Shown here piece after piece: positions 1 to 64,000 of a DNA stretch of 64,000 nucleotides. The position numbers were made by a program, and so were the translations under genes. The notes beneath the pieces were generated by a model that worked only from the letters and a program-made list of their open reading frames with translations, made no database searches and was not told the DNA's origin. The stretch comes from Flavicella sediminum (GTDB lineage Bacteria > Bacteroidota > Bacteroidia > Flavobacteriales > Flavobacteriaceae), in contig NZ_VDET01000002.1 of the NCBI RefSeq assembly GCF_006381105.1, positions 837,546-901,545 of the forward strand. The letters run 5' to 3'. Every line of letters starts with the position of its first letter. The first letter of the stretch is position 1.

Positions 1-625
1 TCGAAGTCTCAATTGATATTTTCGCTAGCTCTTTTGTTATTTTTGGTATCGTAACAAAGGTTCCCCATTGGTCGATTGCTATTTTATTTGTACTTGTCAG
101 CCAAACATTTCGATACACCCCAGAACCCGAATACCAACGACAATTTGGAATGGTGGAATTATCTACCTTAAGAGCAAATGTATTTTCTTTTCCAAAATTC
201 AGAAAAGGTGTCACATCAAAATAAAAGCTTGTATAACCGTCGTGTTGACTGCCTACATAATGGCCATTTACCCATAAAGAAGAATTTTTATATACACCAT
301 CGAATTCAATTTTAAATTCTTTTGCAGCTGCATTCTTGTCTATAAAAATTGATTTTCGATACCAAGCAATTCCTCCTGGCATCCAAGCATTTCTACCGGA
401 ATTTGTTTTTTCTATTTTCCCTTCAATACTCCAATCATGTGGTAAATTTAACACACGCCAATTGGCATCATCAAATTCAACTTTGCTATAATTTACATTG
501 TCTGATAATTCAAACTTCCAATTGGTATTGAAGTTTTTTCTTTCTCTTGGAGCGTTTTGTTGTGCAACCAAAGTAAAGCTCCACATTAAAAAAAGGGATA
601 CTGCGTATAGCGTCGTTTTTAGCAT
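1..625 (-). CDS. GH2 beta-galactosidase-like protein, N-terminal part (cut by left edge)
   Basis: Only the first ~208 codons are in the window; the rest lies beyond position 1. Translation from the ATG at 623-625 gives a Sec signal peptide (MLKTTLYAVSLFLMWSF, cleavage near LVAQQ). It then enters a GH2 sugar-binding jelly-roll domain with the hallmark segments NWKFEL, LPHDWSIEG, PGGIAWYRK and DGVYKNSSLWVNG. These match the N-terminus of the complete GH2 enzyme at 30774-33815. The catalytic domain is not visible, so activity is inferred. GH2 members in algal-polysaccharide loci are mostly exo-beta-galactosidases. It is the last visible minus-strand gene of the locus and is separated by 274 bp from the esterase gene, so it probably has its own promoter. 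Confidence 0.85.
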   Translation of the reverse strand, partial: MLKTTLYAVSLFLMWSFTLVAQQNAPRERKNFNTNWKFELSDNVNYSKVEFDDANWRVLNLPHDWSIEGKIEKTNSGRNAWMPGGIAWYRKSIFIDKNAAAKEFKIEFDGVYKNSSLWVNGHYVGSQHDGYTSFYFDVTPFLNFGKENTFALKVDNSTIPNCRWYSGSGVYRNVWLTSTNKIAIDQWGTFVTIPKITKELAKISIETS

Positions 626-899
626 GAATTCAATTTTTTGTTCCTTGCAAACATCTCGTAATTTAAACGAAAGCGTGTCTCTACCAGTTAATTTAAGGTA
701 CCAATGCATACAATTGAACCAATTTTATTCTAAAATGTTGCTTGTTCTTTTTAATTCAACAATAAGTGCTAACATTCATAAATTTAGACACAACTGACAT
801 TAAGACAACTAATCCATTTTTTTTGAATTAATTTTTTCTATCAAAATCATTCACCGCCCACTTACTATTTACTGTATAAATGAATTTCGTCAATAAAAA
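626..899. other. intergenic gap upstream of the left-edge GH2 gene
   Basis: AT-rich spacer between the esterase stop and the left-edge GH2 start. It should hold the GH2 promoter. I see no convincing terminator hairpin and no clear TAnnTTTG element. Short open frames here have no coding character. Confidence 0.4.
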
Positions 900-2174
900 T
901 TACTCAGAGATCAAATCCTGAAACCATTTTCTTAATTTCAACGTAGATGGTCGATCGTCTAAAAACATATCACAAGCATGTGCTTGCAAACCAGAATTTA
1001 CAAAGGTGGTTTTTACATTTGTATTTTTTAGCATCTTTTTAGGCTCTTCATTTTTTGTATTGTCGGTTTGAAAGAAGGATTTCCCTTGGAAGTTTTTCAA
1101 TCTTTTTATGGCATCTTCCATTTTTGCTCCACCCCATCCATCACCATCGTAATGTTGACAAGCATGAATTCCTTTCCATAAGGAAGCTATTTCTTTAGTT
1201 CGCAATCCTATAAATCCGCAAGCAATAGCTCCTCTAGAAAAACCTGTGATGACCAAATTATTTGCATCAGCACCAAAATTCTGAATCACATCCTTTACCA
1301 TTTTTACGGTGTAATCTGCAGTATCCTCCGGATTTCCCCAACCGCTTTCCGCAATTTTTTGTGTCTTATAATTTACAAAAGGCATGCTCAACCAAATAGC
1401 GTCTTCACCTTTGGTCATTCCATACCCTATAACACATTGCTCGGGTCTTCCTGTAGAATAACATTTTTCGGTATAAAAGATATTCCCTGGAAACTCTACT
1501 ATAACCGGATATTTTTTATTGGGATTCCAATTTTTCGGTAAATACAAAACTGCATATAAATCGGAAGGTTCCGTGTTTTTTAATTTGTACAAAACTCGCT
1601 TGCCTGCTTTCGGAGTTTCCAAAGTCATGTCTGGTACTAAAAGACGCTCTTTTGGCACTTTCCATTTGGATGTTTTCCCTAAGCCTACAATACTTTCTAA
1701 AGTAAAAGAAACTTCTTTCTGAGCTTTTACGGTAAGTATTCGAAGTTCTTGAATATTCTCCGGATCTAATTTGTGGGTACCGTCAGGAAAGGTAGCTCTT
1801 AAATCACATACGCTTGTTTTTCTTTCTCCTGGTTTTAGTTGAATTGTTTTACCTACAGCATTCCAACCCTTAGTTCCCACCACCCAAAACATAATTTCTA
1901 CCGGACTATTTCCTGTGTTTTTAAATGTCGCTTCAATTTCTTTGGTAGTCGATAAGTCCCAACCTTTGGAAGGTTTTAAAATAGAAATAGCCTTATATTT
2001 CGTTCCTTTATCTTCTGGTATAATTTTTAATTGATACCCTATTCCTTTCTTAAATTGCACCGCTAATTCTGTTGAATTAGAAAAAATGGGCTTTTTTAAA
2101 AAATCAATTTCTTGAGCATAGCTTAGAGTGCTCAAAAGAATAAAAAAAAGGAATAGACTTCGCATCATTGCCAT
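900..2174 (-). CDS. secreted alpha/beta-hydrolase (putative carbohydrate esterase)
   Basis: A 424-residue exported protein with a signal peptide (SLFLFFILLSTLSYAQ). Residues ~25-170 look like a beta-sandwich, CBM-like domain. From ~190 an alpha/beta-hydrolase fold follows, with the nucleophile elbow GFSRG (Ser313) and a likely catalytic His in QAHACD (His399); the acid residue is not assigned. The layout resembles PHB-depolymerase/feruloyl-esterase-like secreted esterases. In this setting it could remove acyl (for example acetyl) groups from a galactan, but no substrate can be read from the sequence. It lies 32 bp after the GH2 gene at 2207-4567 and probably shares its transcript. Start: ATG at 2172-2174; the third or fourth codon is also Met. 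Confidence 0.7.
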   Translation of the reverse strand: MAMMRSLFLFFILLSTLSYAQEIDFLKKPIFSNSTELAVQFKKGIGYQLKIIPEDKGTKYKAISILKPSKGWDLSTTKEIEATFKNTGNSPVEIMFWVVGTKGWNAVGKTIQLKPGERKTSVCDLRATFPDGTHKLDPENIQELRILTVKAQKEVSFTLESIVGLGKTSKWKVPKERLLVPDMTLETPKAGKRVLYKLKNTEPSDLYAVLYLPKNWNPNKKYPVIVEFPGNIFYTEKCYSTGRPEQCVIGYGMTKGEDAIWLSMPFVNYKTQKIAESGWGNPEDTADYTVKMVKDVIQNFGADANNLVITGFSRGAIACGFIGLRTKEIASLWKGIHACQHYDGDGWGGAKMEDAIKRLKNFQGKSFFQTDNTKNEEPKKMLKNTNVKTTFVNSGLQAHACDMFLDDRPSTLKLRKWFQDLISE

Positions 2175-2206
2175 TTAATTGAAAGAAACCAAAGCTATTT
2201 AATTAT

Positions 2207-4567
2207 TTATTCTTGAACAATGAATGAATACCTTGTTGAAAAAGCTTTAGATTTTACTTGAATCGTAGCTTTTTTGGCTGAATCTCCAATTCGAACTAAG
2301 GCTGTCGCAATTCCTGCTTCTGCTTTCACTCCATCTACATTCATAAGTTCAAGGTCGCCATCAATTGCTAGTTCCAAAGCTTCTGAAAAATCAGGAACAA
2401 CGGTTCCATTCTCATCAATAGCAGCAATGTATACGAATACGACATCATTGACACCCGCTTGAGGTTTTTTTCCACTTTCATCTACCCACACTTTAAGTCC
2501 GGTTACTTTTTTTGGTGTATGTACTGTAGATTCCGCAACCGCTTTTCCTTTTATATACCCCACCGCTTTTAAAGTCCCTGCTTGAAAACTCTTCATTTTA
2601 AATGTAAATGGTGGATGGACTAAATTTGTAGAATTTTTATCTCGATCTGGAATTTGAGTACTTACTAATTTATCGTTTAGAAATAATTTTACTTCCTCAC
2701 AATTGCTAAAAACTTTGAGTTCTAATGGTGATTTTTCATTCCAATAACTCGCAATTGACAAAACAATTTCATCCTCCACATCTTTTTGACTTTTGTAAAA
2801 ATAGTATCCAAACTTTGGCAGTCTAAAAATATCCATCAAGCCAGATTCTTCTAGCTCGTCATGGTAACCTCTGTTGTAATCATACATTACCCAATAGCTA
2901 TCAGAATAGGCTTTTGTATTAAAGTTATCGTTGTGTGATTCTTGAACATTGTAGGCCTGTCTTAGCAACCTTTCCTCTCCATAAGCACGTGCTTGTCGAC
3001 TACTATATTCATCACGTAAATTATTAGGAAGTTGGTCTTGGTTCAGTCCTGCATTTTTTGAATAATATTCCCAATCACCATATTCTGAAACCGAGTAAGG
3101 TTGGTTTTCTTTTAAAGCATGAGGGTGCATAATTCTATGCTGACGTGCTTGTAAATAAATATCATAAACATCGTCCATCCAACCACAGGAGTATACATTA
3201 TCTCCCGGATATTCAGCATGCACAATTTTATCCAACTCTTCCATAAAGAAAACGGGCATTTGTGTTTCATTTAAAGAAACTTCCCAAGCCAAAACAGAAG
3301 GTCTATTCCTATCTCTACGAATTAATTCTGTAGCAGAAGTATAACAGTACTCTCTAAACAAATCATTGTCTAGATAATATTGCCAGCCCATAATGGCGTC
3401 AATAACGACAATTCCCAATTCATCACAAGCATCCATAAAAGCAGGAGATTGTGGGTAATGTGACAAACGGATATAATCAAATCCACCGTCTTTTATTTTT
3501 TTAGCATCTCTATATTGTGCATTATCAGAAAGTGCATAGCCTACAAAAGGATATTCTTGATGACGATTGACACCTCGTAAAAATGTTTTTTCTCCATTGA
3601 TGAATAAATCGTTTCCTTGGAAGGTAAATTCTCGAATTCCAATTTTATTTACCAGCTTGTCTACTTCTTTTTCATCGACAAAAACAGTCGTCACCAATTC
3701 GTACAAATTCGGATTTTTTGGTGACCATAAATTTGTTTTATTTACAGAAATTTCAGCAATAAGTTCTAAATCCTTTCCTTCTTCTAAATTAACTTTTGCA
3801 GATTTTTCTTTGGCTACCAATTTTCCTTTAAAAAACAAGGCATTTTCTAACACAATATTTCCTTGTGTTTTCCCATCATTGGCAATTTGTGTTTTTATTT
3901 TGACAAGAGATTTTTCTTTTGAAACTTTTGGATAAGTAACAAAAACGCCCCCACCTGCAACTTTATTTGCTAAAATAGGATGCGTAATATGTACGGCATC
4001 TTTAATAGTTAAGGAAGCATTTCTATACAAACCTCCATACATGTTAAAGTCCAATCTCTTTAAAGGTTTTGGCCCCGTAATTGGATTATCTCTGTTATCC
4101 AAACGAATAGCAATTACGTTTTCTTTTCCCTTTCTTAGATACTTTGTCAAATCCACTACCACTGGCAAATACCCTCCTTGATGAACTTTGACCAAAGTTT
4201 CATTCACCCAAATTTTAGAATGATTCATCGCTGCCTCCAATTCAAAGATAATTTTTTTGGTTTCTTTGAATTCTGGAACGCTAAAGGTTTTTCGATACCA
4301 ACAGATTCCTTGCCACTGATTGTTAACAACCAGAGGCTCTATATTGGCTGTATGAGGAAGACTCACATCTTTCCAAGAAGTATCTTGAAAATCATTTTTT
4401 ATAAAAGATTCATCCACAACTTCGGAGTCAAGTAATTTTTTAAACTTCCATCCTGAATTGATTTTAATTTTCCCTGTTTCATTGTTGTTACATGCTTGTA
4501 AACCCAACAAAAAAACTAAAATTAAAAAGCTTCTAAACCCAATAAATATCTTCCTATACATCGTCAT
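2207..4567 (-). CDS. GH2 family glycoside hydrolase, lipoprotein
   Basis: A 786-residue lipoprotein: signal peptide with lipobox LGLQAC (Cys26), so it is probably membrane-anchored. Domain order is typical of GH2: sugar-binding jelly roll (LPHTAN, ICWYRKTF), immunoglobulin-like domain, TIM barrel, and C-terminal beta domains. The presumed acid/base Glu lies in SLNETQ (about residue 434), following DRNRPSVLAWE. The nucleophile is probably the Glu of SVSEYGDW (about residue 496). The family contains beta-galactosidases, beta-glucuronidases and others; sulfated-galactan context favours an exo-beta-galactosidase. It starts 2 bp from the sulfatase at 4570-6087, so the two are co-transcribed and presumably act in sequence, desulfation then hydrolysis. 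Confidence 0.85.
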   Translation of the reverse strand: MTMYRKIFIGFRSFLILVFLLGLQACNNNETGKIKINSGWKFKKLLDSEVVDESFIKNDFQDTSWKDVSLPHTANIEPLVVNNQWQGICWYRKTFSVPEFKETKKIIFELEAAMNHSKIWVNETLVKVHQGGYLPVVVDLTKYLRKGKENVIAIRLDNRDNPITGPKPLKRLDFNMYGGLYRNASLTIKDAVHITHPILANKVAGGGVFVTYPKVSKEKSLVKIKTQIANDGKTQGNIVLENALFFKGKLVAKEKSAKVNLEEGKDLELIAEISVNKTNLWSPKNPNLYELVTTVFVDEKEVDKLVNKIGIREFTFQGNDLFINGEKTFLRGVNRHQEYPFVGYALSDNAQYRDAKKIKDGGFDYIRLSHYPQSPAFMDACDELGIVVIDAIMGWQYYLDNDLFREYCYTSATELIRRDRNRPSVLAWEVSLNETQMPVFFMEELDKIVHAEYPGDNVYSCGWMDDVYDIYLQARQHRIMHPHALKENQPYSVSEYGDWEYYSKNAGLNQDQLPNNLRDEYSSRQARAYGEERLLRQAYNVQESHNDNFNTKAYSDSYWVMYDYNRGYHDELEESGLMDIFRLPKFGYYFYKSQKDVEDEIVLSIASYWNEKSPLELKVFSNCEEVKLFLNDKLVSTQIPDRDKNSTNLVHPPFTFKMKSFQAGTLKAVGYIKGKAVAESTVHTPKKVTGLKVWVDESGKKPQAGVNDVVFVYIAAIDENGTVVPDFSEALELAIDGDLELMNVDGVKAEAGIATALVRIGDSAKKATIQVKSKAFSTRYSFIVQE

Positions 4568-4569
4568 TT

Positions 4570-6087
4570 TTATTTTTTCTTTTTAGAATTCTTTGTTGCT
4601 TTTTTCCACAAACCTGTAATTCGTTTATAACCAATTTCTTCTCCTTCTTGCATTTTTTTATAGTCTTTAGGCATTGTTTCTTGCAACCATTTTACCACAG
4701 CTGGACCTGTCATAATAGTAGGCTCAAAAACATCGCTTACAGGAACTATTTCTTTATCAAACACAGCTATTTCTTTACGCATTTTTTCTAACACATCTGT
4801 ATATTCTGGATTTGTTGCTAGATTATGTAATTGCTGTGGATCATTTTTCATATGGTACAATTCCTCCTTCGGTTTTGTCGGTTCAAAGAAAGGTTTTTGG
4901 TTTTCGTTTAATTTCCCTTCTTTGTACAATTGACGCATGACATGAACCGCTGGTCTGTAAAACTCCAAATAAGCTTGATGCGCATCGTACGCTAATTCTG
5001 GCTTGTCATTTCGGATATATGACCATTCTCCTGAAGTAATGGATCTAGAATCCTCCATAATTTCATCCCACAAATCACGAGCACCATACACATATTTACG
5101 ATCAAAACCTTTATCAAAAATGGCTTTTCCTGTCATGTACGAAGGCACTTCTATTCCTGCCGCATCAATTATCGTAGCGGTAATATCTGTTGAAGCAACC
5201 ACTTTATCACTTACTTGTCCGGCTTTTATTCCTTTTGGATAATGCATGATAAATGGAATTCTTAGTCCTGGATCTTGTAAATATCCTTTTCCTCTAATAT
5301 TACAACGACCGTTATCTCCAATAAAAATGACAATGGTATTATCCGCCATTCCTTTTTCTTCCAATTCTTTGAAAATCATTCCTACTTCGTCATCCATATA
5401 TTCAACCTGATCTAAATACTTCGCCCAATCCAAACGGATAGCGGGATGATCTGCCATATACTCAGGCAAGGTTAACGTTTTTGGGTTTACAGGGTGCTTT
5501 GATTTCTCTCTAATTTCTGTCCACCAAGGACCTCTATGCGTTACTTTTAACTGAATTTGTGCAAAGAAAGGTTCGTCGGCTTTGGTAAAGGTATTTGTCT
5601 TGTCAAAAAGCCCAAAATTCTCTTTCCCATCCCAAGGACCTAGAGGTGTATGTCTAAAATTGACATCAATTTTTTGACCATAGGTATATACTTTTTCATG
5701 TCCTAAAATTGTTGTGTACCCTGCGTCTCTTAACAATTTTGTAAAAGGTTTGAATTGCGCATCTAAAGGTACATTTCTATTACTTCTATGATGATGCGAA
5801 TTGGTTTTTACTTGGTGCGTACCCACCATCATAGAAGATCGGCTTGGAGAACAAATAGGATTGGTCACAAATGCATTGTTAAATCTTATTCCTTCCGCTG
5901 CCATTTTATTTAAATGTGGTGTTTTCACATTTGGCATACCGTAGCACTCTAAATCGGTACTCATATCTTCTGCCATTAACCAAATAATATTCGGTTTTTT
6001 AGGAGCTTCTTTTTTACTTTCTTGCGACTTGCTTCCACAGCTAATCAGCGTTAAGACTACGGTAACTATACTTATATAATTTTTCAT
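4570..6087 (-). CDS. S1 family sulfatase (heparan N-sulfatase-like subgroup), lipoprotein
   Basis: A 505-residue formylglycine sulfatase. A signal peptide ends in lipobox LISC (Cys17). The catalytic motif is C79-SPSR, which needs conversion of Cys79 to formylglycine by a maturation enzyme not present in this window. N-terminal metal ligands sit in MAEDMS, with later metal site FIGDNGR. The stretch after the motif (GTHQVKTNSHHHR) and the C-terminal DPQQLHNLA are like S1_8 enzymes; that subfamily call is from memory of the motif. It probably removes a sulfate ester from galactan oligosaccharides in the periplasm or at the surface. First of a tight group with the GH2 and esterase genes, and 14 bp after the sulfatase at 6102-7496. 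Confidence 0.88.
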   Translation of the reverse strand: MKNYISIVTVVLTLISCGSKSQESKKEAPKKPNIIWLMAEDMSTDLECYGMPNVKTPHLNKMAAEGIRFNNAFVTNPICSPSRSSMMVGTHQVKTNSHHHRSNRNVPLDAQFKPFTKLLRDAGYTTILGHEKVYTYGQKIDVNFRHTPLGPWDGKENFGLFDKTNTFTKADEPFFAQIQLKVTHRGPWWTEIREKSKHPVNPKTLTLPEYMADHPAIRLDWAKYLDQVEYMDDEVGMIFKELEEKGMADNTIVIFIGDNGRCNIRGKGYLQDPGLRIPFIMHYPKGIKAGQVSDKVVASTDITATIIDAAGIEVPSYMTGKAIFDKGFDRKYVYGARDLWDEIMEDSRSITSGEWSYIRNDKPELAYDAHQAYLEFYRPAVHVMRQLYKEGKLNENQKPFFEPTKPKEELYHMKNDPQQLHNLATNPEYTDVLEKMRKEIAVFDKEIVPVSDVFEPTIMTGPAVVKWLQETMPKDYKKMQEGEEIGYKRITGLWKKATKNSKKKK

Positions 6088-6101
6088 ACTTACTTTTTAT
6101 T

Positions 6102-7496
6102 TCATTTGAAAACACCTCCTGAAAATGGGAAATGAGGATTTTTCACACTTTCTCTTTTTAAAATTTCATTTGCTTTTTTCACCAACTCAGGATGCGTATC
6201 TGCAACATCATTTGTTTCAAACAAATCTTTTTCCAAATCGTACAGTTCAGTTCTGTATGTATCTCCATAACGCACCGCTTTCCATTTCCCCATTCTTGCT
6301 GCCTGTCGGAAACCTTTAACTGAGGGTCCTTCTTGAATTTCCCAATACAAAAAATCATGTTTCTTTTGAGGCTTTCCTAGCAGTTCTGGCAAAATTGAAA
6401 TTCCATCTGTGCTATCAGGTGCTTTTGTTTCAGCTAGCTCTGCCAAAGTTGGCATGATATCGTAAAAAGCGGCTTGCAAATTTGTAGTTGTTCCTTCTTT
6501 TATTTTCCCTTGCCAGTAAGCAATCAATGGAACTCTAACACCACCTTCATACACATCACGCTTATATCCTTTTAAGCCTCCAGAACTTTTGAAAAACTGA
6601 TAACTATGGTGATTCTCATTGGTAGGACCATTATCGCTAGAAATTAAAATTAAGGTATTTTCTAACTCCCCGTTTTCTTCTAATTTGGTAAACATTCTTT
6701 TAATCTGATCATCCAACATCGTAATTCGTGCGGCATGACGTCTTTCAATTTCGGGCCATTCTTCTAGCTTATCAGCATACAAATCATTTTTACTTAAAAA
6801 GAATTCATGTGCATGTGGAGTTCTATAAGACATGTATAAAAAGAAAGGTTTTTTATCATCCTTTTTATCAAGATAATCCAAGGCAAAATTGGTTCTAAAT
6901 TCATCCAAACATTTATAATTATTGTAATTATAAAAAATAGAATCTTGATTGTTATTTACCCAGTGTACTCTTTCGTCAATTTCTTTTCCGTTTTTATCTT
7001 CTCCCCATTGTTCTTGCACTGCGTAATCAAATCCACGACCTTTGGCCCAAGTAGACACATCTTCTGGCACACCTAAATGCCATTTTCCAATCATGGCCGT
7101 TTGGTAACCCGCACCTTGTAGCACTTCCCCAATGGTTGTTTCTGATTTCTTAAGAGGAACTCGATCCCAAGAATTATGTATAGTCCCTTTATTTCCACGA
7201 ATAGTTACATGTCCGGTATGCAAACCTGTCATTAATACAGCTCGTGACGGAGAACAAACCGAAGTTCCCGCATAAAAATCTGTAAATCGCAATCCTTTTG
7301 AAGCTATCTCATCCAAAAACGGCGTTTTAATAACTTTTTGTCCGTAAGAACCTAATTCACCATAGCCCAAATCATCTGCCAATAAGATGATAATATTGGG
7401 TCTGTCTAATGTTTTTTTTGAAGAAGGCTTAGCTGTTTCTTTATTTCCACAAGCCAATAAGCAAATAACGGCAAGTCCTAAAATAAGTTGTTTCAT
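6102..7496 (-). CDS. S1 family arylsulfatase-like sulfatase, lipoprotein
   Basis: Start chosen at the ATG at 7494-7496 (MKQLILGLAVICLLAC), giving 464 residues with a lipobox at Cys16. A longer frame reaching 7571 would overlap the neighbouring sulfatase and add a basic, non-signal leader, so it is rejected. The catalytic motif is C81-SPSR with the extended signature AVLMTGLHTGH. Metal-binding segments are LLADDLGYG near the N-terminus and ISSDNGP in the middle. The HTGHVTIRGN segment is shared with the sulfatase at 33831-35288, so these two are close paralogues and may act on related sulfate positions. The C-terminal DLEKDLFETNDVA is typical of the family. Co-directional with flanking sulfatases at 14-23 bp spacing. 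Confidence 0.88.
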   Translation of the reverse strand: MKQLILGLAVICLLACGNKETAKPSSKKTLDRPNIIILLADDLGYGELGSYGQKVIKTPFLDEIASKGLRFTDFYAGTSVCSPSRAVLMTGLHTGHVTIRGNKGTIHNSWDRVPLKKSETTIGEVLQGAGYQTAMIGKWHLGVPEDVSTWAKGRGFDYAVQEQWGEDKNGKEIDERVHWVNNNQDSIFYNYNNYKCLDEFRTNFALDYLDKKDDKKPFFLYMSYRTPHAHEFFLSKNDLYADKLEEWPEIERRHAARITMLDDQIKRMFTKLEENGELENTLILISSDNGPTNENHHSYQFFKSSGGLKGYKRDVYEGGVRVPLIAYWQGKIKEGTTTNLQAAFYDIMPTLAELAETKAPDSTDGISILPELLGKPQKKHDFLYWEIQEGPSVKGFRQAARMGKWKAVRYGDTYRTELYDLEKDLFETNDVADTHPELVKKANEILKRESVKNPHFPFSGGVFK

Positions 7497-7519
7497 TTCA
7501 ATTCTTTTATTATGTTGTT

Positions 7520-8872
7520 TTATAAGTTTAGTTGATGAGGACCGTAAGCAGGTACAGCTTCTTTTTCCCATTTTTCCAGATCTTTCTTTAATTTGTTTTC
7601 GACTTTCAATCCCGTTCCAATCAAATTATTCGTTTCGCTTCTATCTTTTACAACATTGTACAATTCATATTTTCCTGAATGGTATTTTATTATTTTAAAA
7701 TCGCCAGAAACAATAGAACAATATTGATCTTCGTAACTTCTAAATCCGAATAAATTTCTTTCCTTGATTTCTTTTCCTTTTAAAAGAGGCAGCAAACTAA
7801 CTCCTTGAATTTGTTTGTCTGTGCATTTTTTACCTGAAGCAATTTCAACAAGGGTTGGAAAAACATCTACCGATTGCACAGGTGTATGACAAACTGTGTT
7901 TGCTTTTGTTACACCAGGATAGTAAATCATAAAAGGCACTCTTGCGCCACCTTCAGCCAAAGTATCTCCTCCTTTTTTACCCCCTCTTAAGGGTGCATTG
8001 GTATAGGCTCCTCCTTGATCTGAAATTACAATAATTACGGTATTATCTGCAATTCCTTTTTCTTCTAAAGCTTTTCGAACACGGCCCACAGATTCGTCCA
8101 TAGCTTCTACCATGGCGTGATGATCTGCATATTTGCCTTCAATTCCTTTGGCATGGTACTTTTTCAACAAATCTTTTCTTCCAACAGAAGGACCATGAAC
8201 AGAATAGTACCAAAACGTTAACATAAAAGGATCTTTTTTATCGTAACCACTGATAAAATCAACAGCTCCATCCGTTAATACATCGGTTAGGTAATCTCCT
8301 TTTTTGTAATTTTTCAAGAAACCATTTGGATCTCCCCCTTTGAAAAACGGAAAGTAGTAACTCTTTGGGTGTCCGTGATCTGTAACACCAAACTCTTCAT
8401 CAAAACCTTGATCTTTTGGATATCTTCCTTTATGACCTAAATGCCATTTTCCAATAAAATAATTGTAATAACCAAATTCTTTTAATTTTTCAGCATAGGT
8501 AACTTCTTCCAAAGGAAGGTAATTAAGTGAAGGCATTTGTACCGGATCTGAAGGCCAAAGTCCATATTTAGCATCTGGTTTTTTAGGATCTAAATGAATA
8601 TGACGTACCATTTGTAAACGAACAGCCTCCTTACCCGTCAACAAAGACAATCTACTAGGACTGCAAGTTGGTGTAGGAATATACGCCCTTTCAAAATCCA
8701 AACTTTCCGTTTTTAACTGGTCTAAATTTGGTGTTTGAAAACTATCATTTCTATAACCTATGTCAGACCAACCATAGTCATCCACAAATAACAATACAAT
8801 ATTTGGCTTGTCTTGAGCGTAAGTTGTAAAGGCCGTAAAAGCTACAATCGCTACTACTAAAATTCTTTTCAT
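7520..8872 (-). CDS. S1 family sulfatase, secreted
   Basis: A 450-residue sulfatase with a Sec signal peptide (MKRILVVAIVAFTAFTTYAQ) and no lipobox. It is therefore probably soluble, unlike its two downstream neighbours. Catalytic motif C70-SPSR followed by LSLLTGKEAVRLQ; metal ligands in LFVDDYGWSD and VISDQGG. The YELYNVVKDRSETNNL segment is the usual C-terminal sulfatase subdomain. It is the first gene after a 195-bp gap, so a promoter driving the 8872-to-900 gene group probably lies in that gap, where an 8-bp inverted repeat is visible (8946-8985). The S1 subfamily is not assigned. Confidence 0.88.
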   Translation of the reverse strand: MKRILVVAIVAFTAFTTYAQDKPNIVLLFVDDYGWSDIGYRNDSFQTPNLDQLKTESLDFERAYIPTPTCSPSRLSLLTGKEAVRLQMVRHIHLDPKKPDAKYGLWPSDPVQMPSLNYLPLEEVTYAEKLKEFGYYNYFIGKWHLGHKGRYPKDQGFDEEFGVTDHGHPKSYYFPFFKGGDPNGFLKNYKKGDYLTDVLTDGAVDFISGYDKKDPFMLTFWYYSVHGPSVGRKDLLKKYHAKGIEGKYADHHAMVEAMDESVGRVRKALEEKGIADNTVIIVISDQGGAYTNAPLRGGKKGGDTLAEGGARVPFMIYYPGVTKANTVCHTPVQSVDVFPTLVEIASGKKCTDKQIQGVSLLPLLKGKEIKERNLFGFRSYEDQYCSIVSGDFKIIKYHSGKYELYNVVKDRSETNNLIGTGLKVENKLKKDLEKWEKEAVPAYGPHQLNL

Positions 8873-8945
8873 TTCGTGCTAATTCATTTATGAGCTACGA
8901 AGTAAAAGAAAAACAAATACAAGTATGTCCTTATAAGTTTAATTA

Positions 8946-8985
8946 ATGTACTTTTTAGTAAAATCGAAATAATTGCGAAGTACAT
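8946..8985 (-). promoter_or_regulatory. inverted repeat upstream of the three-sulfatase operon (possible operator)
   Basis: The arms ATGTACTT (8946-8953) and AAGTACAT (8978-8985) form a perfect 8-bp inverted repeat with a 24-bp spacer. It is centred about 95 bp upstream of the sulfatase start at 8872. The position suits an activator site, and the arms contain no long T-run, so a terminator is less likely. Function is inferred only from position and symmetry. Confidence 0.3.
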
Positions 8986-9067
8986 AAAGGCATATTTTTA
9001 AACGAATTAGCCTTCCTTAAAACTAAACATTATATAAACGTCCCTTAGGTACTCCTTTTAAAACGAA

Positions 9068-10981
9068 CTATTTTCCAATGCAAATAATTTCTTTCATGGT
9101 TCTATGATAAATATGTCCGTTGGCATAGGTCATAGAGTTCACCGTCCAAGTTTCTCCTTGTTTCCCTAAATCATTAACAGCGACTAAAGCATTTGCATCT
9201 AAAACATCTGCACTAGCATCAATAACATAAACAAGTCCGATAGCATTGGTAAAAAACACATAATTATTTACCATGGTTGGAGACCCTAAGAAACATTTTT
9301 GAAAACCGTCTCCTCTTGTTCTTGCGTCAAAAGCATGCAATTGTCCTTGTGCATTTAGTCCGTCATTTTTTTGTGCTTGAGCCCAAATATACTTCCCATC
9401 TGCATCAATTTCTTGAGGGACTTCAATATGTTCATTTTTTCCTGTTAAAGTACTATGCCTAGCAATATAGGGTTGGTAACGCACCATAAAAAACAAATCA
9501 TCACCAGCAGAAATATTGCAATGTCTTTGATTTTGTAGATGTTTGATTTCAACATTTTCCTTTAGCACATGTTGTTGTTTTGTTTTATCGAAATTGTATT
9601 GATTTACCTTTGTTAAATTCAATTGAGAAATTAATTTTCCAGTCTGAGTATCAACTGTTAAATGGTCATCTCCACTGTAAAACCAAGAAGCTTTTTTTGA
9701 ATCCCAATGTTGTGTACTTAAAGCACCCCAGCCAGAAATACTGTTTTTTTCTTCTGGTTCCCAACTCCACAGAGCAGTTCCTTGCTTATTTTTTTCTAAA
9801 CTAATCAAACTCAAGCCAACGGGTCTTTCAGGAACACCATGCGGTCCACCTCTACCAATTAAAACTGCTGGCTTTCCTTCAGCGGTTTCCCCAATAATTG
9901 GCGTGTTATAATGTGTTAACGCCTCTTTTGTTACCCAAATTCTTTCCCCTGTAAGCTTGTTGAAAGCATGTAAGTAATTCCAATCAATATTTCTTGTCGA
10001 ATCGCCTCTTACAGGAGGTTCAGTATTCAATATCAAATTTTCAAATAGCATAGAATCAAATTGCTTGTTAAAAGGTTTACCACCCGTGGTTGGTTTCCAT
10101 GTTCGATCCCAAACTGGTGCTCCATCCATTGTAAAACAAGCCATTCCTCCACTTGCATTGATAGCCCAAACATAGGTTCCGTCTGTCATCGGACAAGGGG
10201 TCGTTGCGTCACTAAACCCGTAATTGTACTCACTTGAGATTGTTCCTTTAACCGTTCTTGTCCATGCTATTTGACCTGTATTTGCATTCAAACAAAGCAA
10301 TTGTATATCTGTACTTGCTGCCCCACCCTTCACTGCTTTTTTAAGACTCTCCAAAACTTTATAAGCCGTTCTTAATTCTTCAGACTTATGATGAATGAAG
10401 GTTTTAAGTGCGTTGTTTACATCTGCATAGGCTTTTCCTCTTTTGTCTCTACGCATCATATTTGCTTCAATACTCGGCTTTTCTAGTTCTGAAGCAGCTT
10501 GGTAATGTGCATGTTTTTTCAAAACTTCTTTCCAAATTTTTTCAGGTGTAGCAATAGCTTTTTTTAGTGACTTGTATTTTCGATCTCCTTTTTTTTGCAA
10601 TTTTGCCTCTTCTTTTGCGTAAAGAGCTTCATAGTCGGTTTTAGCCAACTCGAATTTTGCCACTACAGCTGCATGTTTCGGTGAATCTGTTGGAGGGTTG
10701 ATGGTTAAAAATAATTGATCTCCCCAAACAGCAATTCCACTTTGCCCCCCTTCCGGTAAAGTTTGTTTCCATTTGATATTTTCCCCCGTTCTAACGGACC
10801 ATTTTGTAGGAACCTCTAAATTGGTATTAACTTTCCAACTTCCATCAGGACCACCAGACATAGGCCATTGATTTTCACTATCAGCAACTTTGACACTGCT
10901 TTCTTTAGAAAAATTACAAGCCACAAAAAGGATACTTGAGAGCAAACAAATTAGTACGGAATTACTTTTTAATTTCATCAT
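9068..10981 (-). CDS. PQQ-type beta-propeller lipoprotein with helical insertion
   Basis: A 637-residue lipoprotein (lipobox FVAC, Cys22). It starts like planctomycete-type outer-membrane PQQ-like proteins (WPMSGGPDGSWKV). Propeller blades of the 'D/N-A-x-T-G' type follow (LNANTGQIAW, FNKLTGERIWV, VDTQTGKLIS, DASADVLDANAL). A charged, mostly helical insertion (~residues 98-222) interrupts the first blades. Whether PQQ is bound is not clear; many homologues with this fold bind no cofactor. It lies 7 bp from the di-heme peroxidase-like gene and belongs to a redox block with the DUF1552/DUF1592 proteins. Possible roles are sugar dehydrogenase-like oxidation or a structural scaffold. Confident on fold, not on reaction. 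Confidence 0.72.
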   Translation of the reverse strand: MMKLKSNSVLICLLSSILFVACNFSKESSVKVADSENQWPMSGGPDGSWKVNTNLEVPTKWSVRTGENIKWKQTLPEGGQSGIAVWGDQLFLTINPPTDSPKHAAVVAKFELAKTDYEALYAKEEAKLQKKGDRKYKSLKKAIATPEKIWKEVLKKHAHYQAASELEKPSIEANMMRRDKRGKAYADVNNALKTFIHHKSEELRTAYKVLESLKKAVKGGAASTDIQLLCLNANTGQIAWTRTVKGTISSEYNYGFSDATTPCPMTDGTYVWAINASGGMACFTMDGAPVWDRTWKPTTGGKPFNKQFDSMLFENLILNTEPPVRGDSTRNIDWNYLHAFNKLTGERIWVTKEALTHYNTPIIGETAEGKPAVLIGRGGPHGVPERPVGLSLISLEKNKQGTALWSWEPEEKNSISGWGALSTQHWDSKKASWFYSGDDHLTVDTQTGKLISQLNLTKVNQYNFDKTKQQHVLKENVEIKHLQNQRHCNISAGDDLFFMVRYQPYIARHSTLTGKNEHIEVPQEIDADGKYIWAQAQKNDGLNAQGQLHAFDARTRGDGFQKCFLGSPTMVNNYVFFTNAIGLVYVIDASADVLDANALVAVNDLGKQGETWTVNSMTYANGHIYHRTMKEIICIGK

Positions 10982-10988
10982 TATTGGT

Positions 10989-11999
10989 TTAATTGATAAC
11001 TGGTTTAGGTTCTTTTATATATTCTTGCGGAATTTCGCCTGTTAAAGTCTTTAGAAAAAGTTGAATTTTTAAAGCCTCTTCCACGCTAATATCAATTCCT
11101 CTTTCATAGCGTCCCATTTTTTGAATGGCTTTCCATAATTTTTTTGAAGAACTATCGTGAAAATAGGGAGCCGTTTTTTCTACATTTCTTAAAGCAGACA
11201 CTCGGAAAAACATTTTATACATCGGATTTCCATCAATATGGTAATAGCCTAAATCTTTTTGGTTGGGCCAATCGGATACTATGCCAACTTTTTGCAACAT
11301 TTGACCGCCTATATTAGATCCTGTATGACAGGAATAACAACTTTTTGAATTGAACACATGACCACCTTCTATTGCTGCGGAAGACAAAGCGGATAAATCA
11401 CCTTGAATAAATTTATCTATGGGCGCTGGTGTTTTTAATCCGGAAATAAACTGAACCAAAGCATCGATTAAATTTTCAAAACTAATGGCATTTTCACTCA
11501 AATTGTACGCTTTTGAAAATAATTCTTGATACCCTTTTAAGTTTCCAATACGTTCCATTAACAATTCCTTGTCCATTTGCATTTCATGACTACTAGAAAT
11601 ACTTTGTTTTAGCTTTTCTTTTAAGGAATGAATACTACCATCTGCATTGTAAATTGGCAAGGTGTGTACATTGTAAATAGAAGGCACATCTCTAAAAAAA
11701 GAAGTTCCTTTTTGTGCTAAATAATGAGATCCATTGGTGCCATATTTTTTCAAATCGTGACAGCTATTGCATGAAAACCCTTTCGATTTAGACAAACGTT
11801 TGTCGTAGAATAAAGTTTTACCCAAATTTATTGTATGCTTTTCTTTTTCTAAAAAAACAACATCCTTTACAACAGGCTTAAAATAAGGTTGCAATATTTC
11901 ATGTAAATCTTCTGCCTCTTTTTTTAATTCAGATTGTCCAAATCCAAATGAAAAAGAGAGCCCAAATAAAAGACTGAAATAAATTTTATAAAAAGACAT
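10989..11999 (-). CDS. di-heme cytochrome-c peroxidase / MauG-like protein
   Basis: A 336-residue exported protein (signal peptide ending GFGQ) with two c-type heme motifs: CNSCH (Cys77-His81) and CYSCH (Cys221-His225). Segments typical of the bacterial CCP/MauG superfamily are LGKTLFYDKRLSKS before heme 1, RDVPSIYNVHTLPIYNADGS after it, and FRVSALRNVEKTAPYFHD near the C-terminus. Members reduce hydrogen peroxide or carry out long-range oxidations on a partner. It lies 7 bp from the PQQ-like gene and 8 bp from the permease gene, so it belongs to the same transcript. The context suggests electron transfer linked to sugar processing; this is inference. Confidence 0.85.
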   Translation of the reverse strand: MSFYKIYFSLLFGLSFSFGFGQSELKKEAEDLHEILQPYFKPVVKDVVFLEKEKHTINLGKTLFYDKRLSKSKGFSCNSCHDLKKYGTNGSHYLAQKGTSFFRDVPSIYNVHTLPIYNADGSIHSLKEKLKQSISSSHEMQMDKELLMERIGNLKGYQELFSKAYNLSENAISFENLIDALVQFISGLKTPAPIDKFIQGDLSALSSAAIEGGHVFNSKSCYSCHTGSNIGGQMLQKVGIVSDWPNQKDLGYYHIDGNPMYKMFFRVSALRNVEKTAPYFHDSSSKKLWKAIQKMGRYERGIDISVEEALKIQLFLKTLTGEIPQEYIKEPKPVIN

Positions 12000-12007
12000 T
12001 TTATGAG

Positions 12008-13333
12008 TTACGCGACTTTCTTTTTTTGAATAGTTCTAAAGCCATAAGTACCTACTACAAGCATACAAATCATTGGTAAAATAAACGATAAGTTTACTTC
12101 TGGAATATAGCCTAAAAAAGCAATATCATTAAAACCATCACCTCCTAAATCTAAGATTGCCGCTTGAATTGGAGGCATAAAAGCACCACCAACAATGGCC
12201 ATAACCAAACCTGCAGAACCAATTTTTGCTTCATCCCCCATATCTTTTAAGGCAATTCCATAAATTGTTGGAAACATAATAGACATAAATATAGATACAG
12301 ATACTAATGACAGCAATCCTAACATTCCTGGTAATAAAATTGAACCCGCAGCACAAACAGCTCCTGTAAAGCCAAAAATTGCCAATACCTTAGAAGGATT
12401 CATTTTTCTCATCAATCCTGTTCCAATCCATCTTCCTGTTAAAAACAAAATCATGGCAGCAACGTTATAATTTGTAGCTGTAATATCTAATCCGTGGGTT
12501 GCATTTAAATTATCAACATATTGAAAAATAAATGTCCAACACATAATTTGAGACCCTACACAAGCTGCCTGAGCAACCACTCCGCCTAAATAATTTTTAT
12601 TGGCAAATAATTTTGCAAATGAATCAGAAAGACTCATTTTTTCTTCTTGTGGTGTTTTTGGAATTTTAGTAAAAATAATAACGGCCATGATGATCAAAAC
12701 CAAAACCCCCAATGCGATGTACGGAAAACTAATCACACTTAAGTCATTTTCTCTTACTGCTGCCAATTCTTCTGAACCCAAAGCACTATAAGCCTCTGCT
12801 GTATAATCATCCGATCGTAATGCACTCAAAACAAATACTTGAGCAATAATCATTCCTGTTAAAGACCCCACTGGATTAAACGCTTGAGCTAAATTTAAAC
12901 GCTGTGTGGCTGTTCTTTTATCACCCAAAGCTAAAATTAATGGATTTGCGGTTGTTTCTAAAAACGACAATCCACAGGTAATGACCCATAAAGAAATTAA
13001 AAAGAAATTGAAATTTTCAAAGGCGGCAGCAGGATAAAACATAAATGCACCAATAGCATACAAAGACAATCCTAAAATAATACCCGATTTATAACTAAAC
13101 TTTCTAATAAACAAAGCCGCGGGAAGCGCCATAAAAAAATACCCAAAATAAAACGCAGACTGCACCAAAGATGCTTGTAAGTTTGATAATTCTGGCATTA
13201 CCTTTTTAAATGCCGAAACCATAGGATTGGTTAAATCGTTGGCAATACCCCATAATGCAAATAAGGATGTAATGATGATAAATGGGAATAATAATTTTTT
13301 ACTTACAATAGGCGTACTTTCTTGTTGACTCAT
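12008..13333 (-). CDS. MFS sugar:proton symporter, FucP/glucose-galactose permease type
   Basis: A 441-residue protein with 12 predicted membrane helices. It belongs to the fucose/galactose/glucose:H+ symporter group: the N-terminal ANDLTNP segment (Asp33) and SFLETTANP in helix 4 (Glu126) correspond to the proton-coupling Asp and Glu known from E. coli FucP. It probably imports a monosaccharide released by the locus enzymes (galactose or a derivative) across the inner membrane. Being embedded between the DUF1552 gene (82 bp away) and the di-heme cytochrome gene (8 bp) suggests it carries the product of the periplasmic steps. The exact sugar cannot be read from sequence. Confidence 0.87.
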   Translation of the reverse strand: MSQQESTPIVSKKLLFPFIIITSLFALWGIANDLTNPMVSAFKKVMPELSNLQASLVQSAFYFGYFFMALPAALFIRKFSYKSGIILGLSLYAIGAFMFYPAAAFENFNFFLISLWVITCGLSFLETTANPLILALGDKRTATQRLNLAQAFNPVGSLTGMIIAQVFVLSALRSDDYTAEAYSALGSEELAAVRENDLSVISFPYIALGVLVLIIMAVIIFTKIPKTPQEEKMSLSDSFAKLFANKNYLGGVVAQAACVGSQIMCWTFIFQYVDNLNATHGLDITATNYNVAAMILFLTGRWIGTGLMRKMNPSKVLAIFGFTGAVCAAGSILLPGMLGLLSLVSVSIFMSIMFPTIYGIALKDMGDEAKIGSAGLVMAIVGGAFMPPIQAAILDLGGDGFNDIAFLGYIPEVNLSFILPMICMLVVGTYGFRTIQKKKVA

Positions 13334-13415
13334 CTATATTTTATTAGTTGTTGCTACTCTATATTTTACTCACGACAATATATGTCATTTTTACATTTAA
13401 TTACCTTCTATTTAT

Positions 13416-14768
13416 TTAGGACAAAATAGCAGGTAATTTACCTGTACTATCTGAAAAACTATCGCGTTCTACCCCAACTTTATTTAACATGCTTAAAAAC
13501 AAATTAGAAAGGTGTACTTTTTTCGGATCGAATTTTTCATAGGTTCCATGTTGTACGCCCATTTTAGCTCCACCTGCCAATACTAGCGGACAGTTATTTG
13601 CATTGTGAGTAGAACTACAAGCACTTCCGTATAAAACAAGTGTATTGTCTAATAAAGAACCATATTCATCGTGTGTATTTTTCATTCTATCTAAGAAATA
13701 GGCAAATTGTTTGACCAACCACTGATCGTATTTTCCTTGTCGTTCATAATGACCGGGTTTCTTATCATGTGTAATACTATGGTGTCCGCCTAGGTCTAAA
13801 GCAATCTTTGGAAAGGCATCTCCAAACCCCATTCCATCCTCACGCGCCATCATATAGGTCATAACCCTTGTTATATCCGTTTGAAAACCTAAAACCATCA
13901 AATCAATAGTAGACCTTAAATAAGCTTCAGGATCAATGGTTGCATCCACATTTAAATTTAAGGTAGAGGCATCAAAATCTTTTAAAGGAATGTCTAACCA
14001 TTTTTCATTTCGAACCACTTGCTCTTCTACTCTATTCAAAGAAGTCATGTATTCATCTAATTTAGATTTGTCGTTATAGCCCAAACGTTTTTTCAATCGG
14101 TTGCTATCTTCTAAAACCAAATCCACAATTTTTTTACCTTGTTGCAAACTCTTGCGTCTATCAGCAGTACTTCCCCCTCCATTAGGAGAAAAATAACGTT
14201 CAAAAATTTCTCTTTGTCTATGTTCAGAAGGAATTGCTTTCCCTACAGAATCAAAAGATAAAGTAGACGCTCTTGATTTATATCCTACACCACCATCCGT
14301 AGACAATGTTAACGAAGGAATACGAGTATGTTTGCTTAAATGCTGCGCTGCTACTTGATCTACAGAAATACTATTGTTGTATTTATCCCCTCTTAAATCA
14401 CCACCCGTTAGCCAAGTATCTCCAGCAATATGCCCCAACACACTTCTACTATTTGGGTGACTCAATCCTCCTAAGATTGAAATATCATTTCTATAAGCTT
14501 CAAGTGGAGCCAAAGAATTTGTTAATTTATAATTGGCCCCAGCTTGCTCAGGAAACCAATTCCAATCTTTTTCTTTTGTATTCTTAAACCCAGGCATACT
14601 AACACCATTCGGAAAGTACATAAAGCAAAGGCGTTTTGGTGCCGTTGCTACTCCGTTTAACGTGGTTAGTTTTCCCATTCCCATTGCTTCAAGGTAGGGC
14701 AACATACAAGCTGCACCAACCCCCTTGATAAAAGTTCTACGATCTAAATGCCATGATTTTCTACTCAT
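13416..14768 (-). CDS. Tat-exported DUF1552 protein
   Basis: A 450-residue protein with a twin-arginine signal (DRRTFIKGVGAACMLPYLEAM), so it is exported folded. The body matches DUF1552, a family of unknown function common in Planctomycetes and some Bacteroidota and normally encoded beside DUF1592 proteins, as here (23 bp apart). Visible landmarks are LCFMYFPNGVSMPGF, GLSHPN, VLGHIAGDTWLTGG, MMAREDGMGFGDAFP, LGGHHSITHD and LYGSACSSTHNANN. Several conserved His, Asp and Ser clusters would suit a metal or cofactor site. No enzyme activity is established for the family that I know of. Confidence 0.85.
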   Translation of the reverse strand: MSRKSWHLDRRTFIKGVGAACMLPYLEAMGMGKLTTLNGVATAPKRLCFMYFPNGVSMPGFKNTKEKDWNWFPEQAGANYKLTNSLAPLEAYRNDISILGGLSHPNSRSVLGHIAGDTWLTGGDLRGDKYNNSISVDQVAAQHLSKHTRIPSLTLSTDGGVGYKSRASTLSFDSVGKAIPSEHRQREIFERYFSPNGGGSTADRRKSLQQGKKIVDLVLEDSNRLKKRLGYNDKSKLDEYMTSLNRVEEQVVRNEKWLDIPLKDFDASTLNLNVDATIDPEAYLRSTIDLMVLGFQTDITRVMTYMMAREDGMGFGDAFPKIALDLGGHHSITHDKKPGHYERQGKYDQWLVKQFAYFLDRMKNTHDEYGSLLDNTLVLYGSACSSTHNANNCPLVLAGGAKMGVQHGTYEKFDPKKVHLSNLFLSMLNKVGVERDSFSDSTGKLPAILS

Positions 14769-14791
14769 AATCTTTCTATTTAGTTACTTTA

Positions 14792-17700
14792 TTAATTCAA
14801 TTGTCCTTGAAAGGATGGGCTCAAAACAATTTGTTCTAAGACCGTTTGAAATTTATAATTGTCTTTTTTTACATTTTCTACGATTTGCTTCAATTCTTTT
14901 TCATCAGAAAAACTGGTATCTCTACCCAAAGCATAGGCATACAAATGCTCTACCAAAGATTTTGTAAATTCTTCTTTTTTCTTGCTTAGAATATACGATT
15001 TAATTCCCTGAACTCCAATAACTTCAGTCCCGTCAGGAAGTTTTGATTTAGAATCTACAGGTTTTCCTTTCATTTCTTCTCTAAATCGACCTACCGCATC
15101 GTAATTTTCAAAGGCCACTCCGTACGGGTCAATTTTTAAATGACAATCTATACAAGAAGCTTTGTTTCTATGCAATTCTAACTGTTCCTTTAAAGTCATT
15201 TTTTCAAAACCAGGTGTTTCTGGATCCAATTCGGGTACATTGGGTGGTGGTGGTGGTGGCGGATCTCCTAATATTTTTTCCTTTAACCAAACCGCACGTT
15301 TTATAGGATGTGCTTGTACACCATCAGAATGTCCTGTTAAAAAGGCACCTTGCGACAGCAAACCTCCTCTATGTTCTTCAGGCTTTACAGCTACAGGTCT
15401 AAACTGATTTCCTTTGACTCCTGCCACTCCATAAAATTCTGCTAAATTTTGATTTAACATCGCAAAATCAGAATCAATAAAATTCAAAATACTTAAATTT
15501 TCTGCCAATACATGGTGCATAAAATTATAGGTTTCTTCTGCCATATCTTCTTTTACAAACCTTGTAAAATCTGGATATATTTTTTTATTCGTCGTCATAC
15601 TTTTTAAACGATCCACACGCAACCACTCATACGTAAACGCTTTGATCATCTTCCAAATTTTCGGACTTTCAGACATTCTTTTTATTTGGTTTGGTAAATC
15701 TTTTTTCAAACTGGAATGACGTGCTAAATTTGTCAAGGTTTTATCTGGAGGAGAATTCCATAAGAAATAAGACATTTTGGAAGCCAACAAAAATTCGTCA
15801 GTCTCTTTTGCATCTTTCTTTTCTGACTCTAATAAATACAAGAAATTAGGAGAACACAATACCGCCACCAATACTTCCTTAACACTGTCTTCATAACGGT
15901 CAAAATCAGCTCTACCCGCTTTCCAAAAATTCAAATAACGTGTCAGTTCGCCATTTACTAACGGACGGCGATACGCCTTTTCCATAAATTTCTTCAAGAC
16001 CTCAGCCGTATACAATTCTTCGTTGTCCTTGTTAGGCGAATCAAAGAAAATAGCCGTATGACTTTCTGGAGGCCAAACGGGGTGATAAGGTGTTATTAAC
16101 TCCGCAGACTTCAATAAAATTGGAGGGCCATTTTCACCTTTTTGTTTTACCAAGTGGTCATTCCACAAACCAATAATCATGGTATTTGATAACTCATTGG
16201 TTTCATTTAAATCTTTTACTGGCAAAGGCAAGTTTTCTAGCTGCCCTGTAAATTCATAGGTTTTAAAAACACCCGGTGCAGACGTTACTTCTTTACTGGT
16301 ATCAAAAGTTTTATAATCCATTCCATCATCTGTTCTAGAACCTACAAAAGCTCTAATAGAAGGCGTCAAGTTTTCGTATTTTTTCTGATTTTTTGCTGCT
16401 TCAGCCTTTAATTCAGCCGGCAAAGGATTGTCTTCAGAAAGTGGTGTCACTCTAATTTCACTAAACCCAACAAAAAACTTACCGCTAAGCGTAATTGTAT
16501 ACGAGCCTTTTTTTAGCAAACCTAAAGTTACTGGTGTCACAATTTCAGAAGAAGTCGCTAAAGAAGGATCCAATTTCAAACGCTCTTGCACCTTATTAAA
16601 AGATCCGATTTTCATCGCAAAAGAAGGCATGTTTTCTGCGGGCGCATAAGGGTGTACCAAATCTATTTGATAAAAACCTTCCTCTTTTATTTTTAATTTC
16701 AACTTTGCTGTAACAAAGGCATCTGTTTTAGATGCAACTAAAAATTTATCGTCTTTTTTCTGAATATTTTTCTTTTCATAAACATCATCAATAGTTAACA
16801 CAATGGTTTTTTCATTAACGGTTGCTGGTTTGTCTTCACGCAAGCCAATCAAACCTTCTTTAGCAGCCAAGGCATAACCTTTAGAAGCTTGTACACGAAA
16901 CACAAAACTACCAGATGTTGGAAAATTATTCTTTATCAGCATTTTCATATTTGGAGAGGGTCCTTGCCAAGATCTTGGTGGTACATCTTTATGCGGCAAT
17001 GCAGAATACAACATCATTCCATTTTCTTCCACAGAATATCGATCACTTGCAGAACCACGCATTCCTATTCCAATTTTCTTTTTTATTGGATCTACATTTT
17101 GTTTTACATTTCCTTTGCTATCCAACAGTTCAATTAAAAAATCTTCTTTTTTAATGGCCACCGATTGGAAACCACCAAATTCTGCTGCTACTCCTCCTTC
17201 ACCAATTCCTTTTCCAAAAGTTACTTTATAGCTTTTTGATTCAGGTTTCTCTCCAAATACAATTGCTTTGTCTAAAGCTTCTCTGGCTATTTTTTGATAA
17301 TAATCAATATGCAAAGATGAAATTTGTAAAATGTTTCCATTGTTTGTAAAACCCATTTTAGACTTCCCATCATTTGGCAACGTGTATCCAAAATTGATGG
17401 GTAAATTCAACAATTCATTTAGCGAATTTGTGTATTGAGATTTTGTCAAACGACGCGTAACTTTAGTCGCCACACTTCTTTTTGCATCTGCAGCGGCACT
17501 TAATGAATTTGTGATCCAATCTACCACCAGTCTTCGCTCAGCATCAGACATTTGTGGTTTTTTCTTAGGAGGCATTTCACCTGCATTAATTTCATCCAAA
17601 GCAGAGTGCCATTTTTCAGCATCACCACCTGTTTTCATATTCCAATGCAGAATATCTAAACGCATTTCGCCTTTTTGTTTATCTACTCCATGACAACCAA

Positions 17701-18742
17701 AACAATATTTGGCTAAAATTGGTTTTACTTTATTTGTATAATGAATTCCTTCTTTTGAAAGTTTTACTTTTGGCTTCTTTTTTTCAGCTATTGCTAACTG
17801 TAAACGTTCTTTTTTCTTTTTTTCTTGTTTGGCAATTTTCGTTTCTAAAGCCAATAATTTTTGTTCTGGCGTTCTTTTCTCTAAAGAAGTGCTAATCCAC
17901 TCCAATAAATTTTCACGGTCTTGTTCCGTCAACGGATCTTTTTCTTCAGGAGGCATATTTCCTTCCTTTACTTCCTCCCAAACAGCTTCCCATTTTTCAA
18001 GATCGGCAGGATTTGAAAAATCGTAACCAATTACATCCAAACGTAAATCTCCCTTTTGTTTATCTGCGTTATGACACTCAAAACAATTTTTATCTAGCAA
18101 AGGATGAATGGTATCTAAAAAAGCTAGAGTTCTTGGCGCGATAGAATCTTTGGGTTGTGCTTTCATTTTTTCTACCAAAGCTTCAGCTTCGCTTTTTTCA
18201 ACACCAAAAAAAGCTTTCATTGGTGCCGGCATGTCTTTGGTTAAATAATCAGAACCATGTGTTAAAGAGCCTCCAAAATGCCCTGCTACAGAAAGCAGCA
18301 ACACATTGACAAAAAGAATAAATTTATAACCGTAAACAAATTTATCTGATTTTGAAGAAGTCCAAGTACGTAAAACCAACAGCCATACACTTACCAATGC
18401 CGTTGCCCAACCTAACCATTTGTGCAAAAATAATTTTTCAGGATTGTATCCTCCTGATGCGGCAAGAAAAAAACCTAAAACAACCGTAGGCAAAACACTA
18501 ATAACGGTAAACCATAACAATATAGTAGTAGCTCCTTCAACTTGAAGTTTCGGTTTGAGAGTGCCAATAATTTCCAAAACCAAAACACCCAATAAAGTAC
18601 CTATAGGAATGTGTAATAATAGGGGATGGAAATTTCCGAAAAACAAAATGATGGAATCATTTTTTTCTGGTACAATGCTAACAAAGGCTAAGCCCAAAAG
18701 GGACAAGGTAAAAACAAGTGCTATAGATAGGACTAATTTCAT
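14792..18742 (-). CDS. DUF1592/DUF1588/DUF1585 multi-domain c-type cytochrome with N-terminal membrane domain
   Basis: A 1316-residue protein. Residues 1-165 form about five membrane helices with His39, His44, His107, His155 and His162 in or next to helices, like the DUF2231-type domain fused to such proteins. Two planctomycete-type cytochrome domains follow: CFECH (220-224) and CFGCH (347-351), each with a KQKG(D/E)(L/M)RLD tail. Then come the DUF1587/DUF1592/DUF1595-like core, the proline run before NVPELDPETPG (DUF1588), and a third heme motif CIDCH (1197-1201) with DUF1585 at the C-terminus. The periplasmic bulk is presumably an electron-transfer or oxidation module anchored in the inner membrane. 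Paired with the DUF1552 gene. The family's reaction is unknown. Confidence 0.87.
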   Translation of the reverse strand: MKLVLSIALVFTLSLLGLAFVSIVPEKNDSIILFFGNFHPLLLHIPIGTLLGVLVLEIIGTLKPKLQVEGATTILLWFTVISVLPTVVLGFFLAASGGYNPEKLFLHKWLGWATALVSVWLLVLRTWTSSKSDKFVYGYKFILFVNVLLLSVAGHFGGSLTHGSDYLTKDMPAPMKAFFGVEKSEAEALVEKMKAQPKDSIAPRTLAFLDTIHPLLDKNCFECHNADKQKGDLRLDVIGYDFSNPADLEKWEAVWEEVKEGNMPPEEKDPLTEQDRENLLEWISTSLEKRTPEQKLLALETKIAKQEKKKKERLQLAIAEKKKPKVKLSKEGIHYTNKVKPILAKYCFGCHGVDKQKGEMRLDILHWNMKTGGDAEKWHSALDEINAGEMPPKKKPQMSDAERRLVVDWITNSLSAAADAKRSVATKVTRRLTKSQYTNSLNELLNLPINFGYTLPNDGKSKMGFTNNGNILQISSLHIDYYQKIAREALDKAIVFGEKPESKSYKVTFGKGIGEGGVAAEFGGFQSVAIKKEDFLIELLDSKGNVKQNVDPIKKKIGIGMRGSASDRYSVEENGMMLYSALPHKDVPPRSWQGPSPNMKMLIKNNFPTSGSFVFRVQASKGYALAAKEGLIGLREDKPATVNEKTIVLTIDDVYEKKNIQKKDDKFLVASKTDAFVTAKLKLKIKEEGFYQIDLVHPYAPAENMPSFAMKIGSFNKVQERLKLDPSLATSSEIVTPVTLGLLKKGSYTITLSGKFFVGFSEIRVTPLSEDNPLPAELKAEAAKNQKKYENLTPSIRAFVGSRTDDGMDYKTFDTSKEVTSAPGVFKTYEFTGQLENLPLPVKDLNETNELSNTMIIGLWNDHLVKQKGENGPPILLKSAELITPYHPVWPPESHTAIFFDSPNKDNEELYTAEVLKKFMEKAYRRPLVNGELTRYLNFWKAGRADFDRYEDSVKEVLVAVLCSPNFLYLLESEKKDAKETDEFLLASKMSYFLWNSPPDKTLTNLARHSSLKKDLPNQIKRMSESPKIWKMIKAFTYEWLRVDRLKSMTTNKKIYPDFTRFVKEDMAEETYNFMHHVLAENLSILNFIDSDFAMLNQNLAEFYGVAGVKGNQFRPVAVKPEEHRGGLLSQGAFLTGHSDGVQAHPIKRAVWLKEKILGDPPPPPPPNVPELDPETPGFEKMTLKEQLELHRNKASCIDCHLKIDPYGVAFENYDAVGRFREEMKGKPVDSKSKLPDGTEVIGVQGIKSYILSKKKEEFTKSLVEHLYAYALGRDTSFSDEKELKQIVENVKKDNYKFQTVLEQIVLSPSFQGQLN

Positions 18743-18856
18743 AAATGGATTCTAGGTTCTAAGTTGTAGTCAACGTTTTTTGGTTTTAAAAACGCTGTAC
18801 TATAAATATATTCATATTCACAGTTTCCAAAATTACATCAGAACCTAAAAAACTAT

Positions 18857-18890
18857 AGGGGAAAATCGACTTATAATAAGGGGTATATCG
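18857..18890 (-). promoter_or_regulatory. 22-bp-spaced direct repeat upstream of the DUF1592 operon (putative HTCS operator)
   Basis: Two copies of AGGGGnAnATCG-like sequence lie at 18857-18868 and 18879-18890, matching at 10 of 12 positions. They start 22 bp apart, about two helical turns. They sit 115-150 bp upstream of the DUF1592 gene and just past the end of the HTCS gene. AraC-type DNA-binding domains usually read direct repeats with about this spacing, so the HTCS encoded next door is the natural candidate. Assignment is inference from spacing and position. Confidence 0.45.
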
Positions 18891-18905
18891 TGCAAAGCCC
18901 TTATT

Positions 18906-21900
18906 TTAAAGGCTTTTTCGATATTCTGTAGGCGTAACCGAATATTTCTTTTTAAACAATTCTCTGAAATATTTTACATCATTGTACCCCAACATAAAGG
19001 TTATTTCGTTAAATGAATAGCTGCTTTTTGAAAGTAACTCTGCCGCCTTTGTCAGCTTTACAGAAGTAATTAATTCATTAACGGTCATTCCTGTTAACTG
19101 GGTTGTTTTTTTATACAAGGAACTTTTAGACATGTTCATTTTAGCAGTAAGTATAGAAATGTCTAATTTATTTTCAATAAAATTCTCCTCAATCACATGC
19201 ATTAAATTTTTCAAAAACAAGGTTCCTGAAGATTCAATATCTGTGGTTTGTGGGGTTAAATTTATCTCTCTTTGAAACCATTCTTTTGTTTGATTGATGG
19301 TTGCCAATTGATTTTTTATTTTCAACAACAAACTCTCCGTTTTAAACGGCTTGGTAATATAATCATTGACACCGCTATCCAATACTTCAATTTCATTTTT
19401 ACCCGAAGCGGTAATAATGATTGTCGGAATATGAGAAGTTCGAATATCTTCTTTAATTTTTTTACACAATTCCAAACCATTTAGTTCAGGCATCATTAAA
19501 TCGGTCAACACAATATCAGGCATTTTATTTAACACTATTTCCAAAGCTCTTTTTCCATTATTGGCTACGAATAATTTGTACTTACTTGCCAATTCATAGG
19601 TCAAATATTTCCGTAATTCATCATCGTCTTCTGCTATTAAAATACTGTGTTGAAACTCTTTTTTCTCTTCAATTTTATCAAATGTACCCTCTACTTTTTC
19701 TTCCTCACTTGGCAATGATATCAAAACCTTCGTTCCTTTATTTTGTTCACTTTCTATCACAACAGACCCTTCATGGGCTTCTATATATTCTTTAACAATA
19801 GACAAACCAATTCCTTGTCCTTGTACTTCTGAGTCGGACTGAAAGAATCTTGAAAATATCTTTTTAAGTTTGTCTCTTCGAATGCCTTTTCCCGTATCTT
19901 CAATAATTAGTTTCACGGATTGGTTTTCCTTTTCATGAATAATTTTCACGATGATTTTACCTCCGTTGGGTGTATTTTTAAAGGAGTTGGATATAATATT
20001 AAAAAAGACTCTTTCAATTTTTTCTTTATCTATATACAAAGGCAAATTTTCACTGTCTACATCAAAAATCAAATCAATATTTTTTTGATCGGCTTGAAAT
20101 TTAAAGTTATGAACCAATGTGCGAATAAAACGAACAAATTCTATTTTTTGAATGTTTAAAGTCAACTCTCCTGTATGAATGGTACTGAAATTCAATACTT
20201 GATTGACCAATTTCACCAGTCTATTGGCGTTGTTAGAAGCCGTTTCTAATAAAAACTGTTTCTCTTCAGTAGGAAGTGTATTCCGTAATATTTTTTCCAA
20301 GGGTTCTTTTACCATGGTCAATGGCGTTTTCAAATCGTGCGAAATATTGGTAAAGAATTTAATTTTCTCTTGGTCTGTTTCTCTTAATTTTTTCTCCAAA
20401 TTCAACTGCAAATTCATTGCTTTTTTACGTGTTTGTCGAATAATTGTAAATCGGATACTTAAAAACAAAGAAGCAGCCACCAAAGTTCCACTTAGAAAAA
20501 CAAACCACCAAGTTAGCCAAAACGGAGGATTGATAAAAAACACCAAGCGTTGAATTTCAGAATTCCATTTACCATCTTCATTGGTACATTGCAGCAGCAG
20601 TTGGTAATTCCCGACCGCTAAATTATTTAAAGTAAAGGTGGGTGAATTGACAAAATTTACTATCCAACCTTTTTCAGAATTTTCAAGTTTGTATCTGTAT
20701 TTTACTGCGCTAGGAGAAATATAATTGGGCACAGAAATTTGGAAGGTTAAATTGTTTTGATAATGATTTAAATGCCTAAGATCCTTATTTGTTTTTCCAC
20801 TAACTCCGTTCACCTCAATATCTTCAATAAAAACCTTGTATTTGTAGGTACTTGGGTTGAAGGTTTTAGGATTGAAGGAAACCAGACCGTTGTTTAGTCC
20901 AAAATACAATTCACCTTCTTTAGAATAATAAGCCGACCTACCCGTAATTCTATTCGACAAGAAGCCAAATCCTTTGTAGTAGGTAGAAAAATTCTCAGAA
21001 TTTTGATCAAATCTATTGACACCGTTATGTGTACCAAACCACAAAACATCTTCATTTTCAGCTACAATACTAGTTACATAATTATTTGAAAGTCCTTGAT
21101 GTGTGGTGTAATTTTTTTGAACGATGTATTCCTTTTTTTCTTTATTATAACTTAATTTACTAATTCCAGAAGCCGTTGCTGCCCAAACAAACTCACCAGA
21201 CTTATACATCATTTGAACGGTGTTACTTCCCAAGTTTTTAGACCTATTGATGTTTTTAACCCCAATTGATTCATGATTTTCATCCAAAAGAATTTGAAAC
21301 ATTCCTTTATGAATGGCATTGGTTAAAATCACATTATTTTCGGCGTCGTAACAAATAAAATCAACAGTACTCCAACCTATAACATTATCAAATCGTGGCT
21401 CCTTTTCAGAAAAATCTACACGAAACAAACCGCCATAAGTACCAATCCAATAAATATTTTCTTTGGTTCTAACCACAGCATTCACTTGGTGTTTTTTTTC
21501 ACCTATTGGTTGAATTTGTGTGATTGTGTTTTCTTTTGAAGCAGTAAAATCCAATTGAAACAAACCTTGTTTGGCACCTATATAAAATAAGGAATCAGAA
21601 ATTTTATTGATAAATCTTATTTCCTTCTTAGGCAAAAAGACTTCACGTTCGCCTGTCTCAAAATTTTCTCTTAGCAAACCATCTTCAACTGTACCAATAA
21701 GCATAGCTCCTGAATAATCTTGAGAAATAACTTTTCTATTTTTTTGGGTGAATGTTTCATGAAAATTGGAATCGTAAAATTGATTTCCACGGAAATTTAT
21801 TTTAATCAAATCTTTGCTAGTTACAAGCCATAAATTATCTTGTTGATCTATAAAAGATTCGTAATTCATAACAAACCCTCTATTCATATGCAATTTATGA

Positions 21901-22772
21901 AGTATTTTTTCAGACTCATTAAAATCGAAATAATACATATTATGGCCAGAAGTAATCCACAAACGGTTTCTTTTTTTATCGAATTCTAACCAACGAATTC
22001 CGGCTGGCAATTTATAGTACAACTCCCACTTTTTCGTTTTAAAATCAAAACGTTGCAAACTTTTTGAACCGTTTCCTATCCAAGTATTGTAATTATCATC
22101 AACGGTAATACTTGAAGCCCGAACAGGCATATCAACTTCTATTATTTTTTTTTCTTTTTTAGCATCAAAAATCACCATATATGTGCTCGTTACAAACCAC
22201 GCCATATGATCTTTGCTATGCCCTAATCTTGTTCCGCCATTCACATCTGACAGTGGAATAGGAACAATATGTTGAAAATCTAATTTTTTTAAATGAAAAT
22301 AATAAGGGGCATCTCCACGACCTACAAACAATTTATTTTCACAAATCGTCATACTATTAACATTTGAGGCTTCTTTGTCGTTTTTAAATTTTATATACTG
22401 CAAATTTTTTGATTCTACCAGATAGCAATACAGCAAATTATCTTTGGTAATCAACCAAATTCTTCCAAAATGATCAAACTCAATTTTTTTTATCCCTCGC
22501 AAAGGAAAATCAGGATTGTTATTGATAAAAGCATGTTGTATATAACGATACCCATCAAATCGGAAAAGCCCGTCTTCGGAAGTAAACCAAATAAATCCTT
22601 TTTGATCTTGTCGTACTCTGGAAACCGTAGTGGTGGGTAAATCGGTTGTTTCAAAAAGAGAGGTATAGTCGAATTGTGCAAAAAAACACGTAGGAATAAA
22701 CAAAAGCAAGAGCGTGAAATTAAATAAATTCACGCCCTTTTTTATATTCTTTGTTTTAGTTTTAGTTCTCAA
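18906..22772 (-). CDS. hybrid two-component system regulator (HTCS)
   Basis: A ~1288-residue one-protein sensor/regulator. After a signal peptide (FTLLLLFIPTCFFAQ) comes a large two-propeller periplasmic sensor of ligand-binding repeats (FIWFTSEDGLFRFDG, WIGTYGGLFRVD, LWFGTHNGVNRFDQ). It continues with a Y_Y_Y domain (~680-765), one membrane helix (~770-795), HisKA with H-box NISHDLKTPLT (His ~811), HATPase (IEDTGKGI, GQGIGLSIVK), a receiver domain (LIAEDDDELR, phospho-Asp in VLTDLMMP, ~1090) and a C-terminal AraC HTH. No ATG exists in frame before the signal peptide: the start is TTG at 22770-22772 or GTG at 22731-22733. It probably binds an oligosaccharide intermediate and activates the locus. 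Confidence 0.92.
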   Translation of the reverse strand: MRTKTKTKNIKKGVNLFNFTLLLLFIPTCFFAQFDYTSLFETTDLPTTTVSRVRQDQKGFIWFTSEDGLFRFDGYRYIQHAFINNNPDFPLRGIKKIEFDHFGRIWLITKDNLLYCYLVESKNLQYIKFKNDKEASNVNSMTICENKLFVGRGDAPYYFHLKKLDFQHIVPIPLSDVNGGTRLGHSKDHMAWFVTSTYMVIFDAKKEKKIIEVDMPVRASSITVDDNYNTWIGNGSKSLQRFDFKTKKWELYYKLPAGIRWLEFDKKRNRLWITSGHNMYYFDFNESEKILHKLHMNRGFVMNYESFIDQQDNLWLVTSKDLIKINFRGNQFYDSNFHETFTQKNRKVISQDYSGAMLIGTVEDGLLRENFETGEREVFLPKKEIRFINKISDSLFYIGAKQGLFQLDFTASKENTITQIQPIGEKKHQVNAVVRTKENIYWIGTYGGLFRVDFSEKEPRFDNVIGWSTVDFICYDAENNVILTNAIHKGMFQILLDENHESIGVKNINRSKNLGSNTVQMMYKSGEFVWAATASGISKLSYNKEKKEYIVQKNYTTHQGLSNNYVTSIVAENEDVLWFGTHNGVNRFDQNSENFSTYYKGFGFLSNRITGRSAYYSKEGELYFGLNNGLVSFNPKTFNPSTYKYKVFIEDIEVNGVSGKTNKDLRHLNHYQNNLTFQISVPNYISPSAVKYRYKLENSEKGWIVNFVNSPTFTLNNLAVGNYQLLLQCTNEDGKWNSEIQRLVFFINPPFWLTWWFVFLSGTLVAASLFLSIRFTIIRQTRKKAMNLQLNLEKKLRETDQEKIKFFTNISHDLKTPLTMVKEPLEKILRNTLPTEEKQFLLETASNNANRLVKLVNQVLNFSTIHTGELTLNIQKIEFVRFIRTLVHNFKFQADQKNIDLIFDVDSENLPLYIDKEKIERVFFNIISNSFKNTPNGGKIIVKIIHEKENQSVKLIIEDTGKGIRRDKLKKIFSRFFQSDSEVQGQGIGLSIVKEYIEAHEGSVVIESEQNKGTKVLISLPSEEEKVEGTFDKIEEKKEFQHSILIAEDDDELRKYLTYELASKYKLFVANNGKRALEIVLNKMPDIVLTDLMMPELNGLELCKKIKEDIRTSHIPTIIITASGKNEIEVLDSGVNDYITKPFKTESLLLKIKNQLATINQTKEWFQREINLTPQTTDIESSGTLFLKNLMHVIEENFIENKLDISILTAKMNMSKSSLYKKTTQLTGMTVNELITSVKLTKAAELLSKSSYSFNEITFMLGYNDVKYFRELFKKKYSVTPTEYRKSL

Positions 22773-23009
22773 CTGCTTCCAATATTTATCCTATTATTTT
22801 GGGATTGTAATATACAAATTATGTGATGAATACAGATCACAACTTGTTCTTCTATAAAATTGACTAACATTACTGAAAAAAGCGAAAAAATTAAGTATTT
22901 CTTTTTAACACCTAACTTTTTCTTGAGCCACCATTCGACTCCGCTCAGGGAGACATATTCATAATAATTAATTATATAGACGCACCTATTTACTTCAATA
23001 TTTAGCAAA
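22773..23009. other. intergenic region upstream of the HTCS
   Basis: A 237-bp gap expected to hold the HTCS promoter. It contains the repeat-like element at 22927-22955. A short frame across it (22769-23017) has no coding character and overlaps the repeat. I see no clear terminator for the small membrane-protein gene upstream. Confidence 0.4.
22927..22955. repeat. probable dispersed intergenic repeat element
   Basis: The stretch reads ..CATTCGACTCCGCTCAGGGA.. on plus; its minus strand contains CCTGAGCGGAGTCGAATGG. From memory, near-identical sequences recur in intergenic regions of many Flavobacteriia genomes. It contains a short self-complementary core (CTCC/GGAG). Only one copy is visible here, so the repeat status rests on recalled knowledge and needs a genome-wide count. 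Confidence 0.4.
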
Positions 23010-23408
23010 TTATGCAATCATAAAAAACACTGATAACAGCAAACAAATTAAGACCGGCAATGATACAGACATTATTTCCGCTACTAAATGTTTTCGATCC
23101 AAATAAAACTTCCATAAAATTAATAAAAATGAAAAAGGTGCTCCAACCATTAAAAACAAGAGGTTAGCGGCATTATTTCCTTTATCTAATACTGCATCAA
23201 AAAACTCAAATCCCACGGCATGAGCTATCATATACGTAATAACACAAATAGAAAAATTTACTGCATCTATTTGTGGTTTTAACAAAAATAACAGGACGGT
23301 GAATACAATTTCCAAAGAAAAAATGACTCTAAAATTCGCATAATAAAGAGAAACTAGAACTGACAAGGGTATTAATAAAACAACAAGTATTCTTTGAGAA
23401 TTTTTCAT
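23010..23408 (-). CDS. small hypothetical membrane protein
   Basis: 132 residues with about four to five hydrophobic helices (VVLLIPLSVLVSLYY, IVFTVLLFLL, ICVITYMIAHAVGFEFF, LLFLMVGAPFSFLLILW, VLICLLLSVFFMI). No motif I recognise. It lies 14 bp after the interrupted gene at 23423-23962 and was probably co-transcribed with it. Both are unrelated in composition to the surrounding sugar genes and look like an accessory insertion between the two halves of the polysaccharide locus. Start at ATG 23406-23408. Confidence 0.6.
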   Translation of the reverse strand: MKNSQRILVVLLIPLSVLVSLYYANFRVIFSLEIVFTVLLFLLKPQIDAVNFSICVITYMIAHAVGFEFFDAVLDKGNNAANLLFLMVGAPFSFLLILWKFYLDRKHLVAEIMSVSLPVLICLLLSVFFMIA

Positions 23409-23422
23409 TTTTTTTCAAAGCT

Positions 23423-23962
23423 CTAATTGGAATATTTTTTTTTATCAACATGCTTTTCAAAGATGTCTTCTATATTTAAACCCGCATAAGCAAGAATCAA
23501 CTCACAGGTTTTCAAAAAGGGAACAAGTTTTCTTTCCACTGTATCATATGTAGGACCAAATATACTATAGGTTATCGAATTAGAACTATCACCAAACGAA
23601 AGGGTTGTATTATATCCATCAATTCCAAGTAGTGACAAATTATTATATAAATCTTCCTGCTTTATAAATTTCACTGACGCAACTATTTTAGAATAATCAA
23701 CTAACGATGCAGTAAATACAGTATCTAACTTCGTGTATTTCCATTGGTCTGAATCATAAAGTGGTACTGATTTAATTTCAACGTTTACCACTTTTTTATT
23801 TAGCCTATTTCTTTTTATTGAAATCTCCACAAAATTATTGGGAATTCTCATTGAATGCCTAACACTTAATTTAATATCTAACCATTCATGTTTGACTTAT
23901 CCAAAGGAATAACCATGCATAAAAAACAATAACACAGGGAATACTAATTTTAATAGCTTCAT
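23423..23962 (-). pseudogene. secreted hypothetical protein interrupted by a stop codon after its signal peptide
   Basis: An open frame of 142 codons runs from an internal ATG at 23849-23851 to 23423. The same reading frame continues upstream through 15 more sense codons to an in-frame TAA at 23897-23899. Before that stop lie 21 codons beginning ATG at 23960-23962 that encode a clean signal peptide (MKLLKLVFPVLLFFMHGYSF). The simplest reading is one exported ~179-residue protein broken by a single nonsense change right after the signal sequence; a sequencing error or translation restart at 23851 without export are alternatives. The mature part is beta-rich with no recognised domain (VNVEIKSVPLYD, YSIFGPTYDTVERKLVPFL). 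Confidence 0.6.
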
Positions 23963-24062
23963 TTTTTTCAAAAATATCATTAGTCATGAGTTTTGTAAAA
24001 ATGCAATTTTATACCAAAAGAAGCGAAGATTTAGCGATTTGTTTTCGAAATATTAGTTGAAC

Positions 24063-25190
24063 TTATTTTTCATTTTTAACAAGTTCCTCCATGTATTTAT
24101 CAAAAGCAACACCATCAAAAGGCACAATAACTATTTTACTGGCATGCTTATCATTTCCTCTATCTTTTCCTTTTCCAACATCTATTACCGAAAACATAAA
24201 ATGAGTTACATGTCCATTTTCAACAACAGCCCCCGGTCTTTCAATAAATTGCCAGTCGTTAATTGTCCCATCTGTATATGTAAATATTTTTGTCTCTTCT
24301 TTTTTAAAAGCGACACCTCTATATGTCCAATTATGAATACCATCTTTTGAAGAAAAATGATGTGACGTTTTGCTAGGCCAATGGTTGTACACTATATGAT
24401 ACATACCTCCACTACACCAAACTGTTGGATCCTCGTTTTTAGTTTGAGGCAATTCCGGATAGTTTTTATAAACTCTATCTGTCATAATTTTGTACGGCCC
24501 TAAAATTCCTTTTTCACTAATCATCACAGCCGTACTTCGTCCTACTAGCATGTATCTCCCATCAGGTCTTAATAAGATTCGAACATTAGACATATGTCCA
24601 TAAGATGCTTGTTTTTTGTTTTGATATTTTGCCAATCCTATTTGAAATCCATTAGGATCTACTTCTATTTTTCCTAATAATTTAAAAGGTCCGTTAGGAG
24701 AATCTGACACAAAAATCTCTCCTTCTGTAATTTCACTAGTCACCACTGCATACCTTCCATCGTGCATCTTTAGCCCCATAACATTATGGCCCATGCTCTC
24801 TTTCCACTGAGGATACACAAATCCTTTGTCGATATAGGGTCCCATAATATGATTGCTTACGGCATGCATTGCTTTTGACCCAAGATGCCAGCCTTCACTA
24901 TGCGAGTATTTTTGATCCCATTTACTGGCATACATATGATACTTGCCTTTTGTGTCCTTTACAATTCCACCATCCCAATAACACCAATTTTCATTTTTAG
25001 AATCTTCCAATCCGTTTGCGATATCTCTTGGCAATACATTTGCATCTCCCCAAATTCCTTGAGAAACTAAAGGCTTTTGTGGCTCCATAGGCAAAAAGAA
25101 ATCTACCAGCGATTTTTTTTGCTGTCCCAACATAGAAAAGGCCACAAATAGGGAAGCAAAAAACACTTTTTTCTTAGTAGCTATTTTCAT
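24063..25190 (-). CDS. five-bladed beta-propeller glycosidase-like protein (GH43/GH117-like fold, family unassigned)
   Basis: A 375-residue exported protein (signal MKIATKKKVFFASLFVAFSM, cleaved near LGQQ). The repeated pattern of short strands with an acidic residue per blade resembles clan GH-F/GH117-type propellers: NWCYWDGGIVKDTKGKYHMYAS, GPYIDKGF, LKMHDGRYAVVTS, VRILLRPDGRYMLVG, NEDPTVWCSGGMYHIVYN and FIERPGAVVENG. The Asp of WDGG, Asp of NEDPTVW and Glu of FIERPG are candidate catalytic residues. Sucrase/GH43-type proteins are sometimes annotated this way. It is separated by a single base from the sulfatase at 25192-26739, implying they act on the same oligosaccharide. In a galactan locus it could be an anhydrogalactosidase, but that is a guess. 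Confidence 0.6.
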   Translation of the reverse strand: MKIATKKKVFFASLFVAFSMLGQQKKSLVDFFLPMEPQKPLVSQGIWGDANVLPRDIANGLEDSKNENWCYWDGGIVKDTKGKYHMYASKWDQKYSHSEGWHLGSKAMHAVSNHIMGPYIDKGFVYPQWKESMGHNVMGLKMHDGRYAVVTSEITEGEIFVSDSPNGPFKLLGKIEVDPNGFQIGLAKYQNKKQASYGHMSNVRILLRPDGRYMLVGRSTAVMISEKGILGPYKIMTDRVYKNYPELPQTKNEDPTVWCSGGMYHIVYNHWPSKTSHHFSSKDGIHNWTYRGVAFKKEETKIFTYTDGTINDWQFIERPGAVVENGHVTHFMFSVIDVGKGKDRGNDKHASKIVIVPFDGVAFDKYMEELVKNEK

Positions 25191-25191
25191 A

Positions 25192-26739
25192 TTACAATTT
25201 TTCTAATTCTTCTTTAACTTTTGAATTTTGATCACCAGACAAGTCCATATACTTATAAATTTCTTTGGCTAATTTTTTTACAACCGCTTTGTATTTTGGA
25301 TCGTCTATATAATTCACAATCTCATTCGGATCTTCTTTAATATCAAACAACCAGGTTTTTTGTTTTGGTAAAACATGTAATTTATATCTTTCAGTAATTG
25401 CCGCATAATGCCCCAATCTTGTAAAAGTCACATCATTCCAATTGGCAGGAAGTTCCTCTTGCAACAAAGGAGTAATATCTCTTCCTGCTACTTTAGGACA
25501 TTTTACCTCCAACATACTTAAAAATGTGGGCATCCAATCGGTATTGTTTGCCGCAAGGTTTACTACTTTTTTACGGGGAATTAATGGGTTTTTATGATTT
25601 CTTCCATGTGCCATTACCATTGGAATTTTGGCAGACGCTTCATGAATAGTTCCTTTATTAGAACGGGCGTGCTCTCCTAACAAATCGCCATGATCTGAAG
25701 AAAACATAATAATGGTATTTTCTAGAATATGTTCATCTTTTAATTTTTGAATAATCCTTCCCACATTGTCGTCAATTAATTTCACCATGCCTAAATACTG
25801 ACGAACATCTTCTTTCATTTTTTCAACATCGTCCGATTTTCCATCTGGCTGTTGCCATTTTTGCAAGCTTTTTTTATGACTTTGTGCATGGTGATATGTC
25901 GAAGGAAGTTCAAGCTCTACGCCTTTTAATAAAATATCATAAGGTGCTCTAACCTCATTAGGCGTATGTGGATCTGGGATACTTACCACATAGAAAAATG
26001 GTTTGTTTTTATTCTCTGCAATAAATTCAACAGTTCTATCTCCCAACCAATCTGTGGTATGTTTTACATTTTTCGATCGATTGTCGGCAAATAAAGGCTG
26101 ACCGTATTTATCCTTTCCAATTAATTTTGGATTTTTTGAAGCTCTATAAGGATTCCCTTTTTCATCAATTCCTTTGTATTTATCATGACCTCCATTAAAC
26201 ATAAATCGTTTGTCTTGAAAACCATAGGTATCTGTTGGCACACCAATTGGATAGGGCGACCACCACTCTTCTTTGTCTTTATTTCCTGAGACACCTCTAC
26301 TTTCTGCCAAATGCCATTTCCCTGCATAACCTGTCATATAGCCCGCATCCGACAAAACATCGGCAATGGTGGTAACTTCTGGTTTTAGGTATTTTCCATC
26401 TCCTTTTTTATTAGAATTGTTAGGAATTCCTAAGGTCATAGGATACATTCCTGTAAACATAGACGCTCTAGAGGATGTACAAACAGCCGCACTGCAATAC
26501 ATTCTGTTAAATATAGTTCCGTATTCGGCCAATGAATCAATATTGGGTGTTTCTACAAAAGCTTTTGGCCCCCAAACAAAAGCTTGTTCAGGACTTAATT
26601 GTTCTCTATAACAGCCTAAAGTTCTAAAGTTGTGTTCATCTGTAATAATCCAAATTACATTAGTCTTTGCTGTTTGCTGCGCTTGTGTATTCTTAAATGA
26701 AAACAAGGCAATTGCCACTATGATTAAACTATTTTTCAT
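25192..26739 (-). CDS. S1 family sulfatase with atypical C-T-S-S-R catalytic motif
   Basis: A 515-residue sulfatase with a signal peptide (LIIVAIALFSFKNTQA). The nucleophile motif reads C87-T-S-S-R91, where the canonical motif is C-x-P/A-x-R; Ser occupies the usual Pro/Ala position. The rest of the active site looks intact: IITDEHNFRTLGCY for metal ligands, RASMFTGMYP after the motif, SSDHGDLLGEH for the second metal site and SNKGTIHEASAKIPM with the usual Lys/His. These features resemble the choline-sulfatase/S1 phosphonate-hydrolase-like branch. Maturation to formylglycine with Ser at position three is plausible but should be verified. Preceded by a 190-bp gap and followed at 1 bp by the propeller glycosidase gene. 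Confidence 0.85.
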   Translation of the reverse strand: MKNSLIIVAIALFSFKNTQAQQTAKTNVIWIITDEHNFRTLGCYREQLSPEQAFVWGPKAFVETPNIDSLAEYGTIFNRMYCSAAVCTSSRASMFTGMYPMTLGIPNNSNKKGDGKYLKPEVTTIADVLSDAGYMTGYAGKWHLAESRGVSGNKDKEEWWSPYPIGVPTDTYGFQDKRFMFNGGHDKYKGIDEKGNPYRASKNPKLIGKDKYGQPLFADNRSKNVKHTTDWLGDRTVEFIAENKNKPFFYVVSIPDPHTPNEVRAPYDILLKGVELELPSTYHHAQSHKKSLQKWQQPDGKSDDVEKMKEDVRQYLGMVKLIDDNVGRIIQKLKDEHILENTIIMFSSDHGDLLGEHARSNKGTIHEASAKIPMVMAHGRNHKNPLIPRKKVVNLAANNTDWMPTFLSMLEVKCPKVAGRDITPLLQEELPANWNDVTFTRLGHYAAITERYKLHVLPKQKTWLFDIKEDPNEIVNYIDDPKYKAVVKKLAKEIYKYMDLSGDQNSKVKEELEKL

Positions 26740-26853
26740 GTATAATTATTTATGCTTCAAATAAAGAACAAACAAAAGTTCCGTGTGTCTTTCAGAATAT
26801 ATATTTCGTCCGTTACTGTTTTTTTAATGTGTAGCTGTGTACAAAAAATAAAA

Positions 26854-26881
26854 AAACCTCCAAATAGATACTTGAAGATTT
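26854..26881 (-). terminator. rho-independent terminator after the GH-A glycosidase gene
   Basis: On the minus strand the RNA can form a 10-bp stem (AAATCTTCAA with TTGGAGGTTT, using G-U pairs) around an 8-nt loop, followed by a U-rich run. It lies about 50 bp beyond the stop of the gene at 26933-29272. It would separate that gene from the sulfatase/propeller pair, which must then have its own promoter in 26740-26853. Confidence 0.55.
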
Positions 26882-26932
26882 TATAAGTTTAGCTGCTAAT
26901 TTCAAGCTATTTATCTTTTGTAAAAATACAAT

Positions 26933-29272
26933 CTATAATTCTATTTCTAACAACAAAACTCCATGAACATCTAGCTCAAATGACGCTCTCATGGACTGTT
27001 TTGTCAACATATTTGTACATTTTACACGAGCACCATTTTTCATAGAAACATTCAATTTTGCTTTGTTTTTCCCTAGATTAATAATTGTCATTATATACCC
27101 TCCTTTACTATTTGGAACAACTCTCCAATTACAAGCTTTATTTTTTAGACCATTAGACTCTGACAAAACAACTTCTGGTAATTTTGTTTCAATTAAAGTT
27201 AAAGACAACTGTTTTAAATCTTGAAAACTAGACGTGTTTAACATGTGTAAATTTCCTTTATTACTTTTTAGGATTTTAGTACGTTTTTGCCCATATTCAT
27301 TCATTGAAAGACTAGCTTTATTATCAACGACAACTGTTCCTCCGTTATTCAAATAATTTTGCAATGTTTCAAATTCTGCATCGGTCACATATTCTGTTTT
27401 GTAAACAAGAACAACATCCCAATTTCTAGAATCTTGTTTTTTAATAATTTTTTCAGTAGCATATCCCACAGGAAATCCTTCAAAGAACAACGATTCATAA
27501 AGATCATACTGTTCAGTCATATGATGTTTTTTATTAATTGCCGATGTTTCAGAATGAAATAAGCGAACCGGTTTTCGCTGACGACGCAAAGCCATTATTT
27601 CTTCTGAAAAACTATTTAAATCCATCATAACCTGCGCAAGTTCATTGGCTACTTGAGGCTGCATATTTACAGAAGCTGCGAAAGATTTATCTAGTGCTAC
27701 ATCTTTTGAATAAACACTCTTTTCAAACCTAGCTTCTGGAGAACCGTCTGGATCTCTAGCCCAAAACCATGACAAACCTGCATCCATACCATGTAAAGTT
27801 GCCAACCAGAAATTATTTCTAATATATTCTGGTGAAGTATCCAATTTTCGCCATGCAACACTCGACAAGAAGTGAGTTTCTGAATTCACATGAATTTTAT
27901 CTGGCGCTACTGATTCCATAAAATCATACGATACACAAAGCTCTTGCCAGTGATACGAGTAATACGTTTCCCAATGTTCAAATTTATCAAAACGGAGATC
28001 TCTTTCTCGTGTTTTGGCATCATCACCTATCATAGTCGTTAATTCCGTTAGTGACTCAATATCGATACCGTGTGAGCGATCATCCTCAGAAAAAAAATGT
28101 GGCTGTAATTTAATATGCGTATCACCTCTTGAATTCGTTTTATGCAATTCTGTTTGTAAAAAAGCAAACCACTCAACGGCTCTATCCATATTAAATCGAT
28201 CCCAATCGTACCTAAATGGTGTTCCTTTTGTTTCTTTTTTTAACGGAAAAACAAAGGTTATATCGTTAAAAGATTTAAAATTTGTAGTCCAATTTATATT
28301 AAGGTCAGTAATCTTATTTTTATATTTTTCACTTAACCAATTGTTAAACTTAGCTAAAGTATATGATGAAAGCTCATTCATTTCTCCTCGCTTAAATGCC
28401 CAATTTCCTTGCTCAGAAAACCAATGAGGTTCATTGGCTAATATATAGCCCATTTGTACTGCTTTTTTTCCTTTTGTAATTTCTCCTGCTTTCTGTAATA
28501 TATCACTCCAAACTTCTCTTATTAAGGGATTATCAATATCATAACCAATAAAAGTACATTTACCTTTGGTAACCTCTGGATCTTGTTTTTCAATCCATTT
28601 TGGAATGCCTGTACTCCAAAGCAAGGCATAACCTACTTTTGTATCAGGATGATTGGTGATTTTATTCAATATCTTCTGAACAAATGTGCGATCTTCATTT
28701 AACAATTTAGGCGTAAGACCACTTATATGATCAATATTCCCTAAGTGATCATTGTATATACCGGAATCTGAAGTGGGGTTTCCCATAGATTTTGAAAAAT
28801 AATCATATAGAAAAACAGGTTTTCCGTTGCTTGTAAATTGGTCTTTTTCAACTATTATATTTTCCCAATCTACTTTTGCTACTGGTCGTCTAATTATCGT
28901 TCCGTCCATAACCAAATTCAAATTATTGATTCCTGTATCTAAAATTTCAATTACTTTTTGCCTTTCAAAATTTGGCAGATTCTTTGCCATTTCTGCTTTA
29001 TCTCCTTTTAGGGGCTTAAATTTTTCAAATGAGTTTTGAATAAAAGTGACATTTTTTTCATCCCATTTAGCAATTTTTAAAAATTCCTTTGAAAACCATA
29101 CTATCGTTTCTTCTCGGGTTACATCAAAGCCTTTTTTTTCAGCTTTCGACATTAATTTTTCTAACTGAGTAATTTTTTTCTTGGCTGTTTTGCTTAATTC
29201 TTGTGCATTGACAGAAACATTTTGAATTAGTAGTATGAATACTAGTAATACTATATTCTTGTATTTTTTCAT
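26933..29272 (-). CDS. clan GH-A glycoside hydrolase (GH42/GH50/GH167-like)
   Basis: Start chosen at the ATG at 29270-29272, seven codons inside the longest frame, because MKKYKNIVLLVFILLIQ is then an immediate signal peptide. About 779 residues. A helical N-terminal part (~25-125) precedes a TIM barrel with acid/base Glu in LANEPHW (~Glu281) and probable nucleophile Glu in VNSETHF (~Glu465). A beta-galactosidase-type trimerisation/Rossmann-like domain (VVLVYKTEYVTDAEFETLQNYLNNGGTVVVD) and a small C-terminal beta domain follow. The layout fits GH42/GH50/GH167-type enzymes, which include beta-galactosidases and agar- or carrageenan-oligosaccharide-acting members. Exact family unassigned. Standalone transcript likely: 142-bp gap before it and a terminator after it. 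Confidence 0.7.
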   Translation of the reverse strand: MKKYKNIVLLVFILLIQNVSVNAQELSKTAKKKITQLEKLMSKAEKKGFDVTREETIVWFSKEFLKIAKWDEKNVTFIQNSFEKFKPLKGDKAEMAKNLPNFERQKVIEILDTGINNLNLVMDGTIIRRPVAKVDWENIIVEKDQFTSNGKPVFLYDYFSKSMGNPTSDSGIYNDHLGNIDHISGLTPKLLNEDRTFVQKILNKITNHPDTKVGYALLWSTGIPKWIEKQDPEVTKGKCTFIGYDIDNPLIREVWSDILQKAGEITKGKKAVQMGYILANEPHWFSEQGNWAFKRGEMNELSSYTLAKFNNWLSEKYKNKITDLNINWTTNFKSFNDITFVFPLKKETKGTPFRYDWDRFNMDRAVEWFAFLQTELHKTNSRGDTHIKLQPHFFSEDDRSHGIDIESLTELTTMIGDDAKTRERDLRFDKFEHWETYYSYHWQELCVSYDFMESVAPDKIHVNSETHFLSSVAWRKLDTSPEYIRNNFWLATLHGMDAGLSWFWARDPDGSPEARFEKSVYSKDVALDKSFAASVNMQPQVANELAQVMMDLNSFSEEIMALRRQRKPVRLFHSETSAINKKHHMTEQYDLYESLFFEGFPVGYATEKIIKKQDSRNWDVVLVYKTEYVTDAEFETLQNYLNNGGTVVVDNKASLSMNEYGQKRTKILKSNKGNLHMLNTSSFQDLKQLSLTLIETKLPEVVLSESNGLKNKACNWRVVPNSKGGYIMTIINLGKNKAKLNVSMKNGARVKCTNMLTKQSMRASFELDVHGVLLLEIEL

Positions 29273-29414
29273 TTTAAAATATGTTTTAGGCAAAGTAAAG
29301 CAACTTTATTTCCCAATCTGTATGTCTACATATGTACAAAGTCTTTCAGCGTAAGAAAATTAATCAAAAAAAGACTCGCGTTTCTAGGCTAAAGTTTAGA
29401 AAAAAAAGAAACAA

Positions 29415-30761
29415 TTAATTGCAATTTTCTATTATTTCAGAATCATCTACCACTTCAAAACCATCCTGAAAACCAATTGCATTTACATCTTCTCGAATTA
29501 AATTTACCGGAAAGTTTGAGGTATCTATTACTCCTGCAATTGATGGCCCCCAAAAACTTTTCGCATCTTCTTCCAAAGTATTTATCGGTGTTGTTTCTAC
29601 CAAGTCTCTTAGGTTGCAAGGCATGTATTTATAGTGTTTCGATTTTAATTGCGCTTTATTTTGACCATAAGTTGCCTTTATATTTAGCAAAGTCACCTCT
29701 TCGTAATCTCCACTAGTCAAACCAATATCTTGATCGTATTTTTTTGCTACATATCCTCCACCAATTCTAATTCCAAATCCACAAGAAACTGAAGTTATTC
29801 CGTTTGCATAAACTTTTCCATTATGCATGGCATGAGGAGAAATCATAAGCGCTGCATTTCCGTTCGTACACGAAATATTTTCAGCATACATATCTCGAAC
29901 ACCTCCTTTTTGTAGATTATTCATGTTTTTTTCTCCTGTTTCAAAACGCAATGTAACTCCACCTGTACCCGATAAATCTTTAAAAAATACGTTTGTTGCT
30001 GCTTGCGCCTGAATTAATCCATAGCCGTAATCGGCATTGTTTGTTGTTGCATTTTTTACCACTCCATTTCTAGGCCAATAATAGGTGCCATTATATTCAG
30101 TGATGCCGAATGCTATTGAAGAAAAATCTGTGAGCACATCATCCACAACAAAACCAGAAAGTAAAAATCCATCTACATTTTTTAGACTAAAAACCGTAAC
30201 ATTTATATTATCTACCTGCGTTAGGTCTATTTTAAATTTATTAGCGCTACTCGTAATACTCACATTCTTTACAGCTGCTGTTTCTCTACCAAAAGAAAAT
30301 AGATAATAATTTCTCTGGTCACTTCCCTTTAAAGGCGGTCTTATAACAGCATTTTCATCAATTTCAAGGTGTACATTCGACTTCATATTTATACCTGAAA
30401 AGGTATAATTTCCTTGAGGAATGGTCAATTTTCCACCTCCACTTAAAGAAATTGCATCAATGGCCGCTTGAAGATTTCCGCTATCATCTGTATCAAAAGT
30501 AAGGTCTGCATTGAAATCTGTTCTAAAATTTTTCTCATTTTGAAAACTTGTAGGTGAAGTATAAAAATCTGACTCTTTAATCTCTAAAACACTTATGACC
30601 TCTTTCTCTACCTCCTCTTTTTCTTTTGGTACTTCCGTTTCAATATCGGGCTTAGTATCATGCACATCTCCATCCTTAGTTGTAGAACATGCGCCTAAAC
30701 TCAACAGCATCAGCATCACAAAAATAATTTCAGTAAATATTCTCTTCTTAGTCTGCACCAT
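29415..30761 (-). CDS. GH82 iota-carrageenase-like parallel beta-helix lipoprotein
   Basis: A 448-residue lipoprotein (lipobox SLGAC, Cys25) with an acidic linker (residues 30-60) and a right-handed beta-helix from ~80 to the C-terminus. Three residues line up with the catalytic set I recall for Alteromonas fortis iota-carrageenase (Gln222, Glu245, His281): Gln251 in LIQAQ, Glu274 in RFETG and His310 in ISPHAM. The spacings are the same 23 and 36 residues. The recalled general base Asp247 corresponds to Gly276 here. It would be the endo-acting surface enzyme of the locus and is the best clue that the substrate is iota-type carrageenan. Lies 12 bp from the GH2 gene. If not GH82, a polysaccharide lyase-like beta-helix is the alternative. 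Confidence 0.68.
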   Translation of the reverse strand: MVQTKKRIFTEIIFVMLMLLSLGACSTTKDGDVHDTKPDIETEVPKEKEEVEKEVISVLEIKESDFYTSPTSFQNEKNFRTDFNADLTFDTDDSGNLQAAIDAISLSGGGKLTIPQGNYTFSGINMKSNVHLEIDENAVIRPPLKGSDQRNYYLFSFGRETAAVKNVSITSSANKFKIDLTQVDNINVTVFSLKNVDGFLLSGFVVDDVLTDFSSIAFGITEYNGTYYWPRNGVVKNATTNNADYGYGLIQAQAATNVFFKDLSGTGGVTLRFETGEKNMNNLQKGGVRDMYAENISCTNGNAALMISPHAMHNGKVYANGITSVSCGFGIRIGGGYVAKKYDQDIGLTSGDYEEVTLLNIKATYGQNKAQLKSKHYKYMPCNLRDLVETTPINTLEEDAKSFWGPSIAGVIDTSNFPVNLIREDVNAIGFQDGFEVVDDSEIIENCN

Positions 30762-30773
30762 GTATTTAAATTT

Positions 30774-33700
30774 TTAGTTAATCAATATTTCATCAATACA
30801 AATTCCCATAGCTTCAACGGTTTCAATTTTTACCGTATTGGCACCTCGTTCTAAGCGAATAGGAAGTTTTACTTTATTCCAAAAGTTTCCCGTATTTCGA
30901 GTATTTCTAAGGAATAATTTACCGTTTACCACCTTTCCATTTACAATCACTTTTACATAGGTTCCAGGTGCATCATTTATTTTACCACTGTATCTAATAA
31001 ACAAATCCGCTTCACCTGCACCTCCATCATTTTCTTGGTACCATTCTACAAAAGCACCCACTTCTTTATTTAATTTCACATAGCCTTTTCCTCTAACCCC
31101 ACTTGCTTTTTTTACAAAATTTCCTTTTACAATAGTCGCATCTTCCGCCTGTTCACCTGCAATAATTTGTTTTCCTGAATTTTCATTCCAAGTAAATCCT
31201 TCATTTTTAGCAAAACGCTCTTCTAAATGTAAAATGGATTTTCCGTTTAATACGACTAAAGCTTTTACTGTTGTTCCTAAAGTTACTTCAAAACTACCTG
31301 TATATACTGTTGATTTTTTTGAAGGCTTACTTCCATCAATTGTATAAAAAACTTGAACATTTGGCCTTGCTTTTGCACCTCTTAAATTCAATATTTTTGT
31401 ATCAATACTTACTTTATTTGAAGTCAATTGTTTCTTTTCTCCCAAAATACAACTAGCCAATAAATTGATAGAACCTTCAGCATCTGTTGCTTCAATATAC
31501 GCTCTTGTCAGGCCATAAAAAGCTTTTCTATGATTCGGACCAACATGTTGTTCAACATCTACGGGACTTCCATTATCTAGTGCTTTTATTTTTCCTGAAC
31601 CTATTACATGAAAATAAGTTCTGTTCTCTCCATAAGGATAAAATTCTCCTTTTTCATCGGTTGCACTAACACGAACCTGAACCAAATCATTCGCTTTTGA
31701 AGCTAATTTTTCACCATCAACTGTTAGTTTTATTTTAGAAGGAACACCTGCGGTTGCAATATTTTCTTCAGCAACTACTTTTCCATTTTTATAAGCAACT
31801 GCTTTAATTGTTCCTGGTTTCCATTTTACCATCCATTGGCATTGCATTTTTAACCATTCTTTTCCAGGCTTTTGTTTTCCTAAAGATTTCCCATCAAAAA
31901 ATAATTCCACCTCATCGGCATTGGAATACACCCAAACAGGTATTTCTGTTCCCAAAGCCACTTTCGGATGTGTCCAGTGTGGTAAAATATGTACCATCGG
32001 TTTGCTTGTCCATTGACTTTGGTACAAGTAAAACAAGTCCTTTTCAAAATTAGCCAAATCAATAGCTCCTCCCATAAAAGCTTTAAACGGCCAACCTCCA
32101 TGTACATAGCCGGCTTCTCCAATATAATCGTAACCCGTCCAACGGAATGAGCCCGCATATTGTGGAATATCTCTTAGTTGTGCAATATTTAATCGTGAGG
32201 AAACACGAACCATGGCATTGTCGTAACTAGAATTGAATATTTGTTTGTGATTGGTTCTATTTAAATCATCAATCCAATCGTGTGTAAATACTTCTTTTTC
32301 TGTTAAATCTGGTAAAGCATACGGTTTTTGCTTTTTACTTGGATAGCCATCTCTAAACCAAGTTTTTGTTCTGTAAAAACCTCTTACTTGCCAAGTATGT
32401 GTATTTTCTGTTCCTATAAATACTTTTCCTTCTTGCTCTTCTTCAATATGATCAAAATAGCCCTTTTTCTCACTATGACCATTTACCCCCAATACATCCA
32501 TATATTCTGAACCAGAATGCCCAGAAGTTACCGGACGCGTAGGATCTAATAAATGCGATGTTTTTACCAATTCCGCACCAATTTCTCCTTTGGTTTCATT
32601 TCCTAAACTGTAAATAATTATAGAAGGATGATTTCTATCTCTCTTGATCCAATCTGTTAAATCTTTTTTCCACCATTCCTTAAAAAAACGAGCGCCATAA
32701 TCTTCTGGAGCTTTTTCCATCCATCCGTCAAATATTTCATCCATCACCAACATTCCTAATTCATCACAAATGTCATAAAAAATTGGTGTTTGCGGATTGT
32801 GAGACGTTCGGATTGCATTGACACCCATATCTTTTAATTGCTGTACTCTAAATCTGATAATCTTGTCTGGAACTGCAGCTCCCAAAGCTCCTGCATCTTG
32901 ATGATTACAGACGCCTTGTAGTTTTACATTTTTTCCATTGATCCAAATTCCAGATTCTGGAACCCACTTGACATCTCGTACTCCGAATTTGGTTTTGACC
33001 ACATCCTGAATTTTTCCTTTGACTTCCAATTGAGAAACCAAAGTATATAGGTAAGGACTTTCAACCGACCATAAATTTGCAGCGTTTATACCTAACTTAT
33101 TTTCAACTGTAGCCTCCGCTTCATTTCCTAATTTTACTTTGTCAGAAAGGCTAGCCACTTTATTTCCATTGGCATCAATAATGGTATGTTTTAAAGTTGT
33201 TGTTTTCTTTTTTCCTGAAGTATTTGAAAGCTCTGTCGAAATAGAAATCGTATTTCCTTCGGTTCTTACAAAAATTCCATCACGTTTTATATTGATTTTA
33301 TTTTTTACATCTATCCAAGTATGCGAATAAATACCACTTCCAGTATACCACCTTGCTGCGGGTTGTTTGTCATTGTCAACACGAACGGCAAAAGTTATGC
33401 TTTCAGAAGCGTCTACAATTTCACTTATATCATAGGCAAAGGAAATCCAACCATAGGGTCTGTTTCCTAATTTCTGCCCATTGGCCCAAACCGTACTGTT
33501 CATAAAAACACCTTCAAAAGCTATTTCTACTTGTTTATTTTTCCATTCAGCAGGAACGCTTATTGTTTTACGATACCAACCAAACCCTGCTGGTAAATAG
33601 CCCGCTTTATCCCCCATCGGATTGCTTTCATCATAGGCACCTTCAATACTCCAATCGTGCGGTAGGTTTAATGATTTCCATGCAGCATCTTGAAAACTCA

Positions 33701-33815
33701 CTTGTTCCGCACCAGAAATATCTTGTTGGATAAATTTCCAACTCTCATCAAAATTGATGTGCTGTGCAAAGGTTGAAAAAGAAAAAAGGAAGAGTACTAG
33801 TTTAATATTTGTCAT
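30774..33815 (-). CDS. GH2 beta-galactosidase with C-terminal chitobiase-like and CBM35-like domains
   Basis: A 1013-residue exported enzyme (signal MTNIKLVLFLFSFSTFAQ). N-terminal GH2 jelly roll (LPHDWSIEG, GFGWYRKT, FMNSTVWANGQ), immunoglobulin-like domain, and TIM barrel with acid/base Glu in SLGNETKG (~405) after DRNHPSIIIY. The nucleophile is probably the Glu of IGTENTHTW (~469). Further beta domains follow, then a short chitobiase-C-like module (FYTIDGSKPSKKSTVYTG) and a carbohydrate-binding module of CBM6/35 type at the end (QAEDATI, GKGYVKLN, ICIDEILIN). It probably releases beta-galactose from desulfated oligosaccharides. Co-transcribed with the sulfatase upstream (15 bp) and the GH82-like gene downstream (12 bp). 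Confidence 0.9.
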   Translation of the reverse strand: MTNIKLVLFLFSFSTFAQHINFDESWKFIQQDISGAEQVSFQDAAWKSLNLPHDWSIEGAYDESNPMGDKAGYLPAGFGWYRKTISVPAEWKNKQVEIAFEGVFMNSTVWANGQKLGNRPYGWISFAYDISEIVDASESITFAVRVDNDKQPAARWYTGSGIYSHTWIDVKNKINIKRDGIFVRTEGNTISISTELSNTSGKKKTTTLKHTIIDANGNKVASLSDKVKLGNEAEATVENKLGINAANLWSVESPYLYTLVSQLEVKGKIQDVVKTKFGVRDVKWVPESGIWINGKNVKLQGVCNHQDAGALGAAVPDKIIRFRVQQLKDMGVNAIRTSHNPQTPIFYDICDELGMLVMDEIFDGWMEKAPEDYGARFFKEWWKKDLTDWIKRDRNHPSIIIYSLGNETKGEIGAELVKTSHLLDPTRPVTSGHSGSEYMDVLGVNGHSEKKGYFDHIEEEQEGKVFIGTENTHTWQVRGFYRTKTWFRDGYPSKKQKPYALPDLTEKEVFTHDWIDDLNRTNHKQIFNSSYDNAMVRVSSRLNIAQLRDIPQYAGSFRWTGYDYIGEAGYVHGGWPFKAFMGGAIDLANFEKDLFYLYQSQWTSKPMVHILPHWTHPKVALGTEIPVWVYSNADEVELFFDGKSLGKQKPGKEWLKMQCQWMVKWKPGTIKAVAYKNGKVVAEENIATAGVPSKIKLTVDGEKLASKANDLVQVRVSATDEKGEFYPYGENRTYFHVIGSGKIKALDNGSPVDVEQHVGPNHRKAFYGLTRAYIEATDAEGSINLLASCILGEKKQLTSNKVSIDTKILNLRGAKARPNVQVFYTIDGSKPSKKSTVYTGSFEVTLGTTVKALVVLNGKSILHLEERFAKNEGFTWNENSGKQIIAGEQAEDATIVKGNFVKKASGVRGKGYVKLNKEVGAFVEWYQENDGGAGEADLFIRYSGKINDAPGTYVKVIVNGKVVNGKLFLRNTRNTGNFWNKVKLPIRLERGANTVKIETVEAMGICIDEILIN

Positions 33816-33830
33816 CTTGTCTATTGTTAT

Positions 33831-35288
33831 TTAATGTACTTTGTTTTTATTTTTCCCTGCTTTAAAAGGAAATAATTTAGAGTCTCTATGAGCGTCTTTC
33901 ATCAACTGCTTAATTTTTTCAACAATTTCTGGATGAGCTGCTGCAATATTCGTAGACTCTGTTTCATCCAGCTCTAAATTATACAGTTCTACTTCAGAAT
34001 TGTTCGTTGCATTGTACAAAACACCTTTCCATTTCCCCATTCTTACTGCCTTACGTCCGCCTTTTATACTGTATTCCCAATACAAATAGTCGTGTGTTTT
34101 TTGATTTTTCTCATTTAACAAAGAAGGTAAAAAAGAAAGTCCGTCACTTTGCGCAGGAGTATCTACTCCAATAATTTCAGCCAAAGTTGGCATGACATCC
34201 CAAAAGGCAGAAACATGCTTATTGACACTTCCTTCCTTAATTTTTCCTGGCCATTTTACAATAAAAGGTGCTCTAATTCCACCTTCATATAAATCTCTTT
34301 TGATGCCTTTAAAACCAGCTGCACTGTTAAAATATTCTGGATTTGCCCCTCCTGCATTGTGCGGTCCGTTATCACTTGTAAACATTATAATCGTATTGTC
34401 TGCAATGCCTAACTCTTCAACTTTCGCTATAATTTGCCCTACATAAATATCCATCCTATCTACCATAGAAGCAAAGGCTGCATAAGGAGTTGCTTGTGTA
34501 CAGTACTTGTTTCTTATAATATCAGGTCCATAATCTGAAGCATAAGGATTTGTAAAGGGAACCTCATCAAATTTCCCTATATACTTTTGCAATAAAGAAT
34601 CTTTGGGTGATATTAATTCAGCATGCGGCAAAACGATGGGTACATAAGCAAAAAATGGCTTGTCTTTATTATCTTCAATAAAGGCAAGTGTTGCTTCGTG
34701 TATTTTATCTGGTGCATATGTAACTGTATTTGTCCAGTCATTTCCTTCTAAAACTACCTTTTCATGATTGCTCCAAATATAATCTGGATAGTACCTATGC
34801 GCTCTACGTTGACAATTGTACCCATAAAAAGTATCAAAACCTTGATTTAAAGCATCGCCTTCAGACCCTACATATCCTAAGCCCCATTTACCAAATGCTC
34901 CGGTTGTATAGCCTTCTTTTTTCAACATTTCAGCAATTGTAAATGAACTAGCTGGCATTGGTGTTTGTCCGTCTTGACCTTTCAATTCTTTGTTTCCTCT
35001 AATTGAGGTGTGACCGGTATGTTGCCCTGTCATTAAAGTAGATCTTGAGGGAGCACAAACTGCTGCTCCACTATAATGTTGTGTAAACTTCATTCCCTGT
35101 GCAGCCATTGCATCAATATTTGGTGTTTGGAATTTCTTTTGTCCGTAAGTACTTAAATCTCCAATCCCTAAATCATCTGCCAAAATATAAATGATATTCG
35201 GTTTTGATGGTTTTTTCTTTTTTTGACTACTTCCAACACATGAACATAAAGTCAGTACTAGTAATCCTATAAATTTAAAATGAGACAT
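33831..35288 (-). CDS. S1 family arylsulfatase-like sulfatase, lipoprotein
   Basis: A 485-residue sulfatase. The signal sequence ends in a lipobox-like LCSC (Cys17) followed by a lysine-rich linker. Catalytic motif C78-APSR with TLMTGQHTGHTSIRGN after it; metal sites ILADDLGIGD and FTSDNGPH. Closely similar in these segments to the sulfatase at 6102-7496, so the two are paralogues. The C-terminus is rich in Lys (FKAGKNKNK). It opens the block sulfatase - GH2 - GH82-like (spacings 15 and 12 bp) after a 155-bp gap that should carry a promoter. Confidence 0.88.
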   Translation of the reverse strand: MSHFKFIGLLVLTLCSCVGSSQKKKKPSKPNIIYILADDLGIGDLSTYGQKKFQTPNIDAMAAQGMKFTQHYSGAAVCAPSRSTLMTGQHTGHTSIRGNKELKGQDGQTPMPASSFTIAEMLKKEGYTTGAFGKWGLGYVGSEGDALNQGFDTFYGYNCQRRAHRYYPDYIWSNHEKVVLEGNDWTNTVTYAPDKIHEATLAFIEDNKDKPFFAYVPIVLPHAELISPKDSLLQKYIGKFDEVPFTNPYASDYGPDIIRNKYCTQATPYAAFASMVDRMDIYVGQIIAKVEELGIADNTIIMFTSDNGPHNAGGANPEYFNSAAGFKGIKRDLYEGGIRAPFIVKWPGKIKEGSVNKHVSAFWDVMPTLAEIIGVDTPAQSDGLSFLPSLLNEKNQKTHDYLYWEYSIKGGRKAVRMGKWKGVLYNATNNSEVELYNLELDETESTNIAAAHPEIVEKIKQLMKDAHRDSKLFPFKAGKNKNKVH

Positions 35289-35443
35289 TGTCTTTTATTT
35301 GAGTTATAAATTGAAATTTGAAGAACCTTAATTTTTATTCTTTGTAATTCCTTATTTGTGAATTTATCAACTAACGATATTGTCTAAGCAAAAAATAAAT
35401 TCTCCCTTTTGGTTCCATATGCGCTTCATCAATTGAATCCTTT

Positions 35444-36865
35444 TTATTTTTTCACCAAGCTTTTTAATTCTTTTCTAAACCTTTCCAATATGGACTTGTT
35501 CTTTGAATTTGACGCAATATTCTTCCATTCCATTGGATCTACTTTATGATCGTACAATTCTTCAAAACCATCAGCATATAGGATATATCTATAATTTTCA
35601 TCTCGTAGGGTATAGTTACCTTCCCCTTTGGTTGTTAATGCAGAATGTGACCATTTTCCTTTTGGATTAGCTATTAAGTTTTCAAAACTATTTCCATCCA
35701 AATCATTTTTCTTAGGCAAACCACATAAATCAATTAATGTTGGATAAATATCAATTAAAGAAACTGTTCTTAAACTCACTCCTTTTTCTCCTTTACTTGG
35801 GTCAAATATGATTAATGGTGTCTTTGCCGATTCTTCCCATAGCGTTTGTTTTGACCAATGTTCTTTTTCACCCAAATGCCAACCATGATCGCCCATTAAA
35901 ACGATAATCGTATTTTCTTTGTACTTACTTTTTTCTAAATTATCTAAAAGATGTCCCACACAAGCATCTGCAAATGCCAAACTAGCCAAATAACCTCTAA
36001 CTGCAGATTTCCATTTGTTATTTCTTAAAATTTCAGCATGCAATCCTTTGCCTGTCCATTTGGCACCAATTTTACCTACATCTTGCAAATCATTTTTTAA
36101 CACCGTAGGCAACTCTATATTTTCTTCATCAAATAAGTCGAAATATTTTTTTGGAGCATATAAGGGCAAATGCGGTCTGAAAATACCACAGGCTAAAAAG
36201 AAAGGTTTCTCGTGTTTTTCTTGTAAAAATTTTGCGGCATAGTCGGCCGATTTCCAATCATTCGTTTCTTCATCCGTTGTTTCTACCGGTCCCCAATCAA
36301 AAGATCTGGTTTTACTTCCTTTTACACCTGCACGTTTAAAGTTTAGACCATGAACAAATCTTTCCTTTGGGTAAGGAACGCCCAACCCCACTTTGTTTTC
36401 TTGTTGAAAAGAGCCTGGATCACTTCCTTCTTTAGGTTCTTTTGCCGTACCTCTCGGATTATGAAATATTTTTCCACTAGCAGCAGTTTTATAGCCATTT
36501 TTCGCAAAATATTGTGGTAAGGTGATGGTATTTTCAAAACCTTTCATTTTTCTAAAAACCTCTATATTTCCATACACCCCAGTTGTAAAGGGCTGGTACC
36601 CCGTTAGCATACTTGTACGTGAAGGATTGCACAAAGCCGCTGAACAAGAAGCGTTTTTAAAAACAATACTTCTCGCCGCAAGTTGATCCATATTCGGTGT
36701 AATTGCCTGTGGATGTCCACCAAATGCACCAACCCAGTCGTTCATATCATCAACCATGATCAACAATACATTTGGCTTTGACGTTGAATTTTGACTATGC
36801 ACTACAGACGACAAAAAACCCAATGCAATTGAGAAAATTAGTCTTACTGTTATTTTTGTATTCAT
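35444..36865 (-). CDS. S1 family sulfatase, iduronate-2-sulfatase-like (S1_7 type)
   Basis: A 473-residue exported sulfatase (signal FSIALGFLSSVVHSQ). Catalytic motif C79-NPSR followed by TSMLTGYQPFTTGVYG; metal ligands in IMVDDMNDW and second site MGDHGWHLGEKEHWSK. This WHLGEK pattern and the FRPHLPLYAPKKY segment are characteristic of the iduronate-2-sulfatase-like S1_7 group. That group also includes carrageenan- and ulvan-acting members as far as I recall. It lies 12 bp after the GH27 gene, suggesting desulfation coupled to alpha-galactosidase action. Confidence 0.88.
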   Translation of the reverse strand: MNTKITVRLIFSIALGFLSSVVHSQNSTSKPNVLLIMVDDMNDWVGAFGGHPQAITPNMDQLAARSIVFKNASCSAALCNPSRTSMLTGYQPFTTGVYGNIEVFRKMKGFENTITLPQYFAKNGYKTAASGKIFHNPRGTAKEPKEGSDPGSFQQENKVGLGVPYPKERFVHGLNFKRAGVKGSKTRSFDWGPVETTDEETNDWKSADYAAKFLQEKHEKPFFLACGIFRPHLPLYAPKKYFDLFDEENIELPTVLKNDLQDVGKIGAKWTGKGLHAEILRNNKWKSAVRGYLASLAFADACVGHLLDNLEKSKYKENTIIVLMGDHGWHLGEKEHWSKQTLWEESAKTPLIIFDPSKGEKGVSLRTVSLIDIYPTLIDLCGLPKKNDLDGNSFENLIANPKGKWSHSALTTKGEGNYTLRDENYRYILYADGFEELYDHKVDPMEWKNIASNSKNKSILERFRKELKSLVKK

Positions 36866-36877
36866 ATGTTTCTTTAT

Positions 36878-38476
36878 TTATGCTTTAATTTTTATCAAAA
36901 CAACTCCGTGAGAAGGCACTTGAGCCGTAAAAGAATTTTCATAATTCCCAATATCTTTTTGTCTCCAAACATCTCTAAGTGTTTTCACACCAGACACACC
37001 AATTTTATCCCAATCCAAACGAATTTCACTGACTTCACTTTTCAAATTAAAAAGCCCCACCGCCTTGCTACCATCTGCCAATTCTTTGACTACAATTTCC
37101 ATGGTTTCATCATGAAAAATTGTTTTCCCAGGAATTGCTTTTACATCTTGATTGATATCCAAAACCTCAGCATTGGTTAACAAACTCAAGGTAAAATCGT
37201 CCATTGTTTCTATAGGACAACCAATTAACATTGGTGCAGCCCATAAGGACCAAAGCGCCACGTGAGAATACTGTTCATCGGCAGTTAAACGAGAAGGATG
37301 CAAACCACCTTTGGTATTGACATCACCTACTACCAACATATCTGGATCTGGAAAATGCCCTGGCGCTCCTGGAAATCCTTTTTCCATCCATTCTCTATGC
37401 TCCACCCATTCATCTCTAATACTTTTATGAATTCCTTTGCCGTCCCACCTATCTTTTAAATCGCCATAGGTTCTAAAACAATTCACTTCTTTTCCAAAAA
37501 GTGCTGCATTTTCTAAAGGAGCGGTATTCGACAAAGAATAAATAATATCTCTTCCACTAGCTCTCAAGGCTTTTGCCATTCTAAGGGTACTAGCTGGCTC
37601 ATTCGGGTTCCAATCATATTTTAAATAATCAATGCCCCATTCTGCCCATTGATTGGCGTCATTGGTATCAAATGTAAACTTAGCAACTCTAGTAAACCTT
37701 CTTTTCCCTTTTTGTTTCTTGTTTCCTTTGTCGTTCATAGATTGATCCCATAAACCTTTTTCATTGTCGCTAGATCCACCAATATAACCTGCATAGGTTG
37801 TTACCCATGGTGAAGAATAAATTCCGACTTTTAATCCCATGTCATGTATTTGCGTACACATTTCTTCCATGTTTGGAAATTTAACAGCATCTGAAAGTAT
37901 GGCGTGGTGTTTTCCACCACGATGCGATTGCCAAGCATCGTCAATATTTACATAGGTCCAACCGTAATTTATCAGGCCTTTTTCTACCATAGCCTCTGCC
38001 GATGCAATGACATTTTTTTGAGTAACTAATGCCCCCCAGCAATTCCAACTATTCCATCCCAAAGGAGGCGTTAAGCAGATCGTATTTCCAACGATTATAT
38101 TAAATTCTTTTTTAGAAATTCCTTTTGCATTTTCAGCGACTAAAACCACCTTATGGTCGCCCAATTTACGATCCATTATTTGTCCCGAAATAACCCCTGT
38201 AGCTTCATTTATAGATAAACCTTTTGGAAGTTGTTCCACAGAAAATTTCATCGGTCGGTTTCCCGTAGCCGGAATTGTATACAAAAAAGGGGCATTCGGC
38301 GTAACGCCAAAAACTGCAGGTCCATTAATTTGGGGAGCTGCTTTTGCTTTAGGAGTTAAAATATATTTTCCTTTCTCTACTTTTGGACTATAAGTTTTTG
38401 TCTCTATTTTAGGTCCGCAGCTAAGCACAAAAATTAGCAAAACGAAACTTGCTAGTGCTGAAATATTTCTTTTCAT
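36878..38476 (-). CDS. GH27 alpha-galactosidase-like lipoprotein with N-terminal Ig-like domain
   Basis: A 532-residue lipoprotein (lipobox FVLSC, Cys20). Residues ~45-130 form a putative-Ig (cadherin-like) domain (SINEATGVISGQ). The GH27 barrel starts at TPPLGWNSWNCWG (~136) with NIDDAWQ. The nucleophile is Asp288 in YLKYDWN and the acid/base is probably Asp379 in DPDMLVVG. A C-terminal beta domain ends VPSHGVVLIKI. GH27 enzymes remove alpha-D-galactose or beta-L-arabinopyranose. In a carrageenan-like locus an alpha-galactosidase would act on residues that are not 3,6-anhydro-bridged, pointing to mixed chains. It is the first gene of the whole minus-strand locus; the strong terminator at 38597-38622 lies upstream of it. 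Confidence 0.88.
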   Translation of the reverse strand: MKRNISALASFVLLIFVLSCGPKIETKTYSPKVEKGKYILTPKAKAAPQINGPAVFGVTPNAPFLYTIPATGNRPMKFSVEQLPKGLSINEATGVISGQIMDRKLGDHKVVLVAENAKGISKKEFNIIVGNTICLTPPLGWNSWNCWGALVTQKNVIASAEAMVEKGLINYGWTYVNIDDAWQSHRGGKHHAILSDAVKFPNMEEMCTQIHDMGLKVGIYSSPWVTTYAGYIGGSSDNEKGLWDQSMNDKGNKKQKGKRRFTRVAKFTFDTNDANQWAEWGIDYLKYDWNPNEPASTLRMAKALRASGRDIIYSLSNTAPLENAALFGKEVNCFRTYGDLKDRWDGKGIHKSIRDEWVEHREWMEKGFPGAPGHFPDPDMLVVGDVNTKGGLHPSRLTADEQYSHVALWSLWAAPMLIGCPIETMDDFTLSLLTNAEVLDINQDVKAIPGKTIFHDETMEIVVKELADGSKAVGLFNLKSEVSEIRLDWDKIGVSGVKTLRDVWRQKDIGNYENSFTAQVPSHGVVLIKIKA

Positions 38477-38596
38477 ATGTTGGTCTATTTTTTCTCAACT
38501 ACGAAGAAAAGCAAAGAACGCTCTTATAGTGTTCCTGTACGTATAATTTATGTGCACCTAAGTCAAACTAGCTGTGTGTATGCGTAAAAAAACGAA

Positions 38597-38622
38597 AAAC
38601 CCCAAGCTTTTACTTGGGGTTT
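38597..38622 (-). terminator. strong rho-independent terminator
   Basis: A perfect 10-bp stem, AAACCCCAAG (38597-38606) with CTTGGGGTTT (38613-38622), and a 6-nt loop. On the minus strand it is followed by two T-runs, so it terminates the gene at 38645-38989 and insulates the sugar locus from it. Confidence 0.85.
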
Positions 38623-38644
38623 ACAAACTAACTCTGTGAAATTT

Positions 38645-38989
38645 TTAATTCTTTTTAATCACTTTTACAGGAATAGCGTACTTTTTAAAACTCAAGTTTT
38701 CTTTAGCAAATGCAACCACCAACTTATAATTCAGTTCTTTCTTAATAAAATCTTTTAATGCATTGTTACTAGATTCTACTCGAAGCACCACAATTTCTCC
38801 TTGGTCGTTTACTACAAATTCAACTCTTGCTGTTGCTATTTCTTCTTCAGTTGGAAAAGTAGCATGTTCCAAAATTTTTTCAATTTCGGTTCTCAACTTT
38901 TCATTAGGGCTCATTTTTTTAGGAGTTGTAGCAAACGCTGCTACGGTTCCTAAGAATACTGCTAAAAACACAATGGTAATTTTTTTCAT
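38645..38989 (-). CDS. small exported TonB-C-terminal-like protein
   Basis: A 114-residue protein with a signal peptide (ITIVFLAVFLGTVAAFA). The mature part (EIEKILEHATFPTEEEIATARVEF, VNDQGEIVVLRVES) resembles the single-domain TonB-C-like secreted proteins common in Flavobacteriaceae, here without a membrane anchor. Role unknown. Monocistronic: own terminator 23 bp downstream and a 276-bp gap upstream. Confidence 0.7.
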   Translation of the reverse strand: MKKITIVFLAVFLGTVAAFATTPKKMSPNEKLRTEIEKILEHATFPTEEEIATARVEFVVNDQGEIVVLRVESSNNALKDFIKKELNYKLVVAFAKENLSFKKYAIPVKVIKKN

Positions 38990-39265
38990 TTTTTTATCAT
39001 TTATTGATAGTCCAAATATATTTCTAAATTCTAAAAAAAATGAAATTACAAGAATACCAAAACCTATAGTTTCGGTTAAACTAGTATCAAATTACTTTTG
39101 AAAGAATGGAAAAAACACATTGCTTATTCAGCAAAAAAGTAGTGCTATTATTGTCATTCTATACGTTAAAAATAAAACAAGCATCAAAACAATAAAAAAA
39201 GGGATCCCTAAATTTAAACTCTACAAAAGCACTTCTTTTTTAATGTTAACCGAAAGTAAAAACAC
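38990..39265. other. intergenic gap
   Basis: AT-rich spacer between the TonB-C-like gene and the DUF5689 gene. It contains a 10-base inverted repeat (TTTCGGTTAA at 39070-39079, TTAACCGAAA at 39246-39255), too far apart to be a terminator. A 63-codon plus-strand frame overlaps the DUF5689 C-terminus and looks spurious. Nothing else seen. Confidence 0.4.
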
Positions 39266-41299
39266 TTACCAAACTCCAGGATTAAAATCTTGTGGCGCTT
39301 GTTTTTTTTGATGGTTTGCTTTGGAAGAAATCTGCCATTCTGAGTCCGAAAAATTAGGACTCGGAGTTGTCATCGTTTTTAATCGAACTGCACGCCCGTC
39401 TTCAAATTCCCAATTTGTCCCAGTAGCATCTGTGCCAATTTCACCAAAAATATCATGTCGCTTTCCAGAAGCATCGAGTAACTCGTAAACATCATCGCCA
39501 TTGGCAGAAATATAATTAGAAACCTTATCCGAAGAAAAACCGAAAAGCGTTTCAAAATCGACATTTGACACAATCCAAAACTCCTGCGGATTTAAAATTC
39601 CAGAAAGTAGTAATCCGTCACCAGAAACGGAAGTTGCGCCATTTATATATTTATTCAATTTCCAACCCGTCAAATCAATGACATTTGTACCTGCATTGTA
39701 CAACTCAACAAACCTAGCTCCCGTTGCATTTTCGGGGTCGGCCACTTCTGTAATCAGAATTTTAGGAACAAGCACCGGACAAGCTTCATAGGGATTATCA
39801 AATTGAATAGCTGTACTCGAATTGATTTGCAATTTTAATTTTTCGGAAGTATTTGTAAAAACCCCCACAATACTTCCATTCCCTACGGGGAATTTTCTAT
39901 TTGAAAACACGGCTTCTCCCTCTGTAAAAACCGTCAATTTTTGGGATACATGACAACTTTCTAAAATCCGATTGGCCGATTCACTTCCTGAAAAATAGGC
40001 AAAAGCCTTTTCTTTTTCTTGAGCGACAAGCTGTACCTGATTTACTTTTACCAAAACAGCATTTGCCGAATTAGCATTTAAATTTTCCAATTCACTTTCT
40101 AAAGGAGTGATTTTAAAAACAGAATCCGTTTGTTGTATAAATTGATTTATTTCAGTTTCTGCAATTTCTGCGACAGAATTCTTTTTGTAAAAACCAATTG
40201 TTAAAACCCCATCAATTTTATCCATATACAAATTCTGCAAAGAGATGCTTATTTTTTCACCAAATTGAAATTCTTCAAAATAATTTTCTTGTTCTAATAG
40301 AATTTGAACTCCCCCAGTCGGATTTTCTTTTTTGTCTTGAATAAAAAGTTTTTCTTTAAAATTTCCATTTTCATCAGAGGAAATAACAAAACCTTCCATT
40401 CTATAATTCTGCATCCCAAATTCCACTACTTCACCTTGGTATAAATTCTGAAGCGCTACCATACTTATAGGAGTACCAAATGTTGCAGCCCATGAGCAGC
40501 GCTCTTCATTTAAATGCACATCCTTACTTGTATTTAACAACAATTGAAATTCGGAATAATAGGTATCTAAAATACCAGAAATAGTTCCTTTTCCTCTTGG
40601 AATTTCTTCATTTTTAAATTTCGAAAAACCACTGGTATGCAGTATTATTTCAGAATTAATTTCACAAGTCGTATGCAACTGCTCTATAATTCTATCCACG
40701 GCTTTTGTATTGTCTACATTGGCATAGGTTTCTTTTGCGCCCACTTGTTGAAACTGTACATTTTCTAGTTCGACAAACAATCCTACATCTTCTGTCTCCA
40801 ATTCAGAAATAGCGATTTTTTTTGGAACAATTTCTTTGGTTTCACAGGTTCTAAAAATATGCTGATCTAGTAATAAATTAGGAATATTTTCTAAAGTCGC
40901 CCCATTGGCTTTTCCAATTGCCAAGCTCCCATAAGCATAGCCCAAGGCCAAACCTTTTAATTTTACAAAGACTTTATTCCCTATGGGGAATTTTGCATTG
41001 CTATTGGTTTCATCCAAACTAATTTTAATTGCCGAAGTGGGATTTTCAAATGCATCTTGTAGGTAAAGGTTTTTGTAAATATTTCCAGAAGCATCAGAAG
41101 AAATTACATAGCCTGAAATAATTAGTTCTTCAGAAAAAACGACCAAACCGAAGCCTGACATTTCTTTAATTTGCGACAAGGTATGGGTTTCCACCAAATC
41201 TATTTCGTCGCAAAAAATTTCAGGGGTTGAGAATTTCGAATCATTTACACAAGCGCATAAGCTTAAAATTACACTTATTTTTAGTAGTATTTTTTTCAT
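39266..41299 (-). CDS. DUF5689 / lamin-tail-domain lipoprotein
   Basis: A 677-residue lipoprotein (lipobox LCAC, Cys17). Two diverged DUF5689 copies occur in tandem: residues ~28-260 and ~265-510. Each carries the pattern 'ISGYVISSD(A)SGN..KNLYLQD..ENPT' / 'MEGFVISSDENGN..KLFIQD..ENPT' and an '(I/F)PRGKGTISGI' / 'FPVGNGSIVGV' segment. The C-terminal ~150 residues form a lamin-tail domain (ILITEVADPENATGARFVELYN, LTGWKLNKY). Such proteins often accompany secreted nucleases; lamin-tail and OB-like modules bind nucleic acid or other ligands. It is 18 bp after the TonB-dependent receptor gene, so it may be the surface partner of that receptor in place of a SusD. Confidence 0.82.
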   Translation of the reverse strand: MKKILLKISVILSLCACVNDSKFSTPEIFCDEIDLVETHTLSQIKEMSGFGLVVFSEELIISGYVISSDASGNIYKNLYLQDAFENPTSAIKISLDETNSNAKFPIGNKVFVKLKGLALGYAYGSLAIGKANGATLENIPNLLLDQHIFRTCETKEIVPKKIAISELETEDVGLFVELENVQFQQVGAKETYANVDNTKAVDRIIEQLHTTCEINSEIILHTSGFSKFKNEEIPRGKGTISGILDTYYSEFQLLLNTSKDVHLNEERCSWAATFGTPISMVALQNLYQGEVVEFGMQNYRMEGFVISSDENGNFKEKLFIQDKKENPTGGVQILLEQENYFEEFQFGEKISISLQNLYMDKIDGVLTIGFYKKNSVAEIAETEINQFIQQTDSVFKITPLESELENLNANSANAVLVKVNQVQLVAQEKEKAFAYFSGSESANRILESCHVSQKLTVFTEGEAVFSNRKFPVGNGSIVGVFTNTSEKLKLQINSSTAIQFDNPYEACPVLVPKILITEVADPENATGARFVELYNAGTNVIDLTGWKLNKYINGATSVSGDGLLLSGILNPQEFWIVSNVDFETLFGFSSDKVSNYISANGDDVYELLDASGKRHDIFGEIGTDATGTNWEFEDGRAVRLKTMTTPSPNFSDSEWQISSKANHQKKQAPQDFNPGVW

Positions 41300-41317
41300 A
41301 ACATTTCTTTTTCATAG

Positions 41318-44095
41318 TTAAAACCGATAAGACAAAATCACATAATAAGTGGTACCGTAACCGTACCAATATTTATTTCCAAAAAGAGGTGTTTCTAAAG
41401 TTGTATCCTTAATTAATTTTTGAACATTGGCATTTCTACTCTGCTCAAATCCGCCAGTTTTATAGACTTCACCCAAAATATTATTTACACTCACAAACAA
41501 ACCCAAATAGGAACTATCAATTCGCCACGACTTCCCTCCAATGGCATTTACTAAAAACAAGTCTGGAAATTTTTCTTGCTTCAATAAATTCTCTAAAGAA
41601 TTTTGTGAAATTTCCTTTCCTGTAACTTCATCTAAATAAGGAACACCATTGGCGTCTTTATAAAAATTTTCTGTTCGTAATAATGGTGCGATTTGTAAAT
41701 AATTGTGACGCATAAAATTTCCATTGACAGCATACCACCAATAATTAGGATCTCGATATTCAAACCCTACAGAAAAAGCTTGTTGCGGTGTTCCGCCTTG
41801 CTTGTAATTTTTTAGATACGCTTTTCCCAAATCGCCTGATTCTTGTAAAAACTGATCGGAATAAATATGCAAGTTTGGATTGTTTGTATAACGATAATCC
41901 CCCAAAGCAGCAACTCCGGTTACTTTTATGGTTGATGAAAGGGTTGCTTCCATGCTAAATTCTATTCCCATATTTCTTTTAGAAATTCCGGTTACAGACT
42001 GTGCCACAAAATCGGCATTATCACCTCTTAATCCATCGGCATAGACAAAAGTATTTTCTGTTGCATTGTTAAAAAAAGTGCTGTACAAACTGATTTTAGA
42101 TTTTAATTTGGAAGCTCTGTACTGAAAATTCACATCGCCAGACAACACTTGTTCACTCGCAGCATTTGAAACAAAATCGTGATTAACACGAATATTGGCG
42201 TAGGTATTTCTGACAAAGGGCGCCCTGGACAAATAGCCCAAATTGTAGCTGAGTAATTTTCTTCCTGAAATTTTATACAAGCCACTTGTTTTTATATTGG
42301 CATTCAAAAATTTCTTGTTTGAGCCTTTTCCCAAAGAATTTTCAGGGTATTGTCCGTTTTTATAAAAACCGGTTCTATTATAAGAAGTAGCACTGAACAT
42401 TCCAGAAATCGTTCCATCAAATTTAAAAGACTGGTAACTGAATTGGCTGTTCAATTTTACCACATTTGCTTCCATTTGATATTTGTAAGAAAAGTCATCA
42501 CCTACGGCAACCGTTCTATTGGGCTCAACTAAATTATTTTGTTGTGCCGTACCTTCCAAATACGGATCTATATCTTGAAAACCATTCGCACCAAACAAAT
42601 CTAAAACCTTGGCATAATTTAAGGAAACACTATTTCTATATTCAAAAGCACCTTGCCATTGAATATGCTCATTAATTTGTTGTGTTGCATTTGTTTTAAA
42701 AACCAAAGTAGTTTCCTCATTTCGGTCTTCGTATAAATAATAATTTGCTATTCCTGTTGTATGATTTACGAAATACAAATTTTTCCAATCTACCTGTCCG
42801 TCATTTTTAAATTCGGTCAAAGTCAAATACGCATTGGTATAATCTGGATTCTCAGGATCTCTAAAATAATAACTAGGCAGCTTTTTGTAGTAGCTAGGAT
42901 CTGGATTTGGTGCATTGGCATAACCAAATCTACTGTTGCTAATATGCCTAAATTGATAAGAAAAAGTAGTTTCTAGTTTTAATTTCCGAGAAGGTTTCCA
43001 GTAATGGGTCAGCATTAAAATTGGCTCTACAACTTCTTTGATTCTAGAATTTCTTTTGAGTCCGTTTTGCCAACCCCAATACGAATTATAGTTTGTTCCT
43101 TTAAGGTCAAAAACCTCTTGGGTGGCCGGTGCCGATTTCCCTCTTCTATTGGGCGTAAAAAAAGCTGAAAAATTTAGGCTATGCCTTTTATTGAATTGTT
43201 TTTCTACCGCTGTAAATAAAGAATTGGCATTGTAAGAAGTCCCTTCCATATAAGCTTCTTTAGCAAAACGGCGAGAAGCAGACAAAACAAAATACCAACC
43301 TTTTTTTTGCAAGCCTGAAAAATAACTAGCCATTACTCTGCCCTTATAACTACCATTAGATGCGGCATAAGAAACACTGCTTCCTTTTCTATAAGCAGAA
43401 GCCCGTGTCAAATAATTGGTACTACCTGCCAACCGACCAAAACTAGCTTCTGAAGCTTCCATACCAAAAGAAAATAATTGATTTCTCAATACATCATTCA
43501 AACCACCCCAATTACTCCATTGCGGCCTACCATCAACAATTTTGTTTAGACCGATCCCATTGATCAATACTTCCGTTTCATTACTATCATATCCTCTAAT
43601 TTTAAACCTAGCTTGTCCGAAATTAAAAGCTGCTGTCCTAACAAAAAGATCTTTTGACGCTTGAAGAAACCCTGTAATATTATCTGCCCCACCATCTACA
43701 TCTTCTTGTAAATCACCCAAGTCTAAATCGATAAAATTTGCACTTGGCAATTCTTTTGTTTCTGGCTGAAGAAATAAAGTTCCTAATTTTAAAATGGGCT
43801 TATTGCCGAGAAGAATTTCTATTTGTTGTGTTTTATAGCCTTCCTTTTCTACAATCAAAACACAAGCTGTTAAGCCTATATTTTTGACAATAAATTCCCC
43901 ATGCACATCCGTAAATGAGCTACTTGTAAAATTTTCTATCTGTACAGAAACTTTAGGTATGGGCAAGTTTGTACTAGCATCTATAACCGTACCTTGTACC
44001 GAGGCCAACTTCTGCGAAAATCCGATAGAAATATTTAATAAAATGACACAACAGAAAATTGCCCCATTTATAACAAATGTGGATTTCTTTTTCAT
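41318..44095 (-). CDS. TonB-dependent receptor with carboxypeptidase-like N-terminal domain
   Basis: Start chosen at the ATG at 44093-44095 because MKKKSTFVINGAIFCCVILL then forms the signal peptide; the longer frame to 44116 adds seven unlikely residues. About 925 residues. After the signal comes a CarboxypepD-regulatory-like beta domain (VQGTVIDASTNLPIPKV, FTDVHGEFIV), a plug (FNFGQARFKIRGYDSNETEVLING) and a 22-strand outer-membrane barrel ending in the usual terminal Phe (YYVILSYRF). No SusD gene is adjacent. It is paired with the DUF5689 lipoprotein and is divergent from the DNase I-like gene, which suggests uptake of nucleic-acid or phosphoester products. Confidence 0.9.
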   Translation of the reverse strand: MKKKSTFVINGAIFCCVILLNISIGFSQKLASVQGTVIDASTNLPIPKVSVQIENFTSSSFTDVHGEFIVKNIGLTACVLIVEKEGYKTQQIEILLGNKPILKLGTLFLQPETKELPSANFIDLDLGDLQEDVDGGADNITGFLQASKDLFVRTAAFNFGQARFKIRGYDSNETEVLINGIGLNKIVDGRPQWSNWGGLNDVLRNQLFSFGMEASEASFGRLAGSTNYLTRASAYRKGSSVSYAASNGSYKGRVMASYFSGLQKKGWYFVLSASRRFAKEAYMEGTSYNANSLFTAVEKQFNKRHSLNFSAFFTPNRRGKSAPATQEVFDLKGTNYNSYWGWQNGLKRNSRIKEVVEPILMLTHYWKPSRKLKLETTFSYQFRHISNSRFGYANAPNPDPSYYKKLPSYYFRDPENPDYTNAYLTLTEFKNDGQVDWKNLYFVNHTTGIANYYLYEDRNEETTLVFKTNATQQINEHIQWQGAFEYRNSVSLNYAKVLDLFGANGFQDIDPYLEGTAQQNNLVEPNRTVAVGDDFSYKYQMEANVVKLNSQFSYQSFKFDGTISGMFSATSYNRTGFYKNGQYPENSLGKGSNKKFLNANIKTSGLYKISGRKLLSYNLGYLSRAPFVRNTYANIRVNHDFVSNAASEQVLSGDVNFQYRASKLKSKISLYSTFFNNATENTFVYADGLRGDNADFVAQSVTGISKRNMGIEFSMEATLSSTIKVTGVAALGDYRYTNNPNLHIYSDQFLQESGDLGKAYLKNYKQGGTPQQAFSVGFEYRDPNYWWYAVNGNFMRHNYLQIAPLLRTENFYKDANGVPYLDEVTGKEISQNSLENLLKQEKFPDLFLVNAIGGKSWRIDSSYLGLFVSVNNILGEVYKTGGFEQSRNANVQKLIKDTTLETPLFGNKYWYGYGTTYYVILSYRF

Positions 44096-44181
44096 AACAA
44101 ATTGATAACATAGCACTTACAATTTACAAAATATTAGAGATAGTTAAAAGTATAATTCTTTGTATTTTTAAAATAAAAAGC

Positions 44182-45231
44182 ATGGAAAGAAAAATTCACT
44201 GCCTCTTAGCTGTATTGCTAGTACAGTTTTTGAGTGCGCAAACCCGTCAATATAAAATACACACCGTTGCATTTTATAATCTAGAAAATTTATTTGATAC
44301 CATTGATCATCCCGACAAAATGGATGAAGAAAGCCCGATTTTAAAAATAAAGCACGGACGAACAAAAATCTACCGCCAAAAATTAAACAACATGGCCAAA
44401 GTCCTTTCAGAAATTGGTAGAGAAAAGACAAATACCTCCCCTAGTTTAATTGGTGTTGCGGAAATAGAAAACAGAATGGTTTTGGAAGAGCTTATTGCCA
44501 CCGATTATTTAAAAGCCAAAAACTATGGAATTGTTCATTACGAATCGCCAGACCAACGCGGTATAGATGTAGGTTTGCTGTATAAAAAAGATGTTTTTAT
44601 TCCTATTTCTCATAAAAATCACGAATTAAAAATTTGGTCAGACAAGGGCTATCGGATTTTTACGCGAGATCAATTAGTTGTTTCTGGTTATTTAGAAAAT
44701 GAATTGATTTATGTAATTGTCAATCATTGGCCTTCTAGAAGAGGAGGAGAAAAACGAAGTAAGCATTTACGAGAAAAAGCAGCTTTCTTAAACAAAACCA
44801 TTTGTGATAGTATATTTAATTCCGATAAAAGTGCTAAAATTATTTTGATGGGCGATTTAAATGATGACCCTACAAATTCCAGTCTAAAAACAATTTTACT
44901 CACTAAAAAACACAAAAAAAAAGTAGCTCCACTAGAATGGTACAATCCTTTTGAGTTGTTATTTGAACATGGCTATAGCACCTTAGGCTATCGAGACAAC
45001 ATCAATTTATTTGATCAAATTATAGTTAATGGGAATTTGCTTTCGAAAAACAATAATTTCGATGATTTAAAATTTTACCAAGCTCGAATTTTTAACCCTA
45101 ATTATTTAACGGTTTCTAAAGGAAGGTATAAAGGCTATCCTTATAGAAGTTTTACAAACAACTCTTTTTCTAATGGCTATAGTGATCATTATCCGGTGTA
45201 TTTGTATTTATTAAAAAAGAGAGGGGAATAA
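44182..45231 (+). CDS. secreted endonuclease/exonuclease/phosphatase family protein
   Basis: A 349-residue protein with a signal peptide (MERKIHCLLAVLLVQFLSAQ). All main DNase I-like motifs are visible: AFYNLENLFDT (Asn), GVAEIENR (metal Glu), DQRGIDVGLLY, IVNHWPSRRGG (catalytic His), LMGDLNDDP (Asp/Asn) and YSDHYPVYLYL (final Asp-His pair). It probably cleaves phosphodiester bonds outside the inner membrane. The divergent arrangement with the TonB receptor and the DUF5689 protein (86 bp between starts) makes a three-gene nucleic acid or phosphoester scavenging module. The actual substrate (DNA, RNA or small phosphoesters) is unknown. Confidence 0.88.
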   Translation: MERKIHCLLAVLLVQFLSAQTRQYKIHTVAFYNLENLFDTIDHPDKMDEESPILKIKHGRTKIYRQKLNNMAKVLSEIGREKTNTSPSLIGVAEIENRMVLEELIATDYLKAKNYGIVHYESPDQRGIDVGLLYKKDVFIPISHKNHELKIWSDKGYRIFTRDQLVVSGYLENELIYVIVNHWPSRRGGEKRSKHLREKAAFLNKTICDSIFNSDKSAKIILMGDLNDDPTNSSLKTILLTKKHKKKVAPLEWYNPFELLFEHGYSTLGYRDNINLFDQIIVNGNLLSKNNNFDDLKFYQARIFNPNYLTVSKGRYKGYPYRSFTNNSFSNGYSDHYPVYLYLLKKRGE

Positions 45232-45368
45232 ATTTGACAAAACTTCACTTGAATTGTTCTTAGAAAAGAAAGATCTAAAAAGCCTTTTTCATTTTCATTC
45301 GATACTAGACACTCGTTACACCTCAAATTTGTATTTTTGCATTTCGTTAAACAGAAATAAATCAACTC

Positions 45369-46442
45369 ATGAGTTTGTCCAAAAGAATATTGGTGAAAAT
45401 TGGCTCGAATGTACTTACGCTTTCGTCTGGCTTACCAGATGAAAACCGTATTGCGCATATTGTTGAACAAATTTCTGATTTAAAGAAAGAGGGATTTGAA
45501 GTGATTTTGGTTTCTTCAGGAGCCGTTGCTGCAGGTAGAAGTATTGTAAATTCTTCCGCCACTTTAGACAAGGTAAGTCAGCGACAAGTATTAGCTTCTA
45601 TCGGACAAATTCAATTGATGAACATTTACAGCAATTTATTTTTAAAACACAATTTGCTCTGTTCTCAAGTATTGGTAACAAAAGAATCTTTTAGAACAAG
45701 AGCTCATTATTTAAATATTAAAAATTGTTTGCATGCTTTATTAAGCAGCAATGTGACGCCAATTATTAATGAAAATGATGTGGTTTCTATTACCGAATTA
45801 ATGTTTACCGATAATGATGAATTATCCGGCTTAGTAGCTGCTATGATGGATGTAAGTAGTTTGCTATTACTTTCAAATGTTGATGGTATTTTTACAGCTC
45901 ACCCAAATGAACCTGGCGCTGAACTGATTAAAGAATACCATGAAAACACGGTAAATTTAGAAGATGCTGTTTCTGACACAAAATCAGAATTTGGTAGAGG
46001 TGGCATGCTAACCAAAGCCAATACTGCTAAAAAAATTGCCGACTTAGGTTTGGATGTTTATATTGGAAATGGCACGAAAGACAATATCATTAAAGCCTTG
46101 TTAAACAAAGAAACAGGTACTTTTTTCAAAGCAGATTCGAAAGAAACATCTACCATTAAAAAATGGGTTGCACAATCTGGAGATTTTTCAGAAGCTTCTA
46201 TTATTATTAATGATGGTGCTAAAGAAGCTTTATTATCAGAAAAAGCGACAAGCCTTCTGCCCGTTGGGGTAGTTGAAATAAAAGGCACTTTCAAAAAAGG
46301 GGATGTGATCAACATTCGAGATACGCATAACAATGCTATAGGCTTAGGAAAAGTTGCTTACGATTCTAACGAGGCGCAAGCTATTATTGGAGACAGAGGG
46401 CATACTCCTTTAGTTCACTACAATTACCTCGTATTAAATTAA
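45369..46442 (+). CDS. proB: glutamate 5-kinase
   Basis: A 357-residue amino-acid kinase: phosphorylates glutamate as the first step of proline synthesis. Motifs are RILVKIGSNVLT (phosphate binding), LVSSGAVAAGR, INENDVVS (substrate) and SNVDGIFTAHP. The C-terminal ~80 residues form a PUA domain (SLLPVGVVEIKGTFKKGDV). Full length for the PUA-containing type. Followed after 67 bp by proA in the same direction, a standard pair. A TATTTTTG (45332-45339) about 30 bp upstream matches the Bacteroidota -7 consensus TAnnTTTG; no strong -33 partner is visible. Confidence 0.95.
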   Translation: MSLSKRILVKIGSNVLTLSSGLPDENRIAHIVEQISDLKKEGFEVILVSSGAVAAGRSIVNSSATLDKVSQRQVLASIGQIQLMNIYSNLFLKHNLLCSQVLVTKESFRTRAHYLNIKNCLHALLSSNVTPIINENDVVSITELMFTDNDELSGLVAAMMDVSSLLLLSNVDGIFTAHPNEPGAELIKEYHENTVNLEDAVSDTKSEFGRGGMLTKANTAKKIADLGLDVYIGNGTKDNIIKALLNKETGTFFKADSKETSTIKKWVAQSGDFSEASIIINDGAKEALLSEKATSLLPVGVVEIKGTFKKGDVINIRDTHNNAIGLGKVAYDSNEAQAIIGDRGHTPLVHYNYLVLN

Positions 46443-46509
46443 TAATTAATTCATACTTGACGCATAGTGCTATACTAGCAGGAAGCCAAGCATGTAAAAA
46501 TTAACAAAA

Positions 46510-47757
46510 ATGAACACACAAGAAACATTTATTGCAGTAAAAAAAGCAAGTAGAGAATTGATCTCTTTATCCGCCGATAAGATTCATAAGATTTTAGTCG
46601 AAATTTCAGAATTGGCACTAAAGAAAACAGATTTTATTCTTTCTGAAAATCAAAAAGATTTAGATAAAATGGACAAAAACGACCCTAAATATGATCGTTT
46701 GTTACTTTCTAAAGAAAGAATTGAAGGAATTGCACAAGACATGGTCAATGTCTCTAATTTAAAAAGTCCGGTAGGAGAAATTCTTTCAAACAAAGAATTA
46801 GAAAACGGCTTAAAAATTTCCAAAGTAAGAGTGCCAATGGGAGTCATTGGAATTATTTATGAAGCACGACCAAATGTTTCTTTTGATGTATTTTCACTCT
46901 GCTTTAAAACCAACAATGCTTGTATTTTAAAAGGAGGAAGTGATGCTGAATTTTCTAATTTAGCCATCGTTTCTTTGATCAAAGAAGTCTTAAAAAAACA
47001 CAACATCAATACCGACATTGTTACCTTGTTGCCAACCGATAGACAAGCAACAGCAGACATGTTAAACGCTACGGAATATGTAGATATTATTATTCCTAGA
47101 GGAAGTCAAGGCTTGATTAATTTTGTAAGAGACAATGCCAAAGTACCTGTTATTGAAACCGGAGCAGGAATTGTACATACTTACTTTGATGAAAGTGGAG
47201 ATATTAGCAAAGGTGCCGCCATTGTAAGCAATGCAAAAACTAGAAGAGTAAGTGTTTGTAATGCATTAGACTGTTTGTTACTTCATAAAAATAGATTATC
47301 TGATTTACAACAAATTACCGATGCTTTAATTTCTAAAGAAACTGAAATTTTTGCGGATGAAAGTGCCCATGCTGTTTTAAAAGGAAACTATCCAGAAGCT
47401 TTGTTGAATTTGGCAGACGAATCGCATTTCGGAATTGAATTTTTATCTAATAAAATGTCGATCAAAACTGTTGGTAATTTAGACGAAGCGTTGAATCATA
47501 TTGCTAAATACAGTTCTAAACACAGTGAAGCAATTGTAGCGGAAGATGAAGCTACTATTGAACACTATTTAAACAATGTAGATGCTGCTGCAGTTTATGC
47601 TAATAGCTCTACTGCCTTTACCGATGGTGCACAATTTGGATTGGGTGCTGAAATTGGAATCAGTACTCAAAAATTACACGCTAGAGGTCCAATGGCCTTA
47701 GATGAAATTACCACGTATAAATGGATTGTAAGAGGTACAGGACAGATTCGTGCTTAA
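46510..47757 (+). CDS. proA: glutamate-5-semialdehyde dehydrogenase (gamma-glutamyl phosphate reductase)
   Basis: A 415-residue aldehyde-dehydrogenase-fold enzyme reducing gamma-glutamyl phosphate to the semialdehyde with NADPH. Signature segments: [39 protein letters not shown], the catalytic Cys in [15 protein letters not shown], and the C-terminal [19 protein letters not shown]. Directly downstream of proB. The product also arises from ornithine through RocD encoded nearby, so the region gathers both routes to proline/glutamate. Ends at a clear terminator. Confidence 0.96.
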
Positions 47758-47778
47758 TTATAAAAATACGCTTAAATA

Positions 47779-47810
47779 TAAAAGCCCTTGAAATTTTTCA
47801 AGGGCTTTTA
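47779..47810 (+). terminator. terminator between proA and alanine dehydrogenase (possibly bidirectional)
   Basis: A perfect 14-bp stem: TAAAAGCCCTTGAA (47779-47792) and TTCAAGGGCTTTTA (47797-47810) with a 4-nt loop. It lies 21 bp after the proA stop. Because the A- and T-rich ends flank it on both sides it can also end the convergent alanine dehydrogenase transcript. Confidence 0.85.
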
Positions 47811-47867
47811 TATTTCTACTAAGTAGTTTCTTAAGAATTAACTTTCAACTAAAAAAGTCAAAACCTA

Positions 47868-48953
47868 TTACCATCCAAATGCATCATTTATTTCTTCATA
47901 AACTATTTTACCAGAAATAATATTCAATCCTTTTTTTAGACCTTTATCTTTTTCACAAGCAGCTTCCCACCCCATATTTGCTAATTTCAAAGCATACGGT
48001 AATGTAACATTCGTTAATGCCATTGTAGACGTACAAGGAACTGCTCCGGGCATATTTGCCACGCTATAATGGACAACGTCATCAATAATATATACAGGAT
48101 CTTCGTGTGTGGTAGGTCTTGTCGTTTCCACACAACCACCTTGATCTACAGCAACATCAACTATTACTGTACCTGGTCGCATATCTTTTAGCATATCTCG
48201 TGTGATAAGATTCGGAGCTTTAGCTCCTTTTAACAAAACACCTCCAATAATTAAATCATGCGTCTTAATATGTTTTCTAATATTAAATTCATTCGAGAAT
48301 TCTGTAACCACATGTGGTGGCATCACATCATTTACATAACGTAAGCGTTTCATATTTATATCCATAATAGTAACATGAGCCCCCAAACCTGCAGCCATTT
48401 TAGCAGCCTGTATACCAACAACTCCAGCACCCAATACCAAAACTTTACCCGGCGCTACACCTGGCACACCACCTAAAAGCACACCTCGCCCTTTTACGGG
48501 TTTTTCTAAGTATTTAGCACCTTGTTGAATAGACAACCTTCCAGCAACCTCCGACATAGGTGTTAATAATGGTAATGTTCCTTCAGCATCTTCAACAGTT
48601 TCATAGGCAATACAAATTGCCTTCGCCTTAAGCATCGCTTTTGTTAATGCCTCACTTGATGCAAAGTGGAAATAGGTAAATAATAGTTGACCTACTTGAA
48701 TCAGATCGTATTCTTTAGCTATTGGCTCTTTCACTTTTACAATCATTGCACTCTTTAAATAGACCTCTTCAATCGTATCCAAAATTATTGCCCCAGCCTT
48801 TAAGTATTCGTCATTAAAAAAACCGCTCCCTTCTCCAGCATTTGATTGTACATAAACAATATGATTGTTTTTTACTAGTTCGAAAACCCCTGATGGTGTC
48901 ATACCAACTCTGCTTTCATTATTCTTAATCTCTTTAGGAATACCAACTTTCAT
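47868..48953 (-). CDS. ald: alanine dehydrogenase
   Basis: About 361 residues from the ATG at 48951-48953 (MKVGIPKEIKNNESR); the frame extends three codons upstream but the family starts here. It interconverts alanine and pyruvate with NAD and ammonia. Motifs: RVGMTP, KVKEP with the substrate-binding Lys, YFHFA with the catalytic His, Rossmann GAGVVGIQAAKMA, and VDQGGCVETTRPTTH. Convergent with proA; the 5' side faces rocD across a ~316-bp spacer with an inverted repeat. Confidence 0.93.
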   Translation of the reverse strand: MKVGIPKEIKNNESRVGMTPSGVFELVKNNHIVYVQSNAGEGSGFFNDEYLKAGAIILDTIEEVYLKSAMIVKVKEPIAKEYDLIQVGQLLFTYFHFASSEALTKAMLKAKAICIAYETVEDAEGTLPLLTPMSEVAGRLSIQQGAKYLEKPVKGRGVLLGGVPGVAPGKVLVLGAGVVGIQAAKMAAGLGAHVTIMDINMKRLRYVNDVMPPHVVTEFSNEFNIRKHIKTHDLIIGGVLLKGAKAPNLITRDMLKDMRPGTVIVDVAVDQGGCVETTRPTTHEDPVYIIDDVVHYSVANMPGAVPCTSTMALTNVTLPYALKLANMGWEAACEKDKGLKKGLNIISGKIVYEEINDAFGW

Positions 48954-49269
48954 CTTGCACAAATTATAATTATTTGGCTAAGTTGTCACAATTAAAATAA
49001 TAAAGAACACAAATATTCGAAAAATTAAGGGATTGTAGACAATAGCATATAATTTAATACTAAGACACATATTACTTTATGTCTTATGCTATTAGTCCTT
49101 CATTTTAGTTAAAAAAATAAAAACTTTTGGTAAGTCATGACGAATTTATTCATGGAATTTTTCATTTTCCATAGGCATATGTTTATATATACAACTGTCA
49201 ATTAAACATTTACCACTATAGCTATTCTTTTCAGAAAAAAATATTTAGCTTTAAGAAAACTTTTCTTAC
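48954..49269. promoter_or_regulatory. divergent control region between ald and rocD, with nested inverted repeat
   Basis: A 316-bp AT-rich spacer carrying the two divergent promoters. An outer inverted repeat AATAGCATA (49041-49049) / TATGCTATT (49085-49093) encloses an inner one TAAGACA (49061-49067) / TGTCTTA (49080-49086), sharing two bases. The structure lies ~90 bp upstream of ald and ~175 bp upstream of rocD. It would suit an amino-acid-responsive regulator such as an Lrp/AsnC member, or an RNA hairpin; neither is shown. Confidence 0.35.
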
Positions 49270-50553
49270 ATGACTAAAACTTCCGACGATTATATGGAAC
49301 TAGAAAGTGCAAATGGCGCACATAATTACCATCCACTACCTGTAGTTTTAAAAAAAGGAAAAGGCGTTTATCTTTGGGATGTAGAAGGTAAAAAATATTA
49401 CGATTTTTTAGCAGCCTACTCTGCCGTTAACCAAGGACATTGTCACCCAAAAATTATTGCGGCTATGACAGAGCAAGCAGAAAAATTAACCCTTACTTCA
49501 AGAGCGTTTTTTAACGACCAATTGGGTCCTTATGAAAAATTCACCACAGACTTTTTCGGATTTGACAAATTACTGCCTATGAACACTGGCGCAGAAGCTG
49601 TTGAAACCGCCATTAAAATTGCGAGAAAATGGGGGTATGAAAAAAAAGGAATTCCTGTTAATAATGCAAAAATTGTAGTGTGTGAAAATAATTTTCACGG
49701 AAGAACCACAACCATTATTTCCTTTTCAAACGATCCTGTTGCCAATGAAAATTTTGGTCCTTATACGCCCGGTTTTTTAAAAATACCTTATAACAATTCA
49801 ACTGCTTTGGAAGAGCTATTGAAAACTGAGCCGAATATTGTTGGTTTTTTAGTCGAGCCAATTCAAGGAGAAGCGGGTATCTTTCCTCCATCTAATTCCT
49901 ATTTAAAAGAAATAAAAAACCTCTGCACTAAATACAACATCTTATTTATGGCAGATGAAATACAAACAGGAATAGCCCGTACAGGAAGTCTACTAGCAGT
50001 TTGTGGAAACTGTACTTGTAAAAACTCCTGTGAGAAACAAGAAACTTACCAAAGACCAGACGTACTCCTATTAGGAAAAGCTTTGAGTGGCGGTACTTAT
50101 CCTGTAAGCGCTGTTTTAGCCGACAATGAAATTATGGACGTGATTCAAGCAGGACAGCATGGAAGCACCTTTGGTGGGAATCCTATAGCCTCTGTAGTCG
50201 CTATTGCTGCTTTACAAGTTGTACAAGACGAAAACCTAATGCATAATGCACGTTTATTAGGAGACCACTTTAGAACTACCTTAAATGATTTTAGGAAAAA
50301 CTCAAAAATAGTAAAAGAAGTTAGAGGAAGAGGTTTGCTAAATGCCATTGAACTTTTTGAAGCTCCCAACATTCCATCGGCATGGGATATTTGTATTCTA
50401 TTGATGAAAAAAGGCCTTTTAGCCAAACCTACACATGGAAATATTATCCGATTTACACCACCGCTTGTTATGAACAAAATGGAATTAGATGCCTGCTTAA
50501 ACATTATAATGGAAACCCTATCAAATTGTGAAACAAAAACTACCACCTTATGA
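49270..50553 (+). CDS. rocD: ornithine aminotransferase (ornithine--oxo-acid transaminase)
   Basis: A 427-residue class-III PLP aminotransferase that converts ornithine plus 2-oxoglutarate to glutamate semialdehyde plus glutamate. Motifs: MNTGAEAVETAIK, FHGRTTTIISFS, LVEPIQGEAGI, ADEIQTGIARTG (Asp229 at the pyridine N) and the PLP Lys270 in LLLGKALSGG. A cysteine cluster C245-x2-C248-x-C250-x3-C254 is inserted between the ADEIQTG strand and the PLP lysine, as I recall for Bacteroidota RocD; a metal or redox role is possible. Overlaps the arginase start by four bases (ATGA), indicating translational coupling. Confidence 0.94.
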   Translation: MTKTSDDYMELESANGAHNYHPLPVVLKKGKGVYLWDVEGKKYYDFLAAYSAVNQGHCHPKIIAAMTEQAEKLTLTSRAFFNDQLGPYEKFTTDFFGFDKLLPMNTGAEAVETAIKIARKWGYEKKGIPVNNAKIVVCENNFHGRTTTIISFSNDPVANENFGPYTPGFLKIPYNNSTALEELLKTEPNIVGFLVEPIQGEAGIFPPSNSYLKEIKNLCTKYNILFMADEIQTGIARTGSLLAVCGNCTCKNSCEKQETYQRPDVLLLGKALSGGTYPVSAVLADNEIMDVIQAGQHGSTFGGNPIASVVAIAALQVVQDENLMHNARLLGDHFRTTLNDFRKNSKIVKEVRGRGLLNAIELFEAPNIPSAWDICILLMKKGLLAKPTHGNIIRFTPPLVMNKMELDACLNIIMETLSNCETKTTTL

Positions 50554-51497
50554 AAGCAATAAAAATTATAAAAAACCGATCTGATATAGGCGCAGGTGCG
50601 AGAGGTTCAGATTTAGGGATTGATGCCTTAGAAATTGCTGCCATAAATAAAGAAAATGATTTTTTTAACAGACATGCGTTTATAGATGTTGAAACTAAGA
50701 ATGAATCTATTTACAACAAAGAAAAAAACTCGTTTGCCAAAAGAATCCAGCATGTTGCAGAACAATGTGAACGTGTTGCTAATTGCACCAAACAAAGCTT
50801 GTTAGAAAATAAATTCCCAATCGTATTGTCGGGGGATCATTCCTCGTCACTAGGAACCATTAGTGGTATAAAAGCTGCTTTTCCAAAAAAAGAATTAGGC
50901 GTTATTTGGATCGATGCTCATGCCGATATTCACTCTCCCTATTCTTCACCTTCTGGAAACATTCATGGCATGCCTTTGGCTGCTGCTATTGGCGACGATA
51001 ATATTTATTGTCAGATAAATATTCCTTCCGAAGAAACAGAACTTCACTGGAATAAAATAAAAAACATAGGAACCAAAGGACCAAAACTAAAGCCCGAAAA
51101 TCTTATTTATTTTGGTGTTAGAGATACTGAAATCCCAGAAGAATATCAATTAACAAAATTCGAAATTAAAAACTACAAAGTCTCAGAAATAAGATACCGA
51201 GGTTTAAAAGAATGCTTAGAAGAAACCTTGGAAAAACTAAAAAATTGCGACCAAATCTACATTTCATTTGACGTAGATAGCATGGATTGTGATTTGGTTT
51301 CCTATGGAACGGGCACTCCGGTAGCCAAAGGTTTTGACCCAAAAGAAATTATTGAAATCATCAATGGAATTATCGCCTCTAAAAAAGTGGTTTGTGTTGA
51401 ATTTGTAGAAATCAATCCTTTATTAGACACAAAAGGGAATAAAATGGCCGAAACTGCTTTTTATATTTTAGACCAGATTACCAAAAACCTGAATTAG
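50550..51497 (+). CDS. rocF: arginase
   Basis: A 315-residue ureohydrolase making ornithine and urea from arginine, feeding RocD. Manganese ligands are visible in LSGDHSSSLG, WIDAHADIHSP and SFDVDSMD; substrate segments are SGNIHGMPLA and CVEFVEINPLLD. Start ATG at 50550 overlaps the rocD stop. Its stop is only 2 bp from the stop of the convergent recJ gene. Confidence 0.93.
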   Translation: MKAIKIIKNRSDIGAGARGSDLGIDALEIAAINKENDFFNRHAFIDVETKNESIYNKEKNSFAKRIQHVAEQCERVANCTKQSLLENKFPIVLSGDHSSSLGTISGIKAAFPKKELGVIWIDAHADIHSPYSSPSGNIHGMPLAAAIGDDNIYCQINIPSEETELHWNKIKNIGTKGPKLKPENLIYFGVRDTEIPEEYQLTKFEIKNYKVSEIRYRGLKECLEETLEKLKNCDQIYISFDVDSMDCDLVSYGTGTPVAKGFDPKEIIEIINGIIASKKVVCVEFVEINPLLDTKGNKMAETAFYILDQITKNLN

Positions 51498-51499
51498 TT

Positions 51500-53197
51500 T
51501 TATTCTTCTTGTATATCTTTTAACATCAATTGTAAAGACGTATTTCCTTGCCAATGATTTTCATCAATGGTAAAGGCTGCTTTGAATGCATTTCCTGACT
51601 GAACCAAAGGGAATTTATCTCCCATACTAAAACCGATGGCATTGTACGTTTTTGCGTCAGCTCCAGAAATTATTGACAATTTTAAATGTGTTTTATCCTC
51701 TCCCACTTGTTTTCCATAGCCATTATCTCGCAAACCTCTGGCCATAAAAACAGGGTGCATATTTGCAGGGCCAAATGGAGCCATCTGACTCAGTATTCGA
51801 AAATATTTTGGAGTTACTTCTGATAAAAATATTTCACTGTCAATTTTTATTTCTGGTGTTCTTAATTCTTCTGGCATGGTGGCCTTTACAACCTCTTCAA
51901 ATTTTGCTTTAAATTTCTCGTAATTTTCAGGAGCTAAAGTCAAGCCCGCTGCATACATATGCCCTCCAAATTGCTCAATAAACTCACTGCATTCTTGTAA
52001 CGCGTTGTATACATCAAATCCGTAAACAGAACGTGCTGATGCGGCCAATTTATCGCCGCTTTTTGTAAAAACAAGGGTGGGTCTGTAATAGGTTTCTATC
52101 AATCTAGAAGCCACAATACCAATAACACCTTTATGCCAAGTTTCATGAAAAACAACACTCGTATAGTTTTGTTCCTCATCAGCTTCTTTAATTTGTTGTA
52201 AAGCATCTTCTGTTATTTTTTTATCAAGTTCTTTTCTGTCAGAATTATAGGTTTCAATAGCACTGGCAAAAGTTACTGCTTTTTCAAAATTTTGTTCGGT
52301 CATTAATTCTACAGCATGCAGACCGTGTTTCATTCTTCCTGCAGCATTTATTCTAGGCGCAATAACGAATACCACATCCGTTATGGTTAGAATTTTCTTT
52401 TTTAATTGATGAATAATTGCTCGAATTCCAGGCCTAGGATTTGTATTAATTACCTTCAATCCATGAAAAGCCAATATTCTATTTTCACCATTCATAGGAA
52501 CAATATCTGCCGCAATTGCAGTAGCAACCAAATCTAGATAAGGCAGCAACTCTTGAAATTCTTGTCCTTTACTTATGGCCAAAGCTTGAATCAATTTAAA
52601 GCCAACGCCACAACCACACAATTCATCAAAAGGATAGGTACAATCTTCTCTTTTAGGATCTAAAACTGCGGCTGCTTTTGGAATTTCTGCGCCAGGTCTA
52701 TGGTGGTCACAAATAATAAAATCGATTCCTTTTTCTTTTGCATAGGCTACTTTTTCAATGGCTTTGATACCACAGTCTAACGCAATAATTAAGGATATAT
52801 CATTGTCTGAGGCAAAATCTATTCCCATATAGGAAACGCCATAACCCTCTGCATATCGATCTGGAATATAAGTAGTGACTAAATCATAATCTTCTAACAA
52901 ATAAGAAGACATCAACGCAACAGAAGTAGTTCCATCGACATCATAATCGCCATAGACCATGATATTTTGTCCTTCGGAAATTGCCAACTCAATACGTGCT
53001 ACTGCTTTGTCCATATCTTTCATTAAATATGGATCGTGGAGCTTCTCAATATCTGGACGGAAGAAATCCTTGGCTTGTTCAAAATCACAAATGCCCCTTT
53101 GCACCAATAATTTGGCCAAGGAGTTTTCTATGCCTAATGCTTTCGCAAGCGTATTCACGCTTACAGCATCAGGTTCTGATTTTAATTTCCAACGCAT
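51500..53197 (-). CDS. recJ: single-stranded-DNA-specific exonuclease RecJ
   Basis: A 565-residue DHH-family 5'-3' exonuclease for DNA repair and recombination. Motifs: MVYGDYDVDGTTS (motif I), ALDCGIKA, ICDHHRPG (DHH motif III), GCGVGFKL and, in the DHHA1/OB part, FGGHMYAAGLTL. Full length for the family. Upstream (53198-53299) a long inverted repeat precedes the start. Convergent with rocF. Confidence 0.95.
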   Translation of the reverse strand: MRWKLKSEPDAVSVNTLAKALGIENSLAKLLVQRGICDFEQAKDFFRPDIEKLHDPYLMKDMDKAVARIELAISEGQNIMVYGDYDVDGTTSVALMSSYLLEDYDLVTTYIPDRYAEGYGVSYMGIDFASDNDISLIIALDCGIKAIEKVAYAKEKGIDFIICDHHRPGAEIPKAAAVLDPKREDCTYPFDELCGCGVGFKLIQALAISKGQEFQELLPYLDLVATAIAADIVPMNGENRILAFHGLKVINTNPRPGIRAIIHQLKKKILTITDVVFVIAPRINAAGRMKHGLHAVELMTEQNFEKAVTFASAIETYNSDRKELDKKITEDALQQIKEADEEQNYTSVVFHETWHKGVIGIVASRLIETYYRPTLVFTKSGDKLAASARSVYGFDVYNALQECSEFIEQFGGHMYAAGLTLAPENYEKFKAKFEEVVKATMPEELRTPEIKIDSEIFLSEVTPKYFRILSQMAPFGPANMHPVFMARGLRDNGYGKQVGEDKTHLKLSIISGADAKTYNAIGFSMGDKFPLVQSGNAFKAAFTIDENHWQGNTSLQLMLKDIQEE

Positions 53198-53212
53198 AGC
53201 AATTTGTACTTG

Positions 53213-53284
53213 AAAAAAAATTCTTACTTAAAAAAGTATACCTTCTCTAAAGATACAGAAAAGAATTTAAGTTTTTAGTAAGAA
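53213..53284 (-). terminator. terminator-like long inverted repeat after the OsmC gene
   Basis: The arms TTCTTACTTAAAAA (53221-53234) and TTTTTAGTAAGAA (53272-53284) pair over ~13 bp with one bulge and a 37-nt loop. On the minus strand a T-run (complement of 53213-53220) follows. It sits between the OsmC stop and the recJ start, so it could end the OsmC transcript. The large loop makes the assignment moderate. Confidence 0.4.
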
Positions 53285-53299
53285 ACTGTTTTTCGAAAT

Positions 53300-53719
53300 T
53301 TATTCTTCTATATATTCAATAGCAACGGTAACATTGGCAAACTGACGGAACATTTCCATCACACCACAATACCTGTTCACAGATAAATCTACAGCTTTTT
53401 CAATTTTTTTCTTGTTAAATTCTTTGTCGTAAAACTTAAACGTAACCTTTACGTTTTTGTAAAATTTAGGATCTTCATCTGTCAATTCTCCAGCAACATC
53501 AATAGCAAAATGTGCTACTTCGGCTCTCATTTTTTTCAACAAAGAAGAAATATCCATACCTGCGCAACCTGCCAAAGCAGAAAGCATCATGGCTTTTGGA
53601 CGAACTCCTTTTCCTTCTCCTCCAAACTCTTCAGCACCATCAATTAAAACTTTTCCTCCTGGCCCTTCTGATTCGAAGTGCATTTTTCCTTTCCAGTTTA
53701 ACGCTACATTGTGTGTCAT
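53300..53719 (-). CDS. OsmC family protein
   Basis: A 139-residue OsmC/YhfA-like protein. Members reduce organic hydroperoxides with two cysteines. Here MLSALAGCAGMDISSLLKK carries the first Cys and SVNRYCGVMEMF the second. A cytosolic thiol-dependent peroxidase-type role is likely; YhfA-like members have an unclear function. 18 bp after the MOSC-domain gene. Confidence 0.88.
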   Translation of the reverse strand: MTHNVALNWKGKMHFESEGPGGKVLIDGAEEFGGEGKGVRPKAMMLSALAGCAGMDISSLLKKMRAEVAHFAIDVAGELTDEDPKFYKNVKVTFKFYDKEFNKKKIEKAVDLSVNRYCGVMEMFRQFANVTVAIEYIEE

Positions 53720-53737
53720 ACGAACTAATATTTCAAA

Positions 53738-54286
53738 TTATAAACTTTCTTTTAAATCTTGATAAACCTGTGCAATGGTTTTATTTTCTACATGTTTTTC
53801 TAGCAATTGTAATTGATCACCTGGCTTCACTTCTCCAGGAGTTATTACGCTAAAATATGCTCCACATTTACTACTCTTCCAAAATTTCTTAACCATGCCA
53901 CCATCGTTAAAACGCATGCCTAATTTTGAACAAGGTTCTCGATGTTCAGATACGGCAACCTTAGCTGTACCAATTTTAAAAACATCTCCAATATGAAGTT
54001 CCGTTTCTTGAAAATCTTCTACAGTTATATTTTCTCCAAACATTCCATACTGCCAATCCAATTCAGGATATTGTGCTTTCCAAAATTCATAATGATCAAG
54101 ACTGTACATATATACCGCCTTAGAAGCTCCTCCGTGGCACTCTCTATCTATTACCTGATCTTCTTCTACATCTTCCTTCCCTAAAAAAATAGACGTCACA
54201 GGGCTTTTAAAAATACCTGTATCAAAAAGCACTCCTTTCCAAGTTATTTTTTTTCTTTCTCCTATGTTGGTCGAAATTACTTTCAT
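53738..54286 (-). CDS. MOSC domain-containing protein (YiiM-like)
   Basis: A 182-residue MOSC protein. Typical segments: VDRECHGGASKAVYMY, YGMFGENITVEDF, HIGDVFKIGTAKVAVSEHREPC with the conserved Cys that binds sulfur or the molybdenum cofactor, and GAYFSVITPGEVKPGD. Related YiiM proteins act in detoxifying hydroxylated purine analogues with the molybdenum cofactor. Probably co-transcribed with the OsmC gene. Confidence 0.88.
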   Translation of the reverse strand: MKVISTNIGERKKITWKGVLFDTGIFKSPVTSIFLGKEDVEEDQVIDRECHGGASKAVYMYSLDHYEFWKAQYPELDWQYGMFGENITVEDFQETELHIGDVFKIGTAKVAVSEHREPCSKLGMRFNDGGMVKKFWKSSKCGAYFSVITPGEVKPGDQLQLLEKHVENKTIAQVYQDLKESL

Positions 54287-54337
54287 GATCCAGTTTTTCG
54301 TAAAAATAGATTTGCTGTAAATAGGTTGAATGAGAAG

Positions 54338-55831
54338 TTACAAAACAAACTTCTCCAATACATCTGCAATCTTTCTGTTATCGGCCAATTGCGGAATTTT
54401 ATTTTGTCCACCAAATTTACCAATAGACTTCATATATTCATGAAATCCACCTTTAGCTACTTTACTTATTTTTAAGGTTCTTAAAATTTTTCCTTCAATT
54501 AAATCTAAATAATAAATATTTTGTTTTTGCATGGCTGTATCTACTTTTTGAGCAAATGCCTCCAAATCTGTAGGTGCTTTATCAAACTCAATAAACCATT
54601 GGTGGTAAGGCAAACCTTCTGTTGGGTTGACTTGTGGTGCTACGGTAAATTCATTAATCACCACATCCGTACCTTCGGTAGCATCTTTTAAAGCCTGTTC
54701 TACTTCTTTTCCAATAACATGCTCTCCAAATGCAGAAATAAAATGTTTGATTCTACCTGTAACACGAATTCTATAAGGATCCAAAGATGTAAACTCAACT
54801 GTATCTCCAATATTATAGCCCCAAAGTCCGGCAGTAGTATTTAAAATAATGACATAGTTTACGCCTAACTCCACATCTTTTAAAGAAATTCTTGTTGGAT
54901 TTTCATCATAAAATTCATTGGCAGGAATAAACTCATAGAAAATTCCACTGTCCAATTGCAAAAGCATTCCTTTTTCAGTAATTGTATCTTGAAAAGCTAT
55001 AAAACCTTCCGATGCAGGATACAATTCTATATAATCAATTTTCTTTCCTATTAAGGTTTCAAACTTCTTTTTATACGGTTCAAAATTAACCCCTCCATAA
55101 ATAAAGAAATTAAATTTTGGGAAAATTTCAGAAACTGTTTTCCCTGTTTTTTCATGTAATTTTTCAAAATACATTTGTACCCAAGAAGGTATTCCACTAA
55201 TAACCGTCATGTCTTCATTTACGGTTTCTTCAACAATGGCATTTACCTTGGTATCCCAATCTTCAATAATATTTGTTTCCCAACTTGGCAGTCTATTTTT
55301 TAACAGATATTTTGGCACATAATGCGCAACAATTCCACTTAAACGACCTAGGTTTATGCCATTTTTATCTTCTAAAATTGGACTTCCCTGTAAAAAAATC
55401 ATTTTTCCATCTACAAAAGAAGCATCTCCTGTTTGCGCAATGTACATTAAAAGTGCGTTTCGAGCCGACTTGATATGCGTGGGCATAGATTCTTTGGTAA
55501 TAGGAATGTATTTTGCGCCAGAAGTGGTTCCTGAAGTTTTGGCAAAATACAAAGGTTTCCCTTTCCACAATACATTACTTTCCCCTTCAACAACACGGTC
55601 TACATAGGCCCGTAAACCTTCATAATCTACAACGGGAACATGCTTTTTAAAATCTTCATAATTATGAATATTTTTAAAATCATGATCTCTTCCGAAAGCC
55701 GTATACTTGGCTTCAGAAATTAGATTTTCAAAAACACAATGTTGTGTTGCAATGGGGTTTTTGGCCCATCTATATACTTTTTTTTGTACGTACTTGGCAA
55801 ATGGAATTGCAAAAGCTGCTTTTATACTCAT
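54338..55831 (-). CDS. GH3 auxin-responsive-promoter family protein (acyl-adenylate/amidotransferase type)
   Basis: A 497-residue protein of the GH3 family, named for plant jasmonate/auxin amido synthetases and not to be confused with glycoside hydrolase family 3. ATP-binding segment FAKTSGTTSGAKYIPIT, then FIYGGVNFEPY, LYPASEGFIAFQ and WGYNIGDTVEFTS. Common in Bacteroidota; bacterial substrate unknown. Its start overlaps the stop of the M23 gene by one base (TAATG), so translation is coupled. Confidence 0.9.
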   Translation of the reverse strand: MSIKAAFAIPFAKYVQKKVYRWAKNPIATQHCVFENLISEAKYTAFGRDHDFKNIHNYEDFKKHVPVVDYEGLRAYVDRVVEGESNVLWKGKPLYFAKTSGTTSGAKYIPITKESMPTHIKSARNALLMYIAQTGDASFVDGKMIFLQGSPILEDKNGINLGRLSGIVAHYVPKYLLKNRLPSWETNIIEDWDTKVNAIVEETVNEDMTVISGIPSWVQMYFEKLHEKTGKTVSEIFPKFNFFIYGGVNFEPYKKKFETLIGKKIDYIELYPASEGFIAFQDTITEKGMLLQLDSGIFYEFIPANEFYDENPTRISLKDVELGVNYVIILNTTAGLWGYNIGDTVEFTSLDPYRIRVTGRIKHFISAFGEHVIGKEVEQALKDATEGTDVVINEFTVAPQVNPTEGLPYHQWFIEFDKAPTDLEAFAQKVDTAMQKQNIYYLDLIEGKILRTLKISKVAKGGFHEYMKSIGKFGGQNKIPQLADNRKIADVLEKFVL

Positions 55832-57480
55832 TATTCGAATTCAATAAAATTTGTTGGGTTCACTGGATAACCTTCATACCACATTTCAAAATGCAAATGC
55901 GGCCCTGTACTATATTCTCCACTTGAACCAGCCATAGATATTACTTCTCCTGTCTGAACAAGGTCTCCTTGTTTTCTATATATTATTTCGTTGTGCTTAT
56001 ACACCGATAAATATTTGTTGATATGCTCAATAATAACCACATATCCTGTTTCTGCGGTCCACTCAGCAAAAACAACTGTTCCGTCGGCAATTGCTTTTAC
56101 AGCAGTACCTTTGGCTACCGCCACATCAACGGCATAATGTTTTTCTTTTACGCTGTATTCTTCAGTAATAATTCCTTTTACAGGCGCCATAAAAACAACA
56201 TCGACTTTATTTGTTTCAAAATCGAACAAACTATAACGATCTTCTCTTTCTACGCTTTCTCTAAAAATAGAATCTCTTAAAGAACGTTGGATCAATAAGG
56301 AGTCTTTTACACTTAAAACTTCTGTTTTTAACTGATTAATTTCTCCTATAGTTTTTTGCTGATTGTCCGTGATTTTAAATAATAAACTATCAATAACCGC
56401 GTCTTTCTCAAAAAGGCTTTGGTTCAATATTTTTCTTTCTTTATCAAAAGAACTGGTCAATTTTAATTCTCTTTCGTTATAAATAGCCCGTTCTCTTTTT
56501 TCAATTTCTTGTTGTAGTTTTGCTGTTGTTTTTTTATTCTTTAACAAATCGTCTTTGTTCTCTTTTGAGAAAGAATTTATTAAATTTTGAACCTCCGTGT
56601 TTTTCATGGAAATTGAATTTTTTAAATCAGAAATTTCTTTCTTATTTTTTACTAAGTCCAACTTCATTTTCTCATTTATTGCCGTTAAGGCTAACAATTC
56701 TTGCTTTTGTTTTTCTGCTGTTTTTTTATTCTTTAACAAATCATCTTTGTTCTCTTTCGACAAAGAGTTTATCAAGTTTTGCACCTCTGTATTTTTCATA
56801 GAAATTGAATTTTCCAAATCAGAAATTACTTTCTTATTTTTTACTAAATCCAACTTCATTTTCTCATTTATTTCTGTTAGGGCTAACAATTCTTGTTTTT
56901 GCTTTTCTTCAGAAATTTTTAAAGTATCAACAACATATAATTTTAACGAATCGTATTTTTTTTGTTGAATGGCAACCGATTCTTTTGAAATGTGTTCATA
57001 ATGCGCTTTCCAAGTACTGTCTAAACTCTGTCGAATATTTTCTACAACTTTACGAATGGAATCAGAATTTATTGCTTTTCCAACTAAAGCAATTTCTTTC
57101 TCCACCGGTTTCTTTTGATAAGGCAAGGCAATTTCCATGTCTTTCTCTTCACCAATTAAAATTGGCTTCATGGCATTTGTATATTTTTCAATGGTATTTA
57201 AATGCATTTGCAAAGAATCTACCTTATAAAACAAATCTGTAGCTTGCTTTTTTAATTTTGTAGAAGAAAAGCCTGGAATGTATTCTTTAATAGGCGTAAA
57301 AGCAATTAACAAAACTGTCAAAGCCACCAAAACGATGCTAAAAACACCTCCCAAAACAAAGACATTTAACCGTGTTAGTTTAAATGAAAACCGCTCTTCA
57401 AAAGAGTCTTCATTTAACACGACCAGTCGGAACTTTTTGGTGAGTTTTGTTTTTAATTTATTTTTTGCGTGTTTGACCAT
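55831..57480 (-). CDS. M23 family metallopeptidase with coiled coil and internal tandem duplication
   Basis: A 549-residue murein-hydrolase-type protein. Basic cytoplasmic N-terminus, one membrane helix (~40-62), then a long coiled coil (~80-390) in the periplasm. The LytM/M23 domain has an intact zinc site: HYAVDVA (His, Asp) and GPHLHFE (His-x-His). Similar proteins either cleave peptidoglycan cross-links or activate amidases in division. Within the coiled coil, residues 192-255 are repeated as 256-319, a 64-residue tandem copy with few differences. The extra copy would lengthen the rod by roughly 9-10 nm if fully helical. Confidence 0.9.
   Translation of the reverse strand: MVKHAKNKLKTKLTKKFRLVVLNEDSFEERFSFKLTRLNVFVLGGVFSIVLVALTVLLIAFTPIKEYIPGFSSTKLKKQATDLFYKVDSLQMHLNTIEKYTNAMKPILIGEEKDMEIALPYQKKPVEKEIALVGKAINSDSIRKVVENIRQSLDSTWKAHYEHISKESVAIQQKKYDSLKLYVVDTLKISEEKQKQELLALTEINEKMKLDLVKNKKVISDLENSISMKNTEVQNLINSLSKENKDDLLKNKKTAEKQKQELLALTAINEKMKLDLVKNKKEISDLKNSISMKNTEVQNLINSFSKENKDDLLKNKKTTAKLQQEIEKRERAIYNERELKLTSSFDKERKILNQSLFEKDAVIDSLLFKITDNQQKTIGEINQLKTEVLSVKDSLLIQRSLRDSIFRESVEREDRYSLFDFETNKVDVVFMAPVKGIITEEYSVKEKHYAVDVAVAKGTAVKAIADGTVVFAEWTAETGYVVIIEHINKYLSVYKHNEIIYRKQGDLVQTGEVISMAGSSGEYSTGPHLHFEMWYEGYPVNPTNFIEFE
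56524..56907 (-). repeat. 192-bp in-frame tandem duplication inside the M23 peptidase gene
   Basis: The block 56716-56907 (residues 192-255) and the adjacent block 56524-56715 (residues 256-319) encode nearly the same 64 residues. Differences include Glu to Ala, Val to Glu, Glu to Lys and Leu to Phe. The period is exactly 192 bp, as shown by TTAACAAATC at 56541 and 56733. The near identity indicates a recent duplication. Confidence 0.95.
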
Positions 57481-57514
57481 TCTTATGAAACAAATATAGC
57501 AAGTCTATAGCGAC

Positions 57515-58093
57515 TTATTTTTTGTACAGGTTCATTTTATCAACATAATCCCAAACTAGCTTTGGCAGTAGTGGTTGAACATTTTTTCCTGCTTTGATCG
57601 CCTTTCTTATTTGTGTAGAAGAAATTTCTACAATAGGTGCCTCAATAAAATGCACTCTATCTTGTGAGATTTTTACTTCTTTTTTATTTTCAAAAACTCT
57701 TGGATACACATAAATATCATGATTTTTCACCAATAATTCGTGATTTTTCCATTTGTGTAAACCTTGTAAATTGTCTTCTCCCATAATCAAACTAAATTGA
57801 TGCTGCGGATATTTTTCTTGAATATGCGCCAAGGTATTTACGGTATAAGAAGGTTGTGGCAGGCCAAATTCAATATCTGTAGGTTTTATGTTTAGATAAT
57901 CTTCTGTGGCTTGAAAAACCATTTCATAGCGCTGGTAATTATCTAACAAGGTTGCTTTTTTCTTAAACGGATTGTGAGGTGTAACCGCCATCCAAACTTC
58001 ATCCAAATCAGAATACTCAGCCATATGATTTGCAATAATCAAATGCCCAACATGAATTGGATTAAACGTTCCAAAATAAAGACCAATATTCAT
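57515..58093 (-). CDS. nadD: nicotinate-nucleotide adenylyltransferase
   Basis: A 192-residue nucleotidyltransferase that makes deamido-NAD from nicotinate mononucleotide and ATP. Motifs: LYFGTFNPIHVGHLIIAN with the HxGH signature, MGEDNLQGLHKWKN, and ISSTQIRKAIK near the C-terminus. 47 bp after gmk, in a housekeeping run with yicC. Confidence 0.94.
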   Translation of the reverse strand: MNIGLYFGTFNPIHVGHLIIANHMAEYSDLDEVWMAVTPHNPFKKKATLLDNYQRYEMVFQATEDYLNIKPTDIEFGLPQPSYTVNTLAHIQEKYPQHQFSLIMGEDNLQGLHKWKNHELLVKNHDIYVYPRVFENKKEVKISQDRVHFIEAPIVEISSTQIRKAIKAGKNVQPLLPKLVWDYVDKMNLYKK

Positions 58094-58140
58094 ACTTCCG
58101 CTACTTATTTTATGAGTTGTTTAATAATGAAGACTGTGTT

Positions 58141-58707
58141 TTAAATAAAGTTTGCCACCAAATCAAAGGCTTCTTTTTTAGCCACTTTCAAATCATCGTT
58201 TACCAAAACAACATCAAAATCTTTGGCATAGCTCAATTCTTTTTCAGCTTTGGCAACACGTTCCAAAATTTTATCTTCACTATCGGTTTGTCTATTGCGC
58301 AAACGGCGTTCCATTTCTTCCAGCGATGGCGGTTTTACAAAAATCGCCAAAGTTTCTTCTGGAAACTGCGATTTGATATTTAGTCCACCCACGACATCAA
58401 TATCAAAAACAACATGTTTACCCAAGGCCCAAATTCTTTCCAATTCCGACTTTAAAGTTCCGTAGAAATTATTCGCATACACCTCTTCCCATTCTAAGAA
58501 TTTTTGGTCATTTATTTTATTTTTAAAGCTTTCTACATCTAAAAAATAGTAATCCTTTCCGTCTACTTCTGCACCTCTAGGTGCCCTTGAAGTTGCAGAT
58601 ATAGAAAAATCTAATTTCAATTCTTCTTGTGCTAATAAATAGCGAACAATGGTAGTTTTACCCGAACCAGACGGTGCTGAAAACACAAATAATTTCCCTT
58701 TCTCCAT
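58141..58707 (-). CDS. gmk: guanylate kinase
   Basis: A 188-residue enzyme phosphorylating GMP to GDP. P-loop FSAPSGSGKTTIVR, GMP-binding SATSRAPRGAEVDGKDYYF, EWEEVYANNFYGT, and VFDIDVVGGLNIK. Complete. It starts 8 bp after the yicC stop, an arrangement common across bacteria. Confidence 0.96.
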   Translation of the reverse strand: MEKGKLFVFSAPSGSGKTTIVRYLLAQEELKLDFSISATSRAPRGAEVDGKDYYFLDVESFKNKINDQKFLEWEEVYANNFYGTLKSELERIWALGKHVVFDIDVVGGLNIKSQFPEETLAIFVKPPSLEEMERRLRNRQTDSEDKILERVAKAEKELSYAKDFDVVLVNDDLKVAKKEAFDLVANFI

Positions 58708-58715
58708 ACTTTGGT

Positions 58716-59573
58716 TTATAAAATATTTAGGACTTGCTCTTTTATTTTTTCCAATTCATTTTTCATCTGAACCACCACTTGCTGCATAGTTGCATAGTTT
58801 GATTTAGATCCGGTGGTATTAATTTCTCTTCCAATTTCTTGAACAATAAAACCTAATTTTTTACCATCAGATTTTTCATTCGCCAATTCTTTTAAGAAAT
58901 ATTCTAAATGGTTTGCCAAACGAACCTTTTCTTCATTGATATCTAATTTCTCCAAATAGTAAATAAGTTCTTGTTCGAATCTATTTTCATCAATGGTTAC
59001 TTTTAACTCATCAATTGCTTTTCTTAAACGAGCTTTTACATGATCCAATCGTTCTTCGTCTAACTTTTCTACCTCTTTTAAATAGGCTTGAATGTTTTCA
59101 ATTCTTTCAATAAAATCTGCTTCTAATGAAAAAGCTTCATCTTTTCTATATTGAACAATTTCCGCAATAGCTTCATCAATTCCTTCCGAAATTATTTTCC
59201 ACTCATCCGCATCAAACTCTTCTCTAACTGTTTTTAAAGCATCGGGTAATTGCATGGCGATTTTTAAAAAATCAACCGTTTCACCAGCAGTAATTTCCTT
59301 TAATTCTTCAATATATTTAGCAACAACAGGTTTGTTAATAGCTGTTTGCGTTTCTTCGGCAGTCATTTCTACATAAATAGAAAAATCTACTTTTCCACGC
59401 ATCAAAGATTTTGCTAATCTTTTGCGAATTTCAATATCCTTTTCTTTGTAATACGAAGGAATCCTTGTATTTAAATCTAAGTTTTTACTGTTAAGCGACT
59501 TTATTTCGATGGTTACTTTTTTAGCAGGCAATTGTAATACCGACTTTCCGTAACCTGTCATTGATTGTATCAT
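58716..59573 (-). CDS. yicC: YicC family endoribonuclease-like protein
   Basis: A 285-residue YicC protein: N-terminal MIQSMTGYGKS, middle IEIKSLNSKNLDLNTRIP, and the C-terminal DUF1732 segment GKKLGFIVQEIGREINTTGSK. E. coli YicC has been described as a ribonuclease acting on small RNA. Located directly upstream of gmk. Confidence 0.93.
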   Translation of the reverse strand: MIQSMTGYGKSVLQLPAKKVTIEIKSLNSKNLDLNTRIPSYYKEKDIEIRKRLAKSLMRGKVDFSIYVEMTAEETQTAINKPVVAKYIEELKEITAGETVDFLKIAMQLPDALKTVREEFDADEWKIISEGIDEAIAEIVQYRKDEAFSLEADFIERIENIQAYLKEVEKLDEERLDHVKARLRKAIDELKVTIDENRFEQELIYYLEKLDINEEKVRLANHLEYFLKELANEKSDGKKLGFIVQEIGREINTTGSKSNYATMQQVVVQMKNELEKIKEQVLNIL

Positions 59574-59647
59574 TATTCTAAATCTAAAAATTAGGCAAAT
59601 TTACTGATTTTAAATGAGAGTAGCCTTTCAATTTCTATCGGTCTTTT

Positions 59648-60535
59648 TTAGTCTTCAACCACGGGTTTGGTTACCAAATATACCCCTGCAAAAATTAATA
59701 AAGTTGAAGCTACTTTTACCAACGAAAGCGTATCACTACCAACATACAAAGCATACATACTTGCAAAAACTGGATGTAAATACACAAACACACCTACTGT
59801 TGTAGGCTTCAGTTTGGACAAGGCAAATAAATTAAATAAGTAATTGACAAACGTTGAAAAAACGACAACAAATAACAATCGTAAATACATATCGTCAGGA
59901 AACACCGCCCAATTTACTTCTTGAATTTCTGTAAAAGAAAAAGGCAGCACTATAAAAACGCCTATTAAATACATCCATTTTACGACATGCACAGGATGGT
60001 ATTTTTTTAATAATTTTTTAGTGATGACTAAATACAGACCATAGAATGCAGCATTTAAATACACCAATAAATTTCCTAGAATGGCATGTTCCGCCTGCTC
60101 TAAGTGATTTCCATAAGTAATCAACAACAACGCCCCTATAAAACCAATAACAATCCCAATTATTTTTTTCTTAAATAGTTTTTCCTTTAGCAGCCAAGCA
60201 GAAAAAATAAGCACCATAATTGGCGTCATTACCCCTATAGCCGAAGCGGTAATAGGTGTGGTATAGTTTAAGCCTTTATAAAAACAAAGCATATTTAAAC
60301 TTGTTCCAAAAATGGCTCCCAAAACAATTCTCGGATAATCTTCTCTGTCAATTTTTTCTTTTTTCAGAAACAGTGAAGAAATCCAAAAAAGCACACAGGT
60401 TCCAAATACTCTAAAAAAGATCAAAGCAAAAGGCTGTACATAATTAGGCATTAAATCCTTGGCAATTGTATAGGAAGCTCCGTAAATTAAAGCTGTACAA
60501 AACGCAGCAAGAAGCGCAAAATTTCTACTGTTCAT
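59648..60535 (-). CDS. EamA/DMT family transporter
   Basis: A 295-residue inner-membrane protein with ten predicted helices in two EamA repeats (LLAAFCTALIYGASYTIAK and YLNAAFYGLYLVITKKLLKK mark the repeat starts). The drug/metabolite transporter superfamily exports amino acids or small metabolites. No substrate can be read from sequence. 74-bp gaps on both sides. Confidence 0.9.
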   Translation of the reverse strand: MNSRNFALLAAFCTALIYGASYTIAKDLMPNYVQPFALIFFRVFGTCVLFWISSLFLKKEKIDREDYPRIVLGAIFGTSLNMLCFYKGLNYTTPITASAIGVMTPIMVLIFSAWLLKEKLFKKKIIGIVIGFIGALLLITYGNHLEQAEHAILGNLLVYLNAAFYGLYLVITKKLLKKYHPVHVVKWMYLIGVFIVLPFSFTEIQEVNWAVFPDDMYLRLLFVVVFSTFVNYLFNLFALSKLKPTTVGVFVYLHPVFASMYALYVGSDTLSLVKVASTLLIFAGVYLVTKPVVED

Positions 60536-60609
60536 CTCAAAAAATTAAGCCACAAAGATGCTTATATTTTATTCAACAAAACAAAGAATCTAAAAAATAT
60601 TGGAAAATC

Positions 60610-61527
60610 TTAAAGGAAAAAATTGACCAGTGCAAAAAGAGCCAAACACAAGAGTGTAACTTCTTTTAACCATTGTCTAGGCAATACTTCTATCAACTGC
60701 CCCACTAATAAAGAAACAGGAATAAACAGCAATAAAAGTTCGGACCCTTTTTTCTCAGGACTCATATAAATTAGCACAACTCCAACAAATAACATTCCTA
60801 AAGTTATTACATAGTGCAATCGATAGCTATTACTAACCGCAATAATTCTAACAAAATTAACCATTAATGAAAAAAATGCAAGCACACCTAACACGATAAA
60901 CGACAACCAATTTTCATCAATTAAGACATTAGAGAACTGAATACTAAATGTATATTGCTTATAAAAAAAAGGCATTGCATCTGTTAAATAGCAATAGGTA
61001 AAGAAAAATAGACTTGGAACCAATATTCCTACCAGGGGGAGTATAAACTTACGAATCGTATAATTGGTAAAAATAATCACCGCAATAATGACTACCAAAA
61101 AATAAAGAATTGTCCAATTAAAAAAAGGAATGGCCAAACCTAATAAAAGTCCAATATCAAATAATTTTGACGTTATATTGTCCTTTTTAATCAAACTTGT
61201 AATTCTTCTATAAAAGAATACAATAGCAAGCGCAATGGCTATTGAAAAATCTATTTGAATCGCTTTTGGAAACATCCCATAAGCCAAAACCATCAACAAT
61301 GCAGCGTAAAGATTGTTGTTTGAAACACTAAACTTGATGAAATTTTGTCCGGAAAGTAATAAAAACAGTAGGTGTAACAAAAGCAAACCAAATAGTTTAC
61401 CCACAAAAAACACAGTAAATACGTGCTCTTCAGACACCAAAACTGCCATTAAATAAAAAACACAAAACAAGCCACCAAGAACTATACTATTAATCGGTTT
61501 AGTTTTTTCAAAAAAATTGGCTAGCAT
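60610..61527 (-). CDS. DUF6427 family membrane protein
   Basis: A 305-residue protein with about eight to nine membrane helices and an initial MLANFFEKTKPINSIVLG, the usual start of the flavobacterial DUF6427 family. Function unknown. Divergent from the DUF6341 gene (42 bp between starts), a conserved neighbourhood in Flavobacteriaceae as I recall it. Confidence 0.8.
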   Translation of the reverse strand: MLANFFEKTKPINSIVLGGLFCVFYLMAVLVSEEHVFTVFFVGKLFGLLLLHLLFLLLSGQNFIKFSVSNNNLYAALLMVLAYGMFPKAIQIDFSIAIALAIVFFYRRITSLIKKDNITSKLFDIGLLLGLAIPFFNWTILYFLVVIIAVIIFTNYTIRKFILPLVGILVPSLFFFTYCYLTDAMPFFYKQYTFSIQFSNVLIDENWLSFIVLGVLAFFSLMVNFVRIIAVSNSYRLHYVITLGMLFVGVVLIYMSPEKKGSELLLLFIPVSLLVGQLIEVLPRQWLKEVTLLCLALFALVNFFL

Positions 61528-61547
61528 GCTTAGATTTTATATTTTTG
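61517..61547 (+). promoter_or_regulatory. promoter for the DUF6341-trmB transcript
   Basis: TTG at 61517-61519, a 20-bp spacer, and TATTTTTG at 61540-61547, matching the Bacteroidota -33/-7 pattern. The -7 box ends 22 bp before the ATG at 61570. The -33 part lies inside the first codons of the divergent DUF6427 gene. Confidence 0.5.
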
Positions 61548-61569
61548 CAAACGTAAAGATAATTAAGTT

Positions 61570-61779
61570 ATGATAGCAAACAATATATTTAAAGCAATTG
61601 GAGATTTCTGTACAAACGTACTTTTTGCACCTTTCAACGGATTTCGTTTTTTAGACAACTGGTGGACATCAAACATCATCAATTTTGCTTTTATTGCAGT
61701 TTTCTTTGTTTTATTGGCCTACTGGATGCGTGAGTCTATAAAATTCAAAAAAGAAGGTACTGAAGACTTACCTAAATAA
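61570..61779 (+). CDS. DUF6341 family small membrane protein
   Basis: 69 residues: MIANNIFKAIGDFCTNVLF, a loop GFRFLDNWWTSN, one membrane helix (INFAFIAVFFVLLAYWM) and a charged tail. It matches the flavobacterial DUF6341 family, sometimes mislabelled as a uracil phosphoribosyltransferase in annotations. Function unknown. It lies 9 bp before trmB, so the two are co-transcribed. Confidence 0.78.
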   Translation: MIANNIFKAIGDFCTNVLFAPFNGFRFLDNWWTSNIINFAFIAVFFVLLAYWMRESIKFKKEGTEDLPK

Positions 61780-61788
61780 TAGTATCTT

Positions 61789-62460
61789 TTGGGAAGTAAA
61801 AATAAATTGAAACGTTTCAACGAAAATGAAACGTTTTCAAATGTCATTCAACCCACTCGTGAAGAGGTTACGGGTAATTTCCCTTATAAAGGAAAATGGA
61901 ATTCTTTTTTCAAAAATGACAATCCAATCGTTTTAGAATTAGGTTGTGGAAAAGGAGAATATACAATTGCCTTGGCTGAAAAAAATCCGAATGTTAATTA
62001 TATCGGAATTGACATAAAAGGAGCTCGCTTTTGGAGAGGAGCAAAAACAGCATTGGAAGAAAACTTGCCAAATGTTGCTTTTATTAGAACACAAATTGAA
62101 TTGGTTGATTTCTGTTTTGCAGAAAACGAAGTAAGTGAAATTTGGATTACTTTTCCAGATCCCCAAATCAAATACAAAAGAACCAAACACCGTTTAACAA
62201 ACGAGGCGTTTTTAAAAAAATACCATCATATTTTAAATGATGAAGGTATTGTACATTTAAAAACCGACAGTGAATTTATGCACGGATACACTTTAGGTCT
62301 ATTACATGGTCAAGGACAAGAAGTTTTGTATGCACACCATGATGTATATTCAAATCACTTAAGTCCTGAAGTTGTGATAAACACACAAACTTTTTACGAA
62401 AAACAATACTTAGAGGTAAAAAAAGCAATTACCTATATCAAGTTCCGTTTGAAATATTAG
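61789..62460 (+). CDS. trmB: tRNA (guanine-N7)-methyltransferase
   Basis: A 223-residue S-adenosylmethionine-dependent enzyme that makes m7G46 in tRNA. Motifs: VLELGCGKGEYTIALAE (SAM binding), YIGIDIKGARFWRG, WITFPDPQIKYKRTKHRL and HLKTDSEFMHGY. The start is TTG at 61789-61791: translation from there gives the family's conserved beginning (GSKNKLKRFNENETF), and no ATG lies between it and those residues. No Shine-Dalgarno is visible, as usual for the group. Confidence 0.93.
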   Translation: MGSKNKLKRFNENETFSNVIQPTREEVTGNFPYKGKWNSFFKNDNPIVLELGCGKGEYTIALAEKNPNVNYIGIDIKGARFWRGAKTALEENLPNVAFIRTQIELVDFCFAENEVSEIWITFPDPQIKYKRTKHRLTNEAFLKKYHHILNDEGIVHLKTDSEFMHGYTLGLLHGQGQEVLYAHHDVYSNHLSPEVVINTQTFYEKQYLEVKKAITYIKFRLKY

Positions 62461-62617
62461 TTTCCAAAAATTTTGAAACTGTACTTTTATAAGTATAAAC
62501 CACTACCTAGAATTGGGGAGATGAAAATTCAATCATTATGGGGTATTGCCGTAAATATGCATTCTTCGTATCTTGCACGTAGATTAATCCTACCCCTAAA
62601 TTACTAGTTCTAGTATA

Positions 62618-62653
62618 CTAAATAGCCTAAAAAGAAATTTTTAGGCTATTTAG
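62618..62653 (+). terminator. rho-independent terminator
   Basis: A perfect 16-bp stem CTAAATAGCCTAAAAA (62618-62633) / TTTTTAGGCTATTTAG (62638-62653) with a GAAA tetraloop, followed by TTTT. It ends the candidate small RNA and any trmB read-through. Confidence 0.85.
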
Positions 62654-62768
62654 TTTTAAACAACTAACAAGCTCATTTACAACCAAAATCAAGTAAAAAA
62701 GCAACAAGAAACACTTGCTATTGCTTTGAAAAACCGTTCCTTTTTACAGATCTCTAATAAAATTAATA

Positions 62769-62802
62769 TTTGTTTTTACAAACCAATTTTAGTGTAAATT
62801 TG
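62769..62802 (+). promoter_or_regulatory. promoter of the AstE/AspA-like gene
   Basis: TTTG (62769-62772), a 22-bp spacer, and TAAATTTG (62795-62802), a perfect match to the Bacteroidota -7 consensus TAnnTTTG. The predicted start of transcription is about 20 bp before the ATG at 62828. Confidence 0.6.
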
Positions 62803-62827
62803 CGTTCTCAAAACAAACAACACTATT

Positions 62828-63778
62828 ATGGACGAAACGCCATTTGTATTATTAGGTAAAGAAATTCCGAGAGGAGGGTCTGCAGTATTAGATTTAGAAG
62901 TTGCCAAATTACACACCCGAACTCCTGTTAAAGTTCCCGTAATTGTAGAACGATCTTTAAAAGACGGTCCTGTTTTATTGTTAATGGCAGGAATACATGG
63001 AGACGAAGTAAATGGCGTTGCTATTTTAAGAGAAATCATTCGAAAAAAATACAACAAACCACAAACAGGAACCATTATCTGTATTCCGGTATTCAATATT
63101 TTTGGTTACCTAATTCAAACCAGAGAATTTCCTGATGGAAAAGACTTAAACAGAGTTTTTCCTGGAGCAAACAATGGTTCTATGGCAGCACAATTTGCCT
63201 ATGCTTTTACAGAAAACATAGCACCATATGTAGATTATGTTATCGATTTTCATACCGGTGGTGCTGAAAGAGATAATGCTCCACAAATTAGATGTGTTTT
63301 ATCCGATGAGAAAACAACAGAATTGGCTAAAATATTCAATGCTCCTTATATCATCAATTCTAGTTATGTTTCTAAATCGGTAAGAGAAACGTTGAATAAA
63401 ATGAAGAAAACAGTATTGCTTTACGAAGGAGGAAAATCTAAAAACTTAGATTTAAATGTAATCGAGTGTGGAGTCAATGGTGCTGTTAATGTCATGAATT
63501 ATTTAGGAATTCAAAATGGGTCCGTTGAGGAAAATTGTAATTCTATAATTATTGATAAAACAAAATGGATTCGTTCTCCTTATTCAGGAATGTTTAAACT
63601 ATTGGTAAAAAACGGCAGTAAAGTCGCTAAAAAAGAAGTCCTTGGAATTATTCAAGATCCTTTTGGAGATTTCGAAAAAAAGATAGTCGCACCGTTTGAT
63701 TGCCATGTATTTTGTGTAAATACGTATCCGATCATCAATAAAGGAGATGCCTTATTTCATGTAAGTTTAGAACTTTAA
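62828..63778 (+). CDS. succinylglutamate desuccinylase/aspartoacylase family protein (M14-like)
   Basis: A 316-residue zinc-dependent deacylase/carboxypeptidase-like protein. Zinc ligands are in MAGIHGDEVNG (His-x2-Glu) and VIDFHTGG (third His). The substrate segment is GKDLNRVFPG. The C-terminal ~90 residues form a biotinyl/lipoyl-like beta barrel (RSPYSGMFKLLVKNGSKVAKKEVLGII, APFDCHVF). Homologues are often encoded near a RimK-like ligase, not visible here. True substrate unknown; AstE/AspA names reflect the fold. Its stop overlaps the stop of the convergent right-edge gene. Confidence 0.88.
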   Translation: MDETPFVLLGKEIPRGGSAVLDLEVAKLHTRTPVKVPVIVERSLKDGPVLLLMAGIHGDEVNGVAILREIIRKKYNKPQTGTIICIPVFNIFGYLIQTREFPDGKDLNRVFPGANNGSMAAQFAYAFTENIAPYVDYVIDFHTGGAERDNAPQIRCVLSDEKTTELAKIFNAPYIINSSYVSKSVRETLNKMKKTVLLYEGGKSKNLDLNVIECGVNGAVNVMNYLGIQNGSVEENCNSIIIDKTKWIRSPYSGMFKLLVKNGSKVAKKEVLGIIQDPFGDFEKKIVAPFDCHVFCVNTYPIINKGDALFHVSLEL

Positions 63779-64000
63779 GTTCTTTTTTGAATAGCTTCAG
63801 TAGAAAATTCTAAACAAATTTCTGCTGAAGTTTCCAAAGCTTTGCTATGATTGAAAAAAATTGTTTGCTTGTTGTACAGTGCTTCCACCAAAAACAAACC
63901 TTCTTTAAAAAAAGAATGCTTCACTACTGCTTTTATCGCTGATTTTTCAACACATTTAATTTCATCAGGATACAGTAAAATTTTATTTTCTAGCTTCGGG
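63775..64000 (-). CDS. C-terminal part of an unidentified protein (cut by right edge)
   Basis: An open minus-strand frame of 74 codons plus stop enters from beyond the window and ends at TAA 63775-63777, overlapping the convergent stop by four bases. The visible residues include LENKILLYPDEIKCVEKS, AVVKHSFFKEGLFLVEA and ETSAEICLEF. The 'YPDEIK...' opening and beta pattern recall the TOBE-like tail of an ABC-transporter ATPase, but this is weak. The start and main domain lie outside the window. Confidence 0.55.
   Translation of the reverse strand, partial: PKLENKILLYPDEIKCVEKSAIKAVVKHSFFKEGLFLVEALYNKQTIFFNHSKALETSAEICLEFSTEAIQKRT

Follow-up and report, generated by a model that had tools for sequence, protein, structure and literature searches.

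A DUF1592–DUF1552 gene pair recurs with a FucP-type symporter in Bacteroidota and may form a periplasmic redox module in a carrageenan locus

Comparison of gene neighbourhoods showed that predicted DUF1592, DUF1552 and FucP-type symporter genes recur as one unit in Bacteroidota. In the window, that is, the whole 64,000-nucleotide stretch of Flavicella sediminum DNA that was analysed, this unit opens a block of five minus-strand ORFs, for which sugar-linked periplasmic redox chemistry would be the best reading of the sequence. It is tentatively proposed, with a confidence somewhat short of probable, that the five genes encode a conserved periplasmic redox module that is coupled to FucP and housed in a carrageenan locus of accessory role. 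The original prediction of five co-directional genes held for their order, gaps (23, 82, 8 and 7 bp) and heme counts when the ORFs were read and their families assigned by Pfam and NCBIfam; the DUF1592, DUF1552, FucP and di-heme cytochrome c peroxidase (CCP)-like families were borne out, and the propeller turned out to be no closer than PQQ-like:

14792..18742, minus strand: DUF1592-type multi-heme membrane cytochrome, 1316 aa, first gene of the block (Pfam PSD3, PSD5, PSD4, PSCyt3 and PSD2, all above the cut-offs in a single protein)
13416..14768, minus strand: DUF1552 (HXXSHH) protein (Pfam, 262.7 bits)
12008..13333, minus strand: FucP-type MFS sugar:H+ symporter (TIGR00885, 497.9 bits, cut-off 280.4)
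10989..11999, minus strand: di-heme CCP-like protein, optional module member (CCP_MauG, 119.8 bits, cut-off 25.6)
9068..10981, minus strand: beta-propeller-like protein with a lipobox-like N-terminus, optional module member (PQQ_2, weak)

The sulfated-galactan setting predicted for the block could be specified as a locus of the carrageenan type, combining GH82, S1 sulfatases, GH2, GH27 and an HTCS regulator, with GH167 present besides, and the predicted placement between regulator and sulfatases was recovered, with the HTCS gene on one side and three S1 sulfatase genes on the other:

18906..22772, minus strand: HTCS hybrid two-component regulator, directly upstream of the block (Pfam); it adjoins the module in several relatives too
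7520..8872, minus strand: S1 sulfatase, downstream of the block (Pfam), syntenic with the block in genome G051 and in Wenyingzhuangia heitensis
6102..7571, minus strand: S1 sulfatase (Pfam), same synteny
4570..6087, minus strand: S1 sulfatase (Pfam), same synteny
2207..4567, minus strand: GH2 protein, with a 68% relative placed after the sulfatases in G051
26933..29293, minus strand: GH167-like beta-neocarrabiose-releasing enzyme, context (PDB 6ptm, which we take to be BovGH167, E 1.5e-159; also 9whd)
29415..30761, minus strand: GH82 iota-carrageenase-like protein, context (PDB 3lmw and 1h80, E about 1e-66)
30774..33815, minus strand: GH2 protein, with 67% identical relatives that lie immediately upstream of the module in two genomes of Tamlana

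The Pfam scan took in 28 of the 38 window ORFs, among which four had no match, including the GH82 and GH167 proteins, and none matched SusD. Because the host genome harbors a second locus of the carrageenan type, where GH127, DGOK, a KDPG-type aldolase and a SusCD pair are found, and because the DUF1592–DUF1552 pair often stands without FucP or sugar genes, the role of the block in carrageenan use is probably accessory; given that second locus, any oxidative branch acting on carrageenan sugars would come on top of the route rather than constitute it. The carrageenan regulon of Zobellia galactanivorans (Ficko-Blean et al. 2017, PMC5698469) similarly comprises S1 sulfatases and sugar/H+ symporters, the paper also mentions iota-carrageenase and GH82, and the host's second locus shares GH127, DGOK and aldolase with the Zobellia PUL; the word cytochrome is missing from the main text of that paper, whose available passages describe no such redox block.

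The conservation of the unit was assessed at two scales. Among 397 Flavobacteriaceae genomes searched, 17 bore DUF1552, and in all 17 it was adjacent to DUF1592, followed by a FucP symporter in 15. A wider scan covered 80 loci, of which 79 had a DUF1552 ORF; the DUF1592 gene lay directly before it in 77 of the 79, a FucP-family gene stood at +1 or +2 in 25 and an HTCS gene adjoined the pair in five. Block order and orientation were repeated in other genera, which speaks for more than chance, and the module was accompanied by sulfatases and HTCS in several of them; for example, the HTCS gene was adjacent in the window, G051, G334 and G180, the last two being among the five loci of the wider scan. 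Sulfatases made up 11 of 91 flanking genes at FucP loci, versus at most 2 of 98 at loci lacking FucP. Moreover, window-type relatives occurred within 10 kb of 13/24 Bacteroidota FucP loci versus 5/27 without FucP, a count that took in only relatives of the window's sulfatase, GH2, GH27 and HTCS genes. Since many of these loci are close kin, p-values overstate their independence. The original prediction had stated that it would be refuted if homologous loci had no link to sugar genes, and this was found in part, as 11 of those 24 FucP loci had no such relatives within that distance. Its view that these pairs are known mainly from Planctomycetes calls for a correction, since the wider scan found the pair outside Planctomycetes as well; three planctomycete genomes yielded 4, 4 (one below the cut-off) and 11 DUF1552 matches.

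The permease is predicted to be of the L-fucose:H+ symporter type (FucP) by TIGR00885, whose cut-off it met, its substrate being a prediction only; a second fucP model, NF007524, stayed under its cut-off (278.3 of 427 bits). On a tree of 78 proteins, the FucP label required 3 changes versus 22.5 after shuffling, and the FucP rows formed one starred clade and one outlier. One explanation, rather unlikely, is that the pair has a general function in periplasmic electron transfer or stress and hitch-hikes in sugar loci, its linkage to FucP in Bacteroidota being historical. In fact, 51 of the 78 tree rows had no FucP after the pair, although four of them (L094, L099, L110 and L113) are no clear cases of absence, their stretch ending about 0.5 kb or less away, and these pairs occurred in unrelated contexts, next to nirB-like, glutathione-synthetase-like or MurB genes; in the available passages of PMC2754498, a DUF1552 gene of Rhodopirellula baltica appears in a table of stress-regulated genes. 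However, the FucP position was kept while the gene itself was replaced in place by divergent paralogues (36% in L053, L054 and L058; 51% in L055), a swap also seen between two close Wenyingzhuangia (61% against 85%). The excess of sugar-related neighbors near FucP loci, the HTCS linkage and a CBM-like domain in the DUF1592 core likewise argue against hitch-hiking, and the kept symporter, the CBM-like fold and the accompanying sulfatases and HTCS support the predicted link to sugar. Elsewhere, in the planctomycete loci L080 and L089, the pair was followed by an ABC binding protein and permease of the ribose type, and the FucP-bearing locus L069 adjoined Rnf/Nqr and ApbE genes.

The DUF1592 protein, which Pfam also matched to PSCyt1 and an N-terminal DUF2231, contained three CXXCH motifs read in the sequence, and was divided as follows:

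18260..18631, minus strand: DUF2231-like membrane domain, residues 38-161 (Pfam)
17942..18085, minus strand: PSCyt1 stretch, residues 220-267, N-terminal c-type cytochrome domain with CFECH (Pfam)
17513..17725, minus strand: second c-type cytochrome domain, residues 340-410, with CFGCH (Pfam)
16427..16825, minus strand: CBM6/CBM35-like domain, residues 640-772 (fold match only; VIA and Foldseek)
14810..16006, minus strand: PSD5-PSD4-PSCyt3-PSD2 part with the third CXXCH, residues 913-1311 (Pfam)

His 39, 44, 107 and 155 of the DUF2231-like domain and His 162 just beyond it were identical in 17/17 sequences, and the CXXCH of the second c-type domain (C18, C21 and H22 of the aligned core) was invariant in 51 aligned relatives; the PSCyt1 domain was found only in the 3-heme form of the protein. 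The AF2 model of residues 330-1316 (pLDDT 89.2, pTM 0.88) revealed a candidate carbohydrate-binding fold, a fold match only, which superposed on the CBM35 2w47 with a VIA Z of 13.2 and an rmsd of 2.4 over 123 residues; Pfam detected no CBM in this protein. Cry toxins were also among the VIA matches of this domain, such folds occurring in non-carbohydrate proteins too.

PSD3/DUF1587 lay at residues 430-494 (Pfam), after the c-type heme domain and followed by a further CXXCH region, an arrangement that recalls Cbp2D of Cellvibrio japonicus, composed of an X183 cytochrome, X132 and DUF1587 (PMC8981238, PMC12542752), and the Cbp2D-kind proteins TERTU_2913/3803 of Teredinibacter (PMC10916295), which in the available passages share the c-type heme domain, DUF1587, further CXXCH and a polysaccharide context, and whose joined CBM may have a counterpart in the CBM-like domain. 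As inferred from a figure legend in PMC8981238/PMC12542752, the region after PSD3/DUF1587 would be equivalent to X132. It is conceivable, if unlikely, that the DUF1592 protein is a polysaccharide-bound electron donor that supplies an enzyme of oxidative cleavage, or that it cuts glycan itself together with its partner, FucP merely importing the product. DUF1587, the c-heme domains and the CBM-like domain fit this explanation, whereas other observations argue against it: no LPMO was recognised by Pfam in the 28 window ORFs scanned out of 38, no X158/YceI domain was matched in the five block proteins (Pfam, E 0.001) and no solved X183 domain was among the matches listed. Moreover, Cbp2D, with fused CBM2 and X158/YceI, and the Teredinibacter proteins, with a fused PQQ-dehydrogenase-like domain, are secreted or likely so, unlike the window protein with its membrane-like N-terminus, and the available passages on them mention neither a DUF1552 nor a FucP partner.

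The DUF1552 partner presented a twin-arginine motif (R10 R11) and a His4/Asp set (H113, D137, H330, H334 and H388) that was invariant in an alignment of 42 sequences. Its model was poor (pLDDT 51.9), and all 50 matches listed by Foldseek, none of them at E 0.001, as well as all 50 listed by VIA, were enzymes that we assign to the alkaline-phosphatase (AP) superfamily, such as ENPP7 (VIA Z 11.2, rmsd 3.8 over 194 residues); hhalign gave P 2.5e-4 with a probability of 43%. The protein looks like a member of this metallo-hydrolase superfamily rather than a redox protein, as far as a poor model can indicate, which weakens the predicted redox character of the block at this gene. An S1 formylglycine sulfatase was rejected, since Pfam gave no PF00884 Sulfatase match and the C-x-P-x-R motif was missing, the position read as equivalent being S103-H-P-N-S-R108. 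A mainly hydrolytic pair is doubtful, in which DUF1552, as a divergent phosphatase- or sulfatase-like enzyme, strips a group from the sugar while DUF1592 serves as a carbohydrate-binding membrane holder with regulatory hemes. The AP-like fold and the sulfatase-rich surroundings favor it; on the other hand, the sulfatase motif is lacking, S103 (33/42) and N54 (35/42), read as nucleophile and metal-ligand positions, are not invariant whereas the His4/Asp set is, and the conserved heme sites of the partner would be left to explain.

Under the favored reading of a FucP-coupled redox module, sulfatases and glycosidases would release small sugars in the periplasm, where the CBM-like domain may let the DUF1592 protein hold glycan. 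This protein would move electrons, in either direction, between its c-hemes and the quinone pool via the His-rich membrane domain, and the Tat-exported DUF1552 metalloprotein could be the subunit that performs catalysis, either oxidising the sugar itself or using oxidation to take off a substituent that ordinary hydrolases do not remove; FucP would then import the product. A bolder and improbable extension is that the two proteins constitute a periplasmic oxidoreductase of a new class that processes sugars. A multi-heme cytochrome that binds glycan and is linked to quinone would drive a Tat-exported metalloenzyme built on a scaffold of the alkaline-phosphatase type, and the sugar would be oxidised or oxidatively stripped and then imported by a dedicated FucP.

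Together with Cbp2D, the closest precedents of the block are the PSCyt3 gene pairs of freshwater Verrucomicrobia, which lie beside unknown genes that form a family (He et al. 2017, PMC5615132). According to the available passages, these pairs have the same kind of PSCyt/PSD domains, a conserved neighbor gene, frequent sulfatase neighbors, CBMs in some cases and a proposed carbohydrate role, the reaction being unassigned there too; DUF1552 is mentioned in the paper, while these passages leave the conserved neighbor family unnamed and mention no FucP, CCP-like protein or propeller operon. The window differs by its fused His-rich membrane region and by a flavobacterial host with a carrageenan locus. 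Planctomycetes and Verrucomicrobia have many PSCyt/PSD cytochromes with partner genes; the families were named in 2004 (reference in PMC5615132), and the available passages of the cited literature describe no reaction for them. If true, the sugar-oxidoreductase reading would assign a reaction to a pair that recurs in Planctomycetes, in Bacteroidota and probably in Verrucomicrobia. In those flavobacterial genomes where the pair is present just once and linked to one symporter and one regulator, its role is testable, and the AP-like DUF1552 with its invariant residues and the CBM6/35-like domain single out metal content, glycan binding and sugar-dependent heme reduction as the properties to assay.

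The two remaining genes are optional. The propeller would act as a lipid-anchored helper; the predicted PQQ role was unsupported. It is very improbable that the propeller is a PQQ-dependent sugar dehydrogenase passing electrons to the CCP-like and DUF1592 hemes: it lay inside the operon in 10/17 genomes and had a weak PQQ_2 match in one stretch (33.6 bits, cut-off 27.6), but it matched no NCBIfam model, a profile of 10 propellers found no solved structure at E 0.01, although PQQ dehydrogenases have solved structures, and the gene was often missing from the module (15/79 loci in the wider scan, against 25/79 for FucP). Matches to pqqC occurred in 0/17 genomes, a count made uninformative by the silence of all controls in the same search. 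The CCP-like protein would deal with H2O2 or hand electrons to the extra heme domain; in Bacteroidota FucP loci its gene occurred with the 3-heme form only (8/12 versus 0/12), a contrast confounded by one clade. It missed the NCBIfam cut-offs for MauG (114.4 of 443.85 bits) and MbnH (111.1 of 362.85 bits) and resembled the di-heme CCP of PDB 1iqc (157.9 bits) in its two CXXCH motifs (CNSCH and CYSCH) and in a conserved Met before Gly. The Trp before Asp-Gly of 1iqc and 6qkn, presumably the Trp between the hemes, was replaced by Ala, Val or Thr in 10/10 module CCP-like proteins.

The original prediction had placed five co-directional genes of a periplasmic redox block between the regulator and the sulfatases of a galactan locus. 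These open reading frames were recovered at the positions it gave, and their families were confirmed by means of Pfam and NCBIfam. They are transcribed in the following order, with intergenic gaps of 23, 82, 8 and 7 bp:

14792-18742, minus strand, DUF1592 multi-heme cytochrome (1316 aa; PSD3, PSD5, PSD4, PSCyt3, PSD2 and PSCyt1 domains plus a DUF2231-like N-terminus)
13416-14768, minus strand, DUF1552/HXXSHH protein
12008-13333, minus strand, FucP-type MFS sugar:H+ symporter (scores above the TIGR00885 fucP cut-off)
10989-11999, minus strand, CCP-like protein of the CCP_MauG family
9068-10981, minus strand, propeller

The block is preceded by an HTCS regulator and followed by three S1 sulfatases and a GH2 gene. 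Its GC content (35.5%) is near that of the window (34.1%) and gives no sign of recent transfer. A scan for the promoter motif TTTG/TAnnTTTG found none in the gap preceding the block, and returned 4 and 2 matches on the two strands versus about 2 per strand in shuffled sequence. Two of the sulfatase ORFs (6102-7571 and 7520-8872) share 52 bp (7520-7571) in different frames, and the downstream one may have been assigned too early a start.

DUF1552 is rare in the family, being found as a single match in each of 17 of the 397 Flavobacteriaceae genomes searched. In these genomes, the window's included, DUF1592 was adjacent in all 17, a FucP-type gene came next in 15, a propeller was present in 10 and a CCP gene in 6. 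Apart from the window's own genome, a phylum-wide sample of 395 genomes contained DUF1552 matches in two, both weak and under the cut-off. The wider scan of named genomes, which overlaps the family survey in several records (e.g., genome G334 is locus L052), yielded 80 loci, 79 with a DUF1552 ORF. Of these 79, 77 had DUF1592 directly before DUF1552, 25 a FucP-family gene at position +1 or +2, 15 a propeller and 8 a CCP gene; in the GC-rich planctomycete loci, ORFs were called by a simple method, and shadow ORFs are among them. Within the FucP-bearing modules, 67 of 74 internal gaps were shorter than 50 bp or overlapping.

On a tree of 78 DUF1552 proteins, from 76 loci, the window and the flavobacterial genome G051 (L119 lacked a called DUF1552 ORF; L098, L111 and L116 lacked a clean one), the FucP label required 3 changes versus 22.5 when shuffled. 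The FucP rows fell in one starred clade of 38 and one outlying proteobacterial MAG; this clade included 12 rows of uncultured Bacteroidota without FucP and no planctomycete row. For four FucP-less rows of the tree (L094, L099, L110 and L113), the stretch stops no more than about 0.5 kb from DUF1552.

The symporter slot was constant and its occupant varied, identity to the window's FucP being 36% in the Flaviramulus group and 51% in Seonamhaeicola; even two Wenyingzhuangia with nearly identical DUF1552 proteins differed in this respect (61% versus 85%). In three loci of Flaviramulus and Gaetbulibacter (L053, L054 and L058), the slot was occupied by a divergent FucP paralogue (36%), and in Algibacter amylolyticus (L060) the module fucP was split into two ORFs of 164 and 277 aa. 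In two Planctomycetota MAGs (L080 and L089), the genes after the pair encode a ribose-type ABC binding protein and a permease; a sugar ABC importer was rejected as the general planctomycete partner, being found in these two planctomycete loci only.

G051 kept the whole run, from the HTCS through the five-gene block and the three sulfatases to GH2, and W. heitensis kept the HTCS, block and three sulfatases; in two Tamlana genomes, the gene directly upstream of the module was a relative, at 67%, of the second GH2 in the window. Sugar genes were scored only as BLAST relatives of the sulfatase, GH2, GH27 or HTCS genes in the window. With planctomycete loci, proteobacterial loci and loci lacking a clean ORF set aside, 13 of 24 Bacteroidota loci with FucP had such a gene within 10 kb, versus 5 of 27 without (Fisher p 0.01, kinship not corrected). 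Similarly, sulfatases made up 11 of the 91 nearest flanking genes counted at FucP loci (out of 96, omitting the first gene of L058 and four of L054, a near-duplicate of L053) versus at most 2 of 98 otherwise, among the families listed (Fisher p 0.008, taking 2/98). Pairs without FucP lay near housekeeping genes, as did the FucP-bearing module of L069. These contrasts and surroundings indicate that the sugar link is a property of the FucP-bearing module and not clearly of the pair itself. Other sugar genes found at modules were a GH99-like gene in L056 and GH30 and SusD in L065; Ochrovirga pacifica (L061) had HTCS and the module, with no sulfatase relatives in the stretch read. In an uncultured Flavobacteriaceae (L063, 14680-17136), the two genes directly after the propeller, one altronate/galactarate dehydratase-like and the other for a short-chain dehydrogenase, form an arrangement as in an oxidative fucose-type pathway.

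Sequence profiles of DUF1592 and DUF1552 against solved structures gave nothing convincing. From 51 sequences, a good model (pLDDT 89.2, pTM 0.88) was obtained for residues 330-1316, the DUF1592 core. In VIA comparisons, residues 640-772 of this model matched CBM35/CBM6 structures (2w47, Z 13.2, rmsd 2.4 over 123 residues), including the CBM6 of an agarase and of a Zobellia laminarinase, with Cry toxins also listed; this CBM-like domain took up all the fold matches listed, leaving none for the C-terminal heme part. In the N-terminal membrane region, His 39, 44, 107, 155 and 162 were identical in 17/17 sequences, a pattern suggestive of chemistry with b-type heme or quinone.

The DUF1552 model was poor (17 sequences, pLDDT 51.9), and the matches listed for its fold (50 from Foldseek, 50 from VIA) were all sulfatases, nucleotide pyrophosphatases, autotaxins and their kin. 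When a profile of 42 diverse DUF1552 proteins was compared with the window's own sulfatases, hhalign (P 2.5e-4, probability 43%) paired the 'LLDNTLVLYGS' segment of the former with the 'ADNTVI' segment of the latter. Invariant in these 42 were R10 and R11 (twin-Arg), P24, R46, G55, H113, D137, H330, H334 and H388, and the sulfatase C-x-P-x-R motif was absent. Taken together, these features lead us to read DUF1552 as a putative Tat-exported metalloprotein with an AP-type scaffold and a different centre.

The CCP-like proteins kept the Met before Gly in 10/10, and, unlike 1iqc and 6qkn, had the Trp before Asp-Gly in 0/10. They occurred only with the 3-heme form of DUF1592 (8/12 versus 0/12; one clade). 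For the window's copy, assignment to MauG/MbnH was rejected by NCBIfam scores below the cut-offs. As for the propeller, its Pfam PQQ_2 match was limited to one short stretch; the pqqC search, which gave no match in any control either, shows nothing by itself.

The original interpretation is partly right: the link between the DUF1592/DUF1552 pair and a sugar importer is real, but the proposed PQQ enzyme role of the propeller is unsupported, and oxidation ahead of import and a role specific to carrageenan are hypothetical. Periplasmic sugar chemistry is the best reading of the module's function. In freshwater Verrucomicrobia, He et al. 2017 (PMC5615132) described PSCyt3-encoding genes beside a family of unknown genes. 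Cbp2D of Cellvibrio, in which a c-type domain and DUF1587 are joined to another CXXCH domain and a CBM, is described as important for growth on insoluble cellulose, and a new mechanism of cutting cellulose has been proposed by its authors (PMC8981238, PMC12542752); related proteins also occur in Teredinibacter (PMC10916295). In the portions seen of the open-licence literature on DUF1592/DUF1552, PSCyt/PSD, carrageenan/CCP/Wenyingzhuangia and FucP, no FucP-linked DUF1592/DUF1552 operon was found. The module belongs to a known but unexplained kind of system.

By its predicted enzymes, the window locus is a carrageenan locus. ORF 29415-30761 matches solved iota-carrageenases (E about 1e-66) and bears out the GH82 originally mentioned; 26933-29293 was rejected as that GH82, matching solved GH167 proteins (E 1.5e-159), a family that releases beta-neocarrabiose (Hettle et al. 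2019, PMC6923384). Of the 38 window ORFs, 28 were scanned, and none of these matched SusD. ORFs 24063-25190 (375 aa) and 900-2174 (424 aa) had no match in Pfam or NCBIfam, and the former no solved relative at E 0.01. About 0.45 Mb off, the same genome (G000) carries another locus:

G000:C12:1352500-1372499, second carrageenan-type locus (L182), with SusCD, GH2, two GH127, 2-keto-3-deoxy-galactonokinase (DGOK), KDPG-type aldolase and an AraC regulator

This locus resembles the Zobellia carrageenan PUL (PMC5698469), which makes it likely that the window locus plays an accessory part and that the common end products are handled by a different route. Given the genes of the second locus, it is unlikely that the block replaces cytosolic D-anhydrogalactose oxidation. 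Neither DauA nor DauB was identified in its 20 kb, so its D-anhydrogalactose route is shown only in part. DGOK was present in one (G180) of five other module-bearing genomes searched and absent from four. Elsewhere in the host genome (G000:C5:133281-179110), a gene cluster encodes eight proteins distantly related to the GH82-like protein of the window (33-35% identity), with a GH127 gene among them.
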